DNA of 64,000 nt. Origin: Micromonospora narathiwatensis. GTDB taxonomy: Bacteria; Actinomycetota; Actinomycetes; Mycobacteriales; Micromonosporaceae. The stretch spans positions 3,968,001-4,032,000 of the forward strand of contig NZ_LT594324.1 of the NCBI RefSeq assembly GCF_900089605.1. Reading direction: 5' to 3'. A program made the translations under genes and the position numbers. The number at the start of each line of letters is the position of its first letter. The stretch's first letter is position 1. Under the pieces are notes generated by a model. That model saw only the letters and a list, made by a program, of their open reading frames with translations. It was not told the DNA's origin and made no database searches. Positions 1 to 64,000 of the stretch are shown here, piece after piece.

Positions 1-660
1 ATCGCCACGCAGATGCGCAAGGTCAAGCCGAAGAACAAGGTCCGCTTCGCCCTCTGGGGCGCCGAGGAGTCCGGCCTGGTCGGGTCGGAGCACTACGTCG
101 CCAACCTGTCGGCGGCGGAGCGGAAGAAGATCGCTCTCTACCTGAACTTCGACATGGTCGCCTCGCCCAACTACGTGCGGTTCGTCTACGACGGCGACAA
201 CTCGGCGTTCCCGGTCGGCACCGGGTCCGCCGCCGGGCCGGCCGGCTCGGGCGCCATCGAGCAGCTCTTCCACGACTACTTCGCCTCGCAGGGGCTGGCC
301 TCGCGGGAGACGCCGTTCTCCGGGCGTAGCGACTACGGGCCGTTCATCGCCGCCGGCGTGGACATCCCGTCCGGTGGCCTGTTCACCGGTGGCGAAGGGA
401 TCAAGACCGCGGACGAGGCGGCGGTCTTCGGCGGCACCGCGGACGTGGCGTACGACTCGTGCTACCACCAGGCCTGCGACACGATCAACAACATCAACAA
501 GCAGGCGCTCGAGGAGATGTCGGACGCGATCGCGCACGCCGTGATCACGTACGCCTTCGACACCAGCAGCCTGCGCGCGCCGGTCCGGGGCAAGGGACCG
601 GGTGCCGGCGACAGCGGCGGCGGTGGCCTGCACGACCACGACCACGAGGTCACGGAGTAA
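1..660 (+). CDS. M28-family metallopeptidase, C-terminal part
   Basis: This is the 3' part of a zinc aminopeptidase of the M28 (aminopeptidase Y/S) family; the start lies upstream of the window and the frame is open from base 1. Visible family marks are WGAEESGLVGSEHYV, where the EE pair holds the general base and a zinc ligand, the NFDMVASPNY strand with a metal-ligand Asp, and SGRSDYGPFIAAGVDIPSGG leading to the last His in the CYHQACDT stretch. The M28 peptidases with this tail are usually secreted in actinomycetes, but the signal peptide would be outside the window. The C-terminus ends in a short Gly- and His/Asp-rich tail (LHDHDHEVTE). It converges on the isomerase gene, with a long hairpin between them. 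Confidence 0.9.
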   Translation: MATQMRKVKPKNKVRFALWGAEESGLVGSEHYVANLSAAERKKIALYLNFDMVASPNYVRFVYDGDNSAFPVGTGSAAGPAGSGAIEQLFHDYFASQGLASRETPFSGRSDYGPFIAAGVDIPSGGLFTGGEGIKTADEAAVFGGTADVAYDSCYHQACDTINNINKQALEEMSDAIAHAVITYAFDTSSLRAPVRGKGPGAGDSGGGGLHDHDHEVTE

Positions 661-679
661 CCGTCCGGCCGCACGTTTG

Positions 680-718
680 CACAGGCGGGAGGCGACCCCG
701 GGTCGCCTCCCGCCTGTG
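680..718. terminator. 18-bp hairpin between convergent genes
   Basis: A perfect 18-bp stem (680-697 with 701-718, 3-base loop) lies 20 bases after the M28 stop and 16 bases from the stop of the isomerase on the other strand. It has no long T-run, as is common for GC-rich actinobacterial terminators. Its position between convergent genes suggests it ends transcription from both sides. Confidence 0.75.
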
Positions 719-734
719 TGTAGCGGCCGAGAGG

Positions 735-1745
735 TCAGTCCCGGTTGCTGCTGAAGGCCGCGTCGAAGGCGGCGGCCGGCGCGTCGAAGGCGAGCCGACG
801 TACGAACTGCACCGCCTCGGGCGCGCCGACCAGGCGGTCCATGCCGGCGTCCTCCCACTCGATCGAGATCGGGCCGTCGTAGCCGATGGCGTTCAACGCG
901 CGGAAGCAGTCCTCCCACGGCACGTCGCCGTGCCCGGTGGAGACGAAGTCCCAGCCGCGACGCAGGTCCGCCCAGGGCAGGTGGGAGGAGAGCCGCCCGC
1001 GCCGGCCGTCGCCGGTACGCACCTTCGCGTCCTTGCAGTCGACGTGGTAGATCCGGTCGGCGAAGTCGAAGATGAAGTTGACCGGGTCCAGGTCCTGCCA
1101 GACGAAGTGCGACGGGTCCCAGTTCAGCCCGAACGCGGGCCGGTGGCCGATCGCCTCCAGCGCCCGCCTGGTGGTCCAGTAGTCGTACGCGATCTCGCTG
1201 GGGTGCACCTCGTGGGCGAACCGTACGCCCACCTCGTCGAACACGTCGAGGATCGGGTTCCACCGGTCGGCGAAGTCCTGGTAGCCGCGTTCGATCATGG
1301 CCGGCGGGACCGGCGGGAACATCGCCAGGGTGTGCCAGATCGACGAGCCGGTGAAGCCGACCACCGTCTTCACCCCGAGCCTCGCCGCCGCCCGCGCGGT
1401 GTCCTTCATCTCCTCGGCGGCCCGCCGGCGTACGCCCTCCGGCTCACCGTCGCCCCAGATCCGGGCGGGGAGGATGTCCTGGTGCCGCTCGTCGATCGGG
1501 TGGTCGCAGACCGCCTGGCCGACCAGGTGGTTGGAGATGGCGAAGACCTGGAGGTTGTGCTTGGCGAGGGTGGCCCGCTTCCGGTCCACGTACGACTCGT
1601 CGGCGAGCGCCTTGTCGACCTCGAAGTGGTCGCCCCAGCAGGCGATTTCCAGGCCGTCGTACCCCCACTCGGCGGCGAGCCGGCAGACCTCGTCGAACGG
1701 AAGATCGGCCCACTGGCCGGTGAAGAGCGTGATGGGTCGCGCCAT
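735..1745 (-). CDS. Sugar phosphate isomerase/epimerase (AP endonuclease 2-like TIM barrel)
   Basis: A 336-residue TIM-barrel protein of the xylose isomerase-like/AP_endonuc_2 family, the fold of IolE, IolI and hydroxypyruvate isomerases. Metal-site strands are visible: the FAHEVHPSE segment (His/Glu), [12 protein letters not shown] (Asp and His), the [10 protein letters not shown] strand and the terminal [11 protein letters not shown] (Glu). There is no signal peptide, so it is cytoplasmic. It starts at ATG 1745 and is the last gene of the minus-strand run, about 200 bp after the polyprenyl synthase. It is longer than and distinct from the two other TIM barrels of the cluster. It resembles isomerases that travel with Gfo/Idh dehydrogenases and CUT2 importers, so it may belong functionally to the sugar genes at 10.5-16.7 kb. 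The substrate is unknown. Confidence 0.85.
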
Positions 1746-1948
1746 TGTCCTTCTCCCCTGTCGTGATGGGGGATTCCGTAGCGGACCGGGGCGAGGGAGA
1801 CCGGGTGCGAGCGACCCCGACGGGGCACCGGTGGGCGCGGACGCACCTGGGCCCGACGGGTTGCGCCTCCCGTCGGGTCACCGGCCACCTCGCGGTCGCC
1901 GCCCCCACTCTATTTCCGCCGCGCCGCCCACGGAAGGCCCCACCTTCC

Positions 1949-3019
1949 CTACCGCACTCGGTGCGCGGCGCGGGTGGTGAGGTCGGCCAGCGCCGACCGG
2001 GCGGGCTCGGTCAGCGGGGTGCGGTCCAGCGCGGCGCGGGCGTGGTCGACCCGGGACCGGATCATCCGCTCGACCCGTTCCCGCGCGCCGGTGGCCTCGA
2101 TGATCGCCCGCACCTCGGCCGCGCCACCGTGGTCCAGTTCGGGGTCGCCGACCAGGGCGCGCAGCCGCGCCGCCCGGCCAGCATCGGCCGCCTGGCGGGC
2201 CAGCGCCATCAGCACCGTCGGCTTCCCCTCGCGCAGGTCGTCCAGGTTGGACTTGCCGGTCACCGTCGGGTCGCCGAAGACGCCGAGCAGGTCGTCGCGG
2301 AGTTGGAAGGCGTCCCCGAGCGGGTCGCCGAAGTCGGCCAACGCCGCCACCGTGTCGGGGTCGGCCCCGGCCAGGGCGGCGCCGATCTGCACCGGGCGGG
2401 TCACCGTGTAGCGGGCGGTCTTCATCCGGACCACCGCGAGCGCGCTCGCCACCGAGCCGTCGCCGGCGGCGGCGACCACGTCCAGGAACTCCCCCGCGAT
2501 CACCTCGGCCCGCATCCGCGCGAAGACGGCGAGACCGCGCCGGACCCGGGCGGGGTCGAGCCCGCAGTCGTGGAACATCTGCGCCGACCAGGCAGCGCAG
2601 AGGTCGCCGCAGAGCAGGGCGGCGTCGCGGCCGTACGCCTCCGGGTCACCGCGCCAGCCGGAGCGGGCGTGCAGGTCGGCGAAGATCCGGTGCACCGAGG
2701 GCTGGCCGCGCCGGCGGTCGCTGCCGTCGAGGATGTCGTCGTGGATCAGGGCGAAGGCGTGGAACAGCTCCAGCGCCGCCGCGGCGGCCACGATCGGGGC
2801 GTTGTCGGGACCGCCGGAACCCCGCCAGCCCCAGTAGCAGAAGAGCGGTCGCAGCCGCTTGCCACCGGCGAGGACGAACCGGTGCAGTACGGCATGGACC
2901 GCCCGCGTGCCGTCGTCGTCCGACCGACCCGGCTGCCGCTCGCGCAGGAACGCGGCGAGCGCGGCGTCGAAGCGGTCCCGCAGCAGGGCCGGGTCGGTCG
3001 GTGCGACGGTTACGGTCAT
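1949..3019 (-). CDS. Polyprenyl diphosphate synthase
   Basis: A trans-isoprenyl diphosphate synthase (356 residues) that condenses isopentenyl diphosphate onto allylic diphosphates. The family marks are intact: GGKRLRP near residue 52 for IPP binding, the first Asp-rich motif DDILD at 94-98 after HAFALIH, and the second Asp-rich motif in FQLRDDLLGVFGD followed by GKSNLDDLREGK. Ala90 and Leu91 sit just before the first motif, but chain length cannot be read reliably from this. The start at 3019 overlaps the EboF-like stop by 4 bases (ATGA), so the two are probably translationally coupled. Because it shares an operon with a UbiA-type prenyltransferase, it probably supplies that enzyme's prenyl donor (inference). 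Confidence 0.93.
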   Translation of the reverse strand: MTVTVAPTDPALLRDRFDAALAAFLRERQPGRSDDDGTRAVHAVLHRFVLAGGKRLRPLFCYWGWRGSGGPDNAPIVAAAAALELFHAFALIHDDILDGSDRRRGQPSVHRIFADLHARSGWRGDPEAYGRDAALLCGDLCAAWSAQMFHDCGLDPARVRRGLAVFARMRAEVIAGEFLDVVAAAGDGSVASALAVVRMKTARYTVTRPVQIGAALAGADPDTVAALADFGDPLGDAFQLRDDLLGVFGDPTVTGKSNLDDLREGKPTVLMALARQAADAGRAARLRALVGDPELDHGGAAEVRAIIEATGARERVERMIRSRVDHARAALDRTPLTEPARSALADLTTRAAHRVR

Positions 3020-4410
3020 GGCGCCTCCGAGGCCAGTCCGGCGAGCTGGAGCAGCAGTGCCTTCACCTCGGTGGCGGCGAACCGGTCCCGGGCCGCCGAC
3101 GGGTCGGAGCAGAGCAGCACCGGACCGTCGGCCGGGTCGGCGGGCAGCCGCCCGTGCGAGCCGCGGACCGCCCGCGCCCCGGCGTCCAGCCCGACCACGC
3201 TCATCAGGTAGCGCAGGCCGAGCTTCTTGCGGGCCAGCGCCACCGCCGCCCGGCGCTTCGCGGCGCCCGGGGCCGCCGGGTCGAAGAACAACTCGGCGGG
3301 GTCGTAACCCGGCTTCCGATGAATCTCCACGAGGCGGGCGAAGTCGGGCGCGCGGGCGTCGTCGAGCCAGTAGTAGTAGGTGAACCAGGCGTCCGGCTCG
3401 GCCACCAGCACCAGCTCGCCGGAGCGCTCGTGGTCCAGCCCGTACCCGGTCTGACCGGCGGCGTCCAGCACCTCGGCCACCCCGGGCAGCCCGGCGCAGA
3501 GCTTGGCCACCGCCGGCACGTCGGCCGGGTCCTTCACGTACACGTGCGCCACCTGATGGTCGGCGACGGCGAAGGCCCGCGACGTCCACGGATCCAGGTA
3601 TTCCATCCCGGCCTGCGTGTAGACCCGCAGCAGCCCCTCGGCGCGCAGCAGCCGGTTGACGTCGACCGGGCGGGAGACGTCGGTGATGCCGTACTCGGAG
3701 AGCGCCACCACGGTGGCGTCCCGCTCCGCGGCGGCGTCCAGCAGCGGGGCGAGCACGGCGTCCAGCTCGGCCGCCGCCGCGGCGGCCTCCGGCGAGGACG
3801 GGCCGAAGCGTTGCAGGTCGTAGTCGAGGTGCGGGACGTAGACCAGGGTCAGGTCCGGCGCGTGGTCGGCGAGGATCCGCTCGGCGGCCCGGCAGATCCA
3901 CCGGGACGACGGCAGCCCCGCCCCCGGCCCCCAGTAGGTGAACAGCGGGAAGGTGCCGAGCGCCCCGGTGAGCACGTCGTGCAGCTCGGGCGGGTCGGTC
4001 CAGCAGTCCGGTTCCTTGCGCCCGTCGGCGTGGTAGATCGGTCGCGGGGTGACCGTCCAGTCCACGTCGGCGCCCATCGCGTACCACCAGCAGACGTTGG
4101 CCACCCGGTAGCCGGGCTCCACCCGGCGGGCCGCCTGCCACAGCTTCTCCCCGCCGACCAGGGCGTTGTGCTGCCGCCAGAGCAGCACCTCGCCGAGATC
4201 CCGGAAGTACCAGCCGTTGCCGACGATCCCGTGGCCGGCGGGCGGCTGGCCGGTGAGGAAGGTGGACTGCACCGAGCAGGTGACCGCTGGCAGCACCGTA
4301 CCCAGTTCGGCGGCGAACCCGGCCTCGGCGACCGCGCGCAGCCGGGGCATGTGCGCCAGCAGGCGCGGGGTCAGCCCCACCACGTCGATGACCACCAGTC
4401 GCCTGCTCAT
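3016..4410 (-). CDS. EboF-like alkaline phosphatase-superfamily phosphodiesterase
   Basis: A 464-residue type I phosphodiesterase/nucleotide pyrophosphatase protein. Asp9 (VVIDVVG) fits the first metal ligand and Thr44 in LPAVTCSVQSTFLTG fits the nucleophile position of NPP enzymes; GHGIVGNGW and YVPHLDYDLQRFGP follow as expected. Where many NPPs have SDHG, this protein has LSEYGI, so one metal-site position differs from the general family. There is no signal peptide or membrane segment. It corresponds to EboF of ebo clusters. ATGA overlaps join it to the polyprenyl synthase after it and to a mini-ORF before it. The substrate is unknown; a phosphorylated or phosphodiester-linked cyclitol or prenyl intermediate would fit the neighbours. 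Confidence 0.85.
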   Translation of the reverse strand: MSRRLVVIDVVGLTPRLLAHMPRLRAVAEAGFAAELGTVLPAVTCSVQSTFLTGQPPAGHGIVGNGWYFRDLGEVLLWRQHNALVGGEKLWQAARRVEPGYRVANVCWWYAMGADVDWTVTPRPIYHADGRKEPDCWTDPPELHDVLTGALGTFPLFTYWGPGAGLPSSRWICRAAERILADHAPDLTLVYVPHLDYDLQRFGPSSPEAAAAAAELDAVLAPLLDAAAERDATVVALSEYGITDVSRPVDVNRLLRAEGLLRVYTQAGMEYLDPWTSRAFAVADHQVAHVYVKDPADVPAVAKLCAGLPGVAEVLDAAGQTGYGLDHERSGELVLVAEPDAWFTYYYWLDDARAPDFARLVEIHRKPGYDPAELFFDPAAPGAAKRRAAVALARKKLGLRYLMSVVGLDAGARAVRGSHGRLPADPADGPVLLCSDPSAARDRFAATEVKALLLQLAGLASEAP

Positions 4411-4511
4411 GCCGTCACCTCGCTCCGCTCGGCACCGCCATGAGCCACCACAGCGCCGCGCCGATGATTCACTCGCTGACGCTCGCTCATGCCGTCACCT
4501 CGCTCCGCTCG
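4405..4511. repeat. Direct repeat and dispersed element at gene junction
   Basis: A 27-base sequence occurs perfectly at 4405-4431 and 4485-4511, 80 bases apart. Between them, around 4463-4491, lies a 29-base box that recurs with two mismatches at 32,633-32,661, and the first 20 bases of the direct repeat recur with one mismatch at 32,609-32,628. Both sites sit exactly across stop/start overlaps of consecutive minus-strand genes. Confidence 0.8.
4407..4490 (-). CDS. 27-residue mini-ORF built on a dispersed repeat
   Basis: ATG 4490 opens a 27-codon frame whose ATG overlaps the EboE-like stop (ATGA) and whose TGA overlaps the EboF-like ATG (ATGA). The peptide begins MSERQRVNH and ends GAERSEVTA, the same last residues as the upstream EboE-like protein. 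The cause is a perfect 27-base direct repeat at 4405-4431 and 4485-4511. A close relative occupies the same kind of junction at 32,611-32,661 (MSARQRANH to SEVAA). There is no known family. It could be a translated linker that couples the two flanking genes, a real small protein, or a relic of repeat insertion. The start is clear only from the overlaps. Confidence 0.5.
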   Translation of the reverse strand: MSERQRVNHRRGAVVAHGGAERSEVTA

Positions 4512-5686
4512 CCCGCCGTCGCGGCCAGGCCGAGCCCGACCAGCTCGTCTCGGGCGAAGGCCAGCTCGGCGGCGATCCCGCCGGCCAGCTCCGCGTCGGT
4601 GCCCGGCCGCCGCGCCGCCGGCAGCACCCCCCAGGTGTACGTCTCGACGTCGAGGTGGTCACAGCCGGCGGCCGGACCGGCGTACAACGCGGCGAGGGCG
4701 GCCCGCAGCACCGGCACGGTGGACCGCAGCGGCGGCTCGGGCGGCGCGTGCAGCGGCACGTGGTAGTGCACCCGCCACGGCCCCGGCAGCCGCGTGTCGA
4801 GGGCGGCGTCCAGGTCGTCGGCGGCGTACGCCGGGTCGGCCGGGTCGGTGGCGCCGGCGCAGCCGGCGGCCCGCGTCTGGTGCAGGAAACGCGGCTCGAC
4901 CCAGCGGCGCAGCGCCTCGGCCGAGCCGTCCGGATCGTCCGCCTCGACGGCCGCGGAGACCTGCACCTTGACCACCGGCAGCCCGGCGGCCCGCAGTCGA
5001 CCCAGCGCCTCGACCGGTTCTTCCCAGGCGCAGGCGAGGTGCGCCAGATCGAGGCACATCCCGAGCCGGTCGGTATCCATGGCTGACAATATCTCACGTG
5101 CTTGTCCCGTGGACTCCACCACACAGCCCGGTTCCGGCTCGAAGCCGACCCGTACGGTCCGGCCGGTCGCCCGCTCCACCTCGGCCAGGCCGGCGGCCAA
5201 CTCGTCGAGGCGCCGCCGGGCGGCGTCGGCCCGTTCGGCGTCCCACGGCGTACGCCAGGCCAGTGGCAGGGTGGAGATCGAGCCCCGGGCCGCGTCCTCG
5301 GGCAGCAGGTCGGCCAGCACCCGGGCCAGGTCCAGGGTGTACCCGAGCCGCTCCGGGGTGGTCCAGTCCGGGTGGTACACCGCGCCCTTGACCACCGCCG
5401 CCTGGAAGGCCGCGTACGGGAAGCCGTTGAGCGTGACCACCTCCAGCCCGCGTACGGCCAGCTCGTGCCGGAGCCGGCGGCGGGCCGCCGGGTCGGCGGC
5501 GAGCGCGGCGGCCACCGGGGCGGCCAGCCACAGCCCCAGCCCCAGCAGGTCGGCGTCGAGCGCCCGCCGGACCGGCAGCGCGTACGTGTCGAGCTGGGCG
5601 AGGATCCCGGCCAGGTCCTCGGCCGGGTGCACGTTGGTGCAGTAGCCGAGGTGGACGGTGCTGCCGTCGGCGTGGCGCAGGCGCAT
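4487..5686 (-). CDS. EboE-like sugar phosphate isomerase/epimerase-type TIM barrel
   Basis: A 399-residue protein of the EboE type, a metabolite traffic/TIM-barrel family related to AP_endonuc_2 sugar isomerases. It opens with HLGYCTNVHPAEDL, which is typical of EboE proteins. Later strands include EVVTLNGFPYAAF, the metal-site segment VRVGFEPEPGCVVEST, and MCLDLAHLACAW. The start at ATG 5686 shares one base with the TatD-like stop (TGATG). Longer in-frame starts exist upstream but would run into the TatD gene, so they are unlikely. The C-terminus (AGERSEVTA) is part of the direct repeat that also ends the following mini-ORF. In cyanobacteria ebo genes act in export of a pigment precursor; the biochemical role of EboE is not known. 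Confidence 0.85.
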   Translation of the reverse strand: MRLRHADGSTVHLGYCTNVHPAEDLAGILAQLDTYALPVRRALDADLLGLGLWLAAPVAAALAADPAARRRLRHELAVRGLEVVTLNGFPYAAFQAAVVKGAVYHPDWTTPERLGYTLDLARVLADLLPEDAARGSISTLPLAWRTPWDAERADAARRRLDELAAGLAEVERATGRTVRVGFEPEPGCVVESTGQAREILSAMDTDRLGMCLDLAHLACAWEEPVEALGRLRAAGLPVVKVQVSAAVEADDPDGSAEALRRWVEPRFLHQTRAAGCAGATDPADPAYAADDLDAALDTRLPGPWRVHYHVPLHAPPEPPLRSTVPVLRAALAALYAGPAAGCDHLDVETYTWGVLPAARRPGTDAELAGGIAAELAFARDELVGLGLAATAGERSEVTA

Positions 5687-6537
5687 CACTCGCCCCCACG
5701 CAGGATGGAGTTGCCGGCGAAGGTCGGCGCCGCCACGTCCAGGTCGGTCAGGTCCAGCCGACCGGACTGGCCGTAGAACTCCACCGGGTTGCGCCACAGC
5801 ACCCGGTCCACGTCGTCCTCGCCGAACCCGGCGAGCAGCATCGCCTCGCCGGTGGCCCGGGTGAGCAGCGGGTCGGAGCGCCCCCAGTCGGCGGCCGAGT
5901 TGACCAGCATCCGCTCCGTCCCGTACGTCTTCAGCAGCTCGACCATCCGCGGCGGCGACATCTTGGTCTCCGGATAGATGGAGAAGCCCAGCCAGCAGCC
6001 GGTGTCCCGGACCAGCTTCACGGTGACCTCGTTGAGGTGGTCGACCAGCACCCGGCCGGGGTCGATGCCGGACTCGGCGACCACCGCGAGGGTGCGTTCG
6101 ACGCCGCGCGCCTTGTCCCGGTGCGGGGTGTGCACCAGGGCGGGCAGGTCGTGCCCGACGGCCAGGGCGAGCTGTCCGGCGAGGGCGGCGTCCTCGGCCG
6201 GGGTCATCGAGTCGTAGCCGATCTCGCCGACCGCCACCACGCCGTCCTTGTCCAGGTAGCGCGGAAGCAGGTCGAGCACCGGGCGGCAGCGCGGGTCGTT
6301 GGCCTCCTTCGGGTTCAGCGCCACGGTGGCGTGGTGCCGGACGCCGAACTGCCCGGCCCGGAACGGCTCCCAGCCGATCAGCGAGTCGAAGTAGTCGACG
6401 AACGAGTCGACGCTGGTGCGCGGCTGGCCGAGCCAGAACGCCGGCTCCACCACCGCGCGTACCCCGGCGGCGGCCATCCGCTCGTAGTCGTCGGTGGTCC
6501 GTGAGGTCATGTGGATGTGCGGGTCGAAGATGCGCAT
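5686..6537 (-). CDS. TatD-like metal-dependent hydrolase (EboB-like)
   Basis: A 283-residue amidohydrolase-fold protein of the TatD type. The N-terminal metal motif is MRIFDPHIHMTSR (HxH), followed by VAVGEIGYDSMTP with the metal-site Glu, ALVHTPHRDKARG with His ligands, VLVDHLNEVTV and the C-terminal LVNSAADWGRSDP with the catalytic Asp. In ordinary TatD the first motif is DTHCH; the DPHIHMTSRT version is typical of the hydrolase found in ebo clusters (EboB). It is cytoplasmic. Start ATG 6537 shares one base with the EboA-like stop (TGATG), which rules out longer starts. The substrate is unknown. Confidence 0.88.
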   Translation of the reverse strand: MRIFDPHIHMTSRTTDDYERMAAAGVRAVVEPAFWLGQPRTSVDSFVDYFDSLIGWEPFRAGQFGVRHHATVALNPKEANDPRCRPVLDLLPRYLDKDGVVAVGEIGYDSMTPAEDAALAGQLALAVGHDLPALVHTPHRDKARGVERTLAVVAESGIDPGRVLVDHLNEVTVKLVRDTGCWLGFSIYPETKMSPPRMVELLKTYGTERMLVNSAADWGRSDPLLTRATGEAMLLAGFGEDDVDRVLWRNPVEFYGQSGRLDLTDLDVAAPTFAGNSILRGGE

Positions 6538-7157
6538 CACGCCTCCCTGGCGGTGGTCGGGTGCGAGCCGGCGCCGAGCCGGCGCAGCAGATCGGTGGCG
6601 TCGGCGGGTATGGTCCGGCCGGCCGCGTGGCGCTCGGCGGCCAGCGCGGCCAGCATGGTCGCCAACTCGCCGTCCGCCCGGCCGTCCAGGTCGTCCACGA
6701 CCGCCAGCGGTACGCCGGTGAAGACGCACTTGAGCACGGCCTGCCGCCAGGCCGGCTGTTCCAGGTGCCGGGCGTACGGGCCGAGCGCGGCGGCGATCAG
6801 CCGGGTGTCGTTGGTGCGGATCGCGTCGTGCAGCAGCGGCACGCACTCGGCCCCGATCGGCAGCAGCGGCAGGGCACGCAGCACGGCCCGCTTCTCGGCG
6901 GCGTCACCCTGCCGGTAGAGGGAGTCGGCCAGCACCGCGTGGGCGGCGGGCAACGCGGTGAGCAGCAGCGCCCGGGCGGCCTCGTCGACCGTCCAGCCGG
7001 GCGGGTCGGCCAGCGGCTCCCGACCGCACCGCCGGGCGGCGGTGGCGAAGAGGCGTGGGATCGCCGTGGGCTCGGTCGCCACGCGGCGCAGGGCCGCGTC
7101 CAGCCACCGCGGATCGGGTACGCCCCGCAGCGCGGCGCGCAGTCGGTCGGGTGTCAT
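6537..7157 (-). CDS. EboA-like protein
   Basis: A 206-residue, Ala/Leu/Arg-rich, mainly helical protein with no catalytic motif that I can recognise. Its place between the TIM barrel and the TatD-like hydrolase matches EboA, and the segments SLYRQGDAAEKRAVLRALPLLP and AIRTNDTRLIAAALGPYARHL fit the EboA-domain family. EboA is of unknown function everywhere; the HEAT-like helical look would suit a scaffold or adaptor role (inference). It starts at ATG 7157, 26 bases after the preceding gene, and is coupled to the TatD-like gene by a one-base overlap. Confidence 0.78.
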   Translation of the reverse strand: MTPDRLRAALRGVPDPRWLDAALRRVATEPTAIPRLFATAARRCGREPLADPPGWTVDEAARALLLTALPAAHAVLADSLYRQGDAAEKRAVLRALPLLPIGAECVPLLHDAIRTNDTRLIAAALGPYARHLEQPAWRQAVLKCVFTGVPLAVVDDLDGRADGELATMLAALAAERHAAGRTIPADATDLLRRLGAGSHPTTAREA

Positions 7158-7183
7158 GCTGTCTCCCCTCTGGTGGCAGGTGC

Positions 7184-8152
7184 TCAGCCACCGCCTTCGC
7201 TCTGCGGACCGTTACGAGCACCGGCGGCCCGCAGGAATTCGATCGACCGGGCGGCGACGGCGGGCGCGGCGTGCGAGTGCCGGGGCAGTTCCACGGCCAC
7301 CAGCCCGCGGTAGCCGGCGTCCGCGAGAGCGCGCAGCACCGGCGGGAAGTCGATCTCGCCGGTGCCGAACTCCAGGTGCTCGTGCACGCCCCGGCGCATG
7401 TCGTCGATCTGCACGTTGACCAGGTGCTCGGCGACCGCCGCCACGCAGTCGGACACCGGCCGGGGCTCCAGGCAGCGGCAGTGTCCGATGTCGAGGGTGA
7501 CGCCGAAGCCGGGCGGCGCGCCGAGCGCGTCCCGCAGCCGGCGCCAGCCGGCGATATCCTCGACCAGCATCCCCGGCTCGGGTTCGAACCCGAGCGGCAC
7601 GCCGGCCGCCTCGGCCTCGGCGCAGACGGTGGCGCAGCCGGCGACGAGCCGGTCCCAGGCGACGGCCTCCGGCACCTCCGGTGGTCGTACGCCGGCCCAG
7701 CACGAGACCGCCTCCGCGCCCAGGTCCGCGCCGATCCGTACGGCCCGGCGGAGGAACTCGATCCGCAGCGCCGGATCGTCGTGCAGCAGGGTCGGGGCGT
7801 GTTTGTGCCACGGGTCGAGCAGGTAGCGGGCCCCGGTCTCGATCACCACGGCCAGGCCGAGCGCGGCCAGTCGGCGCTGCACGGCGGCCACCCGACGGGC
7901 CAGCCCCGGCCCGAACGGGTCCAGGTGGTCGTGGTCCAGGGTGAGCGCGACCCCCTGGTAGCCGAGGTCGGCCAGGACGGTGAGCGCGTCGTCGAGCCGG
8001 TGGTTGGCGAAGCCGTTGGTCCCGTACCCGAAGCGGAGCCCGGCCGGGTCCGGCAGCCCCCCGCGCCCGGCCGGCGCGGCCCCGGCGTCCGCCCCCGTTC
8101 GCGCGACGCCGGCGACCCGGTCCCGTGCGGACGGTCGCGGGGGGCTGGTCAT
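7184..8152 (-). CDS. Sugar phosphate isomerase/epimerase family TIM barrel
   Basis: A 322-residue AP_endonuc_2/xylose isomerase-like protein. The first about 40 residues are a low-complexity Ala/Gly/Arg extension, then the barrel begins at LRFGYGTNGFANHRLDDAL. Metal-site strands are visible: LGFEPEPGMLVED (Glu), FGVTLDIGHCRCLEP (Asp/His), VQIDDMRRGVHEHLEFGTGEIDFP (Asp/His) and VAVELPRHSH (Glu). The overall pattern is like hydroxypyruvate isomerase and IolI. ATG 8152 overlaps the UbiA stop by 4 bases. With the EboE-like protein and the isomerase at 735-1745 it is the third TIM-barrel isomerase-like protein in this run. The substrate is unknown. Confidence 0.87.
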   Translation of the reverse strand: MTSPPRPSARDRVAGVARTGADAGAAPAGRGGLPDPAGLRFGYGTNGFANHRLDDALTVLADLGYQGVALTLDHDHLDPFGPGLARRVAAVQRRLAALGLAVVIETGARYLLDPWHKHAPTLLHDDPALRIEFLRRAVRIGADLGAEAVSCWAGVRPPEVPEAVAWDRLVAGCATVCAEAEAAGVPLGFEPEPGMLVEDIAGWRRLRDALGAPPGFGVTLDIGHCRCLEPRPVSDCVAAVAEHLVNVQIDDMRRGVHEHLEFGTGEIDFPPVLRALADAGYRGLVAVELPRHSHAAPAVAARSIEFLRAAGARNGPQSEGGG

Positions 8153-9096
8153 GTCGGCGACACCAGTCGAGCCAGGCGGCGGCCGAGCGGGGCGGCGGCC
8201 GCGACGGCGAGACCGAGCACCCGGGCACCGGCCCGGGCGGTCAGCGCGCCCTGCAACGCCGGCAGCCCGGTGATGCCCGCTCCGACGGCGGCGCGTACCC
8301 GGGCCGGTGACGGGTCCGCGAGCACCCGGGCCTGCGCCGACCCGTAGCGGGTGGCGTAGCCGGCGGCGAGCGCGGCGGGCACCGGGTCGGTACGCCCCAG
8401 CGCGGTGGCGGCGACCAGCGCGGTGCCGGCGAGGGTGGCCCGGGGCAGCCGCCGGTCGGCCCCGGAGACCTCGCGGCGGGACAGCGCGGTGACGGTCCAG
8501 GTGTGCGCGGCCACGGTCAGCGCCGCCGGCAGCGCCCGGACCAGCCCGTGTGTGCTCGAGGAGGCACGGCCGGCTCCGCGCGTCGCGCTCCGGGCTGCGG
8601 GCCAGGAACTCCGACTCGCCGACGATCGGCGGCGGCCGGGATCGCGGGTCGGGCCGGGGCTCGCGCCGAGCAGCACGTCCAGGCCCCGACAGGCGGCCAT
8701 CACGGCGGGACCGGCGGCGGTGTTCTTGGCGAGCAGGTCGTACCCCCAGATCGCGGCGGCGAGCGGGACCGCGACGGCGGTGGCCCGCCGGCCCCCGGCG
8801 GCGCGGGCGACGGCGAGCCCGGCGGCGGTCAGCCCGGCGGCGACGCCGAACGCGGCGACCGGGTGGACCCGGCCGGACGGGATCGGCCGCTCGGGGCGTT
8901 CGACCGCGTCGAGCCGGCGGTCGGCCCAGTCGTTGGCGGCCATGCCGGCCCAGTAGAGCAGCACCGACGCCCCGGCCAGCGCGGGCGTACGCCGGTCCAG
9001 CGCGCCGGCCGCCGCCGCGCCGGCCACCACGTCCCCCGGTACGGAGAGCGCGGCCGGCGCCCGGACCAGCTCGGCGAGAACGGCCAGCCGGCTCAT
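8149..9096 (-). CDS. SCO3242-type UbiA prenyltransferase (EboC-like)
   Basis: An intramembrane aromatic/cyclitol-type prenyltransferase of 315 residues with Ala/Leu-rich transmembrane helices throughout. The first Asp-rich motif is clear, NDWADRRLD followed by ERPERPIPSGRV, and a second conserved stretch is WGYDLLAKNT to MAACRGLDVLLGA. It matches the actinobacterial SCO3242 family, the counterpart of EboC, and would transfer a prenyl group from a polyprenyl diphosphate to an acceptor in the membrane. A Ser/Arg/Pro-rich stretch of about 41 residues after VLLGA breaks the helical pattern and looks like an in-frame insertion (8540-8661). The start ATG 9096 overlaps the inositol-phosphate synthase stop (ATGA). 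The acceptor is not known. Confidence 0.87.
   Translation of the reverse strand: MSRLAVLAELVRAPAALSVPGDVVAGAAAAGALDRRTPALAGASVLLYWAGMAANDWADRRLDAVERPERPIPSGRVHPVAAFGVAAGLTAAGLAVARAAGGRRATAVAVPLAAAIWGYDLLAKNTAAGPAVMAACRGLDVLLGASPGPTRDPGRRRSSASRSSWPAARSATRGAGRASSSTHGLVRALPAALTVAAHTWTVTALSRREVSGADRRLPRATLAGTALVAATALGRTDPVPAALAAGYATRYGSAQARVLADPSPARVRAAVGAGITGLPALQGALTARAGARVLGLAVAAAAPLGRRLARLVSPT
8540..8661. repeat. Probable 122-base in-frame insertion within the UbiA gene
   Basis: The stretch encodes about 41 Ser/Arg/Pro/Gly-rich residues between VLLGA and RALPAALTVAAH of the prenyltransferase, in a place where the family has a membrane helix boundary. It contains the unit GCTCCG twice in CGCGCGTCGCGCTC-like sequence. 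It reads as an inserted small element that preserved the frame. I cannot find a second copy in this window. Confidence 0.4.
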
Positions 9097-10241
9097 CGCC
9101 CGGCTCCGGCGTGCAGCCCGGCGACGAAGTCCCGCAGCAGCGCCCACTGCTCGGCCAGCGCGTGGGTGGGCGCGTCGAGCGGGTCCTTGAAGAAGAAGGC
9201 CAGTTCGGCGAGGGGACCGTGGCGGCCGGCGGCGTGCGCGGCGGCGGTCAACCGGGCCAGGTCGAGCACCAGCGGGGCGGCCAGCGCCGAGTCGCAGCCG
9301 TGCCAGGTGAACTCCAACCGCATCCCGGTGCCGAGAAAACCGGCGAAGGTGACCAGGTCCCAGGCGGTCTTGAAGTCGCCGAGTTCCGCCACGTACTCGA
9401 TCCGGGTGCCGCCCTGCGGGACGTAGCCGAGCGTCTCGCCGAGCACCCGCTGCTTGCTGCCCACCTTGGCGGCGTTGGCGGCCGGCTCGGCGAGCGTCGC
9501 GCCGTCCCCGCCGCCGAGCAGGTTCACCCCGGACCACGAGCGCACCGCCAGGTGCCGCATCGCGAACATCGGCGCGAGCACCGACTTGACCAGGGTCTCC
9601 CCGGTCTTGCCGTCGTGCCCGGCGTACGGCAGGCCCCGCTCCTCGGCCAGCGCCGCCAGCGCCGGCAGCCGGGCACCGGTCGACGGGGTGAAGTCCACGT
9701 ACGGGCAGCCGGCGGTGAACGCCCCGTACGCGTACAGCGAGCTGGCCGGCAGCACGTCGGCGGGGCCGGCCAGCGCGTCCCGCAGCGCGGCGAGGTCGTG
9801 GTGGGCCGGATGCGCGGCGGCGGCCGGTTCGGTGGCCGAGACGTTGACCACCACCACCCGGTCCAGCGCGTGCCGGGTCCGGAATTCGGTCAGGTCGCGG
9901 GCCACGGCGGCGGCGCGCTCGGCCTGGGTGCCCCCGGTCGGTGCGGCCCGCAGCGCCGCCTCGACGTCGGCGAGTTCCCCGGCCAGGGCGTCCACCAGCC
10001 GGCCGGGCAGCACCCCGGCGGCGGCGAGCGCCTCGGCCCGCTTGGTGAGCGGGGTGGCCGCCACGTCGTGGCCGCCGAGGACGAGATCGGCGAAGGCCGG
10101 CAGGGCGGGCCCGCGCAGGTCGGGCAGCTCGGTGACGCAGCCGGTCGGACCGGTGAGCCCGGCCCGCAGGGCCAACGCCCCGACGATGCTGGTGGTCGCG
10201 ACCGAGCCGCGCGCTCCCACCAGCCAGACACCCGTACGCAT
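9093..10241 (-). CDS. Inositol-3-phosphate synthase family protein
   Basis: A 382-residue NAD-dependent myo-inositol phosphate synthase-type cyclase (glucose 6-phosphate to inositol phosphate in known members). The N-terminal Rossmann motif is WLVGARGSVATTSIVGA; the active-site lysine region HDGKTGETLVKSVLAPMF, the GVNLLGGGDGATLAEP segment and FTWHGCDSALAAPLVLDLARL are all present. It groups by context with the synthase beside SCO3242-type prenyltransferases rather than with the housekeeping synthase for mycothiol or phosphatidylinositol. In ebo clusters of cyanobacteria this slot holds EboD, a dehydroquinate-synthase-like cyclase. It probably starts the ebo transcription unit, since the 260 bp before it are noncoding and full of inverted repeats. 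Confidence 0.9.
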   Translation of the reverse strand: MRTGVWLVGARGSVATTSIVGALALRAGLTGPTGCVTELPDLRGPALPAFADLVLGGHDVAATPLTKRAEALAAAGVLPGRLVDALAGELADVEAALRAAPTGGTQAERAAAVARDLTEFRTRHALDRVVVVNVSATEPAAAAHPAHHDLAALRDALAGPADVLPASSLYAYGAFTAGCPYVDFTPSTGARLPALAALAEERGLPYAGHDGKTGETLVKSVLAPMFAMRHLAVRSWSGVNLLGGGDGATLAEPAANAAKVGSKQRVLGETLGYVPQGGTRIEYVAELGDFKTAWDLVTFAGFLGTGMRLEFTWHGCDSALAAPLVLDLARLTAAAHAAGRHGPLAELAFFFKDPLDAPTHALAEQWALLRDFVAGLHAGAGR

Positions 10242-10277
10242 CGTGCTCCTCCCCGGTTCTCGTCGGGTCGGTCCGCC

Positions 10278-10450
10278 GGTGCGGCCGGGGAATCCCGGTC
10301 CGGCCGCACCGAACGGCCGTGCTGGTCGTGCCGTTCCGGAGGCTCCGGTGGCACGCTCCCCGAGGTCGACCTCGTCCCCGCCGCAGGGCGCAACCACGGC
10401 GGGCCCTCGCCGGCCGGCATCGGGAAGACTTCTCGGGCGGCGCCCTGCGG
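10278..10450 (-). other. Structured gap between dehydrogenase and ino1-like gene
   Basis: The 260 bp between the dehydrogenase stop and the inositol-phosphate synthase start hold no gene. A perfect 11-bp inverted repeat lies at 10,278-10,288/10,300-10,310 (loop 11) and another at 10,381-10,391/10,440-10,450 (loop 48). On the minus strand the long one comes first, after the dehydrogenase, and could end that transcript; the other sits 37 bases before the ATG and could fold in the leader. The region probably holds the promoter of the ebo genes. Confidence 0.55.
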
Positions 10451-10501
10451 ACGCCGCTGATTCAGGCGGCGCTCCGGTCAGAGCGAGGCGCCGCGTCAGG
10501 G

Positions 10502-11707
10502 TCAGGCGGCCAGTTCGGCCAGCGCGGGCTCCACCTCCGTCCAGGTGGCCAGCTCGGCCGAGCGGGTCACCGCGTCGAGCACGAGCTGGACCTGCAACGC
10601 GTCGGTGAACGACGGCGTCGGGTCGGCGCCGGTGGCGACCGCCTCGACGAAGTCGCGCATCTGGTGGGTGAAGGAGTGCTCGTAGCCGATGATGTGGCCG
10701 GGCGGCCACCAGGCCGACATGTACGGGTGGTCCCCCTCGGTCACCAGGATCCGGGTGAAACCCTGCTCGGCGGTGGGCCGGGTGGCGTCGTAGAACTCCA
10801 GCTCGTTGAGGCGTTCCAGGTCGAAGGCCAGGGTGCCGAGCGAGCCGTTGATCTCCACCCGGAGCGCGTTCTTGCGGCCGGTGGCGAACCGGCTCGCCTC
10901 GTACGTGGCCAGCGCCCCGCCGTCGAGCCGGGCGACGAAGACCGCCGCGTCGTCGACGGTGACCTCGCCCGTCGCCCGGCCGTTGCCGTCGGCCTGCGCG
11001 GCCAGGCCGCTCGACCCGGCCGGCAGCGGCCGTTCCTTGACGAAGGTCTCGGTCAGGGCGCTGACCCCGGTGATCCGCTGCCCGGTGACGTACTGGGTGA
11101 GATCGATGATGTGCGCGCCGATGTCGCCGAGCGCGCCGGAGCCCGCCTTGTCCTTCTGCAACCGCCAGACCAACGGGAACTGCGGGTCGATGATCCAGTC
11201 CTGGAGATAGGCCGCGCGCACGTGGCGGATCTCGCCGAGTCGACCGTCGGCGATGAACTGCCGCATCATGCTCACCGCGGGCACCCGGCGGTAGTTGAAC
11301 CCGCACATGGCGCGTATCCCGCCGGCTCGGGCCGCAGCGGCGGCGGTCGCCATCTGCCGGGCCTCCTCGACGGTGTTGGCCAGCGGCTTCTCGCACAGCA
11401 CGTGCTTGCCGGCGGCCAGTGCGGCGATCGCTATCTCGCAGTGGCTGTCTCCCGGTGTGCAGATGTCGACCACGTCGATCTCGTCGGACTCGACCAGTCG
11501 TCGCCAGTCCGTGGTGTGCCCGTCCCAGCCGAGCCGGTCGGCGGCGGCGGCCACCTTCGGCTCGTCCCGGCCGCAGATGAGCGCCATCCGCACCCGCGCC
11601 GGCAGGTCGTACACCCGATTCACGGTGCGCCACGCCTGGGAGTGCGCGGCGCCCATGAACGCGTAGCCGACCATGCCGACCCGCAGGACTTTGTCGTGAG
11701 TGGACAA
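10502..11707 (-). CDS. Gfo/Idh/MocA-family NAD(P)-dependent dehydrogenase
   Basis: A 401-residue oxidoreductase of the family that includes inositol 2-dehydrogenase (IolG) and glucose-fructose oxidoreductase. It has the N-terminal Rossmann fold ([18 protein letters not shown]), the DICTPGDSH strand, the diagnostic [11 protein letters not shown] motif with the catalytic Lys, and the C-terminal [18 protein letters not shown] segment with the catalytic Asp/His. It is cytoplasmic with no Tat signal, unlike Gfo. It lies 21 bases after the substrate-binding protein of the CUT2 importer and probably oxidises the imported sugar or polyol. Its substrate cannot be read from sequence; inositol is a reasonable guess given the neighbouring inositol-phosphate synthase. 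Confidence 0.92.
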
Positions 11708-11728
11708 GGTGGGTCTCCCCCCGTTGTG

Positions 11729-12781
11729 TCAGAACCCGAGCTTCAGGTAGTCGCTCGCGTTCTCCTTGGTGATCGTCTCGGAGGCGAGCACGATCTCCTT
11801 CGGAACCTGAAGCTCCACCAGGTCGGACATGCCCCGGTTCTGGCCGATCAGGCGGGCCAGCGAGATGGCCGAGGAGGCCATCGACGGGCTGTACGTGACG
11901 GTGGCCTTCAGGACGGTGTTGTCGGCCTGGATGTCCTCCATGGCCTTCTTCGACCCGGCGCCGCCGACCATGAAGAAGTCCTTGCGGTTGGCCTGGTTGA
12001 CCGCGGCGAGGACACCGATGCCCTGGTCGTCGTCGTGGTTCCAGATCGCGTCGATCTTCGGCAGCGCCTGGAACAGGCCGGTGGCCTCCTGCTGGCCCGA
12101 GTCGGCGGTGAACCTGGCCGCCCGCCGGTTGGCGACTTTCAGGCCGTACGAGCTGAGGGTGTCGGCGAAGCCCTTCGACCGCTCCTGGGTCAGCTCCAGC
12201 TCGTCCATCCCGGCGATCTCCCCGATGACCGGGTTGCTGACCCCCTTGGCCTTGAGCTGCTCGGCGATGTAGGTGGCGGCGGCCACGCCCATGCCGTAGT
12301 TGTCGCCCTTGATCTGGAGCCGGTAGGCCCGCGCGTCGGGGAAGGCCCGGTCCAGGTTGACCACCGGGATGCCGGCCTTCATCGCCTCCAGGCCGAACGC
12401 GTTGAGTTCCTTGCCGTCGTGCGGCAGCAGCACGATCACGTCGGGCTTCTGGGAGATCAGGGTGGACAGCGCCGCCCGCTGGGCCGCCGCGTCCGCGCCG
12501 GCCTCCACGGACTTCAGCTCCACGTCGGAGTACGCCCCGGCCTGCGCCTTGGCGTTGTTGGTGATCGCGGCGATCCAGCCGTGGTCGGCGGCCGGCGCGG
12601 AGAAGCCGATGGTCACCTTCTTGCCGGGCTCGCTGTTGCCGCCGGTCTCGGCGGCCTTGGTCTGGGCGGCGGTGGGCGCGGTCTCGTTGCTGGTGCAGCC
12701 GGCGAGCACGACGCCGGCGGAGAGCGCGGCTCCGCCGAAGAGCAGCCGGCGGCGCGACAGGTCGCGTCCCTGCGTTGTCAT
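11729..12781 (-). CDS. Sugar ABC transporter substrate-binding lipoprotein (CUT2)
   Basis: A 350-residue periplasmic-binding-type lipoprotein of the ribose/galactose (Peripla_BP_4) family. The N-terminus has a twin-arginine LSRRRLLFGG signal and a lipobox LAGC, so it is probably exported folded by Tat and anchored to the outer face of the membrane. TIGFSAPAADHGWIAAITNNAKAQ is the usual first strand, and DVIVLLPHDGKEL and GIPVVNLDRAFPD line the ligand cleft. It delivers a sugar or polyol to the permease at 12,874. Start ATG 12,781. The 92-bp gap before it, unlike the 4-base overlaps elsewhere, may hold processing or translation signals that raise its level. Confidence 0.93.
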   Translation of the reverse strand: MTTQGRDLSRRRLLFGGAALSAGVVLAGCTSNETAPTAAQTKAAETGGNSEPGKKVTIGFSAPAADHGWIAAITNNAKAQAGAYSDVELKSVEAGADAAAQRAALSTLISQKPDVIVLLPHDGKELNAFGLEAMKAGIPVVNLDRAFPDARAYRLQIKGDNYGMGVAAATYIAEQLKAKGVSNPVIGEIAGMDELELTQERSKGFADTLSSYGLKVANRRAARFTADSGQQEATGLFQALPKIDAIWNHDDDQGIGVLAAVNQANRKDFFMVGGAGSKKAMEDIQADNTVLKATVTYSPSMASSAISLARLIGQNRGMSDLVELQVPKEIVLASETITKENASDYLKLGF

Positions 12782-12873
12782 GACGGCCTCCTGGATGAGG
12801 TGGTGGGGTGAAAATGGGTGTGTTGAGCCCGGCCACCGTCGCTGTCGAGGTGGCCGCCGGTGTCGCGGTGAGA

Positions 12874-13971
12874 TCAGGTGGTGGTGGCCCGGTTACGCCG
12901 GAGGAACTGGGTGACGCTGCCGAACTGGACCTGCTGGACCAGGACGGCGGCGACGATGATGCCGCCCTTGACCATGTTCTGCGCCTCGGTGGAGAGGCCG
13001 TTGATGGCGAAGAGGTTGGTGATGGTGGAGAAGATGATCACGCCGAGCAGGGAGCCCACGATGGTCCCCCGCCCGCCGCTGAGCAGCGTGCCGCCGATGA
13101 TCGCGGCGGCGATGGCGTCCAGCTCGTAGAGGTTGGCCATGGCCGCCTGGGCTGAGGTGGCCTGCGAGGTGAGCATGATCGCGGCGATGCCGCAGCAGAG
13201 CCCGGAGAGCGCGTAGAGCATCAGGGTGTGCCTGCGGACGTTGATGCCGGCGAGCCGGGCCGCCTCCGGGTTGCCGCCGACGGCCACCGTACGCCGGCCG
13301 AAGGTGGTGCGGTTGAGCAGCACCCAGCCGGCCCCGACCACGGCGGCGAGGATGTAGACGAGCAGCGGGATGCCGAGCACGTTGGTGCTGGCGATGCCGT
13401 TGATGAAGCTGTCGTTGGAGACCTGGGTCTGCTTGTTGGAGATCTCGGCTGCCAGGCCCCGGGCCGCGACCATCATCGCGAGGGTGGCGATGAACGGCAC
13501 CAGCCGCCCGTACGAGATGAGCAGCCCGTTGACCAGGCCGACCCCCAGCCCGACGGTGAGCGCGGTGAAGATCATCCCGCCGGCGCCGTAGCTCTGGGTG
13601 GCGACCGTGGTGCACCAGACCCCGGCGAGCGCCACGATCGCGCCGACCGACAGGTCGATGCCGCCGCCGATGATCACGAAGGTCATCCCGACGGTGACCA
13701 CGCCGACCACCGAGGCGAGCTTGAGGATGGTGAGGGTGTTGCCCCACACCCAGCTCGCGTCGCCGTAGAGGTCCGGCCGGGTGAGGATGCCGATGACCAC
13801 CAGCACCAGCAGCGTGGCCAGCAGGCCGAGGTTGCGCCGGGCGCCCTCGCCTCCGTCACCGCGCCACCAGGAGAGCCGCGGCGCGTCGGACGTCGCGGGC
13901 TCGGCCGGAGGCGACTGGGCCGGCAGCCCCGCCGCCCGTTCCGGCGTCGCGGTAGGTGTCGTCTCGGTCAT
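12874..13971 (-). CDS. CUT2 sugar ABC transporter permease (RbsC-like)
   Basis: A 365-residue integral membrane permease of the ribose/xylose/inositol type. After about 45 polar residues there are eight to ten hydrophobic helices, beginning with NLGLLATLLVLVVIGIL. The family signature is present: VVTVGMTFVIIGGGIDLSVGAIVALAG, and later YELDAIAAAIIGGTLLSGGRGT. It forms the membrane channel for the lipoprotein and the ATPase. ATG 13,971 overlaps the ATPase stop by 4 bases. Confidence 0.94.
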   Translation of the reverse strand: MTETTPTATPERAAGLPAQSPPAEPATSDAPRLSWWRGDGGEGARRNLGLLATLLVLVVIGILTRPDLYGDASWVWGNTLTILKLASVVGVVTVGMTFVIIGGGIDLSVGAIVALAGVWCTTVATQSYGAGGMIFTALTVGLGVGLVNGLLISYGRLVPFIATLAMMVAARGLAAEISNKQTQVSNDSFINGIASTNVLGIPLLVYILAAVVGAGWVLLNRTTFGRRTVAVGGNPEAARLAGINVRRHTLMLYALSGLCCGIAAIMLTSQATSAQAAMANLYELDAIAAAIIGGTLLSGGRGTIVGSLLGVIIFSTITNLFAINGLSTEAQNMVKGGIIVAAVLVQQVQFGSVTQFLRRNRATTT

Positions 13972-15530
13972 GCCGGCGCGCCTTCCATGAGGGACCCCGC
14001 CATGACGAGGTCGAGCACGGTGTTCTCGTCGATTTCGCCGGCCGGCGCCTCGCGGACCACCCGGCCCTCCCGCATCACCAGCACCCGGTCGGCCAGGCCG
14101 AGCACCTCGGGCACCTCGCTGGAGACCAGCAGCACCCCGACACCGCGTGCGGCGAGGGCGCGGATGACCTGATACAGCTCGGCCCGGGCGCCCACGTCCA
14201 CGCCCCGGGTCGGCTCGTCGAGCAGCAGCAGCCGGGTGTCGCCGAGCAGCCACCGGCCGACCACCACCTTCTGCTGGTTGCCGCCCGAGAGGGTGCGCAC
14301 CGGTCGGCGTACGTCGCGGGGCCGCAACTCCAGGGACTCGGCGATCCGGTCCGCCTCGGCCCGTTCCCGCGCCGCGTCGGTGAAGCCGAGGCGGGCGTAC
14401 CGGCCGAAGGTCGCCAGGGTGATGTTGCGGTAGATCGGCTCGCCGAGCAGCAACGCCTGGCTCTTGCGCTCCTCCGGGGCCATCCCCAGGCCGGCCCGTA
14501 CCGCCGTGTCGACACTGCCCGGGCGCAGCGCGCGGCCACCCACCGTGACCGTCCCGGCCTGGGCGCGCCGCGCGCCGTAGATGGTCTCCAGCAGCTCGGA
14601 GCGGCCGGAGCCGACCAGTCCGGCGATGCCGACGATCTCCCCGGCCCGCACGGTGAGCGACACGTCCGCGAACTCGCCGGTCCGGGTCAGCCCGTCGACC
14701 CGCAGCAGCTCCGCGCCTTCGGGCTCGTCGGCCGGGCGCTCCGGGAAGACGTACTCGATGGTCCGCCCGGTCATCCGGGAGACCAGGTCGCGGGTCGGGG
14801 TGTCGCGGGCCGGCAGGTTCGCCGCGGTGGTCCGGCCGTCCTTGAGTACGGTGACCCGGTCGCCGATCTCGCGGATCTCCTCCATCCGGTGCGAGATGTA
14901 GATGACCGCGATGCCCTGCGCGGTGAGTTCCCGGATGATCCGGAACAGGTTGCCCACCTCGTCGTGGGCGAGCACGGCGCTCGGCTCGTCCATGATGATC
15001 AGTCGGGCCTCGTGGGAGAGGGCCCGGGCCATGCTGACGATCTGCTTGCCGGCGGCGGGCAGGTGCCGGACCAGCCGGCCGGGCGGGATCTCCGGATGCC
15101 CGAGCCGGGCCAGGATCTGCCGGGTCCGCCGGGCCATGTGGCCGCGACGGATGAAGCCGAACCGGCGCGGCTCGTGGCCGAGGAAGGCGTTCTCCGCCAC
15201 CGACAGGTCCTCGACCAGGTCGAGTTCCTGGTAGATCGTGGCGATCCCGGCGCGCATGGCGGCCTGCGGGTTGACGAGGTGCGCCGGCTCGCCGCGCCAC
15301 TCGACCTCGCCGGAATCCGGCCGGTGCACCCCGGCGAGCACCTTGATCAGCGTCGACTTGCCGGCGCCGTTCTGCCCGAGCAGGCAGTGCACCTCACCCG
15401 CGCGGACCTCCAGCTGCACCCCGTCCAGCGCGCGTACCCCGGGGAAGGTCTTGACCACGTCGGTGAGGCGCAGGACCACCTCGCCCGCGACGGCGTCGGC
15501 GGGCGCCTCCACCAGCGGCGCGTTCGTCAT
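13968..15530 (-). CDS. CUT2 sugar ABC transporter ATP-binding protein (RbsA-like)
   Basis: A 520-residue protein with two fused ATPase domains. The first has Walker A GQNGAGKST near residue 52, a YQELDLVEDLSVAEN Q-loop and Walker B LIIMDEPSAVL. The second has the degenerate Walker A GLVGSGRSE and a complete LSGGNQQK signature with LLLLDEPTRGVDVGA. One normal and one degenerate site is usual for RbsA/XylG/MglA proteins. Oddly, the first domain's signature reads LPAAGKQIVSMARA rather than LSGGQ-type, which is also common in CUT2 ATPases. It energises uptake of a monosaccharide or polyol. The start ATG 15,530 overlaps the ROK stop by 4 bases. Confidence 0.94.
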   Translation of the reverse strand: MTNAPLVEAPADAVAGEVVLRLTDVVKTFPGVRALDGVQLEVRAGEVHCLLGQNGAGKSTLIKVLAGVHRPDSGEVEWRGEPAHLVNPQAAMRAGIATIYQELDLVEDLSVAENAFLGHEPRRFGFIRRGHMARRTRQILARLGHPEIPPGRLVRHLPAAGKQIVSMARALSHEARLIIMDEPSAVLAHDEVGNLFRIIRELTAQGIAVIYISHRMEEIREIGDRVTVLKDGRTTAANLPARDTPTRDLVSRMTGRTIEYVFPERPADEPEGAELLRVDGLTRTGEFADVSLTVRAGEIVGIAGLVGSGRSELLETIYGARRAQAGTVTVGGRALRPGSVDTAVRAGLGMAPEERKSQALLLGEPIYRNITLATFGRYARLGFTDAARERAEADRIAESLELRPRDVRRPVRTLSGGNQQKVVVGRWLLGDTRLLLLDEPTRGVDVGARAELYQVIRALAARGVGVLLVSSEVPEVLGLADRVLVMREGRVVREAPAGEIDENTVLDLVMAGSLMEGAPA

Positions 15531-16705
15531 GACGCCTCTCCGAAAGCCAGGTCGCTGGCGAGCACCGCGGCCCCGGCCACCCCGGCGCGGGGACCGAGTT
15601 CGGACAGCACGACCGGCAGGTTTCCGGTGGCCAGCGGCAGCGAGCGGCGGTAGACCACGCTGCGGATCTCGGCGAGCAGGATGTGGCCGAGCTGGGCGAG
15701 CCCACCGCCGATCACGATCATCGACGGGTTGGTGAAGCTCACCAGGCCGGCCAGTACGCTGCCGACCCGCCGGCCACCGTCGCGGATGAGCTGGATGCAG
15801 GTGATGTCCCCCTCGATCGCCCCCTGCGCCACATCCAGCGCGGTCACCGCCCCCCGGGCGGTCAGTCGCTCGGCGAGCGCCGGGGAGACCCCGGCCCGGG
15901 CCGCCGCGGTGGCCTCCCGGGCCAGCGCCGCGCCGCTGAAGACGGCCTCGAGGCAGCCCAGGTTGCCGCACGAGCACATGGGACCGTTCGGGTCGACCTG
16001 GATGTGCCCTATGTCGCCGGCACACCCGTCGGTGCCCCGGTAGACCTCACCGTTGAGGTAGATGCCGCAACCGATGCCGGTGCCGATCTTGATGAGCAGG
16101 AAGTCGTCCACCGAGTGCGCGACGCCGCCGTGCCGCTCGCCGATCGCCATGATGTTGACGTCGTTGTCGACCACGGCCGGGCAGCCGTGCTCCCGGGTCA
16201 GCAGCTCACGGACCGGAAAACGGTCCCAGCCCGGCATGATCGGCGGCGAGACGGGCACCCCGTCCCGGAAGCTCACCGGCCCGGGCACGCCGATGCCGAC
16301 CGCGTCCAGCCGCTCGTACGCCCCGTCCACCTTGGCCTTGTGCAGCAGCTCGTTGACGCGCTGGAGGGTCACCTTCGGCCCGGAGCGGATGTCGGCGGAC
16401 TCGGCGTACGCCGCCACCGGTTCGAGCCGGCCGTTGATCACCTCGACGTCGATCGAGCTGGCGCCCAGGTCGACGGCGGCGAAGCGCAGGTGCGGGCTCA
16501 GCTCGACCAGCGTGGAGCGCCGACCGCCCCGGGAGGCGGCCAGCCCCGCCTCGGCCACGTAACCGAGGGCGACCAGGCGGTCCAGTTCGGCGAGGAGGCG
16601 CGGACGGGGCATCTGCAACCGGTCGCCGAGCTCGGCCCGGGACACCGCCCCCTCGTCCCGGAGCAGTCGTAGGAGCTGTACGTGCAGGGGATCCACTGTC
16701 CGCAC
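15527..16705 (-). CDS. ROK-family transcriptional regulator
   Basis: A 392-residue sugar-responsive regulator. Residues 1-65 form a winged helix-turn-helix (LLRLLRDEGAVSRAELGDRLQMPRPRLLAELDRLVALGYV). The ROK kinase-like domain follows with the FAAVDLGASSIDVEVI nucleotide-binding strand, GIGVPGPVSF, ATG-like IGTGIGCGIYLNGEVYRG, and the zinc-binding CSCGNLGCLEA motif. It is the first gene of the importer operon and probably represses it until the sugar or its phosphate binds. Two inverted repeats upstream (16,753-16,770 and 16,822-16,843) are candidate operators. Start ATG 16,705; a GTG a few residues upstream is less likely. Confidence 0.92.
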   Translation of the reverse strand: MRTVDPLHVQLLRLLRDEGAVSRAELGDRLQMPRPRLLAELDRLVALGYVAEAGLAASRGGRRSTLVELSPHLRFAAVDLGASSIDVEVINGRLEPVAAYAESADIRSGPKVTLQRVNELLHKAKVDGAYERLDAVGIGVPGPVSFRDGVPVSPPIMPGWDRFPVRELLTREHGCPAVVDNDVNIMAIGERHGGVAHSVDDFLLIKIGTGIGCGIYLNGEVYRGTDGCAGDIGHIQVDPNGPMCSCGNLGCLEAVFSGAALAREATAAARAGVSPALAERLTARGAVTALDVAQGAIEGDITCIQLIRDGGRRVGSVLAGLVSFTNPSMIVIGGGLAQLGHILLAEIRSVVYRRSLPLATGNLPVVLSELGPRAGVAGAAVLASDLAFGEAS

Positions 16706-16752
16706 CGGGACTCACCTCCGTATCGGAGTCGTTCACATCGACGCAACGGCGA

Positions 16753-16770
16753 TGTGTCGTGTCCGACACA
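16753..16770. promoter_or_regulatory. Inverted repeat upstream of ROK operon (site 1)
   Basis: TGTGTCG and CGACACA are separated by 4 bases, 48 bases before the ROK start. It is a perfect 7-bp inverted repeat and a candidate operator. Confidence 0.5.
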
Positions 16771-16821
16771 GTAGGAGCCTTCCGGGTCGCATGTCCATAG
16801 CTTCAAGCGATCTGATCCAAA

Positions 16822-16843
16822 CTTTTGTCCATCCGAACAAAAG
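16822..16843. promoter_or_regulatory. Inverted repeat upstream of ROK operon (site 2)
   Basis: CTTTTGT and ACAAAAG, 8 bases apart, form a perfect AT-rich inverted repeat in otherwise GC-rich DNA. ROK repressors such as NagC and XylR bind AT-rich inverted repeats, so this is the better candidate for the autoregulatory operator. Confidence 0.6.
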
Positions 16844-16918
16844 CCAGGATTGACTCACCGAAAGCGATCTTGTCGATGACCTGCTGAGAAGCTCGGCACC
16901 CGGGCACGGCGAGCCGGC

Positions 16919-17959
16919 TCAGCGGCCGTCGCGCCGCTTCCGGAGCTTGCGGTCGTCACGCAGCGCCACGTACGGCTCCTCGTCGGCCGGGTGCCCCGCC
17001 GCGATGGCGCGGCTGCGCTCCAGCTCGGCGTCGAACTCCGCGCCGAACAGGATGGCGATGTTGGTCAGCCAGAGCCAGACCAGGAAAATGATCACGCCGG
17101 CCAGCGACCCGTAGGTCTTGTTGTACGAGCCGAAGTTCGCAAGGTAGAGGGCGAACAGCACGGAGACGATCAGCCAGATCACCACGGCCAGCACCCCGCC
17201 GGGGGTGATCCAGCGGAAGCCGCCGTGCCGAGCGTTCGGCGAGGCCCAGTAGAGGATCGCGAGCATCAGGCTCACCAGGACCACCAGGACCGGCCATTTG
17301 ACGATGCTCCACACCGTCACAGCCGTCGGGCCGGCACCGACCGCGCCGCCGACCTGGTTCGCCAGCCGGCCGGTGAACACCACGATGACCGAGGCGGCCA
17401 GCAGCATCACGCCGACCAGGGCGGTCACCCCGAGCCGGATCGGCAGGGTCTTCCAGATCGGCCGGCCTTCCGGCACGTCATAGATCGCGTTGGAGGCGCG
17501 CATGAAGGCGGCGATGTAGCCGGACGCTGACCAGTAGGCACCCAGCACCCCGACGACCGCCGCGATGCTGGCCAGGCCACCCGAGCTGCTCGCCTGGTCG
17601 ATCGCGAGGTCGATGATGTGCCGGATGGTCGGCTGCGGCGCCGTCTGGTCGAGGGTGTCCTTGACGCCCTTGACGGCGCCCTTGCCGAGCAGGCCGACTA
17701 CGGAGACGAGCGCCAGCAGGCCCGGGAAGATCGAAAGCACCGCATAGTAGGTGAGCGCGGCGGCCCGATCGGTCAGATTGTCCGCCTGGAACTCCCTGCC
17801 CGTACGCTTCAGCGCCGCCTTCCAGCCGCCACCCGGCAGCCGGCTCGGGCTCTCCGGGCCGGCCGGCCCCGCCCGTTCCACGCGGCCCCGCCCGCCGGAC
17901 GTGCTGCCGGAATCAGCACGGTCGCGCCCACTCTGGGCGGAAGAGTCGTCGCGGGCCAT
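16919..17959 (-). CDS. YihY/BrkB-family inner membrane protein
   Basis: A 346-residue membrane protein of the YihY/virulence factor BrkB family, with a polar N-terminal region of about 60 residues and six hydrophobic helices. The family segment NLTDRAAALTYYAVLSIFPGLLALVSVVGLLG is intact, as is YNKTYGSLAGVIIFLVWLWLTNIAILFGAEFDAELER near the C-terminus. The role of this family is not established; transport or lipid flipping has been proposed for relatives. I chose ATG 17,959 because it follows a strong GGGAGGG site; an in-frame ATG 12 codons upstream has no such site. Confidence 0.88.
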   Translation of the reverse strand: MARDDSSAQSGRDRADSGSTSGGRGRVERAGPAGPESPSRLPGGGWKAALKRTGREFQADNLTDRAAALTYYAVLSIFPGLLALVSVVGLLGKGAVKGVKDTLDQTAPQPTIRHIIDLAIDQASSSGGLASIAAVVGVLGAYWSASGYIAAFMRASNAIYDVPEGRPIWKTLPIRLGVTALVGVMLLAASVIVVFTGRLANQVGGAVGAGPTAVTVWSIVKWPVLVVLVSLMLAILYWASPNARHGGFRWITPGGVLAVVIWLIVSVLFALYLANFGSYNKTYGSLAGVIIFLVWLWLTNIAILFGAEFDAELERSRAIAAGHPADEEPYVALRDDRKLRKRRDGR

Positions 17960-18021
17960 CGTCCCTCCCTCGCCGTCGGCGTCGTCCCGGGACATTGCCC
18001 GGACGGGAGGGCTTTAACCGG

Positions 18022-18831
18022 CTACCTGTAGAGCAGCCGGCCCATCCGGCGGGACGCCAGCGCGAGCATGCCGGTGGCCAGCACCACCAGGTACGCCACG
18101 TCCGGCAGCCACGACCAGCCGGAGGGCCCGACGGAGATCGCCCGGATCAGGTGCACGGACCGGTAGAGCGGAGTCAGCTCGACCACCCAGCGCAGTACGG
18201 CCGGATACGCCTCGGCCGGCACGAACGTGCCGGAGAACAGGAAGAGGGTGAACTGGGCCGACCCCATCAGGTCGAAATCCTGCCAGCTGCGGATGAGCGT
18301 GGCGACGACCATGCCGAGCGCGCCGAACACGATGCCGACCAGCATCGCGGCCGGGAAGGCGGCGACCGCCCGGACCACCGTGGTCAGGTCCAGCGCCACC
18401 ATGATCAGCAGAAACGCGGCGGAGTAGAGGCTGCCCCGGATCATCGCCCAGCCCAACTCGCCGAGGGCGATCTCGAACGGCTGCACCGGGGTCGCGATGA
18501 CCCCGTCGTACAGCTTCATGAACTTCATCTTCCCGAAGAAGTTGAAGGTGGTCTCGGCGAGCGCGCCGTTCATCGCCGACGAGGCCAGCATCGCCGGGGC
18601 CACGAACGCCGCGTACGACACCACCTGCCCGCCGGGCAGGGTGAGGTCGCCGACCAGCGCACCCACCCCGACGCCGATCGAGAAGAGGTAGAGCACCGGC
18701 TCCAGGAAGCCGGAGAGCAGCACCAGCCAGTACGCGCTCCGCAGCGCGGTGAGGTTGCGCTCGGCGACCGAGGCGGACCGGCGTGACGCTCCCTCGAAGC
18801 TGACCAGCCGGGGCAGGACGAGACCGACCAC
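18022..18831 (-). CDS. ABC-2 type exporter permease
   Basis: A 269-residue ABC-2 permease of the DrrB/NodJ type with six helices. It shows the FNFFGKMKFMKLYDGVIATPVQPFEIALGELGWAMIRG cytoplasmic loop, typical of NodJ-like permeases, and a FLFSGTFVPAEAYPAVLRWVVELTPLYRSVHLIR C-terminal segment. The GTG start at 18,831 has GGGAGGG five bases upstream and follows the first permease by 11 bases. With the permease at 18,843 it would form a heterodimeric channel. The likely ATPase is 2.9 kb upstream at 22,519. The exported substrate is unknown; homologues are annotated for drugs or lipo-oligosaccharides. Confidence 0.88.
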   Translation of the reverse strand: MVGLVLPRLVSFEGASRRSASVAERNLTALRSAYWLVLLSGFLEPVLYLFSIGVGVGALVGDLTLPGGQVVSYAAFVAPAMLASSAMNGALAETTFNFFGKMKFMKLYDGVIATPVQPFEIALGELGWAMIRGSLYSAAFLLIMVALDLTTVVRAVAAFPAAMLVGIVFGALGMVVATLIRSWQDFDLMGSAQFTLFLFSGTFVPAEAYPAVLRWVVELTPLYRSVHLIRAISVGPSGWSWLPDVAYLVVLATGMLALASRRMGRLLYR

Positions 18832-18842
18832 GACACCCTCCC

Positions 18843-19646
18843 CTAGACGACGAGCGAGCGGCGGAACGCGCCCCGGGCCAGCAGCCAGCCGGCGGCAGCC
18901 CAGGCGGCGAGGTAGAGCAGGTGACCGGCGACCGACCACTGCGGGGCGACGCCGAGGGTGGCGGCCCGGCACAGGTCCACGCCGTGCCACAGCGGAGTCG
19001 CGTACGCCAGCCAGCGCAGCCCCTCCGGCAGCGACTCGACGGGGAAGAACACCCCGGCGAAGAGGGTCATCGGGATCACCGCGAACCGGAACAGCAGGGC
19101 CAGGTAGCTGTCGCTCGGCACCACCGCGCTGAACGCGAACGTCGGCGCGGCCACCGCCAGCCCGAGGAGCAGGACCACCGGCACCACGGCCACCGCCCAG
19201 GGCGAGTGCAGCGCCCCGAACAGCGCGGTGACCAGCAGGAACGCGGCGGCGCTGGTGCCCACCCGGAACAACACGAAGGCGAGGTGCCCGGCGACGATGT
19301 CCCCGATCCGTAGCGGCGCCGCGACCTGGGCATGGTAGGTCCGGATCCAACGGAAGTTGCTGTGCACCGGCCAGGTCGACTCCGCCATGGCAACCTGGAG
19401 CGCGGTGGAGGCGATCAGGCCGGGCACCAGCCAGTCCAGGTAGGACACGCCGCCCACGCCCTGGCGCACGTACGCGCCGACACCGACGCCGAAGCCGAGC
19501 ACGGTGAGCACCGGCAGCAGGAAGGACGAGAAAACGCCCGCCCGCCAGGTGCGCCGGTAGCCCACCAGGTGGTGCGCGAGGACCGCCAGCGCCGGGATGC
19601 GGGCAATGCCCGGCCCGGCCCGCTCCGCCACGCTCACCTCGACCAC
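18843..19646 (-). CDS. ABC-2 type exporter permease
   Basis: A 267-residue ABC-2 permease, homologous to the one after it. It has six hydrophobic helices, the cytoplasmic segment ESTWPVHSNFRWIRTYHAQVAAPLRIGDIVAGH and the FAGVFFPVESLPEGLRWLAYATPLWHGVDLCRA region of NodJ-like permeases. The GTG at 19,646 is used here; GTG 19,637, in frame, has a better spaced G-rich sequence and could be the real start. The gene is now preceded by an accessory block instead of an ATPase gene. Confidence 0.85.
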   Translation of the reverse strand: MVEVSVAERAGPGIARIPALAVLAHHLVGYRRTWRAGVFSSFLLPVLTVLGFGVGVGAYVRQGVGGVSYLDWLVPGLIASTALQVAMAESTWPVHSNFRWIRTYHAQVAAPLRIGDIVAGHLAFVLFRVGTSAAAFLLVTALFGALHSPWAVAVVPVVLLLGLAVAAPTFAFSAVVPSDSYLALLFRFAVIPMTLFAGVFFPVESLPEGLRWLAYATPLWHGVDLCRAATLGVAPQWSVAGHLLYLAAWAAAGWLLARGAFRRSLVV

Positions 19647-19797
19647 CCCCCCCGCTCGCCGTCCACCCCGGCCTTCCTACCCCTCGGGTACGACAGACCG
19701 CCGGTCACCCTACGGCGACCGACCGCCCCTGTCGCCCCGGTTTCTCCGCTTCCAGCGGAACTCGCAGCGTGCCTCGGGTCAGGCAGGCGCGAGGTGG

Positions 19798-20169
19798 TCA
19801 GCAACGCACGCTGGACCCATACCCCACCAGGTTGTCGTCCCAGACCCAACCGGCGATGGACGTGCCCGGAATTCGCACCCAGGTCCACGTGCTGCCGAAG
19901 TCGGTGACGACGTAGCAGTGGTAGGCGAGGTTGGTGCCGAGCATGACGTAACCGTCGATGAGGCAGTCCGGATAAGGACCGGCGCCGCGGATGGCCACAC
20001 CCGACTTGGTGGGGCCGCCGATCGTGGTGTCCCTCTCCGTGTGGGGGTACAGACGGCAGTTGCCAGCGGGTGCGACGGTGTCAGCCGATGCCTGCACCGG
20101 AGCGGCCAGGCCGGTGGTGACGAGCGCGGCACCGATAATCGCTGCGGGGAGTCGCCTCCGAAGATGCAT
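19798..20169 (-). CDS. Small secreted SH3-like protein
   Basis: A 123-residue protein with a Sec signal peptide (RRR then IIGAALVTTGLAAPVQASA, cleavage near residue 29) and a mature domain of about 94 residues with four Cys. The C-terminal part TWTWVRIPGTSIAGWVWDDNL has the W-x-V and GWV pattern of bacterial SH3 domains, which usually bind cell wall. I chose ATG 20,169 because GGAGAGG lies three bases upstream; an upstream in-frame ATG lacks one. Four cysteines suggest two disulfides outside the cell. Partner and role are unknown. Confidence 0.75.
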   Translation of the reverse strand: MHLRRRLPAAIIGAALVTTGLAAPVQASADTVAPAGNCRLYPHTERDTTIGGPTKSGVAIRGAGPYPDCLIDGYVMLGTNLAYHCYVVTDFGSTWTWVRIPGTSIAGWVWDDNLVGYGSSVRC

Positions 20170-20407
20170 GGACCTCTCCGATTGGAGGGCGGCCTCCTCG
20201 GCCGGGGAGGCCGCGATCACGACGTGCCGCGAACCAGATCGATGCGCTTCCCAGCCAGTTGAAGACAATCGCCAAGCCCAATCTGCCGAGCTGCTGGCGC
20301 ACACGCGCGAAGCGTCGTCGGGGCAGTTCTTTCAGTCGTTCCAGAGCCGCCTTCTCCAGCCGATACCGCTCAGAGAGAATCGGAGACGGGTCTGACAACG
20401 GTGTCAT
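20081..20407 (-). CDS. Possible small protein, 3' end overlapping the secreted gene
   Basis: ATG 20,407 follows a good GAGGAG site at a normal distance and opens a 108-codon frame. The first about 60 residues look real, with a charged helix rich in Glu/Arg/Leu followed by a hydrophobic patch (GLAIVFNWLGSASIWFAA). The last about 45 residues are Arg/Pro/Gly-rich and overlap the secreted SH3-like gene by 89 bases. It may be a gene whose end was lost and now reads into its neighbour. I do not recognise it. Confidence 0.35.
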   Translation of the reverse strand: MTPLSDPSPILSERYRLEKAALERLKELPRRRFARVRQQLGRLGLAIVFNWLGSASIWFAARRDRGLPGRGGRPPIGEVHASSEATPRSDYRCRARHHRPGRSGAGIG

Positions 20408-20484
20408 ACGGGCTCCTCAAAAGGAGACGGCACGGACAACGCCGAGGCGAACCCTGGGTGACGGAACCCGCGCGCCATCCGTCG

Positions 20485-20781
20485 TCAACTGCCGGCCGGC
20501 CTGGCCGTCGACCTGCGGTAGACGCGGACCGCGAGCAGCAGCATCACGCCCAACACCGTCGCGTATGCACCGTAATAGAACCACCGCGACAGGTGACTGG
20601 CGGTAACCGTGACATCGGCTACCGGCAGGACCAGGATGAGGGCCACAACGACGAACCCGTCCCGGACGTTGCCGCGCATGACCTCCGGGTCCACGGAATT
20701 CCGCATTCCAAAATAGAAGCCGGCGAAATAGCACAGGCCCCCGAAGGCCACCACCAGGTGCACGATCGACTGAAATTGCAC
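20485..20781 (-). CDS. Small three-helix membrane protein
   Basis: A 98-residue protein with three hydrophobic helices: IVHLVVAFGGLCYFAGFYFG, GFVVVALILVLPVADVTV, and YYGAYATVLGVMLLLAVRVY with a basic end. I chose GTG 20,781 because a long GA-rich site (GAGAGAGGTGGGAG) lies upstream; a longer frame to 20,820 starts inside that site. The DNA here is less GC-rich than its surroundings. I do not recognise a family. Confidence 0.6.
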   Translation of the reverse strand: MQFQSIVHLVVAFGGLCYFAGFYFGMRNSVDPEVMRGNVRDGFVVVALILVLPVADVTVTASHLSRWFYYGAYATVLGVMLLLAVRVYRRSTARPAGS

Positions 20782-20853
20782 GGCGACTCCCACCTCTCTC
20801 AATCGCCGACTCGGCCGCACCTGTGGGAGCAGGCGCTTTCGCAGGGGAACGGC

Positions 20854-21045
20854 CTACGGCCGCTCGGCGACCCGCGCAACGAACGCACGCCAGGCACCAG
20901 GGCCGAAGACCAGCACCGGCCCGCCCGGGTCCTTCGAATCACGTACGGCGACCACACCGGGCAGGTTGTCGGCCACCTCCACGCAGTTGCCGCCCTGGCC
21001 ACTGCTGCGGCTGCTCTTACGCCACTGAGCACCACTCAGATCCAT
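20854..21045 (-). CDS. DUF397 domain protein
   Basis: A 63-residue DUF397 protein, with the typical WRKSSRSSGQGGNCVEVAD opening, VAVRDSKDPGGPVLVFGPGAW core and FVARV end. In actinomycetes these lie next to XRE regulators with a DUF5753 domain, as BldB-like or WhiJ-associated partners in development. Its ATG overlaps the end of the XRE gene by 10 bases, so the two are one operon. It probably acts with or against that regulator (known for related pairs, inferred here). Confidence 0.92.
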   Translation of the reverse strand: MDLSGAQWRKSSRSSGQGGNCVEVADNLPGVVAVRDSKDPGGPVLVFGPGAWRAFVARVAERP

Positions 21046-21839
21046 GTCTCCGCCACCTCCGCGATCAGGTCGAGGGACTGCTGATGCGATAGTGCCTCAC
21101 CTCGGATCGACTCCCAAACCTCGACCATCTCCTGCACGAAATCGGTCCGGTCGATCACTTGGCCGTGACGCTGCCCCTCCAGGTAGACGACGTCCTCCCC
21201 GCTGGGCAAGGTGGCGATCACGAAAGGTCCGGCGAGCCCAGGGTACGCGCCGGCCGACATCGGGACGACGTGGATACGCAGTCGCGGCAGCGTCGAACCA
21301 AGCTTCACCAGGTGTTGCAACTGCTCGCGCATCACCTCGGGTCCACCGATGCAGCGGCACAGCACGTGCTCGTCGATGACCACGCTCAGCAGCGGCGGCC
21401 GGTCACGGGTCAGCACCGCTTGGCGGTCCAGTCGGGTCGCCACCTGACGCTCGATGTCGTCCGCCGCGAACAGGCCGCCGCCGGCGTGGATGGCTCGCGC
21501 GTACCCCTCAGTCTGCAACAGGCCGGGGATGCACAGCGGCTCGAACGTGCGCAGTGCGGTGGCCTCCTGCTCGATGCCGGCCCAGTCGCGGAACCAGGGC
21601 ACCACGGTCTCGCGACTGATTCGCCGCTGGATGCGTTCGAACCGCCCGTCCGCGCCGAACACCGTGTCGCACCGGCGCGCGAAGTCGATGCTCGGGCGAC
21701 GCTCGCAGGTCTCCACCTTGGCGACCAGGGCAGCCGAATAGCTCAGCGCCTCGGCCAGCGCGGTCTGGGACATGCCCTGGGCGGCCCGAGCCAGCCGCAA
21801 CTCCTCCGCGTAGTGGTCCAACATGGACGAGCTTTCCAC
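21036..21839 (-). CDS. XRE-family regulator with DUF5753 domain
   Basis: A 267-residue regulator of the WhiJ-like class. Residues about 5-65 are a Cro/C1 helix-turn-helix (LRLARAAQGMSQTALAEALSYSAALVAKVETCERRPSIDF), followed by a DUF5753 domain from FRDWAGIEQEATALRTFEPLCIPGLLQTEGYAR to the YLEGQRHGQVIDR segment. GTG 21,839 is preceded by GGAGG at six bases; the longer frame upstream adds Arg-rich sequence and is unlikely. It forms an operon with DUF397 and lies inside the accessory block that splits the ABC exporter. Confidence 0.92.
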   Translation of the reverse strand: MESSSMLDHYAEELRLARAAQGMSQTALAEALSYSAALVAKVETCERRPSIDFARRCDTVFGADGRFERIQRRISRETVVPWFRDWAGIEQEATALRTFEPLCIPGLLQTEGYARAIHAGGGLFAADDIERQVATRLDRQAVLTRDRPPLLSVVIDEHVLCRCIGGPEVMREQLQHLVKLGSTLPRLRIHVVPMSAGAYPGLAGPFVIATLPSGEDVVYLEGQRHGQVIDRTDFVQEMVEVWESIRGEALSHQQSLDLIAEVAETWI

Positions 21840-22054
21840 GGACAGCCTCCGTACATCTTCGTACCGGGTGGGGTTCGACCGCCGTACGCGCTGGCCGTCG
21901 GCGCGCTCAACCTCCCACCGTAGTCGCGCCATCACCAGACTGTCACGCAGCGGAACCGCTCACGGGATCGGACGGCGGGCGGAACCAGGCCGGAGGCGTC
22001 TGCGGACAACGGCGTCCGCTGACGCTTCCCTCCAGCATCGACGGAGGCTCGACC

Positions 22055-22273
22055 ATGCGACTCAGGTTCTGGCGCTGCCGGCGCCCGGCACCGCCCACCA
22101 CGCTCCCCCGGCGTACCCCCGACGAACGCCCGGCGTGGGCGACCGCCCCGACGGAGGTCTTCCACGTCGACGGCCCGGGACGCCCGGGGCGGTTGACCCG
22201 CGCGCAGGAATGGCGGGCGGACGGCGGACGGCGGTTGCCCGCACCGCGTGCGGGCGAGGAGGGCCGGGGCTGA
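22055..22273 (+). CDS. Small Arg/Pro-rich protein
   Basis: A 72-residue basic protein with a GGAGG site seven bases before ATG 22,055. It is rich in Arg and Pro, and RPGRLTRAQEWRADGGRR resembles small proteins found near XRE/DUF397 genes in Micromonosporaceae. It overlaps the next gene by one base (TGATG). No known domain. Confidence 0.55.
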   Translation: MRLRFWRCRRPAPPTTLPRRTPDERPAWATAPTEVFHVDGPGRPGRLTRAQEWRADGGRRLPAPRAGEEGRG

Positions 22274-22518
22274 TGCCCCGCTACCGCGCACACGTAGCGG
22301 CACGCCCGGCCTGGCGCTGCCGGGTGTGTGGCGCCGCGTGGCCGTGCTCCCCGGCCCGGCTGGCGCTGCTCGGCGAGTATCGCGACAACCGGACCGGCCT
22401 GCTGGTCTATCTCGGCACGCTCATGGAGGAGGCCATGAGCGACCTGGCCGACCACAACGGCCGGTCGGCCCCGAAGGACCTGGCCACCCGCTTTCTGACC
22501 TGGGCGAGAGCCCGCTGA
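22273..22518 (+). CDS. Small zinc-ribbon-like protein
   Basis: An 81-residue protein starting MPRYRAHVAARPAWRCRVC. It has one CxxC pair (CRVCGAAWPC) with a third Cys four residues on, then an acidic helix (LVYLGTLMEEAMSDLADH). This layout is common in small actinobacterial proteins next to XRE regulators; their role is unknown. It overlaps the gene before it and abuts, stop to stop, the ABC ATPase on the other strand. Confidence 0.65.
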   Translation: MPRYRAHVAARPAWRCRVCGAAWPCSPARLALLGEYRDNRTGLLVYLGTLMEEAMSDLADHNGRSAPKDLATRFLTWARAR

Positions 22519-23451
<933 letters not shown>

Positions 23452-23949
23452 CGGTCGACCCTAGCCGCCCGGTCCGACAACCTCGACCGGTTAACGCCCG
23501 TACCCGCCCGGACAGCCGATGGGGGCGTCGACTACGCCGAGTCACGGCCAAAGGAGCGACGACGACGAACGCCGCCATGACTTTTGCCCACCATCCTGGA
23601 CAGATCATCCTCGGCCGGCCCCCGACTGCCGGAACCGCAGCTCAGCCCCGGATCCGACATTTCCGAATGAGGGTCCTAATAAGAACCGGACATGAATGAC
23701 TGCCACTTCAGCTCCGTCACTCAATGCAATCACGGTCGGCAATGTTCCCCCGGATACGCGATTCGCGTATCGTGCCTGCTCGTGTCGCCCGTTCGCCCCT
23801 TCGTCGGCTCTCCCCCGAGCCGCACCGACCCGGTGCCGCAACATCGGAAAGCGCACGAGGCGCGCAAGGAACTCGGCGCGAGCTGATCCGACAAGGCCGG
23901 AGCCGGACCAACCGTCCGAGCCCGGCACCCGACCCGACCGGGAGACCCC
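23452..23949. promoter_or_regulatory. Divergent promoter region with a 17-base palindrome
   Basis: This 498-bp gap separates the ABC ATPase from the sensor kinase, which are divergent. It holds no convincing gene; frames that cross it have poor codon use. A perfect palindrome, ATACGCGA-T-TCGCGTAT, lies at 23,754-23,770, about 180 bases before the kinase start, and a looser one (GGTCCT to AGAACC) lies near 23,670. These are candidate operators for the kinase operon. Confidence 0.5.
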
Positions 23950-26379
23950 GTGCCGCTCCCCGAACCCGCCCGCGTACGCAGGCACAGCCGGTCCGCGGAC
24001 CGCACCGGCCAGCTCTGGTCGGTCCGCACCCAGTTGCTGGCGCCGATCCTGGTGGCGACGATCGGTCTGGTGGTGCTCGGCGCCACCCAGACCAACGCCG
24101 CGCTCGCCGCCTCGGCCGACGCCGACCGGGCCCGCGTGCTCGCCGGCACCGCCACCGCGACCGTACGGCTGGTGCACGAGCTGGAACGCGAGCTGGGCGA
24201 GACCTCGGCCCTGCGGCAGCGGGGCGGGGCGGCCGGCCGGCCGCTGGTCGACGCCCAGCGGCGGCGGGTGGACGCCGCCGTCGAGCGCTACCGCTCGGCC
24301 AGCGACGAGGCCCGCCGGGCCGCACCGAACCTGGCCCCCGTGCTCGACGACGCGGACGGCTACCTCGGCCAGCTCGACCCGACCCGCCAGCTGGCCCTGA
24401 ACGGCGACAGCGGCGACCCGGCGTACGGGCACCTGGTCGAGTCGCTGCTCGCGGTCGCCGACGCGCTGCCGGCCCAGCTCCACGACACCGACCTGGCCAA
24501 CGGGGCACGGGAGGTGGCCGCCGTGGCGGCCCAGGAACACCTGGCGTCCGTGGAACGCGGCCTGCTGCGCGAGGTCTTCGTCCGGGGTGCCCTGGCCCCC
24601 GGTGAGCTGGCCCGGCTCGGCCAGCTACGCGGCGCGGGGGAACAGCGTCAGGCCGAGTTCCTCCGGATCGCCACCGGCCCGGCGAACACCGCCTGGTACC
24701 GCCTGATCGACGGTTCCGACGTCGCGACGGCCCGCCGGATGCGGAACGACGTGCTGGAGACCGACGGCGGGCCGGAGGCACTGAAGACCGACGGCGACGC
24801 CTGGTACGTGGCGCAGAGCGGCACCATCCGCCGGTACAACCTGCTCGGCCGGGAACTCTCCGAGGACCTCGACCGGGACGCCGCCGCGCTGGCCCGCACC
24901 GCCCGGCAGCGGGCCCTGCTGACCGGCGGGGCGACCAGCACCGTCGCGCTCGCCTCGCTGGTCACCGCCGTGCTGCTGGCGGTGCGGACCAGCCGGCGGC
25001 TACGCCGGTTGCGGGTCGCCGCGCTCACCATGGCGAACCGGGAGCTGCCGGAACGGATCACCGCGATCGCCAAAGGTCAGCCCTGCCCGGGCGACGGCGC
25101 GTCGACCCGGCTGACCGAGGGCGTCCGGCGTGGCCGCGACGAGGTGGCCCAGGTGGCCGAGGCGTTCGACACGGTGAACCGGGCCGCGCTGCGCCTCGCC
25201 GGTGAGCAGGCCGAGCTACGGCTGGACGTGACCCGGATGGCCGAGGCCCTGGCCCGGCGGATCCGTACGCTGATCACCCGCCAGCTACGCCTGCTCGACG
25301 AGTTCGAACACGAGGAGACCGACCCGCGGGCGCTGGCCCGGTTCTTCGCGCTGGACCATCTCGCCGCCCGCCTGCGCCGCAACGGGGAGAACCTGCTGGT
25401 CCTCGCCGGCGGCGAGCCGGGCCGGGGGCACGAGGGCGTTCTGCTCCTCGACGACGTGGTCCGGGCGGCGGCCGCCGAGATCGAGGACTATCCCCGGGTG
25501 GAGGTCGACGTGCCGACCGCGGCGATGCACGGCGCGGCGACCGGCAACCTGGTGCACCTCCTGGCCGAGCTGCTGGAAAACGCCGCCGTGAACTCGCCAC
25601 CGCACACGTCGGTGCTGGTGGACGGACGCCGTACGGTCGACGGGGTCACGCTGCGGGTGCACGACCAGGGCATCGGGATCAGCGAGAGCCGACTCGCCAC
25701 CATCAACGAGCGGCTCGCCGCGCCGGCCACGCTCTTCAGCGCCGCGTCCGGCAGCATGGGCCTGCACGTGGTGGCCCACCTGGCCGCCCGGCACGGGATC
25801 CGGGTGCGGCTGCACCGTACCCCCACCGGAACGGTCGCCCAGGTGGAGGTGCCCGAGACGGCGCTGACCCGGGTCGAGGCCGTCACCCGACACCCCGCCG
25901 CCGAGCGTCGCGCCCTGACCAGCCGTGGCACGCCCTGGTTCCGGTCGCGAGCCGCGTCGCCGGACCAGGCGGTCGCCGGCGCCTCGCCGGACCGGGCGAT
26001 CGCCGATGCGGCAGCCGGGGGCGCGGTCGCCGGGTCGCCCGTCCCGGCCGCCCTGCTCCACGCTCCGGCCGGGATGCCCCCGGCGGGGGTCTACCGGGGC
26101 GTCGCCGCCGTACCGCCGCCCGGGATCGCCCTGCTGGCGCCCGACGCCACCCGGCTCCGACCGTCCGCCGCCCTGCCGACCACCGGCACCGGGCTGCCCC
26201 GCCGAACCCGGGGCGGCCACCTCCCCTTCACCCCACCCACCACCGCCCCGCCGCCCCGCCCCACAGAGGACCTGCTCGACCCCGAGGTGGTCCGGGCCCG
26301 CCTGTCCGCGCTCGCCGAGGGCGTGGCCACCGCGATGCGCCGCAACCCGCACCCCACACCCACCGGGAGAACCCAATGA
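23950..26379 (+). CDS. Sensor histidine kinase with nitrate/nitrite-sensing-type domain (conservon CvnA-like)
   Basis: An 809-residue membrane kinase. TM1 is near residues 30-50 (LLAPILVATIGLVVLGATQ), an external NIT-type helical domain spans about 55-315, TM2 is near 322-345, and HAMP and a short DHp region follow with LDHLAARLRRNGENLLVLAGG. The HATPase domain has the N-box LLAELLENAAVNSPP, HDQGIGIS and SGSMGLHVVAHLAARHGI. The C-terminal about 170 residues are Ala/Pro-rich and probably disordered. GTG 23,950 has GGGAGA upstream. It overlaps the Roadblock gene by 4 bases, as in Streptomyces conservons. What it senses is unknown. Confidence 0.9.
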   Translation: MPLPEPARVRRHSRSADRTGQLWSVRTQLLAPILVATIGLVVLGATQTNAALAASADADRARVLAGTATATVRLVHELERELGETSALRQRGGAAGRPLVDAQRRRVDAAVERYRSASDEARRAAPNLAPVLDDADGYLGQLDPTRQLALNGDSGDPAYGHLVESLLAVADALPAQLHDTDLANGAREVAAVAAQEHLASVERGLLREVFVRGALAPGELARLGQLRGAGEQRQAEFLRIATGPANTAWYRLIDGSDVATARRMRNDVLETDGGPEALKTDGDAWYVAQSGTIRRYNLLGRELSEDLDRDAAALARTARQRALLTGGATSTVALASLVTAVLLAVRTSRRLRRLRVAALTMANRELPERITAIAKGQPCPGDGASTRLTEGVRRGRDEVAQVAEAFDTVNRAALRLAGEQAELRLDVTRMAEALARRIRTLITRQLRLLDEFEHEETDPRALARFFALDHLAARLRRNGENLLVLAGGEPGRGHEGVLLLDDVVRAAAAEIEDYPRVEVDVPTAAMHGAATGNLVHLLAELLENAAVNSPPHTSVLVDGRRTVDGVTLRVHDQGIGISESRLATINERLAAPATLFSAASGSMGLHVVAHLAARHGIRVRLHRTPTGTVAQVEVPETALTRVEAVTRHPAAERRALTSRGTPWFRSRAASPDQAVAGASPDRAIADAAAGGAVAGSPVPAALLHAPAGMPPAGVYRGVAAVPPPGIALLAPDATRLRPSAALPTTGTGLPRRTRGGHLPFTPPTTAPPPRPTEDLLDPEVVRARLSALAEGVATAMRRNPHPTPTGRTQ

Positions 26380-26768
26380 CCCCATCCGTGACCGCCGGAC
26401 TCGACTGGCTGCTGGCGAACTTCGCCGAGCGGGTGCCGGACGTGTCGCACGCCCTCGCGGTGTCCGAGGACGGGCTGCGGCTGGCCGCCTCCCCCGACCT
26501 CGCGCCGGACCAGGTGGACCAGCTCTCCGCCGTGATCAGCGGGCTGGCGAGCCTGACCGTGGGCGCCGCCCGGCTGATGTCCGCCGGCCGGGTACGCCAG
26601 CAGATCGTCGACATGGACGGCGGGGTGATGCTGGTGATGGCCGTCGGCGAGCGTGCCCTGCTCGGGGTGCTCGCCGCGCCCGGCTGTGACCTGGGCCAGA
26701 TCGGCTTCGAGACGGCGACGCTGGTCCAGCGGGTGGCCGAGGCCCTGGAACCGGCGGTCCGGGCGTGA
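26376..26768 (+). CDS. Roadblock/LC7 domain protein (CvnB-like)
   Basis: A 130-residue Roadblock/LC7 protein, the second member of conservons. The family pattern LDWLLANFAERVPDVSHALAVSEDGLRLA is followed by SAVISGLASLTVGAARLM and a C-terminal ALLGVLAAPGCDLGQIGFE helix region. In Streptomyces it interacts with the kinase and a small GTPase. It overlaps the kinase (ATGA) and the next gene (GTGA). The DUF742 and GTPase genes that usually follow are absent. Confidence 0.92.
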   Translation: MTPSVTAGLDWLLANFAERVPDVSHALAVSEDGLRLAASPDLAPDQVDQLSAVISGLASLTVGAARLMSAGRVRQQIVDMDGGVMLVMAVGERALLGVLAAPGCDLGQIGFETATLVQRVAEALEPAVRA

Positions 26769-27733
26769 CCGGTCGCCCGCTGCGGCTGGTGGCCACGCTG
26801 CTGCTGGCCGTCCTGGTGGCGGGCTGCGGCAAGGCGGACACCGGGCCGCAGCCGTGGCACGGCGGGCGCATCTTCCTGGCCACCGGCAACACCACCGGCG
26901 TCTACTACCAGCTCGGCGGCGGTTACGCCGACGTGATCAGCCGGCACCTGCCCGGCTACGAGGCGCGGGCCGAACCGACGGGCGCCTCGGTGGAGAACGT
27001 CAACCGGCTGGGCAGCGGCGACATGGAGATCGCCTTCAGCCTGGCCGACACCGCGGCGGACGCGGTCACCGGGCGCGGCGCGTTCGACGGGCAGCCGCAG
27101 CCGGTCCGCGCGCTGGCCCGGGTCTACCGCAACTACACGCACCTGATCGTCCGGGCCGACGCGCGGATCGACACCTTCGCCGACCTGCGCGGCAAGCGGA
27201 TCTCCACCGGGTCGCCGAAGTCCGGCACGGACATCATCGCCGGGCGGCTGCTCACCGCCGCCGGGATCGACCCGGACCGGGACATCCAGCGGGTCAACCT
27301 GTCGTTGCCGGAGACGGTGCAGCAGATGCGGGCGGGCAGCCTGGACGCGATGTTCTTCTCCGGCGGCCTGCCGACCCCGGGCGTCAAGGACCTGCTCGCC
27401 AGCGCGCCGGGGGCGTTCCGGCTGCTTCCCCTCGCCGACCTGATCGAGCCGCTCACCGCCCGGTACGGCTCGGTCTACACCACCGCCAACCTGCCGAAGG
27501 AGGTCTACGGCACCCCGACGGCCACCCCGACCATCACGGTGTCGAACGTGATCCTGGTCCGGGAGGACATGCCCGACCAACTCGCGTACGACCTGACCCG
27601 GGTGCTGTTCACCTACCAGGGCGAGCTGATCCCGGTGCACCCCGAGGCGGCCAACTTCACCCGGGAGAGCGCGTCGGGCACGGACCCGATCCCGCTGCAC
27701 CCGGGCGCGGCGCGGTATTACCGGAACGGCTGA
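26765..27733 (+). CDS. TAXI-family solute-binding lipoprotein
   Basis: A 322-residue lipoprotein with signal LVATLLLAVLVAGCGK (lipobox VAGC) and a TRAP-associated extracytoplasmic immunogenic (TAXI) fold: IFLATGNTTGVYYQLGGGYADVISRHLPG, VENVNRLGSGDMEIAFSLAD, YRNYTHLIVRADA, GSPKSGTDIIAGRLL. TAXI proteins usually feed TRAP transporters, but no TRAP membrane subunit is near. GTG 26,765 overlaps the Roadblock stop by 4 bases. It probably works as an accessory ligand-binding protein for the kinase (inference) or for a transporter elsewhere. Confidence 0.9.
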   Translation: MTGRPLRLVATLLLAVLVAGCGKADTGPQPWHGGRIFLATGNTTGVYYQLGGGYADVISRHLPGYEARAEPTGASVENVNRLGSGDMEIAFSLADTAADAVTGRGAFDGQPQPVRALARVYRNYTHLIVRADARIDTFADLRGKRISTGSPKSGTDIIAGRLLTAAGIDPDRDIQRVNLSLPETVQQMRAGSLDAMFFSGGLPTPGVKDLLASAPGAFRLLPLADLIEPLTARYGSVYTTANLPKEVYGTPTATPTITVSNVILVREDMPDQLAYDLTRVLFTYQGELIPVHPEAANFTRESASGTDPIPLHPGAARYYRNG

Positions 27734-27736
27734 CGG

Positions 27737-28273
27737 TCAGAGGTCCGCCGGGGCGGTGGCGGCCCGGGCCGCGGCGACCAGCCGTCCGGTCTCGGCGGCC
27801 ACCGCCTCGTCGTCGACGGGTGTGCCCGGGTCGTAGCGGACCGTCCAGGTCAGACCGTCCGCCCCGGCCACCCGGCGGGCGGCGATCCGGCCGGCCCCGC
27901 CGGGCAGCGGGTGGTGCGCGGTGTGCGCGACCGAGCGGGTGACCCGGGTCCGCACCTGGTGCGGCAGGTCACCCGGGTCGAGCACCAGGTACGTCTCGGC
28001 CGGGCAGTCGGCCACGACCAGGTAGCCGTCCCGCTCGGCGACCCGCTCGGCCGGGGTGACGGTGAGTTCCCGGCCGGACCAGACCGCCTTGAGGATGTCG
28101 TGCCAGCCGATCCGGTGCCCCCGGCCGGGCAGCCAGAGCCCGAGGTTGCTGGCGACCAGCACGCCGTCACCCTCGCCGTTGCCGGCGGCGGCCCAGGCGA
28201 GCACCCGTTCCTCGGCCGCCAAGGGCGGGCGGGCGGCGGGCGGCAGCTTCGGCCTGCGGTTGAAGAGTCCCAT
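27737..28273 (-). CDS. Conserved hypothetical protein downstream of dnaG
   Basis: A 178-residue soluble protein: a basic Pro-rich N-terminus (LFNRRPKLPPAAR), a beta-rich core (EERVLAWAA, DGVLVASNLGLWLPGRGHRIGWHDILKAVWSGRELTVTPAERV, DGYLVVADCPAETYLVLDPG) and an Ala-rich end. The core looks like a PH-like barrel. It shares one base with the dnaG stop (TGATG), a linkage seen widely in actinobacteria. No function is known. Confidence 0.75.
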   Translation of the reverse strand: MGLFNRRPKLPPAARPPLAAEERVLAWAAAGNGEGDGVLVASNLGLWLPGRGHRIGWHDILKAVWSGRELTVTPAERVAERDGYLVVADCPAETYLVLDPGDLPHQVRTRVTRSVAHTAHHPLPGGAGRIAARRVAGADGLTWTVRYDPGTPVDDEAVAAETGRLVAAARAATAPADL

Positions 28274-30141
28274 CACAACCCTCCGGCGGCCTGCTCGCGC
28301 AGCGCCCGCGCGTGCTGCTCCAGCGAGAGCAGTTCCCCGAAGAGGGCGAAGTACTCGTCCTTGTTGCTCACCGGGTTGATCCGCTGGATCTTCGACTTGA
28401 GGTCCCTGATCCGGCCGGTCACCGAGCCCCACTGGAGCTGGGCCAGGGTGACCGAGACGTAGCGGGGGTCGGGCTCGCCGTCGATGCGCAGCGGCTCGAC
28501 GGCCAACTCCCCGACGAGCGCCTGGCCGGCCAGGTCGTCGCAGGCGTCCCGGACCTGCTCGATCCAGACCGCGCCGCCGGCGGCCGTCGCCACCCCACCG
28601 GCCGCCTCGATCGCCGCCCGGACCGCCGCGTGCACGGGGTGTCGGTAAGCGCCGGCCTCGACTGCGTCGAACATCGGGCCGGCCAGCACCGGCTCCTGGA
28701 CGGCGAGCTTGAGCGCCTCCCGTTCGACCAGCGACTGCGGGCTGTCCACGGTCGGCACGGCCGACCCGCCACGCGCCGGGGCGGGCGCACCGCCGACCGG
28801 CGGCCCGGACGCGGCGGCCAGCACGGCACGCTGCACCGGCTCGATCTCCATGCCGAGGTCGCCGGCCAGCTTGCGGACGTACTCGGGGCGCTTCTCCCGG
28901 TCTTTGATCTTGGCAACGAGCGGCGCGGCCCGGCGCATCGCCTCCACCCGGCCGTCGACGGTGTCCAGGTCGTACCGGTTGATCGCGTGGCGGAGCGCGA
29001 AGTCGACCAGCGGTTCGCGGCGGGCGACCAGGTCGCGGACCGCGAGGTCGCCCTTGGCCAGGCGCAGCTCGCACGGGTCCATGTTGTCCGGACTGACCGC
29101 GATGAAGGTACGCCCGACGAAGCGCTGGTCGTCCTCGAAGGCACGCAGCGCGGCCTTCTGCCCGGCGGCGTCCCCGTCGAAGGTGAAGATGATCTCGCCG
29201 GCTCGTTCGTCGCTGTCGAGGAGCACCCGACGCAGGACCGAGATGTGGTCGGCGCCGAACGACGTGCCGCAGGTGGCCACGGCGGTCGGTACGCCGGCCA
29301 GGTGGCAGGCCATCACGTCGGTGTAGCCCTCGACCACGACCACCTTGCCCTGCTTGGCGATCTCCCGCTTGGCCTGGTCGATGCCGTAGAGGACGTGGGA
29401 CTTCTTGTAGATCGGCGTCTCGGGGGTGTTCAGATATTTCGGGCCGTCGTCGTCGTCGAACAGCTTGCGCGCGCCGAAGCCGATGACGTCGCCGGTGAGA
29501 TCGCGGATCGGCCAGAGCAGCCGCCGGCGGAACCGGTCGATCAGGGTGCCCGAGCGGGACGGCCGGGACAGCCCGGCGGTGACCAGCTCGTCGTGGGTGA
29601 AGCCCTGCTGACGCAGGTGCTTGGTGAGCAGGTCCCAGGCGTCCGGGGCGAAGCCGCAACCGTACCGCTCGGCGGCGGCCCGGTCGAAGCCGCGCTGGGC
29701 CAGGAACTCCCGGGCCGGACGGGCGCCGGCCGTGCCGAGCTGGGCGCGGTAGAACTCCACGGCGGTGGCGTGCGCGGCGACCAGCCGCTGCCGCTGCCCC
29801 TGCTGCGGCCGGGTACGCGGGGCCGACCGGTCGTCCTCGACGTAACGGAGCTGGAGGCCGGCGCGGGCGGCCAGCCGCTCGACGGACTCGACGAAGCTCA
29901 GGTGCTCGGCGTCCATCAGGAACTTGATCGCGTCGCCGCCGGCCCCGCAGCCGAAGCAGTACCAGACGTTACGGGCGGGCGAGACGTTGAACGACGGGCT
30001 CTTCTCGTCGTGGAACGGGCACAGGCCCTTGAGGTTGCCGCCACCGGCCGACTTCAGCGTGACCGTGTCGGAGATGACCTCGGCGATCGAGGTGCGCTCG
30101 CGGACCAGCGCGATGTCCTCGTCCCGGATCCGCCCCGCCAT
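28273..30141 (-). CDS. dnaG: DNA primase
   Basis: DnaG (622 residues) makes RNA primers at the replication fork. The CHC2 zinc site is C41, H44, C62, C65 (CPFHDEKSPSF to WYCFGCGAGGDAI). The RNA-polymerase-like core follows, with TOPRIM residues in VVVEGYTDVMACH and IIFTFDGDAAGQKAA. The C-terminal helicase-binding domain is intact, though with an Ala/Gly/Pro-rich linker near residue 455. ATG 30,141 has GAGGAGG eight bases upstream; an ATG eight codons earlier overlaps that site. It is divergent from the LtrA-family gene. Confidence 0.97.
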   Translation of the reverse strand: MAGRIRDEDIALVRERTSIAEVISDTVTLKSAGGGNLKGLCPFHDEKSPSFNVSPARNVWYCFGCGAGGDAIKFLMDAEHLSFVESVERLAARAGLQLRYVEDDRSAPRTRPQQGQRQRLVAAHATAVEFYRAQLGTAGARPAREFLAQRGFDRAAAERYGCGFAPDAWDLLTKHLRQQGFTHDELVTAGLSRPSRSGTLIDRFRRRLLWPIRDLTGDVIGFGARKLFDDDDGPKYLNTPETPIYKKSHVLYGIDQAKREIAKQGKVVVVEGYTDVMACHLAGVPTAVATCGTSFGADHISVLRRVLLDSDERAGEIIFTFDGDAAGQKAALRAFEDDQRFVGRTFIAVSPDNMDPCELRLAKGDLAVRDLVARREPLVDFALRHAINRYDLDTVDGRVEAMRRAAPLVAKIKDREKRPEYVRKLAGDLGMEIEPVQRAVLAAASGPPVGGAPAPARGGSAVPTVDSPQSLVEREALKLAVQEPVLAGPMFDAVEAGAYRHPVHAAVRAAIEAAGGVATAAGGAVWIEQVRDACDDLAGQALVGELAVEPLRIDGEPDPRYVSVTLAQLQWGSVTGRIRDLKSKIQRINPVSNKDEYFALFGELLSLEQHARALREQAAGGL

Positions 30142-30279
30142 CTCCGCCACCTCCTCGGCGTACATCCTGCCCTGCCGGTCCGACGATCCGGCGGTCGGGG
30201 GACGGCCGGTGTGGCGAATCCCGCGCAGGCTCGGCCGTTGCGCCCCGTGGGCCGCCCGGCGTCCGCGATCATCGAGGAC

Positions 30280-31473
30280 GTGCGACGGGTACGCGCCGAC
30301 GGCGCGCTCCGGCCGGGGCGACTGGCCGCCCGGTTCGCCCTGCGGCCCCCGCGCCGGTCGGCGGACGAAACCGGGCAGCGGCACGCGACCTGGCTCGAGC
30401 TCTTCTTCGACCTGGTCTTCGTCCTGGCGATGGGCGCCGTGGTCGGCCGGCTCGATCATGTCCTCGTGCCCAGTCTTCCGACGCTGCTGGCCGCCGGAGG
30501 GCTCTTCGTGGTGGTGCAGTTCGCCTGGGCGGGCCAGGTCTTCTACGACACCCGGTACGACCCGGACGACACCCAGCACCGGCTGCTGGTGCTGGTGGCG
30601 GTGGCCGGCGCCGGGGCGCTCACCCTGGGCGTGTCCGGGGCGCCGCACTCCGTCCTGCTGCCGGTCGGCTACCTCGTGGTCCGTGGCGTCCTGCTCCTGC
30701 TCTACCTCCGGGCCCGGCCGAGCAGTGCGGCGGCCCGCGAGGTGGCCACCGTCTACCTCACCGGTTTCGGCGTGGGCTGGCTGATCTGGCTCGCCTCGCT
30801 GGCCGTACCGGCCTCCGTCCGGCCGGCGGTCTGGGCGGTGGCGATGACCGTCGAACTGGCCACGCCCTGGCTGGGGCTGCGCCGGCTCAGCCGGTCTCCG
30901 GTCGACGTGGTGCACCTCCCCGAGCGGATGGGCCAGTTCGCCATCATCGTGCTCGGCAGCGCGCTGGCGAACGTGCTCGCCGCGGTACCGATCCACCCCG
31001 GGCCGCGGATGGCCGCCGCGGCGGCGGCCGCGTTCGCCATACCCGCGTCCGTCTGGTGGGTCTACACCACCTTCATCAACACCGGGCTGGCGCTGACCCG
31101 GCTGCGCGGCGGGCAGCGGTACGCCTACCTGCACCTCCCGATGAGCACCGGGCTGCTGCTGCTCGGCTGGTCGCTCGGGGAGGTGCTCCGGCAGATCGAC
31201 GCGAACGCCCGGACGATCCCGCTGGCGCTGCGGCTGATTCTGGCCGCCTCGCTGGTGGCGTGGATGCTCTGCGGCCTCGGCCTGAACTGGCTGTCGGCGC
31301 GGTCTCCGGGCACCCGTCGGATCGCCCTGACCGGCGGCGGGATCGGGGCGGTCACCGCGATCGCCGTCGCGGTGCCCCACCCGTTCCCCATGCTGCTGCT
31401 GGTCGCCGCGACGCTCGGCGGGTACGCGGTGCTGCTCTCCCGGCACCTCGTCGGCATGGCGAAGGCGTCGTGA
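30280..31473 (+). CDS. Low temperature requirement protein A (LtrA) family membrane protein
   Basis: A protein of about 397 residues with a short basic N-terminus and about ten hydrophobic helices. The LtrA signature ETGQRHATWLELFFDLVFVLAMGAVVGRL is clear, with HLPERMGQFAIIVLGSAL further on. The family was named for cold growth of Listeria but its activity is unknown. I use GTG 30,280; another GTG at 30,247 is in frame and neither has a strong ribosome binding site, so the start is uncertain. Confidence 0.85.
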   Translation: MRRVRADGALRPGRLAARFALRPPRRSADETGQRHATWLELFFDLVFVLAMGAVVGRLDHVLVPSLPTLLAAGGLFVVVQFAWAGQVFYDTRYDPDDTQHRLLVLVAVAGAGALTLGVSGAPHSVLLPVGYLVVRGVLLLLYLRARPSSAAAREVATVYLTGFGVGWLIWLASLAVPASVRPAVWAVAMTVELATPWLGLRRLSRSPVDVVHLPERMGQFAIIVLGSALANVLAAVPIHPGPRMAAAAAAAFAIPASVWWVYTTFINTGLALTRLRGGQRYAYLHLPMSTGLLLLGWSLGEVLRQIDANARTIPLALRLILAASLVAWMLCGLGLNWLSARSPGTRRIALTGGGIGAVTAIAVAVPHPFPMLLLVAATLGGYAVLLSRHLVGMAKAS

Positions 31474-31495
31474 GCGGGCGGCCCGTCCCGCCCGC
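31474..31495. terminator. Small hairpin between convergent genes
   Basis: An 8-bp GC stem (31,474-31,481/31,488-31,495) directly after the LtrA-family stop and 9 bases before the XRE stop on the other strand. A short candidate bidirectional terminator. Confidence 0.45.
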
Positions 31496-31503
31496 CGGCG
31501 GGG

Positions 31504-31752
31504 TCAGGTCGACCGGCCCACCCCCGCGCCGTCCCCGATCCGCGGGAACGGCTCGATGGAGAAGACCACCTCGACCGGCACCTCGAAGTACGCGGCGATC
31601 CGCAGCGCGAGGTGCAGGCTGGGCCGGAACTCGCCCCGTTCCAGGTAGCCGACCGTCTGGTAGTGCACGCCCAGCGCGTCGGCGAGCTGCCGCCGCGAGA
31701 CGCCCCGCTCGGTGCGCAGCACGGCGATCCGATTGTGCACGGTCTCACTCAT
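31504..31752 (-). CDS. Small XRE-family regulator
   Basis: An 82-residue Cro/C1-type protein, nearly all helix-turn-helix: VHNRIAVLRTERGVSRRQLADALGVHYQTVGYLERGEFRPSLHLALRIAAYFEVPVEVVFSIEPF. This class (YozG-like) often follows membrane-protein genes. It is the last gene of the ABC exporter operon, 10 bases after the permease, and probably regulates it. Confidence 0.9.
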   Translation of the reverse strand: MSETVHNRIAVLRTERGVSRRQLADALGVHYQTVGYLERGEFRPSLHLALRIAAYFEVPVEVVFSIEPFPRIGDGAGVGRST

Positions 31753-31762
31753 CGACGCCCTC

Positions 31763-32614
31763 TCACACCACCCGCTGCATGGCCTTCTCGCGGCGGGCCG
31801 CGACCCGGGAACCGGACTCGCGGCGGGCCATCCGGCGCAGCACGACCGGGGCCAGGGTCAGCCCGAGCACGGCCCAGAGGCCCAGCACGCCGAACGTTTC
31901 CAGGTGCCGCCAGGACCCGCCCAGCTCGACGGCGGCCATGCCGTCGGGCAGCAGCGCGGAGCGCATCCCCAACCCTAGCCAGTAGATCGGGAACGCCTGC
32001 GCGACGGCCTGGAGCCAGCCCGGGTAGCCGTTGATCGGATAGAAGATGCCGGAGAGCGCGATGAGGCCGAAGATCGGCAGCACCACCAGGCCCATGTTGC
32101 GCGGGTTCTCGATCAGCGAGCCGATCACCGCGCCCAGCGGCAGCGTCGCCACCAGCCCGAGCGGCACCACCCAGGCCATCGTGAACCAGGTGCCGCCGTC
32201 GGTGAGCCGGATCCCGTCCAGGAAGAACAGCGCGGGGGTGAGCTGGAGGACCAGCCCGATCAGCGACACCGTGGAGAGCAGGACGATCTTGCCGACCAGG
32301 TAGCCGAGCATCCCGTTCGGCGTCGCCTTCGCCCGCAGCAGGGTGCCGTCCTCCCGGTCGACGATGAGCTGCTGGGACAGGCCGAGCAGCCCGCCGAACG
32401 CGAGCCCCATGCCGAGCGCGCTGGGCAGCGTACGCGCGCCGAGGGAGAAGGAGGTGCCGGGCACGGTGGCCCCGCGCATGAAGAACATGGTGACCAGCAG
32501 GGCCACGGTCGGGAAGAAGTAGTTCCACAGGTCCTGCACGTTGCTGAAGGTGTTACGCAGTTCGATCCCGCCGCGCCGGACACCGGCCCGGACGGCCGCC
32601 ATTGTCGGGCTCAT
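31763..32614 (-). CDS. ABC-2 type exporter permease
   Basis: A 283-residue membrane protein with six hydrophobic segments, VALLVTMFFMRG being the first. FGGLLGLSQQLIVDREDGTLLRAKATPNGMLGYLVGK is the usual cytoplasmic loop, and FGLIALSGIFYPINGYPGWLQAVAQAFPIYWLGLGMR the C-terminal ABC-2 signature. ATG 32,614 overlaps the TGA of the mini-ORF by 4 bases. Confidence 0.9.
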   Translation of the reverse strand: MSPTMAAVRAGVRRGGIELRNTFSNVQDLWNYFFPTVALLVTMFFMRGATVPGTSFSLGARTLPSALGMGLAFGGLLGLSQQLIVDREDGTLLRAKATPNGMLGYLVGKIVLLSTVSLIGLVLQLTPALFFLDGIRLTDGGTWFTMAWVVPLGLVATLPLGAVIGSLIENPRNMGLVVLPIFGLIALSGIFYPINGYPGWLQAVAQAFPIYWLGLGMRSALLPDGMAAVELGGSWRHLETFGVLGLWAVLGLTLAPVVLRRMARRESGSRVAARREKAMQRVV

Positions 32615-32661
32615 GCCGCCACCTCGCTGTCCTGATGATTCGCTCGCTGACGCGCGCTCAT
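32611..32661 (-). CDS. 16-residue mini-ORF built on the dispersed repeat
   Basis: ATG 32,661 overlaps the stop of the ABC ATPase (ATGA), and its TGA overlaps the ATG of the permease (ATGA). The peptide runs from MSARQRANH to DSEVAA. It is the short form of the 27-residue mini-ORF at 4407-4490: the N-terminal 29-base box has two mismatches and the C-terminal 20-base box has one. There is no known product. It may only couple translation between the two flanking genes. Confidence 0.5.
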   Translation of the reverse strand: MSARQRANHQDSEVAA

Positions 32662-33635
32662 GGCTGGCTCCCCTGCCGCCACACCGAGGCCGCCGCCGTG
32701 CCGGCCCGGACCCCGGATTCCTCTTCGTAGACCAGTGCCATGTACGCGTCCTCCAGGCTGGCCCGGCGGATCTCCAGCTCCTGAACGTCGTCGCCGTGCT
32801 CGCGCAGCAGGTCGCGGACGAAGCCGGTGACGTCGGCCGCGACGTGCACGAAGCGCTCGCCGTCCCGGGTCCACCGGATCTCCGCGTCCGTGCCGACCCG
32901 CCGGGCCAGTTCGTCGGGCGAACCGTCGGCGATGATCCGGCCACCGGCCAGGATGAGGATCCGGTCGGCCAGCTTCTCCGCCTCGTCCAGGTCGTGCGTG
33001 GTGAGCAGGATGGTGGTCTCGTCCAGGTCGGCGAGGCGGTGCACCAGCTCGTGGAACTCGCGCCGGGCGGCCGGGTCGAACCCGACCGTCGGCTCGTCCA
33101 GGAAGAGCAACTCCGGACGACCCACGATGCCGACCGCCACGTCGAGCCGGCGGCGCTGGCCGCCGGAGAGCCGCTGCACCCGCTTGCCCGCGTGCGCGGT
33201 GAGGCCCACGGTGTCCAGCAGCTCCTCGACCGGCCAGGGCCGGCGGATCCGGTCGGTGGAATACGGGGCGTAGAAGTCGCTGAGGTTGGCCAGCACGTCC
33301 CGGACCCGCCACTTGCCGTGATCCCGCCAGGACTGGAGCACCACGCCCATCCGGGCACGCCAGCGCTCGTCGCCCCGACCGGGGTCTACGCCCAGGACGC
33401 GGACCTCCCCCGCCGAGCGCATCCGGAAGCCCTCCAGGACCTCGATCGTGGTGGTCTTGCCGGCGCCGTTGGGTCCGAGCAGGGCGAGCACCTCGCCGCG
33501 CCGGGCGGTGAAGTCGACCCCGTGCAGCACATCGACGGTGCCGTATCGCATGCGGAGGTCGCGGACGTCGAGGACCAGATCCTCGTCGGGCGGGTGGGGA
33601 GTCGGGGCGACTCCCGGTAGTTCGACCGCAGTCAT
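32658..33635 (-). CDS. ABC exporter ATP-binding protein
   Basis: A 325-residue ATPase with Walker A GPNGAGKTT, Q-loop VLQSWRDHGKWRVRDVLAN, signature LSGGQRRR, Walker B LLFLDEPTVGFDP and switch His TTHDLDEAEKL. The C-terminal tail ends ELEIRRASLEDAYMALV. With the permease it forms a half-transporter exporter pair of the ABC-2 class. I chose ATG 33,635; the frame extends upstream but crosses the TGTAG inverted repeat. The leader is very short, so the message may be nearly leaderless. Substrate unknown. Confidence 0.92.
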   Translation of the reverse strand: MTAVELPGVAPTPHPPDEDLVLDVRDLRMRYGTVDVLHGVDFTARRGEVLALLGPNGAGKTTTIEVLEGFRMRSAGEVRVLGVDPGRGDERWRARMGVVLQSWRDHGKWRVRDVLANLSDFYAPYSTDRIRRPWPVEELLDTVGLTAHAGKRVQRLSGGQRRRLDVAVGIVGRPELLFLDEPTVGFDPAARREFHELVHRLADLDETTILLTTHDLDEAEKLADRILILAGGRIIADGSPDELARRVGTDAEIRWTRDGERFVHVAADVTGFVRDLLREHGDDVQELEIRRASLEDAYMALVYEEESGVRAGTAAASVWRQGSQP

Positions 33636-33644
33636 ACCGCGAAA

Positions 33645-33662
33645 TGTAGCACCTCTACTACA
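33645..33662. promoter_or_regulatory. Inverted repeat at the ABC exporter promoter
   Basis: TGTAG and CTACA separated by 8 bases lie 10 bases upstream of the ATPase start and overlap a TACATT sequence that could be the -10 element. It is a good candidate operator for the small XRE regulator of the operon or another repressor. Confidence 0.5.
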
Positions 33663-33760
33663 TGCCGAGGTACACCCGCTCTCGGTCGGGAGCACGACAG
33701 GTCACCCGCTCTTGCCGATCTTGGCTACGGTGAGACCCGCGAACTGGGAGGGGACGCCGG

Positions 33761-34438
33761 ATGGCCGACGACACTGAGCTGACCATCGCGCTCGCCGAGT
33801 ACGAGCACCTGCGCGAGCTGAGCCGTACGGTGCACGACCAGTCCACCGCCCGGTTCACCTTCTTCCTGGCGGTGGCGTCCGGCGCGACCGCGGTGTCGGC
33901 CGGGTTGATCACCACCGGCAGACCCGACGGACGGTTCGTCCCGGCCGTACTGGGCGGGCTCGGGTTGCTGGTCCTGCTGCTCGGGGTCTTCGTGTTCGCC
34001 CGTCAGGTCGAGCTGAACGACCGGGGCCGCCGGTACGCCGTCGCCGCCACCGTGCTCCGCACCTACCTGGCCCGCCGCGCGCCCGCCCTGAGCCCGTTCA
34101 TCATCATGCCGACGCTGGACGACCCGGGGCCGTTCGCGCCCGAGCCGTTCCACCGGCACTGGTTCCGCGACCTGGTCAGCCAGGCCGGCATGATCGCGCT
34201 GGTGAACAGCGCGCTGGTCGGCCTGGCCGGCACGCTGGCCGTGCTGCTCGCCGGCCCGGCCTGGCTGGCGGCGCTGGTCGCGGCGGTGGTCGCCCCCGCC
34301 TCGGTCGCCGTGCACCTAGGGGCGATCCGCCGCCGGGTGGCCCGCTCCGCCGCCCAGGTCGGCACCGTCCTCACCACCCGCCCCCTCACCCCACCTCCTT
34401 CCGCACCCGTGCCCGCACAGGAGGCGACAACCTCATGA
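33761..34438 (+). CDS. Four-helix membrane protein of unknown function
   Basis: A 225-residue protein with a soluble N-terminus of about 35 residues (EYEHLRELSRTVHDQSTAR), helices near 37-57, 63-82, 145-165 and 168-188, and a Pro-rich tail. GGGAGGGG lies upstream of ATG 33,761. I do not recognise the family; similar RipA-like or DUF membrane proteins exist in actinomycetes. It converges on the siderophore-interacting protein gene. Confidence 0.75.
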   Translation: MADDTELTIALAEYEHLRELSRTVHDQSTARFTFFLAVASGATAVSAGLITTGRPDGRFVPAVLGGLGLLVLLLGVFVFARQVELNDRGRRYAVAATVLRTYLARRAPALSPFIIMPTLDDPGPFAPEPFHRHWFRDLVSQAGMIALVNSALVGLAGTLAVLLAGPAWLAALVAAVVAPASVAVHLGAIRRRVARSAAQVGTVLTTRPLTPPPSAPVPAQEATTS

Positions 34439-34475
34439 GCAGCGCCGGGGTCGGGGGCACCGGGCCGGGGCGGGG

Positions 34476-35312
34476 TCAGGCGGGGAGGGCGGTGGATTCG
34501 TCGGCCTCGACCTGGGCGTTCCAGGCGGGCTTGGTCGAGCGCCAGCCCTCGTCGTCCAGCCCGCGCCGCCAGTAGCCGGAGATGGACAGCGCCTCCCGCG
34601 GCACCCCGCGCTCGACCCGCAGCAGCCGGCGCAGCTCCTTGACGAAGCCGGCCTCGCCGTGGACGAAGGCGTGCACCCGCCCGGACGGGAAGTCCAGCGC
34701 CCGGACCGCCTCGACCAGCGCGTCGCCCACCGGGCGGCCGGCCCGGTGCAGCCAGCGCAGCTCGACCTCGCCCGGGCTGGCCAGCGGCAGCTCGTCGGCC
34801 GGGTCGTCGATCTCCACGAAGACCAGCGCCCGCGCGCCGGCCGGCAACCGCTCCAGGGCGGCGGAGATCGCCGGCAGGGCGCTCTCGTCACCGGCCAGCA
34901 GGTGCCAGTCGGCCGCCGGGTCGGGCGCGTACGCCCCGCCGGGGCCGGTGAAGAACACCCGGTCGCCGGGGCTCAGCCTGGCCGCCCAGGGCCCGGCCAG
35001 CCCCTCGTCGCCGTGGTGCACCACGTCGATGGTCAGCTCACCCGCCGTCGCGTCCCAGGCCCGCACCGTGTACGCCCGCAGCCGCGGCCACTGCTCGGCC
35101 GGGAACTCGCGCTTGATGGTGGCCAGGTCGGTGGGGTACGGGTAGACCACTCCGGCCGGCGGGAAGAGGAGCTTCACGTAGTGGTCGGTGTACGCGCCCA
35201 CCGGCAGGCCGGCCAGCTCCTCGCCGCCGAGCACCAGCCGGATCAGATGCGGGGTGGGCCGCTCGGTCCGCACGACCGTGGCGGCGGTGACCTTCTTCGG
35301 GCGCTCCGTCAT
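34476..35312 (-). CDS. Siderophore-interacting protein (ferric-siderophore reductase)
   Basis: A 278-residue FAD-dependent reductase of the SIP/ViuB family, which frees iron from imported siderophores in the cytoplasm. The FAD-binding motif is RLRAYTVRAWD with DVVHHGDEGLAGPWAARL, the NAD(P)H side has LAGDESALPAISAALERLP, and the C-terminal GYWRRGLDDEGWR is diagnostic. A near-perfect iron box lies 5 bases before ATG 35,312, so expression should rise when iron is scarce. No siderophore synthesis or uptake genes are adjacent. Confidence 0.93.
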   Translation of the reverse strand: MTERPKKVTAATVVRTERPTPHLIRLVLGGEELAGLPVGAYTDHYVKLLFPPAGVVYPYPTDLATIKREFPAEQWPRLRAYTVRAWDATAGELTIDVVHHGDEGLAGPWAARLSPGDRVFFTGPGGAYAPDPAADWHLLAGDESALPAISAALERLPAGARALVFVEIDDPADELPLASPGEVELRWLHRAGRPVGDALVEAVRALDFPSGRVHAFVHGEAGFVKELRRLLRVERGVPREALSISGYWRRGLDDEGWRSTKPAWNAQVEADESTALPA

Positions 35313-35316
35313 GCCG

Positions 35317-35332
35317 CTTAGGCTAACCTAAG
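35317..35332. promoter_or_regulatory. DmdR/IdeR iron box
   Basis: The 16-base sequence C-TTAGGCTAACCTAA-G contains the last 14 bases of the known 19-base IdeR/DmdR consensus exactly. It begins 5 bases upstream of the siderophore-interacting protein's ATG, so a bound repressor would cover the transcription start. The opposite gene, dGTPase, ends nearby and is not a target. Confidence 0.85.
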
Positions 35333-35354
35333 TCGCCCCGCGTCCCCAGCCAGG

Positions 35355-36608
35355 TCAGGGGGTGCGGACCAGGCGGACGTGCCAGGCCAGGGCGGCGGGG
35401 TCGGTGAGCGAGGCCACCTGGTCGATCACCACCCGCCGTCGCGCGGCGTCGTCCGACGCGTCCCGCCACAGCGGCGCGAAGACCGGGTCGAGTACGTCCG
35501 GCGCCCGGTCGACCAGCACGGCGACCAGCTCGGCGAGGATCTGCCGCTGCTGCGCGTACCGGGTGCCGGCGCCGGGGCGGCGCATGACGTAGCGCAGCGC
35601 GATGCCCTTGAGCAGCGCGCACTGCGCCCGGATCCGGCGGGGCACCACCAGATCGGCGGCGTAGCGGCGGTGCGGCCCGGGGCCGTGCCGCTCCTGGGTG
35701 GCGGCCACCACGGTGGCGACGAAGCGGCCGGTGAGCACGCTGGTGGTCGCCTTCAACGCGGCGAGGGCCCGGTGGCTGCCGTCGTACGCGGCGAGCGGGG
35801 CGAGCACCGGCTCGGCGAGCAGTTCGACCAGCACCTCGTGCAGGTCCTCCGGAGCCTCCCCGGAGTACGCCGCCGCCACGTCCGCGCAGAGCGCCCGCCG
35901 TTCCGCGGCGTCGGCCAGCAGCGGGCGCAGGCTGACGTACCCGCCGTGGATGCCGTCCTCCACGTCGTGCACCGAGTACGCCACGTCGTCGGCCCAGTCC
36001 ATCACCTGCGCCTCCAGGCAGCGCCGGCCGCCGGGCGGTGAGCCGGCGCGCAACCAGTCGAAGACCGGGCGGTCGTCGGCGTACACGCCGAACTTGCGCC
36101 GGCCGGGGCGGCGCTCCCAGGGGTACTTGCTGACCGCGTCGAGCGAGGCCCGGGTCAGGTTGAGCCCGACCGAGCGGCCGTCCGGGGCGAGCACCTTGGC
36201 CTCCAGCCGGGTCAGCACCCGCAGCGTCTGGGCGTTGCCCTCGAAGCCGCCGCAGTCGGCGGCGAGGGCGTCCAGGGCGTCCTCGCCGTTGTGCCCGAAC
36301 GGCGGGTGCCCGAGGTCGTGCGCCAGCCCGGCGGTGTCCACCACGTCCGGGTCGCAGCCCAGCCGGGCCCCCATCTCCCGGGCGACCTGCGCCACCTCCA
36401 GCGAGTGGGTCAGCCGGGTACGCAGGAAGTCGTCGGTGCCGGCGGTGTGCACCTGGGTCTTGGCGGCGAGCCGGCGGAACGCCGCCGAGTGCAGCACCCG
36501 CGCCCGGTCCCGCTCGTACGGCGACCGCCCGTACCCGGTGTCCTTGGGCGCCTCGACGACCAGCCGCGCCGCGTCGTCAACGACGTCCGGCGGCGCGTGA
36601 TCAATCAC
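35355..36608 (-). CDS. dgt: Deoxyguanosine triphosphate triphosphohydrolase
   Basis: A 417-residue HD-domain dNTPase that splits dGTP to deoxyguanosine and triphosphate. The motifs are RLAAKTQVH, TRLTHSLEVAQVARE (first His), GLAHDLGHPPFGHNGEDAL (the HD pair) and MDWADDVAYSVHDVEDG (the late Asp). In most actinobacteria it lies upstream of dnaG; here dnaG is 5 kb away on the same strand. GTG 36,608 overlaps the VOC stop (GTGA). Confidence 0.95.
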   Translation of the reverse strand: MIDHAPPDVVDDAARLVVEAPKDTGYGRSPYERDRARVLHSAAFRRLAAKTQVHTAGTDDFLRTRLTHSLEVAQVAREMGARLGCDPDVVDTAGLAHDLGHPPFGHNGEDALDALAADCGGFEGNAQTLRVLTRLEAKVLAPDGRSVGLNLTRASLDAVSKYPWERRPGRRKFGVYADDRPVFDWLRAGSPPGGRRCLEAQVMDWADDVAYSVHDVEDGIHGGYVSLRPLLADAAERRALCADVAAAYSGEAPEDLHEVLVELLAEPVLAPLAAYDGSHRALAALKATTSVLTGRFVATVVAATQERHGPGPHRRYAADLVVPRRIRAQCALLKGIALRYVMRRPGAGTRYAQQRQILAELVAVLVDRAPDVLDPVFAPLWRDASDDAARRRVVIDQVASLTDPAALAWHVRLVRTP

Positions 36609-36958
36609 TCCTCGCGCTCACGGAGCACGCAGAACTCGTTGCCCTCCGGGTCGGCCAGCACCGTCCACCCGACCTCGCCCTGGCCGACGTCGACGTGCCG
36701 CGCGCCCATGTCGACCAGGCGCTCCACCTCGGCCTCCCGGTCGGCCGGGCGCAGGTCGAGGTGCAGCCGGTTCTTGCCCTCCTTGGGCGTGGTGGCCGGG
36801 ACGAAGACGATGCCGGGCAGTTCGCCGGGCGAGCGGCGGATCTCCACCTCGTCCGGCTTGTCGCTGATCACCTGGTACCCGAGCGCCTCGGCCCACCAGT
36901 CGGCGAGCCGGGACGGGTCATGGGCGTCGATGGTCAGGTTCTCCCAGACGCTGGTCAT
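36605..36958 (-). CDS. VOC-family (glyoxalase-like) protein
   Basis: A 117-residue single-domain protein of the vicinal oxygen chelate fold: WENLTIDAHDPSRLADWWAEALGYQV, GKNRLHLDLRP and WTVLADPEGNEFCVL. The His and Glu that bind metal in glyoxalases are at comparable places (HLDL and GNEFC). The substrate is unknown. It precedes and is coupled to dgt. Confidence 0.88.
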   Translation of the reverse strand: MTSVWENLTIDAHDPSRLADWWAEALGYQVISDKPDEVEIRRSPGELPGIVFVPATTPKEGKNRLHLDLRPADREAEVERLVDMGARHVDVGQGEVGWTVLADPEGNEFCVLREREE

Positions 36959-37096
36959 GCGGCCACCCTTCCTGTCGACACGTACGCGGGCGAGCCCAGG
37001 TTACGCCGGGCGGCCCCGGACGGCGCGCCGGGCGAGCGCGGGGGCGGTGCGGGGCCACCGGCGCGACGGCCGGCGGCCCCGCGAGGCGTACCCCCG

Positions 37097-39832
<2,736 letters not shown>

Positions 39833-40143
39833 CAGAGCCTCCCACGCGCGCCGGAAGTGACACTTAACGAAGGTTCAGTTCGGACATACCCCGGGGCCGA
39901 CCACCGGCAATCCGGTGCTGTCTGCATTCGGTGGGCGAAGGCTAAGCGAACATCGAGTGGCCTGGGACCGTTCGGTGACAATCGGCACAGCCGTCACCAC
40001 CGTCCGCGTCCGTACCAGTTTTTGGGAACGTTTCCACGCGCACTAACACGCAATTCCGATTCCCCTCGTACTCTTGACGGCACTGGTTCTGCTGAACTTG
40101 ACTTTTGCCATATCCGACGCAAATACACCCCGGAGCCGTCGTC
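39833..40143. promoter_or_regulatory. Divergent promoter region of ppdK and the GH20 gene
   Basis: These 311 bp are less GC-rich than the genes and hold no convincing frame. TGGGAACGTTTCCA at 40,023-40,036 is a LacI-type operator palindrome (one mismatched pair, central CG). It lies about 110 bases before the GH20 start, so it probably serves that gene. A TTGAC sequence (40,098) is also present. Confidence 0.65.
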
Positions 40144-41886
40144 GTGCCGACCACCCCCGCCGCTTCGCCCGAGACCGGTCCCGAACCGCGGGACCGGGTC
40201 GACGTCGCCCCCCGGCAGCCGACCGCCGCCGAGCTGGCCCGGGCCGCCACCCAGGCGGCCGGCGACCTGCTCGCCCCGCCCGCGCCGGTGCGGCTGGCCG
40301 ACGTGGTGCCCGCCCCCGAGCGGGCCACGCCCGACCCGGCGGCCGACTTCACGCTGCCCGAGGACGCGGTGATCCGGGTCGACGCCGACCCGGACGCCCG
40401 GGCCGTCGCCGAGCACCTCGCCGAGCTGCTCCGCCCGGCGACCGGCTACCCGGTCCCGGTCACCGACGCCGCCGACGCCGAGTCGGGCGGGCCGCTGGCG
40501 CTCACCCTCTCCGGCACGGAAACGCGCACCGACCCGGCCCGGGGCCTCCCCGGCGACGACGCGCCGGGCGACGAGGGCTACCGCCTCGACGTCACCCGGG
40601 CCGAGGTCCGGATCACCGCGGACACCGCTGCCGGGCTGTTCCACGGGGTGCAGACGCTACGGCAGCTCCTGCCGGCGGCGGTGGAGAGCGCCACGGCGGT
40701 CACCGAACGCTGGGTGGTGCCGGGCGGCACCATCGTCGACCGCCCGCGGTACGCGTACCGGGGGGCGATGCTCGACGTGGCGCGGCACTTCTTCCCGGTC
40801 GAGGACGTGCTGCGGGTGATCGACCACCTGGCCCGCTACAAGCTCAACCACCTGCACCTGCACCTCACCGACGACCAGGGCTGGCGGATCGCCGTCGAGT
40901 CGTGGCCCCGGCTGGCCACCGTCGGCGGGGCAACCGAGGTCGGCGGCGGACCCGGCGGCCACTACACCGCCGCCGACTACCGGCGGATCGTCCGACACGC
41001 CGCCCGTCGACACGTCACCGTCGTACCCGAGATCGACCTGCCGGGCCACACCAACGCGGCGCTGGTCGCGTACCCCGAGCTGGCGCCGGGCAAGATCGCG
41101 CCGCCGCCGTACACCGGCACCGAGGTCGGGTTCAGCTACGTCGACCCCGCCGACGAGCGGACGTACGAGTTCGTCGCCGACGTGCTCGGCGAGGTGGCCG
41201 CGCTCACCCCCGGCCCGTGGCTGCACCTCGGCGGCGACGAGGCGTTCAAGGTGCCGGCCGACACCTACCGCGGCTTCGTCGAACGGGCCCAGGCGCTGGT
41301 GGCGGCGACCGGGAAGACCGTGGTCGGCTGGCACCAGCTCGCCCCGGCCGGGCACGCCGACGGGCGGGTGCTGCAATGGTGGGGCACCAACGGCGAGGAC
41401 CCGGAGACCGCCGACGCGGTACGCCGGGGCGCCCGCCTGATCCTCTCCCCCGGCAACCGCGTCTACCTGGACATGAAGTACGCCCCGGAGAGCCCGATCG
41501 GGCATGACTGGGCCGGACTGATCGACGTGCGGCGGGCGTACGACTGGGATCCGGGGACGCACCTGACCGGCGTACCGGCCGAGGCCGTGCTCGGGGTGGA
41601 GGCACCGCTCTGGACCGAGACCGTCACCACGCTGGCCGAGGTGGAGTTCATGCTCTTCCCGCGCCTGCCCGCCGTCGCCGAGCTGGGCTGGTCGCCCCGG
41701 TCGACGCACGACTGGGCCGCCTTCCGCAAGCGACTGGCCGGGCACGGCCCACGCTGGGCCACCGCCGGGATCACCTTCCATCCGTCGCCCGAGGTCCCCT
41801 GGCCGACGGGGGACGGTACGCACGCCGCGACGCGCATCCCGGCGCAACGGCCCGATCCGGACGCCGCGGACACCCCCGCCCACTGA
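40144..41886 (+). CDS. Beta-N-acetylhexosaminidase (GH20)
   Basis: A 580-residue glycoside hydrolase that releases terminal N-acetylglucosamine from chitin or wall oligosaccharides. An N-terminal GH20b-like beta domain (about 70-200) precedes the GH20 barrel: YRGAMLDVARHFFPVEDVLRVIDHLARYKLNHLHLHLTDDQGWRI, then HLGGDEAF with the catalytic Asp-Glu near 365-366, and the late GVEAPLWTE. There is no signal peptide, so it acts inside the cell on imported oligosaccharides. I chose GTG 40,144 with GGAG eight bases upstream; a TTG start in frame at 40,105 is also possible. Confidence 0.93.
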   Translation: MPTTPAASPETGPEPRDRVDVAPRQPTAAELARAATQAAGDLLAPPAPVRLADVVPAPERATPDPAADFTLPEDAVIRVDADPDARAVAEHLAELLRPATGYPVPVTDAADAESGGPLALTLSGTETRTDPARGLPGDDAPGDEGYRLDVTRAEVRITADTAAGLFHGVQTLRQLLPAAVESATAVTERWVVPGGTIVDRPRYAYRGAMLDVARHFFPVEDVLRVIDHLARYKLNHLHLHLTDDQGWRIAVESWPRLATVGGATEVGGGPGGHYTAADYRRIVRHAARRHVTVVPEIDLPGHTNAALVAYPELAPGKIAPPPYTGTEVGFSYVDPADERTYEFVADVLGEVAALTPGPWLHLGGDEAFKVPADTYRGFVERAQALVAATGKTVVGWHQLAPAGHADGRVLQWWGTNGEDPETADAVRRGARLILSPGNRVYLDMKYAPESPIGHDWAGLIDVRRAYDWDPGTHLTGVPAEAVLGVEAPLWTETVTTLAEVEFMLFPRLPAVAELGWSPRSTHDWAAFRKRLAGHGPRWATAGITFHPSPEVPWPTGDGTHAATRIPAQRPDPDAADTPAH

Positions 41887-42025
41887 CGTCGGGCCGCACA
41901 CCGAATCGCCTACGACATCGGCTCGAAAGGAGCGATCAGGACGACCTGCTTCCGGGCGCCCACCGCCCACGCCGGCTGCTGCCGGCGCTGGGTGTGGTAC
42001 GCGGGGTGTGCTGATCCACGCGACA

Positions 42026-42073
42026 TCGGGGAGGTTGCTGCCTCCGCGCGCCTGGAGGCAGCAACCTCCCCGA
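42026..42073. other. 20-bp perfect hairpin in the GH20-peptidase gap
   Basis: A 20-bp perfect stem with an 8-base loop (42,026-42,045/42,054-42,073) lies 140 bases after the GH20 stop and about 400 before the C39-like start. It is longer than a normal terminator, so it may be a terminator, a folded leader, or a mobile palindromic repeat. The rest of the 584-bp gap (41,887-42,470) holds no convincing gene. Confidence 0.7.
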
Positions 42074-42470
42074 ACGTGTGCGGACCTTGGCAGGCGACCG
42101 TGGCGGCCAACCGCTCCCGGGGCGTCACATGCGCCGACTGGGCGGAATGTCCGGTCCCGCGGTTTCGACGGCGTGGCCGGACTCCGGCGGTGGGCGGTTT
42201 GCGCCCCGCTGTCGCGTGACCGGGGCCACCCCCGGGGCGGAATCATGCCCGGACCCGGGTCGTTGAACATGGCAGACCGCGTGGCAGAGCCAGCCCGCCC
42301 GCCCGGCCGAGCCCGGTCGGAATGACCGACCACCCCCGGTCGTTACATACCCGGGACCGCCGAGCAGGCCCACTCGCCGCCCGGTCCCCGCCAAGACTTC
42401 CCCCCTCGCGGCATCCACCGCACCCCCCATTGCGGGCTGCCGCGTATCCCCCGAACAGGAAGGCTTCATC

Positions 42471-43088
42471 ATGCGTACCGACATCCTGCGCAAGACCGTC
42501 CTGACCGCTGCTGGCGTCGCCGCCACCGCCGGTGGCATCGCCGGTCCCGCCATCGCCGCCCACGCCGCCGACAACAAGCCCGCCCAGCGTGAGCTCAACG
42601 TCCGCTACGAGGCCCAGCCCAACTTCTACTACTGCGGCCCCGCCGCCACCCGCAACGCCCTCTCCGTCCAGGGCAAGGACATCAACGTCGACGCCATGGC
42701 CAAGGAGATGGGCACCACCGAGAACGGCACCAACAGCATCAACGACATCACCCCCGTCCTGAACAAGGAAACCGGCAAGGACGCCTACCACTCGGTCGAA
42801 ATCAAGAACAACAAGGCCGACACCAAGCAGACCGACACCCTGCGCACCGACATCGTCCACGCCGTGAACGACGGCCGCGCCGTAGTCGCCAACATCGCCG
42901 GCACCGCCACCGACACCGACGGCAACACCCACTCCTTCGAAGGCGGCCACTACATCAGCGTCGTCGGCTACCACAACGACGGCAAGACCGTCACCATCGC
43001 CGACTCCGCCAACCCCAACACCGCCTCCTACCAGATCAGCGTCGACAACCTCGCCAACTGGATCGCCACCCGCGGCTACTCCGCCTGA
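42471..43088 (+). CDS. Secreted C39-like peptidase
   Basis: A 205-residue secreted protein with a signal peptide (about 1-33, TAAGVAATAGGIAGPAIAAHAAD) and a papain-like C39_2 domain. NFYYCGPAATRNAL holds the Cys, GGHYISVVGYHNDGKTVTIADSA holds the His and the Asp. C39 peptidases cut double-Gly leader peptides, but stand-alone secreted members are of unknown function. AGGAAGG precedes ATG 42,471. Codon use is strikingly different from neighbours: third positions are almost always C (GCC, ACC, AAC, GTC), with few of the GCG, GTG or CCG codons that the genes around it use freely. That fits very high expression. A strong terminator follows. Confidence 0.85.
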   Translation: MRTDILRKTVLTAAGVAATAGGIAGPAIAAHAADNKPAQRELNVRYEAQPNFYYCGPAATRNALSVQGKDINVDAMAKEMGTTENGTNSINDITPVLNKETGKDAYHSVEIKNNKADTKQTDTLRTDIVHAVNDGRAVVANIAGTATDTDGNTHSFEGGHYISVVGYHNDGKTVTIADSANPNTASYQISVDNLANWIATRGYSA

Positions 43089-43107
43089 TCCAACAAGCGA
43101 CACACGA

Positions 43108-43138
43108 AAGGGCCGGCCCCCACCCGGGGCCGGCCCTT
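43108..43138 (+). terminator. Terminator of the C39-like gene
   Basis: A 13-bp perfect stem (AAGGGCCGGCCCC with GGGGCCGGCCCTT, 5-base loop) begins 20 bases after the stop and ends in TTCG. Because dus ends at 43,153 on the other strand, it probably works for both. Confidence 0.85.
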
Positions 43139-43152
43139 CGTCGTCCGCGTGG

Positions 43153-44325
43153 TCAGCCGCCGGAGTCGTCCAGCTCGGCTCCGTCCGGTGGGGTGTCGTC
43201 GTCGCGGCTGGCCAGCCAGCCGTCGGGCAGGAAGACCTTGCCCGGGGAGTTGGTCCGGCCACGCGGCTGGCCGAGGGTCTCCACCGGGAACGGCACGGCC
43301 GGGTCGAGCTTGCCCAGCAGGTCGTCGAGCTGGGCCAGGCTGTCGATCATCGCGAGGGAGCGGCGCAGCTCGCTGCCGATCGGGAAGCCCTTGAGGTACC
43401 AGGCGACGTGCTTGCGGAAGTCGGTGCAGCCGTCCCGCTCGCCCCGGGCCGGGTTGCGGGCACCGGCCACGAACTGGTCCACCAGCAGCTCGGCGTGCCG
43501 TCGCATGGTCACCGCCACCTCGCCGAGGCTCGGCAGCCGTCGCCCGGGGCGGCCGTTGAAGGCGGCCTCCAGGTCGGCGAATAGCCACGGCCGGCCCAGG
43601 CAGCCGCGCCCGATCACCACGCCATCGACGCCGGTGTGGGCGACCATCCGCAACGCGTCGTCGGCCTCCCAGATGTCGCCGTTGCCGAGCACCGGCACGT
43701 CGAGTGCCTGCTTCAGGGTGGCGATGGCGTCCCAGTCGGCGGTGCCCGAGTAGCGCTGCGCGGCCGTACGCCCGTGCAGGGCGACCGCCGCGACGCCGGC
43801 GTCCTGGGCGGCGAGCCCGGCCTCGACGTACGTCAGGTGGTCGTCGTCGATGCCCTTGCGCATCTTGACGGTGACCGGCACCCCGGCGGGGGACGCGGCG
43901 TCCACCGCGGCCCTGACCAGCCGGGCGAAGAGCCGACGCCGCCACGGCAGGGCGGACCCGCCGCCGCGCCGGGTGACCTTGGGGACCGGGCAGCCGAAGT
44001 TGAGGTCGATGTGATCGGCGAGATCCCGCTCCACCACGATCCGCACGGCGGCGGCGGTGATTTCCGGGTCGGTGCCGTAGAGCTGGAGGCTGCGCGGCTG
44101 CTCCTCGGCGCCGAAGGCGATCATGCGCAGCGTCTTCGGGTTCCGCTCGACCAGCGCCCGCGTCGTGATCATCTCGCAGACGTAGATGCCGCCGCCCTGC
44201 TCACGGCAGAGCCGGCGGAAGCCGACGTTGGTGATCCCGGCCATCGGCGCGAGCACCACCGGCGGCCACACCTGGTGCCGCCCGAGAGTCAACGGGCGCA
44301 GCGCGGGCACGGTCGGGGCGGTCAC
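43153..44325 (-). CDS. dusB: tRNA-dihydrouridine synthase
   Basis: A 390-residue FMN enzyme that reduces uridines in the tRNA D-loop. PVVLAPMAGITNVGFRRLCREQGGG is the FMN-binding start, DLNFGCPVPKVTRRGGGSALP holds the catalytic Cys, and VKMRKGIDDDH, ALHGRTAAQRYSG and VLGNGDIWEADDALRM complete the barrel, with the C-terminal four-helix RNA-binding domain after about 250. It matches DusB-type actinobacterial enzymes. GTG 44,325. Confidence 0.95.
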   Translation of the reverse strand: MTAPTVPALRPLTLGRHQVWPPVVLAPMAGITNVGFRRLCREQGGGIYVCEMITTRALVERNPKTLRMIAFGAEEQPRSLQLYGTDPEITAAAVRIVVERDLADHIDLNFGCPVPKVTRRGGGSALPWRRRLFARLVRAAVDAASPAGVPVTVKMRKGIDDDHLTYVEAGLAAQDAGVAAVALHGRTAAQRYSGTADWDAIATLKQALDVPVLGNGDIWEADDALRMVAHTGVDGVVIGRGCLGRPWLFADLEAAFNGRPGRRLPSLGEVAVTMRRHAELLVDQFVAGARNPARGERDGCTDFRKHVAWYLKGFPIGSELRRSLAMIDSLAQLDDLLGKLDPAVPFPVETLGQPRGRTNSPGKVFLPDGWLASRDDDTPPDGAELDDSGG

Positions 44326-44337
44326 CGGACAAGTGTA

Positions 44338-44379
44338 CGGGGCTCCGACCGGCGCGTTTCCGCACCGGTCGGAGCCCCG
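44338..44379 (-). terminator. Terminator of glyS
   Basis: A 15-bp perfect stem (44,338-44,352/44,365-44,379) with a 12-base loop follows the glyS stop by 8 bases and precedes dus by 12. It should separate the two transcripts. Confidence 0.8.
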
Positions 44380-44387
44380 CGACCAGC

Positions 44388-45767
<1,380 letters not shown>

Positions 45768-45879
45768 GTTTCCTCCTACGCCGGCTGGCGGTCGGCGGGG
45801 GCGATGTGAGTGGAACCGGACGGTCGGGACAACGGTACGACCACCACGGCCCCGAGCCCAGCACAATACCGGGGTCCGG

Positions 45880-46455
45880 TCAGCTCACCCCGCAGACCTC
45901 CACGGCGCCCGTCTGCTGATCCGGCGACAGGGTCACCGTCTGGGCCTCCCGCTTGCCACCGGCCAGCGTGACGTCCACCGGGACGGTCAGCGTCTGCGCG
46001 TCGACGGTGCCCACCCGGTAGCCGGTGATCTGCGGCTCGGTGGCCACCCGCTGCTCGAACTCCGGCCGGGACTCGCGTCGCCGGGCGTCGGCGCAGAGCT
46101 GGTCGTACGCCTTGGACCAGTTCCTGTCGACGAGGGCCCGGTAGTAGTTGTTGGTGACCGTGCGGCCCTGTTCCTGGATGGCCTGGGCGTTGCTCACCGC
46201 CAGCCCGACGACGGCCGCGCCGCCCCCGCCGCAGCAGAGCAGCACGGCGAGCGCGCCGACGCCGAGCCCGAGCCAGAGCCGGGCCCGGCGCCCCTCGGTG
46301 GGCGGCGCCGCGAACGGTGGGGCGACTCCGGGGCCGGGCGGCGGCGCCGGGACGCCCGGCTCGGGCGGCGGCGCGGGGGTCGGCGATCCCGCTACCGGTG
46401 GCACGCCGGGCGGCACGGAAGGCGGGGGCGGGGCGGCCGGTCCGGGAGCGGTCAT
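45880..46455 (-). CDS. Pro-rich membrane-anchored protein with extracellular domain
   Basis: A 191-residue protein with a Pro/Gly/Ala-rich first 70 residues, one membrane helix ([30 protein letters not shown]) and an external domain of about 90 residues, [23 protein letters not shown] to the VEVCGVS end, similar to DUF4878 lumazine-binding-like domains. Two external Cys could pair. ATG 46,455. Its function is unknown. Such proteins are common in this order. Confidence 0.72.
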
Positions 46456-46480
46456 ACGCCAGAGGGTAGTGCCCCCGGCG

Positions 46481-46822
46481 TCAGCGGTAAGGACCTGCGG
46501 CCCGATCGCTGGCCACGACCACCACCTCGCCCTCCGGCGCGGCGCTGGCGAGGGTCTCGTACGCCGACGGCTCGTCGACCGACCGGGCCAGCAGTGGCAC
46601 CGCCGTGACCTTGACATCGAAGCCGCCCAGCGCCCGCCGGTACGCGCCGACCGACTCCCACTCGGTGACCAGGCACCAGTGCGTCGGGTCGTCCAGCGCC
46701 CGCAACAGCTCCCCGCGCAGGTAGCCGGGGCGGGCCGCGAGCGCGGCGAGGGCGGCGTGCGCCCGCTCGGTGAAGTCCGACGCGCCGTCGGGGTCGACTA
46801 CGAACCGGTTGGTGACCAGCAC
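46481..46822 (-). CDS. Antibiotic biosynthesis monooxygenase-like (ABM) protein
   Basis: A 113-residue dimeric ferredoxin-like protein of the ABM family, with LVTNRFVVDPDGASDFTERAHAAL, GYLRGELLRALDDPTHWCLVTEWESVGAYRRAL. Members act as oxygenases on aromatic intermediates, or as heme or unknown-ligand proteins. GTG 46,822 follows GAGGAGG. It is alone between short genes, so no pathway is implied. Confidence 0.8.
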   Translation of the reverse strand: MLVTNRFVVDPDGASDFTERAHAALAALAARPGYLRGELLRALDDPTHWCLVTEWESVGAYRRALGGFDVKVTAVPLLARSVDEPSAYETLASAAPEGEVVVVASDRAAGPYR

Positions 46823-46849
46823 CGGGGTCCTCCTCGTAGAGTCTGTGGG

Positions 46850-47107
46850 ATGCAGCGTACGCAGAGTCCCGTGCTGGCCCGGCTGGCCCGGCTCAACCCG
46901 ACGGCGGTGTTCCTGGCCACGCTGGTCCTGGTGCTGGTGGCGCTCTTCGCGCCGGGCCCGGCGGGCGGCGTGCTGTTGCTCGCGCTGGCCGTGTTGCTGG
47001 TGTGGCTGATGACCGTCACCTGGTCGGTGCAGAGGCCGGCGACCCGGCTCCTGCGGCTGCTCATGCTGACGCTGTTGATCGCGGTCGCGCTGGCCAAGCT
47101 GCTCTGA
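46850..47107 (+). CDS. Small two- or three-helix membrane protein
   Basis: An 85-residue protein: basic N-terminus, helices AVFLATLVLVLVALFAP, GVLLLALAVLLVWLMTVTWSV and a third short segment LLRLLMLTLLIAVALAKLL. It is divergent from the ABM gene with 27 bases between starts. I do not recognise a function. Confidence 0.65.
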   Translation: MQRTQSPVLARLARLNPTAVFLATLVLVLVALFAPGPAGGVLLLALAVLLVWLMTVTWSVQRPATRLLRLLMLTLLIAVALAKLL

Positions 47108-47144
47108 TCCGGCGCGGCCGCGCTGACATGGAATCATGCGTTTT

Positions 47145-47159
47145 TGACAATCAATTTCG
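47145..47159 (+). promoter_or_regulatory. Zur-box-like site before znuA
   Basis: TGACAATCAATTTCG, in a short AT-rich stretch, fits the 7-1-7 actinobacterial Zur box (TGAAAATNATTTTCA) at most positions. It lies 21 bases upstream of znuA, where a repressor would block transcription. Confidence 0.65.
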
Positions 47160-47180
47160 TTATCGCGGACAGTTGGTGGC

Positions 47181-48122
47181 ATGAAGGCCCGCTCCACCTC
47201 CCGCGCCCTGGCCGCGGCCACCGCCGCCCTGCTCACCCTCGGTGGCGTCGCCGCCTGCTCGGACCACGGTGGTGGCGGCACCGACCCGGACCGGGTCGAC
47301 GTGGTGGTCGCCTTCTACCCGCTCCAGTTCCTCGCCGAGCAGATCGGCGGGGACGCGGTCCGGATCACCAACCTGGCCCGGCCGGGCGCCGAGCCGCACG
47401 ACCTGGAGCTGCAACCGCGCCAGGTCGGCCAGATCGTCGACGCCGAGCTGATCGTCTACCTCGCCGGCTTCCAGCCGGCCGTGGACGAGGCGGTGGCGCA
47501 GAACGGCGGCGACCGGGCGTTCGACGTCGCCACCGTGCAGCCGCTGCTGGACGCCGGTGCCGGCGGACACCAGCACGAGGGCGAGGCCGGACACGACGGC
47601 GAGACGGGCGGCCGGGATCCGCACGTCTGGCTCGACCCGACCCGGCTGGCCACCATCGGCGACCGGCTCGCCGAGCGGCTCGGCACGGCCGACCCGGAGC
47701 GGGCCGCCGAGTTCACCGCCCGGGCGGCGGCGCTCCGCACCGACCTCACGAAGCTGGACGCCGACTACGTTCAGGGCCTGCGGACCTGCCAGCGCCGGGA
47801 GATCGTGACCAGCCACACCGCGTTCGGCTACCTGGCCGAGCGCTACCAGCTCGAACAGGTCGGCATCACCGGCCTCAGCCCCGACGGGGAGCCCTCCCCG
47901 CAGCGTCTCGCCGAGGTGGCGCGGGAGGCCCGCAGCCACCAGGCCACCACCATCTTCTTCGAGACGCTGGTCAGCCCGAAGGTCGCCGAGACGGTGGCCC
48001 GCGAGGTCGGGGCGAAGACCGCCGTACTCGACCCGATCGAGGGCGCGCCGGCCGACGGCGACTACCGGTCGGCGATGCGTACCAACCTCCAGACCCTGCG
48101 AACCGCCCTGGGATGCTCATGA
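47181..48122 (+). CDS. znuA: Zinc ABC transporter substrate-binding lipoprotein
   Basis: A 313-residue cluster A-I metal-binding lipoprotein (lipobox LGGVAACS). VVVAFYPLQFLAEQIGGD starts the fold; metal ligands are in GAEPHDLELQP (His), DPHVWLDP (His), SHTAFGYLAERY (His) and VLDPIEGAP (Asp). It has a short His/Glu/Asp-containing loop (GGHQHEGEAGHDGETGG), which is typical of Zn-specific proteins and poorer in His than in proteobacteria. It captures zinc outside the cell. Confidence 0.94.
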   Translation: MKARSTSRALAAATAALLTLGGVAACSDHGGGGTDPDRVDVVVAFYPLQFLAEQIGGDAVRITNLARPGAEPHDLELQPRQVGQIVDAELIVYLAGFQPAVDEAVAQNGGDRAFDVATVQPLLDAGAGGHQHEGEAGHDGETGGRDPHVWLDPTRLATIGDRLAERLGTADPERAAEFTARAAALRTDLTKLDADYVQGLRTCQRREIVTSHTAFGYLAERYQLEQVGITGLSPDGEPSPQRLAEVAREARSHQATTIFFETLVSPKVAETVAREVGAKTAVLDPIEGAPADGDYRSAMRTNLQTLRTALGCS

Positions 48123-48880
48123 CCACTCCTGTGATCCAGGTCGCGCACGCCGCCGTCGGCTACGACGGGCCACCGGTGCTCCGGGACGTCTCGCTGAGCG
48201 TCGCGGCCGGCGAGGTGGTCGCGGTGCTCGGCGCCAACGGCTCCGGCAAGTCGACCCTGATCCGGGCCGTGCTCGGCCTGGTGCCGGTCGGCGCCGGGTC
48301 GGTCGCCCTCTTCGGCACCCCGCAGCGCCGCTTCCGGCACTGGCACCGCATCGGGTACGTCCCGCAGCGGCTGGGCGCCGGCGGCGGCGTACCGGCCACG
48401 GTGCGGGAGGTGGTGGCGTCCGGGCGGCTGGCCCGCCGGGGCGTACTGCGCCCGGCGGGACGGGCCGACCGGGAGGCGGTCGCCGCCGCGCTGCGGGCGG
48501 TCGGGCTCGCCGACCGGGCCGGTGACCCGGTCGCCACCCTCTCCGGTGGCCAGCAGCAGCGCACCCTGATCGCCCGGGCCCTGGCCGGCCAGCCGGAGCT
48601 GCTGGTGCTCGACGAGCCGACCGCCGGGGTGGACGCGGCCAGCCAGGAGGCGTTCGCGGGGGCGCTGCGCGGCTTCGTCGACGGCGGCGGGACGGTGCTG
48701 CTGGTCGCCCACGAACTGGGGCCGCTGCGCCCGCTGATCAGCCGGGCGGTTGTCGTCCACCAGGGCGGCATCGTGCACGACGGCGCGGTGCCGGAGCCCG
48801 CCGGCCACCACGCGGACCCCGACCACGAGCACGTGCACCCGCACTGCGACGAGGAGCCCGCCGGGCTGTGGAGCATCTGA
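48119..48880 (+). CDS. znuC: Zinc ABC transporter ATP-binding protein
   Basis: A 253-residue ATPase with Walker A GANGSGKST, Q-loop YVPQRLGAGGGVPATVREV, signature LSGGQQQR, Walker B LLVLDEPTAGVD and switch His LLVAHELGPL. The last about 30 residues carry an unusual metal-ligand-rich tail (HHADPDHEHVHPHCDEE) not needed for ATP hydrolysis; it may sense or buffer zinc. ATG 48,119 overlaps znuA by 4 bases; an ATG two codons earlier is possible. Confidence 0.94.
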   Translation: MTTPVIQVAHAAVGYDGPPVLRDVSLSVAAGEVVAVLGANGSGKSTLIRAVLGLVPVGAGSVALFGTPQRRFRHWHRIGYVPQRLGAGGGVPATVREVVASGRLARRGVLRPAGRADREAVAAALRAVGLADRAGDPVATLSGGQQQRTLIARALAGQPELLVLDEPTAGVDAASQEAFAGALRGFVDGGGTVLLVAHELGPLRPLISRAVVVHQGGIVHDGAVPEPAGHHADPDHEHVHPHCDEEPAGLWSI

Positions 48881-48881
48881 C

Positions 48882-49754
48882 ATGGACCTCTTCCAGTACG
48901 ACTTCATGCTGCGTGCCCTGGTCGGGGCGCTGGTAATCGGCCTGGCCGCCCCGGCGCTCGGCATCTACCTGGTGCAGCGCCGGCTGGCGCTGATCGGCGA
49001 CGGGATCGGCCACGTGGCGCTCACCGGCGTCGGCGCCGGGTTGCTGTTCAACCGGTCCCCGGTGCTGGTGGCGGTGATCGCGGCGACGCTGGGCGCGATC
49101 GTGATCGAGCTGATCCGCTCGCGCGGGCGTACCTCCGGGGACCTGGCCCTGGCGCTGCTCTTCTACGGCGGCATCGCCGGCGGCGTGCTGCTGGTCGGGC
49201 TCTCCGACGCCAGCAGCGCCGCGCTCAACTCGTACCTGTTCGGGTCGCTGATCACCACCTCCCCGGCGGACCTGGTCACCATCCTGGTGCTCGGCGTGGT
49301 GGTCCTGGTGGCCATGCTGGCGCTGCGCCCGGCGCTCTTCGCGGTCTGCCACGACGAGGAGTACGCCCGGGTGTCCGGGCTGCCGGTCCGGGCGCTCAAC
49401 CTGCTCATCGCGGTCGGCACCGCGTGGACGGTGACGATCGCCATGCGCGCGGTCGGGGTGCTGCTGATCAGCGCCCTGATGGTGGTGCCGGTGGCCGCCG
49501 CCCAGCAGGTCACCCGGGGTTTCCGGAGCACCATGACGGCGGCGATGGCGCTGGGGCTCTTCGCCGCCGGCGCGGGGATCTGGGTGGCCGCCACCGCCGA
49601 CACCGCCCCGGGCGCCTCGGTGGTGCTGGTGGCCATCGGCTCGTTCCTGGCGCTCGCGCTCGCCACCGCGGCCCGGCGGGCGCTGCGCCGCCGGTCCCGC
49701 CCGGTCGTCCCGCCGATCGCCGAGCCGCACGAGCCCGAGGTGGTGCTGCGGTGA
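48882..49754 (+). CDS. znuB: Zinc ABC transporter permease
   Basis: A 290-residue permease of the ABC-3 family with about eight helices. FMLRALVGALVIGLAAPALGIYLVQRRLALIGDGIGHVALTGVGAGLL and the SGLPVRALNLLIAVGTAWTVTIAMRAVGVLLISALMVVPVAAA region are diagnostic. It begins one base after the znuC stop. Completes the zinc importer. Confidence 0.95.
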   Translation: MDLFQYDFMLRALVGALVIGLAAPALGIYLVQRRLALIGDGIGHVALTGVGAGLLFNRSPVLVAVIAATLGAIVIELIRSRGRTSGDLALALLFYGGIAGGVLLVGLSDASSAALNSYLFGSLITTSPADLVTILVLGVVVLVAMLALRPALFAVCHDEEYARVSGLPVRALNLLIAVGTAWTVTIAMRAVGVLLISALMVVPVAAAQQVTRGFRSTMTAAMALGLFAAGAGIWVAATADTAPGASVVLVAIGSFLALALATAARRALRRRSRPVVPPIAEPHEPEVVLR

Positions 49755-49797
49755 GCCCGTCCGGGCCGGCGCTGCTGGGATTGGTTACCGTTACAGG

Positions 49798-50100
49798 GTG
49801 ACCGCCACGCACGGATACGACGCCTTCGAGGGAGCGGGCGACCTGCTGCGCGCACTGTCGGCACCCATCCGGTTGGCGATCGTGAGCGAGCTGGCGCAGG
49901 GCGAGCGCTGCGTGCACGAGCTGGTGGAGAAGCTCGGTGCCCCGCAGCCGTTGGTCTCCCAGCACCTGCGGGTGCTGCGCGGCGCGGGTGTGGTGCGCGG
50001 CTCCCGACGCGGCCGGGAGATCGCGTACGCCCTGGTGGACGAGCACGTCGCGCACATCGTGGCGGACGCGGTGAGCCACGCCGGAGAAGGACCGTCATGA
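49798..50100 (+). CDS. smtB: SmtB/CzrA-type ArsR-family zinc sensor
   Basis: A 100-residue winged-helix repressor, LLRALSAPIRLAIVSELAQGERCVHELVEKLGAPQPLVSQHLRVLRGAGVV. Residues D81, H83, H94 and E97 make the exact D-x-H-(10)-H-x2-E alpha-5 site that binds Zn in SmtB and CzrA. The alpha-3 arsenic-type Cys pair is absent (only one Cys). In mycobacteria SmtB lies next to zur and releases DNA when zinc rises. GTG 49,798; it overlaps zur by 4 bases (ATGA). Confidence 0.92.
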   Translation: MTATHGYDAFEGAGDLLRALSAPIRLAIVSELAQGERCVHELVEKLGAPQPLVSQHLRVLRGAGVVRGSRRGREIAYALVDEHVAHIVADAVSHAGEGPS

Positions 50101-50489
50101 GCGAGGGGGCGCCGCGCAACACCCGGCAGCGGACGGCGGTGAGCGCGCTGCTGGCCGAGCTGGAGGGCTTCCACAGCGCGCAGGAACTGCACGCGATGCT
50201 GCGCCAGCGGGGCGAGCGGGTCGGGCTGACCACCGTCTACCGGACGTTGCAGGGGCTCGCCGACGCCGGCGAGATCGACGTGATGCGCCCGCCCGGCGGC
50301 GAGCACCTCTATCGGCGGTGCAGCGAGGGGCACCACCACCATCTGGTCTGCCGGCACTGCGGCCGGACGGTGGAGGTGGCCGGGCCGACGGTGGAGAAAT
50401 GGGCGGAGCGGGTCGCCGCCGAACACGGGTACGCCGAGGTCAGCCACACCCTGGAGATCTTCGGCTGCTGTCCGGCCTGCCTCGGCTGA
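50097..50489 (+). CDS. zur: Zinc uptake regulator, Fur family
   Basis: A 130-residue Fur-family protein. Winged helix: NTRQRTAVSALLAELEGFHSAQELHAMLRQRGERVGLTTVYRTLQGL. Metal sites include HHHHLVCRHCGRTVEV and the C-terminal GCCPACLG, the two CxxC pairs that hold structural zinc. It probably represses znuACB through the box at 47,145 when zinc is plentiful. It lies in the same direction as the importer, so the run is one autoregulated zinc module. Confidence 0.93.
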   Translation: MSEGAPRNTRQRTAVSALLAELEGFHSAQELHAMLRQRGERVGLTTVYRTLQGLADAGEIDVMRPPGGEHLYRRCSEGHHHHLVCRHCGRTVEVAGPTVEKWAERVAAEHGYAEVSHTLEIFGCCPACLG

Positions 50490-50536
50490 ACGTTCGCCCC
50501 GTGCCGCCACGGCCGGACCGTGGCACGCTGTCCGGC

Positions 50537-51142
50537 GTGAAGATCTACGCCGATCGACTTCCGACCGCTCTCCGTCAGCTCATCACCGATCTGCTCGTGG
50601 CCGTCTGGGTGTACGCGGCGATCCGCTTCGCACTCTGGCTGCACGACGTGATCGAGAAACTCGCCGTACCCGGACAGAAGCTGGAGGGGGCCGGCGGCGG
50701 CCTCGCCGACAGCCTGGCCGACGCCGGCGGCAAGGTCGGCCGGGTGCCGCTGGTCGGGGACGAGCTGACCGCGCCCTTCGCCCGGGCCGCGGAGGCCGCC
50801 CACGCGGTCGCGCAGGCCGGCCGCGACCAGCAGGAACTCGTCGGTCAACTGGCCCTCGGGCTGAGCATCGCGGTGCTGGTCTTCCCGCTCGGCCTGGTCC
50901 TGTTCGGCTGGCTGCCGCTGCGGCTGCGCTGGATACGCCGGGCCGGCGCGGCGCAGGCTCTGGCCACCGCCCCCGCCGGCCGGGACCTGCTGGCCCTGCG
51001 CGCGCTCGCCGGCCAGCCGCTCGGACGGCTGACCCGGATCGCACCCGACGTGGCCGAGGCGTGGCGACGTGGCGACGACGCGACGGTCGACGCGCTCGCC
51101 GCGCTGGAGCTGCGCAGACTCGGCCTGAAGGCCGGCCGGTAA
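50537..51142 (+). CDS. Two-helix membrane protein of unknown function
   Basis: A 201-residue protein. Helix 1 is near residues 14-33 (LITDLLVAVWVYAAIRFALWL), an Ala/Gly/Glu-rich middle about 45-100 is probably coiled, helix 2 is ALGLSIAVLVFPLGLVLFGWLPL and the C-terminus is cytoplasmic and Arg-rich. GTG 50,537. It is widespread in this order by look, but I know no function. Confidence 0.75.
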   Translation: MKIYADRLPTALRQLITDLLVAVWVYAAIRFALWLHDVIEKLAVPGQKLEGAGGGLADSLADAGGKVGRVPLVGDELTAPFARAAEAAHAVAQAGRDQQELVGQLALGLSIAVLVFPLGLVLFGWLPLRLRWIRRAGAAQALATAPAGRDLLALRALAGQPLGRLTRIAPDVAEAWRRGDDATVDALAALELRRLGLKAGR

Positions 51143-51151
51143 GGTGTGGCG

Positions 51152-51322
51152 GTGCTGTACTTCCTGATCGTCGTCGCCGTGCTGCTGCTGGCGTACGCGG
51201 GCGTGCTGGTGAGCTACGTACGCCGGGGCCGGAAGATCCCGCCGGCCGCGTACCTGGTGCTGGCCGCGTTGAACGGGCTCATCCTGGCCGGCGTGCTGGC
51301 CTGGGCGGTCGCGGCCCACTGA
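51152..51322 (+). CDS. 56-residue two-helix membrane protein
   Basis: GTG 51,152, ten bases after the previous stop, opens a 56-codon frame that begins VLYFLIVVAVLLLAYAGVLV, then a basic turn SYVRRGRKIP, then YLVLAALNGLILAGVLAWAVAAH. The all-hydrophobic two-helix pattern with a basic loop is unlikely by chance. Function unknown; probably a membrane hairpin that works with the gene before it. Confidence 0.6.
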   Translation: MLYFLIVVAVLLLAYAGVLVSYVRRGRKIPPAAYLVLAALNGLILAGVLAWAVAAH

Positions 51323-51347
51323 GCCGGCCGCCGGCCCCGCGACCGGC

Positions 51348-53399
51348 TCACCCCAGGGGCGGGATGCGGCGGCGGACGTCCTCGGCGGTGGAGGGGCCGG
51401 GCTGCCAGCCGGCCACCCAGGGCAGTTCGGCCGGCGGAGCGGCGACGCCCCCCTCCAGCGCGGCGTACCGGCCGGCGAGGATCCGCTTCGCCGCCGCCAC
51501 GTCGACCGAGTCGGTGTTGGACCAGAGCGCGGTGAACAACTCGTCGACCCGCAGCCGGGCCTGCCGGCAGAACAGGTCGGCCAGCTCGACGTTCTCCGGG
51601 TGCTCCGCCCGCTCGGCGGTGGCCCGTACGCAGACCGCGGACATCGCGAACAGCTCCGCGCCGATGTCCACCACCCGGCCGAGGAACGCCTGCTTGCGCT
51701 CCATCTTTCCCTGCCAGCGGGACATCGCGTAGAAGGTGGCGCGGGCCAGCTTGCGGGAGGTGCGCTCGACGTGCCGCAGGTGAGCGGCGAGCGGGCCGAA
51801 CTCGGCGTACGCCCGGGGCGCCTGCCCCCTGCCGACGGCGAGGGTGGGCAGCCACCTCGCGTAGAAGACGCCGGCCCGGGCGCCCGCCCTGGCCTTGCGG
51901 CCCAGCCCGGCGTCCGGGTCGATGATGTCGCCGGCCACCGAGAGGTGCGCGTCGACCGCCTCCCGGGCGATCAGCAGGTGCATGATCTCGGTGGAGCCCT
52001 CGAAGATCCGGTTGATCCGCAGGTCGCGTAGCAACTGCTCGACCGCGGCCGGCCGCTCGCCCCGGGCGGCCAGGGAATCGGCCGTCTCGTAGCCACGGCC
52101 GCCCCGGATCTGGATCAGCTCGTCGGCGATCTTCCAGGCCATCTCGCTGGCGTAGAGCTTCACCAGCGCCGCCTCGATCCGGATGTCGTTGCGGTCGTCG
52201 TCGGCGAGCAGGCAGCACAGGTCGAGCATGCTCTCCATGCCGTACGTGGTGGCGGCGATGAAGGCCAGCTTCTTGGCGACCGCCTCGTGCTCGCCGACCG
52301 GCCGGCCCCACTGGACCCGGTCGGCGGCCCACTCCCGGGCCACGTTCAGCGACCATTTGCCGGCGCCGACGCACATGGCCGGCAGTGAGAGCCGCCCGGT
52401 GTTCAGCGTGGTCAGGGCGATCTTCAAACCCTTGCCCTCGCCGCCGATCACGTTCTCCTTCGGCACGATGACGTCATGGAACCGGGTGAGGCTGTTCTCC
52501 AGGCCGCGCAGGCCGACGAAGGCGTTGCGGCGCTCGACGGTGATGCCCTCGCTGTCGCCCTCCACCACGAACGCGGTGATGCCGCCGCGCCGCCCCTCGC
52601 CCGCCGGCACCCGGGCCATCACCACGAGCAGGGTGGCGACCGTGCCGTTGGTGGCCCAGAGCTTCACCCCGTTGAGCCGGTAGCCGGTGCCGTCGGCGGT
52701 GGGCTCGGCGGTGGTCGCCAGCCGGGCCGGGTCGGAGCCGACGTCCGGCTCGGTGAGCAGGAACGCGGAGACCTCACCGGCGGCCAGCCGGGGCAGGAAC
52801 CGCTGCTTCTGCTCGGGCGTGCCGAACATCTTCAGCGGCTGCGGCACGCCGATCGACTGGTGGGCGGAGAGCAGCGCGCTGATCGCCGGGTTGGCCGAGC
52901 CGGCCAGCATCAGCGCCCGGCAGTAGTGCAGGTTGCTCAGCCCGAGGCCGCCGTACCTCCGGTCGATCTTCATGCCGAAGGCGCCCAGCCGGGCCAGCCC
53001 GTGGAACACCTCGTCCGGGATGTGCGCGTCCCGCTCGATCGCGGCGCCGTCCACCTCGGCGTCCAGGTACGCCCCGAGCGCGCCGAGGAACTCCCCGGCC
53101 CGGGCGACGTCCGCCGGGTCGGAGCGGGGCCACGGGTTGATCAGGTCGAGCCGGAACCGGCCGAGGAACAGCTCCTTGCCGAAGCTGGGCCGGTCCCAGG
53201 CCGTCTCGCGGGCCGCCTCCGCGACCTGGCGGGCCTCCTTCTCGGAGACCTGGCCGGCCTCGGCGGGCAGCGGCCCCGCCCCACCCGCCTCGGCGACCGC
53301 CGCGGCGCTGCCGGCCGGCGGCTCGGCGTCGTCGATCGGCGCCACCCGGCCGGTCGGGCCGCCGTGGGGGTCGGGTCGGTTGTTCCGTGTCGTGGTCAC
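51348..53399 (-). CDS. Large acyl-CoA dehydrogenase
   Basis: A 683-residue FAD-dependent acyl-CoA dehydrogenase of the VLCAD/FadE5-like size class. After about 60 low-complexity residues come KIDRRYGGLGLSNLHYCRALMLAGS, FLLTEPDVGSDPARL (FAD site), KLWATNGTVATLLVVMARV, GLRGLENSLTRFHDVIVP and INRIFEGSTEIMHLLIAREAV (the conserved G/E-S-T-E-I motif). The C-terminal about 170-residue helical extension is typical of the large members that use long-chain substrates at the membrane. GTG 53,399 with AGGAGG five bases upstream. Confidence 0.93.
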   Translation of the reverse strand: MTTTRNNRPDPHGGPTGRVAPIDDAEPPAGSAAAVAEAGGAGPLPAEAGQVSEKEARQVAEAARETAWDRPSFGKELFLGRFRLDLINPWPRSDPADVARAGEFLGALGAYLDAEVDGAAIERDAHIPDEVFHGLARLGAFGMKIDRRYGGLGLSNLHYCRALMLAGSANPAISALLSAHQSIGVPQPLKMFGTPEQKQRFLPRLAAGEVSAFLLTEPDVGSDPARLATTAEPTADGTGYRLNGVKLWATNGTVATLLVVMARVPAGEGRRGGITAFVVEGDSEGITVERRNAFVGLRGLENSLTRFHDVIVPKENVIGGEGKGLKIALTTLNTGRLSLPAMCVGAGKWSLNVAREWAADRVQWGRPVGEHEAVAKKLAFIAATTYGMESMLDLCCLLADDDRNDIRIEAALVKLYASEMAWKIADELIQIRGGRGYETADSLAARGERPAAVEQLLRDLRINRIFEGSTEIMHLLIAREAVDAHLSVAGDIIDPDAGLGRKARAGARAGVFYARWLPTLAVGRGQAPRAYAEFGPLAAHLRHVERTSRKLARATFYAMSRWQGKMERKQAFLGRVVDIGAELFAMSAVCVRATAERAEHPENVELADLFCRQARLRVDELFTALWSNTDSVDVAAAKRILAGRYAALEGGVAAPPAELPWVAGWQPGPSTAEDVRRRIPPLG

Positions 53400-53521
53400 G
53401 GCTGCCTCCTGGAGACCTCGGTCCGGCTGCGTCAACGTGCTCGACAGAAATCGACGCTACCCCCGGGTGTTACCCAGCGGTAGCCTTCGTCGCACGTCCG
53501 ATTTGGCGCGACCGGCACCGT

Positions 53522-53815
53522 TCAGTCGCCGGGCAGCGCCCGCGGATCGTCGTCCTCGTCGTCGATGTCGGGCTCACTCCAGCGGCGCCCGGCGAGCGGC
53601 AGGGCCAGCCAGAAGGCCAGGAACCACGCCGCGGTGATCGCGGTCAGCACCAGGGCGAGCCGCCGGCCCAGCACGAAGTCGGTGATCAGCAGAACCGCGC
53701 TGACGATCGAGATCAGCAGTAAGGCCAGGCCGCCGGTGGCCATCCGGTACGCGAACCGGACCAGCTCCGGCTTCCGACCCCGACGGAACAGCGCCCGGTG
53801 GGAAGGGCCGCACAG
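53522..53815 (-). pseudogene. 5'-truncated DUF6328-family membrane protein
   Basis: The frame ending at 53,522 encodes the C-terminal half of a DUF6328-type protein: GPSHRALFRRGRKPELVRFAYRM, two membrane helices (GGLALLLISIVSAVLLITDFV and LALVLTAITAAWFLAFWLALPL) and an acidic end. The N-terminal half with its helices is missing; upstream of about 53,815 the frame turns to unrelated Pro/Arg-rich sequence that reaches the SIS gene end. The only good start in it is ATG 53,743, which would leave 73 residues. I read it as a rearrangement relic. Confidence 0.65.
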
Positions 53816-53860
53816 CGCTTGCCCCGTCGGGCGGCGGGCGAAACCGCCTCGGGTACGCGC

Positions 53861-54604
53861 TCAGGCGCCCCGACGGATCCGACCGGCGTACCGGGCCTCC
53901 AACTCGGCGTTGTGCTCGTCGCCGCCGGTGATGTTCGCCGACAGGTAGACCGGGGGCCGCTCCCCCGCCGCCAGCAGCCGGGCCACCACCTCCGCCACGA
54001 TCTGCTGGGCCAGCAGCGCCGCCGTGATCGAGGAGACCGCGCCGACCGCGCCGCCACCGGGCAGCGGCAGGGTGGCGTCGCCGTACGGGGCGCCGTTGTC
54101 GAGCACCACGTCGGCGAAGTCGGCCAGCTTGCGCCCGGACGGGTGACGCGAGGTCATCCGGGCCGAGTGAGCCGCCGAGGTGATCGCGATCAAGGCGTGC
54201 CCGCGGTCCTTGACGATCGACGCGAACTCCACCATCGCCCCGTTCACACCGGAGTTGGAGGCGAGCACGAAGACGTCCCGCGGGTGGATCGGGGCCAGCT
54301 CGTAGAGGCGGTGCGCCACGGCCGGCTCGCGTTCCAGCTTCGGGCCGAGCACATCGGCCGGCTCGCCGCCGTAGAGCACCAGGTCACGCAGCGCGATCCG
54401 GTTGGTGGGCACCAGCCCGCCGGCCCGGCCGGCGATCTCCATCGCCAGGGCCTCCGAGTGGCCGGTGCCGAACGCGTGCACCACCCCGTCGGCGCGCAGC
54501 GACTCGGCGATCAGGTCGGCCGCCCGGCCGACCCCTTCCCGCTGGCCGGCTGCCACCCGGCCGATCGTCTCGGTCACCACCGCCAGGTACGCCTCGGCGC
54601 TCAT
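53861..54604 (-). CDS. SIS-domain protein (UPF0309-like)
   Basis: A 247-residue protein with a sugar isomerase fold: GVVHAFGTGHSEALAMEIAGRAGGLVP and VFVLASNSGVNGAMVEFASIVKDRGHALIAITS, SSITAALLAQQIV. SIS domains bind phosphosugars, often amino sugars. It follows, with a 4-base overlap, an AAC(3)-family acetyltransferase, a pairing often seen in actinomycetes. The substrate is unknown. Confidence 0.88.
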   Translation of the reverse strand: MSAEAYLAVVTETIGRVAAGQREGVGRAADLIAESLRADGVVHAFGTGHSEALAMEIAGRAGGLVPTNRIALRDLVLYGGEPADVLGPKLEREPAVAHRLYELAPIHPRDVFVLASNSGVNGAMVEFASIVKDRGHALIAITSAAHSARMTSRHPSGRKLADFADVVLDNGAPYGDATLPLPGGGAVGAVSSITAALLAQQIVAEVVARLLAAGERPPVYLSANITGGDEHNAELEARYAGRIRRGA

Positions 54605-55413
54605 GATTCCTCCGTCCGTCGGTCGCGGGCCAGCCAGTCCACCGCGAAGTCGACCGCCGCCCGCTGTCGCATCAACCGGCCCGTCCCGGCGCCGACCGGC
54701 CCGAGCCGGACCGCCCCGGTGGCCTCCAGCTCGGCGCCGAGCCGCGCGAAGCCGTCGTCGTCCAGGTGCACGTCATCCCACCACACCCACTCCCGCCCGC
54801 CGTCGGGCGTCAGGACGGCCGCGCCGCAGCGCTGCCGGGGCGGCGCGGGCCGGCGGTACTCGGCCAGGTGCAGCGAGGTGTTGCGGCCGTGGTCGACGCC
54901 GAGCAGCAGCACGTCGGCGTCCAGTTCGTACAGCCGGGCCAGCGGGGAACTCTCGCCGAGCATGTCGGCCAGCGCGTGGCCGGCGACGATCCGGTCGGCG
55001 GCCGGCCCGAGCGCGGCGAACGAGACGTGCGGGTGGTCGCTGCGCCGCGCGCCCGGCCAGGTGCGGACCAGTTCGGCCAGGGCGCCCATGAACCGGCTCG
55101 GCGTGACCGCCGGGTCGAAGCCGGGCAGCCCGGCCCGGATCACCGGCCACCAGTCCGCCGGCACCGGCGGGTTGGTCCAGCCCGCCGGGTCGCTGTTCTC
55201 CGGGGTGTGGGTGGGCACCACCACCGTGCCGTCCGGCCCGAGTACGTCGCGCAGGGCGAGCAGCACCGCCTCCGGGCCACCACAGAGGAGACCCAGCCCG
55301 CGCAGGCCCGCGTGCACCAGCACGATCCCGCCGGGGCGTACGCCGAGGGCGTGGAGCTGGGCGGCGAGCGACGCGCGGGTGTGCGGCCGGGCCGGCGCGG
55401 CGGCGGCGATCAT
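54601..55413 (-). CDS. AAC(3)-family N-acetyltransferase
   Basis: A 270-residue acetyl-CoA-dependent transferase of the aminoglycoside 3-N-acetyltransferase family. IVLVHAGLRGLGLLCGG, TVVVPTHTPEN, TWPGARRSDHPHVSFAALGP and EYRRP fit the family. Most environmental members are not resistance enzymes. The shared operon with a SIS-domain protein points to an amino-sugar substrate (inference). ATG 55,413; it overlaps both neighbours by 4 bases. Confidence 0.9.
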   Translation of the reverse strand: MIAAAAPARPHTRASLAAQLHALGVRPGGIVLVHAGLRGLGLLCGGPEAVLLALRDVLGPDGTVVVPTHTPENSDPAGWTNPPVPADWWPVIRAGLPGFDPAVTPSRFMGALAELVRTWPGARRSDHPHVSFAALGPAADRIVAGHALADMLGESSPLARLYELDADVLLLGVDHGRNTSLHLAEYRRPAPPRQRCGAAVLTPDGGREWVWWDDVHLDDDGFARLGAELEATGAVRLGPVGAGTGRLMRQRAAVDFAVDWLARDRRTEES

Positions 55414-56234
55414 GGGCCGACCCGGGCGAGGATCGCCTCGGCGAGCGGGGCGGGCGCCTCGTCGGGAATCCAGTGGGTGACACCGGCCAGTTCGACGAAG
55501 CGGTAGTCGCCGGTGACGTGCGCCGCGCACGCCTCAGCGGCGGCCCGGCCGATCGCGACGTCCCCGTCGCTCCACACGAACGTGGTCGGCACACCCACCG
55601 GCCCGACGGCCCGCATGTCGGCCCCCGACATGGCCCGGTACCAGTTGAGGGCGGCGGTCAGCGCGCCCGGCACGCGCATCGGTTCGGCGTAGCGGGTCAC
55701 CCGGGCGGCGTCGCCCACCCCGCCGAGCATCCGGCGCAGCGCGGCGGCACGCATCGCGAGCAGCACCCGCTCGGCCGTGCCCGGCTTGCGGAACAGCGCC
55801 ATGTAGGCGGACCGGGCCTTCTGCCGCCGGTCGGTGGCGAGCGCGTGGGCCATCGCCGCCGGGTGCGGCACCGACACCGCGGTCAGGGAACGGACCCGCT
55901 CCGGGTGTGCCGCCGCCAGGGCCCACGCCACCGCCGCGCCCCAGTCGTGCCCCACCACGTGCGCGGACGTCACCCCGAGCGCGTCGAGCACGCCGGCCGC
56001 GTCGGCCACCAGCTCCGGAATCCGGTACGCCTCGACCGCCGCCGGCCGCGCGCCCGGCGAGTAGCCGCGCTGGTCGGGCGCGTACGTGCGCAGCCCGGCG
56101 GCGTGCAGCGCGGGCACCACCCCGTCCCACTCGCCGCCGTGCTGCGGGAAGCCGTGCAGCAGCAGGACGGGTACGCCGTCCTCCGGACCGCCCGTGCGTA
56201 CCTCGAACGTCAGACCTCGCGCGTCGACCCGCAT
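55410..56234 (-). CDS. Alpha/beta hydrolase
   Basis: A 274-residue alpha/beta hydrolase like epoxide hydrolases and haloalkane dehalogenases. LLLHGFPQHGGEWDGVVPAL holds the oxyanion hole; the nucleophile is Asp in VVGHDWGAAVAWALA (G-H-D-W-G), later Asp WSDGDVAIG and His AGVTHWIPDEAP complete the triad. First gene of the minus-strand three-gene set. Substrate unknown. Confidence 0.92.
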   Translation of the reverse strand: MRVDARGLTFEVRTGGPEDGVPVLLLHGFPQHGGEWDGVVPALHAAGLRTYAPDQRGYSPGARPAAVEAYRIPELVADAAGVLDALGVTSAHVVGHDWGAAVAWALAAAHPERVRSLTAVSVPHPAAMAHALATDRRQKARSAYMALFRKPGTAERVLLAMRAAALRRMLGGVGDAARVTRYAEPMRVPGALTAALNWYRAMSGADMRAVGPVGVPTTFVWSDGDVAIGRAAAEACAAHVTGDYRFVELAGVTHWIPDEAPAPLAEAILARVGP

Positions 56235-56333
56235 GATTCGGCAGCCTACCCACCCACGTCGATCCCCCGACGCCCTGCTGGGCCGGTGGCCAGGGGCGGT
56301 GCTAGCGTCTGAACGAGACAACTTCACATCCGA

Positions 56334-56418
<85 letters not shown>

Positions 56419-56503
56419 GTCGACCTCCAGCCGCGCCGCCGTCCGGTGACACCGGGCGCGGCGTGCGTCTTCTCCTGGTTCTTGTCATGGACTGGGAGCA
56501 ACC

Positions 56504-57088
56504 ATGGAAAACAGCAACCGCTGGCGCACCATCGACATCGTCGTCGCCTCGGTGATCGCCGTCGCCTTCGGCGTCATCTTCTGGGCCTGGAACCTGGTCT
56601 GGAGCGCCACGGACGCCGCTTTCGCCTTCTTCCCGCCGGCGCAGACCCTCATCTACGGCGTATGGCTGGTGCCGGCGGTCCTCGGCGGACTGGTGATCCG
56701 CAAGCCCGGCGCCTCGCTGTTCTGCGAGCTGGTCGCCTCGATCGTCTCCGCGCTGCTGGGCAGCCAGTGGGGCGGCATCGCGATCGTGCAGGGCCTGACC
56801 CAGGGCATCGGCGCCGAGCTGGCCTTCGCCGCGTTCCGCTACCGCTCGTACCGGCTGCCGAGCGCCCTGCTGGCCGGCGCGCTCACCGGCCTGACCGCGG
56901 CGGTCTTCGACTTCGTCTACTGGAACAAGGCCACCGACCTGGTCAGCTACCGCATCCCGTACGCGCTGCTGACCATCGTGAGCGCCACCGTGATCGCCGG
57001 CGCCGGCGCCTTCTACCTCACCCGCGCCCTGGCCGACACCGGCGTCCTCGACCGTTTCCCCGCCGGCCGGGAACGCGCCGCCGTCTGA
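56504..57088 (+). CDS. ykoE: HMP/thiamine ECF transporter substrate-binding subunit
   Basis: A 194-residue S component (YkoE family) with five to six membrane helices, including RTIDIVVASVIAVAFGVIFWAWN, FFPPAQTLIYGVWLVPAVLGGLVIRKPGA and GSQWGGIAIVQGLTQGIGAELAFA. It binds hydroxymethylpyrimidine or thiamine. It follows a TPP riboswitch and precedes the ATPase and T component, as in Bacillus ykoFEDC. Confidence 0.93.
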   Translation: MENSNRWRTIDIVVASVIAVAFGVIFWAWNLVWSATDAAFAFFPPAQTLIYGVWLVPAVLGGLVIRKPGASLFCELVASIVSALLGSQWGGIAIVQGLTQGIGAELAFAAFRYRSYRLPSALLAGALTGLTAAVFDFVYWNKATDLVSYRIPYALLTIVSATVIAGAGAFYLTRALADTGVLDRFPAGRERAAV

Positions 57089-57122
57089 AAGTCACCTGCC
57101 GGATCGGGAAGGGGGTGCGGAG

Positions 57123-58556
57123 ATGAGCGCGGTGGAGTTGCGGGGGTTCGGGTGGCGGCACGCCGGCCGGAAGGGCTGGGCGGTGCGGGGGGTGGACCTG
57201 CGCATCGAGGCCGGGGAACGGGTGCTGCTGCTCGGGCCGTCCGGGGCCGGGAAGAGCACCCTGCTCGCGGCGCTCGCCGGGCTGCTGCCCGAGGACTCCG
57301 GCACCCAGGAGGGCACCATCGAGATCGACGGGCTCGACCCGCGCAAGGCCCGGGAACGGGTCGGTGTCGTCTTCCAGGACCCGGAGACCCAACTGGTGAT
57401 GGCCCGCTGCGGCGACGACGTCGCGTTCGGGCTGGAGAACCGGGGCGTACCCGGTGCGGAGATCTGGCCCCGGGTCGACGAGGCGCTGCGCCGGGTCGGC
57501 TTCCCGTACCACCGGGGCCGGCCCACCGCGGCGCTGTCCGGCGGCGAGCAGCAGCGACTCGCCCTGGCCGGGGCGCTCGCCCTGCGACCCGGGCTGCTGC
57601 TGCTCGACGAGCCGACGGCCAACCTCGACCCGGCCGGCGCCACGCTGATCCGGCAGGCCGTCCGGGACGCCCTCGACGCCGACACCACGCTGATCCTGGT
57701 CGAGCACCGGGTCGCCGAGGCGCTGCCGCTGGTCGACCGGGTGGTCGTCCTCGAAGCCGGCGGCGGGGTGCGGGCCGACGGGCCGCCCGACGCGGTCTTC
57801 GCCGCGCACGGCGACGCGCTCGCCGACGCCGGGGTCTGGGTGCCCGGCCGGGCCGTGCCGCCCCGGCGGGCCGCCGCGCCGGCCGGCGAGCCGCTGATCA
57901 CCGCCGGCCGGCTCGGCCTGCCGCCCCGGCTGGCCCCCACCGACCTTCGGGTACGCGCCGGCGAGGCGCTCGCCGTGCTCGGCCCGAACGGCGCCGGCAA
58001 GTCCACCCTCGCCCTGCTCCTCGGCGGCCTGCTCCGCCCCGGCACCGGTACGGTCACCGCCGGCGCCGACCTGGCCGGCCCGGACGCCGGCACTCCCCCG
58101 CACCGCTGGCGGGCGCCGGCCCTCGCCCGGCGGATCGGCTCGGTCTTCCAGGATCCCGAGCACCAGTTCGTCACCAACACCGTCTTCGACGAGCTGGCGC
58201 TGGGCCCGCGCCGGACCGGCCAGCCCGAGGCGGCGGTCCGGTCCACCGTGGACGGGCTGCTGGAACGGCTCCGGCTGGCCCGGCTGGCCGGGGCGAACCC
58301 GTACACCCTCTCCGGTGGGGAGGCGCGGCGGCTGAGCGTGGCGACCGCCCTGGCCACCGCGCCCCGCCTGCTGATCTGCGACGAACCCACCTTCGGCCAG
58401 GACCGGCGGACCTGGCTGGAGCTGGTCGACCTGCTCGCCGAGCTGCGCGACGCCGGTCACGGCGTCGTGGCGGTCACCCACGACCCGGACTTCGTCGCCG
58501 CGCTGGCCGACCGCACGGTGACCCTGACCCGACCCGGCACCGGGGACCGGCCGTGA
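57123..58556 (+). CDS. ykoD: HMP/thiamine ECF transporter ATPase, two fused domains
   Basis: A 477-residue protein with two complete ATPase domains. Domain 1: Walker A GPSGAGKST, signature LSGGEQQR, Walker B LLLLDEPTANLDP. Domain 2: GPNGAGKST, LSGGEARR and LLICDEPTFGQD. Both have Q-loops (VFQDPETQLV and VFQDPEHQFV). Powers the importer. ATG 57,123 with GGAG upstream. Confidence 0.94.
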   Translation: MSAVELRGFGWRHAGRKGWAVRGVDLRIEAGERVLLLGPSGAGKSTLLAALAGLLPEDSGTQEGTIEIDGLDPRKARERVGVVFQDPETQLVMARCGDDVAFGLENRGVPGAEIWPRVDEALRRVGFPYHRGRPTAALSGGEQQRLALAGALALRPGLLLLDEPTANLDPAGATLIRQAVRDALDADTTLILVEHRVAEALPLVDRVVVLEAGGGVRADGPPDAVFAAHGDALADAGVWVPGRAVPPRRAAAPAGEPLITAGRLGLPPRLAPTDLRVRAGEALAVLGPNGAGKSTLALLLGGLLRPGTGTVTAGADLAGPDAGTPPHRWRAPALARRIGSVFQDPEHQFVTNTVFDELALGPRRTGQPEAAVRSTVDGLLERLRLARLAGANPYTLSGGEARRLSVATALATAPRLLICDEPTFGQDRRTWLELVDLLAELRDAGHGVVAVTHDPDFVAALADRTVTLTRPGTGDRP

Positions 58557-59353
58557 TCGGCGTGGAGCCGGTCGCCGCGCCCGGGGCGCCGCTGGCCCGG
58601 CGCAATCCCGTGGCGAAGCTGGCCGCCGCGCTGGTCTTCTCGTTCATCCTGATCGCCACCCTGGACCCGGTGGCCCCCGCCATCGCCATCGCGATCGAGC
58701 TGGCGGTGCTGCCGCTGTTCGGCATCCGCTACCGGGTGCTGGCCCGGCGGGCCTGGCCGTTGCTGGCCAGCGCCGGGGGGATCCTGGTCACCCTGGTGCT
58801 GTTCGCCGCCGACCGCTCCGGGCGGGTGCTGGTCGAGGCGGGTCCGGTCCTGGTCACCGAGGGGGTGCTGGTCACCGCGCTGGGGCTGGTGCTGCGCATG
58901 CTCGCGGTGGCGCTGCCCGGGATCGTCGTCTTCGCCACCACCGACGCCACCGACCTGGCCGACGCGTTGATCCAGAACGCGAAGGCGCCGGCCCGGTTCG
59001 CCATCGGCGCGCTGGCCGCGTTCCGGCTGGTGCCGTTGCTGGAGCAGGAGTGGCGGATGATCAGCATGGCGCGCCGGGCCCGGGGGGTCGACGCCGGCCG
59101 GAATCCGGTCGCCAAGCTGCGGCTCTTCGTGTCGACGGCGTTCGCCCTGCTGGTCGGGGCGATCCGGCGGGGCACCCGGCTGGCGGTGGCGATGGACGCC
59201 CGCGGCTTCGACGCCGGCGTTCCGCGTACGGTCGCCCGCCGGCAGCACTTCACCCGGGCGGACGCCCTGCTGGTGGCCGTCGCGGCGGTGCTGGCGGGCG
59301 CGGCGCTGGCGGTCAGCGTCGCGGTCGGCACCTTCCGCCCGCTGATCGGCTGA
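58553..59353 (+). CDS. ykoC: ECF transporter transmembrane (T) component
   Basis: A 266-residue EcfT-type protein with five or six helices. RRNPVAKLAAALVFSFILIATLDPV is the start of the family; two Ala-Arg-Gly-type coupling motifs are seen in SMARRARGVDAG and VAMDARGFDAG. It links the ATPase to YkoE. GTG 58,553 overlaps ykoD by 4 bases (GTGA). Confidence 0.92.
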   Translation: MIGVEPVAAPGAPLARRNPVAKLAAALVFSFILIATLDPVAPAIAIAIELAVLPLFGIRYRVLARRAWPLLASAGGILVTLVLFAADRSGRVLVEAGPVLVTEGVLVTALGLVLRMLAVALPGIVVFATTDATDLADALIQNAKAPARFAIGALAAFRLVPLLEQEWRMISMARRARGVDAGRNPVAKLRLFVSTAFALLVGAIRRGTRLAVAMDARGFDAGVPRTVARRQHFTRADALLVAVAAVLAGAALAVSVAVGTFRPLIG

Positions 59354-59388
59354 TCCGGTCGACCACCCGACCCGGGCTGCGGCGGGGC

Positions 59389-59414
59389 GGGGCGTCCTCG
59401 CGGCGGGACGCCCC
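59389..59414. terminator. Hairpin after ykoC
   Basis: A 9-bp stem GGGGCGTCC/GGACGCCCC with an 8-base loop lies in a larger imperfect inverted repeat (about 59,358-59,440) between the convergent ykoC and small basic protein genes. Confidence 0.65.
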
Positions 59415-59447
59415 GGATCGCCGCGACCCGGGTCGGTCGACGGCCGG

Positions 59448-59687
59448 TCAGCTGCGCCGGAAGGCGTAGAACCGGGTCTGGCCGGCGCGCTGGCCGCGCC
59501 CGGCGAGCCGGGCGTCGCGACCGGTCGACGGCGGACCGGCCTTCGGCGGCGTCGCCCCGGACTCCCCAGGTACGGCCACCGGCTTGACGACCGGCGCCAC
59601 GGCGAGGGTGTCGAGATCCGTCGGGGTCACGTCCACCAGGGACGGCGACGGCTTACGGGACTTCTTCGGACTGCGCTTGGCGGGCAT
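59448..59687 (-). CDS. Small basic protein
   Basis: A 79-residue Lys/Arg/Pro-rich protein (MPAKRSPKKSRKPSPSLVDVTP, then a Pro/Val linker and GQTRFYAFRRS at the end). AGGAGG lies seven bases before ATG 59,687. It has no predicted fold; the basic tail suggests nucleic-acid contact. Not recognised. Confidence 0.6.
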   Translation of the reverse strand: MPAKRSPKKSRKPSPSLVDVTPTDLDTLAVAPVVKPVAVPGESGATPPKAGPPSTGRDARLAGRGQRAGQTRFYAFRRS

Positions 59688-59931
59688 ACGCGGGCCTCCT
59701 GACTGTCGAGAGCGCCGGTCACGGCGCGGCGAGCGGGTGGGCTCCGGCGGGTCCGACCACGACAGACACCGCCACCGACGGCGGTGAGGAGGGATGCGGA
59801 CGCCCGGAGCAGGACGGGTCGCGCCGCGTACGGCGGCGGACGGGCTCGGCGGAAGGGCGTCAGTTACGCATGTCAGCAGGCTAACCGGCGACCCGCGTCC
59901 CCGCACCCGATTTACTGGCAACATCGGCGAC

Positions 59932-60264
59932 ATGCTGATCGCATTCTCGATCACCCCGCTCGGCGTGGGTGAGTCCGTGGGCGGCGTGGTCGCCGACGCC
60001 GTCCGGGTGGTCCGCGAGTCCGGCCTGCCCAACCGGACCGACGCCATGTTCACCACCGTCGAGGGCGAGTGGGACGAGGTGATGGCGGTGGTCAAGCGCG
60101 CCGTCGACACGGTCGCGGCCCAGGCGCCCCGGGTCAGCCTGGTGCTCAAGGCCGACCTGCGTCCCGGCGTCACCGACGCGATGACCGCGAAGGTCGCCCG
60201 CGTCGAGGCCCGGCTGGCCGAGGCGACGGGACCGACCGCCACGATGCCACCCAACCAGGGGTGA
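59932..60264 (+). CDS. MTH1187-family thiamine-binding protein
   Basis: A 110-residue ferredoxin-like protein: [58 protein letters not shown]. Members bind thiamine or HMP, and YkoF of the Bacillus ykoFEDC operon is built from two such units. It lies 0.6 kb from ykoC in the same direction, with one small divergent gene between. Confidence 0.9.
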
Positions 60265-60358
60265 CGCCCCACTCACCGGCCGTCGACATCCCGGCCCGCA
60301 CCCGGACCGACCGCGATACGGTCGCAGCACGGGCAGCCGACGGAGGGTGGCGGTACGC

Positions 60359-61801
60359 ATGGCGGCGCGGGCGACGGCACAGATCGGCGTGACCGGGCTG
60401 GGGGTGATGGGCCGCAACCTGGCCCGGAACCTGGCCCGTCACGGCTTCACCGTCGCGGTGCACAACCGCTCGCCCGAGCGCACCCGCAGCCTGATCGCCG
60501 AGCACGGCGGCGAGGGCGCCTTCGTGCCGTCGGAGTCGACGGCCGACTTCGTCGCCACGCTGGAGCGCCCCCGCGCGGTGATCGTCATGGTCAAGGCGGG
60601 CGGCCCCACCGACGCGGTGATCGACGAACTGGTGCCACTGCTGGAGGCGGGGGACATCGTCGTCGACTGCGGCAACGCGCACTTCACCGACACCATCCGC
60701 CGGGAGGAGGCGCTGCGCGGGCACGGGCTGCACTTCGTCGGCACCGGCGTATCCGGCGGCGAGGAGGGCGCGCTGCACGGCCCGAGCATCATGCCGGGCG
60801 GCTCGGACGAGTCCTACCGCAAGCTCGGCCCGATCTTCGAGAAGATCGCCGCGCAGGTGGCGGGCACCCCGTGCTGCCGGCACATCGGCCCGGACGGCGC
60901 CGGCCACTTCGTCAAGATGGTCCACAACGGCATCGAGTACGCCGACATGCAGCTCATCGCCGAGGCGTACGACCTGTTGCGGGCCGGCCTGTCGGCGAGC
61001 CCGGCGCAGCTCGCGGAGATCTTCCGGCAGTGGAACGGCGGCGAGCTGGAGTCGTTCCTCATCGAGATCACCGCCGACGTGCTCGGGCACACCGACGCGG
61101 CGACCGGCCGGCCCTTCGTCGACGTGGTGCTCGACCAGGCCGAGCAGAAGGGCACCGGCCGGTGGACCGTGCAGAGCGCGCTGGACCTCGGCGTCCCGAT
61201 CACGGGGATCGCCGAGGCCACCTTCGCCCGGTCGCTGTCCGGCCACGCCGACCAGCGCGCCGCCGCGCGCCGCGCCTTCGCCGACGCGGGCGGAAAGTGG
61301 CAGGTGGACGACCGGGAGACCTTCGTCGAGGACGTCCGGCGCGCGCTGCTGGCCAGCAAGATCGTCGCGTACGCGCAGGGCTTCGACCACATCCGGGCCG
61401 GCAGCCGCGAGTACGACTGGGGCATCGACCTGGGCGGCACCGCGACCATCTGGCGGGGCGGCTGCATCATCCGGGCCCGCTTCCTGGACCGGATCCGCGA
61501 GGCGTACGACGCCGAGCCGGAGCTGCCGACGCTGCTGGTGGCCCCGTGGTTCGCCGAGCGGGTCGACGCCGGCGTCCCGGCCTGGCGGCGGGTGGTGGCC
61601 GACGCGGCCCGGGCGGGCGTGCCCACGCCGGCGTTCTCGTCGTCGCTGGCCTACTTCGACGGGCTGCGCGCACAGCGGCTGCCGGCCGCACTGATCCAGG
61701 GCCTACGGGACAACTTCGGGGCGCACACCTACCACCGGGTGGACCGGGACGGGTCGTTCCACACCCGCTGGGCGGCGGACCGCTCCGAGACGGTGGCCTG
61801 A
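60359..61801 (+). CDS. gnd: 6-phosphogluconate dehydrogenase, decarboxylating
   Basis: A 480-residue enzyme of the oxidative pentose phosphate pathway that converts 6-phosphogluconate to ribulose 5-phosphate with NADP+. GVTGLGVMGRNLARNLARHG (NADP site), GVSGGEEGALHGPSIMPGG, GHFVKMVHNGIEYADMQLIAEAY (catalytic Lys, then Glu) and DQAEQKGTGRWTV are intact, and IIRARFLDRI closes the substrate site. Length is normal for the homodimeric long form. ATG 60,359 follows GGAGGG; an in-frame GTG four codons upstream overlaps it. Confidence 0.96.
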   Translation: MAARATAQIGVTGLGVMGRNLARNLARHGFTVAVHNRSPERTRSLIAEHGGEGAFVPSESTADFVATLERPRAVIVMVKAGGPTDAVIDELVPLLEAGDIVVDCGNAHFTDTIRREEALRGHGLHFVGTGVSGGEEGALHGPSIMPGGSDESYRKLGPIFEKIAAQVAGTPCCRHIGPDGAGHFVKMVHNGIEYADMQLIAEAYDLLRAGLSASPAQLAEIFRQWNGGELESFLIEITADVLGHTDAATGRPFVDVVLDQAEQKGTGRWTVQSALDLGVPITGIAEATFARSLSGHADQRAAARRAFADAGGKWQVDDRETFVEDVRRALLASKIVAYAQGFDHIRAGSREYDWGIDLGGTATIWRGGCIIRARFLDRIREAYDAEPELPTLLVAPWFAERVDAGVPAWRRVVADAARAGVPTPAFSSSLAYFDGLRAQRLPAALIQGLRDNFGAHTYHRVDRDGSFHTRWAADRSETVA

Positions 61802-61866
61802 CCCCCGCTCGATCCACCCGATGGGCGGCTCCCCGCCCGCCCTCCGGGCCGCTGCGGAAGACGCGT

Positions 61867-62139
61867 TCACCAGGCCCGCCCCGGCTCCTCGGCCGAGGGT
61901 TCCAGATCGCTCGGCGCCGAGCCGGAGTCGTCGGGCGGGGTGGGCGCCCAGCCGGCGGCCGGTTCGCCGTGTGCCAGCTCGGCGATCTCGCCGGAACGGA
62001 CGGCCGGCGTGTGCCCGAGCTCGGCGCAGTACCGCTCGGCGACGCCGGCGCAGAGATCCGCCACCCGTTCCCGGTGCGCGGCGTCGACCAGGTCCGCGCC
62101 GGCCAGCGCGGCCGTCATCTCGTACCGGAGATCCCGCAT
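61867..62139 (-). CDS. Conserved hypothetical acidic protein
   Basis: A 90-residue protein with a helical first half (RYEMTAALAGADLVDAAHRERVADLCAGVAERYCAELG) and an acidic Pro/Ser-rich second half. ATG 62,139 with a G-rich site; a GTG two codons upstream is possible. It lies downstream of uppS in the same direction. Function unknown. Confidence 0.55.
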   Translation of the reverse strand: MRDLRYEMTAALAGADLVDAAHRERVADLCAGVAERYCAELGHTPAVRSGEIAELAHGEPAAGWAPTPPDDSGSAPSDLEPSAEEPGRAW

Positions 62140-62251
62140 GTCCACCCCCGTGGCCGGACGCGACCGGGCGGCCCGCCCTCGCGCCGATGGTATGCGCTGA
62201 GGCCGCGCGGCCCGCCGCAAACGCGTCGACGCCGCCCCGACCGCGGGACCG

Positions 62252-63064
62252 CTACGTCCTCGGGGCCACCGGGTTGGGCAACGCGCCGCCGAAGCGGCGG
62301 TCCCGCTGGGCGTAGAGCTCGCAGGCGTACCAGAGGTGACGGCGGTCGAAGTCCGGCCAGAGCGTGTCGAGGAAGACCAACTCGGCGTACGCGCTCTGCC
62401 AGAGCAGGAAGTTGGAGGTGCGCTGCTCGCCGGAGGGGCGCAGGAAGAGGTCCACCTCGGGGACCTCCGGGTGGTAGAGGTACCTGGCGATGGTCTTCTC
62501 GTTGACCTTGCCCGGGTCGAGCCTGCCGGCCGCCACGTCACGGGCGATCGCGGCGGTGGCGTCGGCGATCTCCGCCTGGCCGCCGTAGTTGACGCAGAAC
62601 TGCAGCGTCAGCGTCGAGTTGCCCCGGGACATCTCCTCGGCGGTCTGCAACTCGGAGATCACGCTCTTCCAGAGCCGCCCGGCCCGGCCGGACCAGACCA
62701 CCCGTACGCCCAGGTCGACGAGCTGGTCACGGCGGCGACGGATGACGTCCCGGTTGAAACCCATCAGGAACCGGACCTCGTCCGGCGAGCGCCGCCAGTT
62801 CTCGGTGGAGAAGGCGTACGCCGACAGGTAGGGGATGCCCAGCTCGATCGCGCCCTCGACGGTGTCGAAGAGGCTGTGCTCGCCCTGCTCGTGACCCTTG
62901 GTCCGGGGCAGCCCGCGCTCCTTGGCCCAGCGGCCGTTGCCGTCCATGACCACCGCGATGTGCTTCGGCAGCGCCTCGGCGGGCAGGGCCGGCGGCCGGG
63001 CGCCGGACGGGTGCGGAGTCGGTGGCACCGGCTCCCGCCGGAAGACCCTCGTCGATCGGATCAC
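62252..63064 (-). CDS. uppS: Isoprenyl transferase (undecaprenyl or decaprenyl diphosphate synthase)
   Basis: A 270-residue cis-prenyltransferase that makes the lipid carrier for wall synthesis. The catalytic Asp is in [27 protein letters not shown], and [31 protein letters not shown] and [25 protein letters not shown] are the other conserved regions. GTG 63,064 abuts the recO stop, a classic actinobacterial pair. Confidence 0.95.
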
Positions 63065-63904
63065 TTACGCATTCTCCCTGTTCACGCCAGTGGCGGTGGG
63101 TCCGGCGCCGGGGCGCGGCGGGACCGTGCCGGCCCCGGGGGCGCCCCGGTCGACCAGCGGCAGCGAGCGTAGCGCGCGCTCCAGGTGCCACTGGAGGTGC
63201 GCCGCGACCAGCCCGCTGCACTCCCGGCGTACGCCGGTCTCGGTGGCGTCGGCGTACGCCCAGTCGCCGGTGGTCAGCGCGGACATCAGGTCGACGCTGG
63301 CCGGGGCGGGGTGGGCGGCGCCCGGTGGCCGGCAGTCCGGGCAGACCGTCCCGCCGGCCGGTACGGAGAACGCCCGGTGCTTCCCCGGCGTGCCGCAGAC
63401 CGCGCACGCGGTCAGCGCGGGCGCCCAGCCGGCCAGCGCCATCCCGCGCAGCAGGTAGGCGTCGAGCACCAGCGTGGTGGCGTGCTCGCCGCGCGCCAGC
63501 GACTTCAGCGCGCCGAGGGTGAGCTGGAACAACCGCAGCGACGGCTCCCGCTCGACCGGGGTGAGCCGCTCCGCCGTCTCGGCGATCGCGCTGGCCGCCG
63601 TGTAGCGGGGGTAGTCGCCGAGGAACCGCTTGCCGTAGAGGTCGATCCCCTCGACCTGGCTGACGGTGTGCAGCGAGCTGCCCAGATTGCCCTTCGGGTC
63701 GCCGGCGAGTTGGAGGTCGACGTGCCCGAACGGCTCCAGCCGGGCGCCGAACCGGCTTGAGGTGCGCCGCACGCCCCGGGCCACCGCGCGAAGCCGGCCG
63801 TGCCGGCGGGTCAGCAGGGTGATGATCCGGTCGGACTCGCCCAACTTCTGCACGCGCAGCACCACCGCGTCGTCGCGGTAGAGCTGTCGGCGGTACCCGG
63901 CCAT
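63065..63904 (-). CDS. recO: DNA repair protein RecO
   Basis: A 279-residue RecFOR-pathway protein that loads RecA. N-terminal OB fold YRDDAVVLRVQKLGESDRIITLLTRRHGRLRAVARGVR, helical middle, and a zinc site made from CAVC and CPDC. The last about 35 residues are Pro/Gly-rich. ATG 63,904. The final 96 bases of the window are upstream of it and show no gene. Confidence 0.95.
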   Translation of the reverse strand: MAGYRRQLYRDDAVVLRVQKLGESDRIITLLTRRHGRLRAVARGVRRTSSRFGARLEPFGHVDLQLAGDPKGNLGSSLHTVSQVEGIDLYGKRFLGDYPRYTAASAIAETAERLTPVEREPSLRLFQLTLGALKSLARGEHATTLVLDAYLLRGMALAGWAPALTACAVCGTPGKHRAFSVPAGGTVCPDCRPPGAAHPAPASVDLMSALTTGDWAYADATETGVRRECSGLVAAHLQWHLERALRSLPLVDRGAPGAGTVPPRPGAGPTATGVNRENA

Positions 63905-64000
63905 CCGGCCATTCTCCCTCGGGGTGCGATCTCAGGGTCGGTTCGGGGTGGATCGGCGGTCGAACCCGGATGTGCCGCCCCGACGGCCGGCCGTAGCGTG

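Follow-up and report, generated by a model that had tools for sequence, protein, structure and literature searches.

An inositol-phosphate synthase in the cyclase position of an ebo-type operon in Micromonospora narathiwatensis and other Actinomycetota

The ebo locus of Micromonospora narathiwatensis raises the question of how the cyclase position of this operon is filled when the sugar phosphate cyclase EboD is missing, and what this implies for the product. According to PMC5133447, the ebo operon is present in many phyla and some algal plastids, and an isoprenoid-cyclitol product, perhaps a lipid carrier, has already been proposed for it (PMC5133447, PMC6282210), while the export role was tested by experiment only in Nostoc, as presented in PMC6282210. 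The cluster described here lies in a 64,000-nucleotide stretch of contig NZ_LT594324.1 (the window). It resembles the EboD-type operons of those studies in that genes for EboA, EboB, EboE and EboF are clustered with one for a UbiA prenyltransferase, and differs in having an inositol-3-phosphate synthase (Ino1) and a TIM-barrel isomerase (TIM) for EboD, together with a UbiA of SCO3242 type.

Eight consecutive minus-strand genes occupy positions 1949–10241 of the window, in agreement with the original prediction, and the 1–4-base overlaps that it gave for most junctions are present at five of the seven, the others being gaps of 26 bases (TIM–EboA) and 76 bases (EboE–EboF). They encode an archaeal-type Ino1 of 382 amino acids (9093–10241; PF07994 and PF01658), a UbiA-fold membrane prenyltransferase of the SCO3242 family that is the counterpart of EboC (8149–9096; PF01040, NF045897), the xylose-isomerase-like TIM (7184–8152; PF01261), EboA (6537–7157; NF035938, 160 bits, cut-off 50), the TatD-like metallohydrolase EboB (5686–6537; PF01026; start at ATG 6537 or GTG 6540), the TIM-barrel protein EboE (4487–5686; NF035939, 408 bits, cut-off 250; start at ATG 5686 or GTG 5689), the alkaline-phosphatase-superfamily protein EboF, with altered metal ligands (3016–4410; PF01663), and a short-chain polyprenyl diphosphate synthase (1949–3019; PF00348, with a DDILD motif). 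No promoters were found at the locus, and terminators numbered 2, versus 0.9 in shuffles. The order Ino1-UbiA-TIM-EboA-EboB-EboE-EboF is repeated at most of the Actinomycetota loci listed, so the arrangement in Micromonospora is more than chance; EboA, EboB, EboE and EboF are likewise encoded together at most of these loci. Alignment of the window EboB with EboB of EboD-type clusters gave 43–59% identity. The locus itself holds no EboD, and the cluster is therefore classed as a variant, and a conserved one, of the known ebo operon. Elsewhere in the genome, well away from the cluster, are one clear gene of the dehydroquinate synthase family and one sub-threshold match.

Comparison of 164 loci with full flanks showed a reciprocal distribution of the two cyclases: 150 carry Ino1, five carry neither and nine carry EboD, the latter known from plasmid records rather than whole genomes and detected with a profile built from eight of these nine proteins, so that Salipiger alone is independent. 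None of the 164 carries both, an exclusion that had been named beforehand as the check, and Ino1 sits where EboD sits in other ebo clusters, as proposed originally. These counts do not include 30 short-flank loci, 14 from the genome set and 16 from the contig set, or two at which EboB was not found (L121 and L143). The 80 contig loci are not independent, being mostly from Micromonospora (a single protein was the query), with two of them (L073 and L074) sharing one contig. The cross-phylum set consists of plasmid records and includes 14 of 22 non-actinobacterial and 7 of 30 actinobacterial records; of the eight remaining non-actinobacterial records, seven are further records of included species or strains and the other comes from Halomarina (26% identity). 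Loci of the Ino1 form are common and occur in Actinomycetota (Streptomyces among them), haloarchaea and Gemmatirosa; of 394 genomes sampled from the class, 85 have EboB. No paper on an Ino1 form of ebo was found among the listed matches from the open-access literature; the Ino1 part is thus new, while the prenyl-cyclitol idea is already in print for EboD-type ebo.

The cyclase has changed at least twice, because well-supported branches force such changes in the EboB tree and in the EboF tree alike; for example, EboB from the Ino1 locus of Gemmatirosa is sister to EboB from the EboD locus of Deinococcus (support 100/100). It is possible that ancestral clusters held both cyclases and that losses followed, instead of exchanges, but two-cyclase clusters are not seen among the full-flank loci. 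A few loci depart from the common pattern. Ino1 is absent at 4 of the 80 Actinomycetota genome loci, with an Ino1 of the same type elsewhere in each of the four genomes, and in Haladaptatus neither cyclase lies close to ebo, nor does the plasmid concerned carry an Ino1.

The cluster Ino1 matches the Archaeoglobus fulgidus enzyme (PDB 1u1i) over its whole length with 244 bits, versus 26 bits to Ino1 of Mycobacterium tuberculosis, and retains both myo-inositol-1-phosphate synthase Pfam domains and the catalytic lysines. Seven positions that we take to be catalytic in the A. fulgidus enzyme (K274, K278, K306, K367, N255, D261 and D332) are kept in 30 of 30 aligned cluster Ino1s, while D259 of the same numbering is G or N in this set. 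Unlike the A. fulgidus gene, the window Ino1 is located in ebo, while two further, distant Ino1 genes lie elsewhere in the genome, and its substrate is predicted by family. A role as the mycothiol enzyme was rejected, as comparison with mycothiol-type Ino1 gave scores of only 25 and 26 bits and those two other genes are remote in the tree. The five-membered-cyclitol-phosphate synthase 6k96 is also related to the window Ino1 (48 bits). Ino1 would make its cyclitol de novo, and the sugar phosphate that it starts from may differ from glucose 6-phosphate.

TIM accompanies Ino1 and is part of the cyclase exchange. At full-flank loci it is present in 74/80 Actinomycetota genome loci, 63/63 contig loci and every locus of the three smaller Ino1-bearing groups (7/7, 4/4 and 1/1), compared with 0/9 EboD loci. 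The six genomes whose ebo locus lacks TIM encode it elsewhere, and this, with the four genomes that have Ino1 elsewhere, rules out strict linkage of the pair at each locus. In two genomes whose ebo locus has no Ino1, Ino1 and TIM are close together outside ebo, separated from each other by 6 bases (G279) and 4 kb (G319); the non-ebo TIM matches of G279 and G349 each contain one in-frame stop. The structural model of TIM (pLDDT 89.9) resembles sugar-phosphate and ketose 3-epimerases; naming its reaction from structure was abandoned, as many sugar epimerases and isomerases score about equally.

The window UbiA passes the cut-off of the SCO3242 family prenyltransferase model (NF045897, 360 bits, cut-off 260) and falls below that of EboC (NF035940, 117 bits, cut-off 250), which, among the UbiAs of four EboD-type clusters, is passed by Aureibacter and not by Azospirillum, Deinococcus or Salipiger. 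The first aspartate-rich motif is present, with N55, D56, D59 and D63 invariant in 42 sequences. Where other UbiA proteins have their second aspartate-rich motif, the ebo UbiAs have none that is conserved, and E209 (98% of 42 rows) is the sole conserved acidic position beyond residue 150; the fold and family matches nevertheless place the window protein clearly in the UbiA superfamily. An unusual stretch at about residues 148–186 was considered as a frameshift and rejected, being a loop of variable length in ten aligned Micromonospora sequences, modelled with low confidence. The nearest relative, by profile and by structure, is DGGGP synthase, although identity to the Methanocaldococcus jannaschii enzyme (PDB 6m31), which differs in the second motif, is 18%. 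A similar pairing is described for the CDA antibiotic cluster of Streptomyces coelicolor, in which PMC3610822 lists the prenyltransferase SCO3242 and the myo-inositol phosphate synthase SCO3243; compared by names, the window UbiA belongs to the SCO3242 family and the neighbouring locus numbers carry the same pair of functions.

The type of UbiA tends to follow the type of cyclase. Position 22 is D in 34/34 sequences from Ino1 loci and N in 7/8 from EboD loci, and in the UbiA tree Gemmatirosa groups with actinobacteria (95/86), a grouping with Deinococcus being rejected (AU p 0.011). In the free tree, Aureibacter EboC, from an EboD locus, has a long branch and falls on the Ino1 side, and a single EboD clade was not rejected (AU p 0.61; 30 of the 39 UbiA rows were included in both tests). 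The association weakly hints at a cyclitol acceptor, and is based on one informative case, Gemmatirosa.

We consider it rather probable that Ino1 and TIM together supply a cyclitol head group, doing what EboD alone does in other ebo operons, and that they define a distinct, widespread form of the operon. TIM would prepare the sugar phosphate or reshape the product, Ino1 would cyclise the sugar phosphate to a cyclitol phosphate, and the membrane-bound UbiA would add a prenyl chain to one of its hydroxyls, in a manner comparable to DGGGP synthase acting on a glycerol-phosphate lipid. EboA, EboB, EboE and EboF would then finish or handle a lipid that may help secondary metabolites out of the cytoplasm. 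Counting against this explanation, a TIM-barrel epimerase would find no carbonyl to act on in myo-inositol phosphate. Trimming by hydrolases, as suggested initially, proved weakly founded: EboF has EYG in place of the DHG of aligned phosphonoacetate hydrolase (PhnA) in 25/25 sequences and is without the canonical metal ligands of alkaline-phosphatase-superfamily phosphodiesterases, its other motifs keeping threonine, aspartate and histidine. EboA and EboE were each detectable in 0/4 haloarchaeal Ino1 clusters.

The polyprenyl synthase had been cited as further support, and is indeed present in the window, but is not general to the Ino1 variant. It occurs on the same strand at 55/63 contig loci, mostly of Micromonosporaceae, versus 7/80 genome loci of the broader sample, and is mainly an additional feature of Micromonosporaceae. 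Its best NCBIfam match is farnesyl/geranyl diphosphate synthase (307 bits, under the cut-off of 600). Dissimilar prenyl synthases adjoin ebo on the same strand in three further families, five at full-flank loci and that of L192 at a locus without full flanks.

The two types of operon might instead make different products, with the common genes forming a prenylation and handling kit joined to different cyclitols. Ino1 and EboD are unrelated and, to judge from their families, use different sugar phosphates, the 6k96 relationship makes other cyclitols possible, and the UbiAs differ with the cyclase both in family (NF045897 in the window, NF035940 in Aureibacter) and at position 22. We nonetheless regard separate products as rather unlikely, since EboA, EboB, EboE and EboF remain common to both types, and Gemmatirosa, by swapping its cyclase on an EboB/EboF background near EboD types, favours an interchangeable input.

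EboC homologues farnesylate 8-hydroxyquinoline-2-carboxylic acid in vitro, and in PMC9235831 quinoline acids were accepted while phenols and catechols were not; an aromatic acceptor is therefore conceivable, with Ino1 and TIM serving a separate sugar branch, such as a glycosyl-like decoration, and no prenylated cyclitol being formed. The acceptor panel presented in that study is all-aromatic, the UbiA type tends to track the cyclase, and the nearest solved structure has a polyol-phosphate acceptor, which together make this alternative improbable.

The flanks of the Micromonospora cluster contain sugar-transport genes and no secondary-metabolite cluster. Downstream on the same strand is a second TIM-barrel gene (dTIM, 735–1745), with 159 bits to the 2-hydroxy-3-keto-glucal hydratase 8ro4 and 600 bits to 2zds (titled SCO6571); its relatives recur on the same strand at 37/80 genome and 45/63 contig loci, and the cluster may have to be drawn slightly wider to include it. 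On the other side are a levoglucosan-dehydrogenase-like Gfo/Idh/MocA dehydrogenase (10502–11707, minus strand; NF052479, 368 bits, under the cut-off of 650), whose membership of the cluster is uncertain (same strand at 56/63 contig versus 9/80 genome loci), and a sugar ABC transporter (binding protein, permease and ATPase) with a ROK-type regulator (11729–16705, minus strand; NCBIfam matches all under equivalog cut-offs), probably a separate unit. Sugar-type neighbours were also observed in Halocatena, Haladaptatus and Ketogulonicigenium. That ebo here belongs to sugar or cyclitol uptake and oxidation, and so to carbon metabolism, would suit these same-strand neighbours, the recurrence of Gfo/Idh and dTIM in Micromonosporaceae and the three genera just named, but is very hard to credit given the scarcity of Gfo/Idh in the broader sample, the lack of a place for a prenyltransferase and prenyl synthase in sugar breakdown, and the secondary-metabolite genes that neighbour ebo elsewhere.

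On Streptomyces plasmids, these neighbours are ScyE-family, polyketide or NRPS genes, and such loci are suggestive of a role in metabolite export. A general link to ScyE was dismissed as real but rare: when 80 of the 85 genomes with EboB were searched, 31 full-length matches from 26 genomes were listed, and three of these, in two genomes, lay within ~7 kb of EboB.

Extending the preferred reading, we tentatively suggest that Ino1 with TIM is the biochemical equivalent of EboD, swapped for it at least twice among bacteria and archaea, and that both feed one conserved membrane lipid. In this lipid, the DGGGP-synthase-like UbiA would have joined a prenyl chain through an ether bond to a cyclitol or cyclitol phosphate, and the lipid would act as an export carrier or helper for actinobacterial secondary metabolites as for the scytonemin precursor in cyanobacteria. 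A second, unrelated enzyme route to one slot would narrow the head group to what Ino1 with TIM and EboD can both supply, and Ino1, being much better understood than EboD, gives leverage on the ebo product. Because the Ino1 form is common and present in Streptomyces, the question becomes testable beyond cyanobacteria.

The ebo cluster at 1949–10241 lies in a host genome assembled as one contig of 6.6 Mb (window at 3968001–4032000) and is transcribed from the minus strand in the order Ino1 (the inositol-3-phosphate-synthase family protein in the EboD slot), UbiA, TIM (a xylose-isomerase-like TIM-barrel protein), EboA, EboB, EboE, EboF and polyprenyl synthase, with 1–4-base overlaps at five of the seven gene junctions. 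Domain and family profile matches bore out the names and coordinates that the original prediction had given to these eight genes. The nearest relatives of the Ino1 are Micromonospora proteins (94% identity). The UbiA is a member of the NCBI SCO3242 family, scores under the cut-off of the NCBI EboC family and contains a hydrophilic loop (residues about 148–186, window about 8540–8655), which is modelled with low confidence and differs in length between Micromonospora relatives. In EboF (3016–4410), as in that of 24 other loci (25/25 sequences), EYG occupies the place of the metal-binding DHG of phosphonoacetate hydrolase, a change present in both the Ino1-type and EboD-type forms of ebo.

In a phylum-wide sample of 296 genomes, 14 gave some EboE match and 13 of these exceeded the cut-off. 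Within the class, the EboB profile (E 1e-30) matched at 90 places, in 85 of 394 genomes and 24 of 137 genera. Neighbourhoods were read for all 90 (the window and 89 others), five further genome loci outside the class, 80 named contig loci and 22 plasmid stretches, 21 of which carry EboB. Two ebo loci on a single Micromonospora chalcea contig (NZ_MAGP01000143.1; L073, L074) have the same scores in opposite orientation, representing either a duplication or an assembly artefact.

Loci were typed using profiles built from seed sequences, counting only those with at least 5.5 kb on either side of EboB (full flank, n = 164). Ino1 was detected at 76 of 80 Actinomycetota genome loci, all 63 contig loci and all 7 plasmid loci, and TIM at 74, 63 and 7, respectively, with EboD at none. 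The four haloarchaeal loci comprise three with Ino1, four with TIM and none with EboD, and the single Gemmatirosa locus has both Ino1 and TIM. The other nine bacterial records (Azospirillum, Gloeothece, Aureibacter, two Deinococcus, Mycetohabitans, Ketogulonicigenium, Salipiger and Roseivivax) all have EboD, detected by a profile built with eight of these nine, and neither Ino1 nor TIM. As an independent check, a plain AroB query recovered six of six EboDs among loci L122–L133, and no open frame in 94 actinobacterial loci had this query as its best match above 35 bits. The profile search placed Ino1 and EboD together at none of the 164 full-flank loci, and their reciprocal occurrence is well supported within this sample. 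Three haloarchaeal plasmids (L122, L134, L135) carry a reduced Ino1-type cluster of EboB, EboF, UbiA, Ino1 and two TIM barrels, EboA and EboE being undetected by profile search at all four haloarchaeal loci; a search confined to the Haladaptatus plasmid found no Ino1 there. At eight loci (L039, L061, L115, L139, L204, L210, L215, L222), a single open frame matches TIM and EboA alike, in line with the actinobacterial fusion of EboA to a xylose-isomerase-like domain mentioned as 'data not shown' in PMC5133447.

Among full-flank Actinomycetota loci, Ino1 is missing at four (L029, L157, L147, L041) and TIM at six (L144, L147, L152, L154, L187, L041). A second ebo copy carries Ino1 in the genomes of L029 (G128) and L157 (G571), and those of L147 (G319) and L041 (G279) encode an ebo-type Ino1 away from the ebo locus (355 and 348 bits, respectively). 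TIM is present elsewhere in all six genomes whose ebo locus is without it. The distance between TIM and this Ino1 is 6 bases in G279 (contig C26:352251–354275) and 4 kb in G319 (contig C3:128911–134986), both genes being on the same strand and away from the rest of ebo in each case, like a movable pair. The non-ebo TIM matches of G279 and G349 each contain one in-frame stop.

Well-supported branches force at least two changes of cyclase label in both the EboB tree (48 rows) and the EboF tree (46 rows), which are unrooted and in which the change is read without direction. Deinococcus (EboD) is the sister of Gemmatirosa (Ino1) in the EboB tree with 100/100 support, and repeated change of cyclase is well supported within the sample. 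Unlike its EboB and EboF, the Gemmatirosa UbiA follows cyclase type, being placed with actinobacterial UbiAs (95/86), and its grouping with the Deinococcus UbiA was rejected by the AU test (p 0.011). The free UbiA tree puts the long-branched Aureibacter EboC, which is EboD-type, on the Ino1 side, and a single clade of all EboD-type UbiAs stays acceptable (AU test, p 0.61). A UbiA acting on the cyclase product would be expected to travel with the cyclase, as in Gemmatirosa, and this one case is only suggestive of such a role. UbiA position 22 is D in 34/34 Ino1-type rows versus N in 7/8 EboD-type rows, a split for which descent may be a sufficient explanation. The Gemmatirosa Ino1 clusters in the Ino1 tree with the A. 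fulgidus enzyme and haloarchaeal proteins rather than with those of actinobacteria.

Among the contig loci, which are mostly from Micromonosporaceae, 55 of 63 have a same-strand relative of the window's prenyl synthase, as do 7 of 80 genome loci. Two of these seven, from the window's own genus (L035, L145), score 577–604; the remaining five and the short-flank L192 score 51–136 and are thus not close relatives of the window's enzyme. These distant synthases come from three family groups, f8 (L028, L171, L190), f88 (L148, L183) and f7 (L192). From 99 prenyl synthase genes in 25 genomes (161.7 Mb, summed from rounded sizes), some of them positive genomes, the chance expectation for the other 78 loci is about 0.5 same-strand synthases, versus five observed, loci within one genus not being independent. 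This excess modestly supports a prenyl diphosphate substrate.

The window cluster is flanked by dTIM (735–1745), a second TIM-barrel gene resembling 2-hydroxy-3-keto-glucal hydratase, and by a Gfo/Idh dehydrogenase, sugar ABC transporter and ROK-type regulator (10502–16705). These sugar-type neighbours, mostly retained in Micromonosporaceae, look like a keto-sugar pathway. On Streptomyces plasmids, the Ino1-type cluster adjoins ScyD/ScyE-family genes (family confirmed) and multicopper oxidases or, on other plasmids, aromatic polyketide genes or an NRPS. Of 80 EboB genomes, 2 have ScyE-family genes at a distance of up to about 7 kb from EboB. One Streptomyces plasmid has a solitary eboE (L143, 14989–16167) amid aromatic polyketide genes, and another (L132) has a full ebo set with a polyketide set, several neighbours being named as at L143. 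PMC3610822 lists a transferase, SCO3242, and a myo-inositol phosphate synthase, SCO3243, among the genes of the CDA cluster.

Earlier studies name the ebo operon and propose an isoprenoid-cyclitol product (PMC5133447), propose a cyclitol lipid carrier (PMC6282210), and describe assays of aromatic acceptors with EboC homologues together with Saccharomonospora ebo clusters (PMC9235831). A text search found no 'inositol' in the main texts of PMC5133447 and PMC6282210, and neither the first part of section 4 nor section 7 of PMC9235831 mentions Ino1. Among the matches listed from the open-access literature, we found no earlier account of an ebo cluster with Ino1, of how widely it occurs, of its TIM partner or of the repeated exchange. 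While the chemical meaning of the cyclase exchange is something we infer, the window cluster itself is a genuine ebo operon variant, both new and well conserved.
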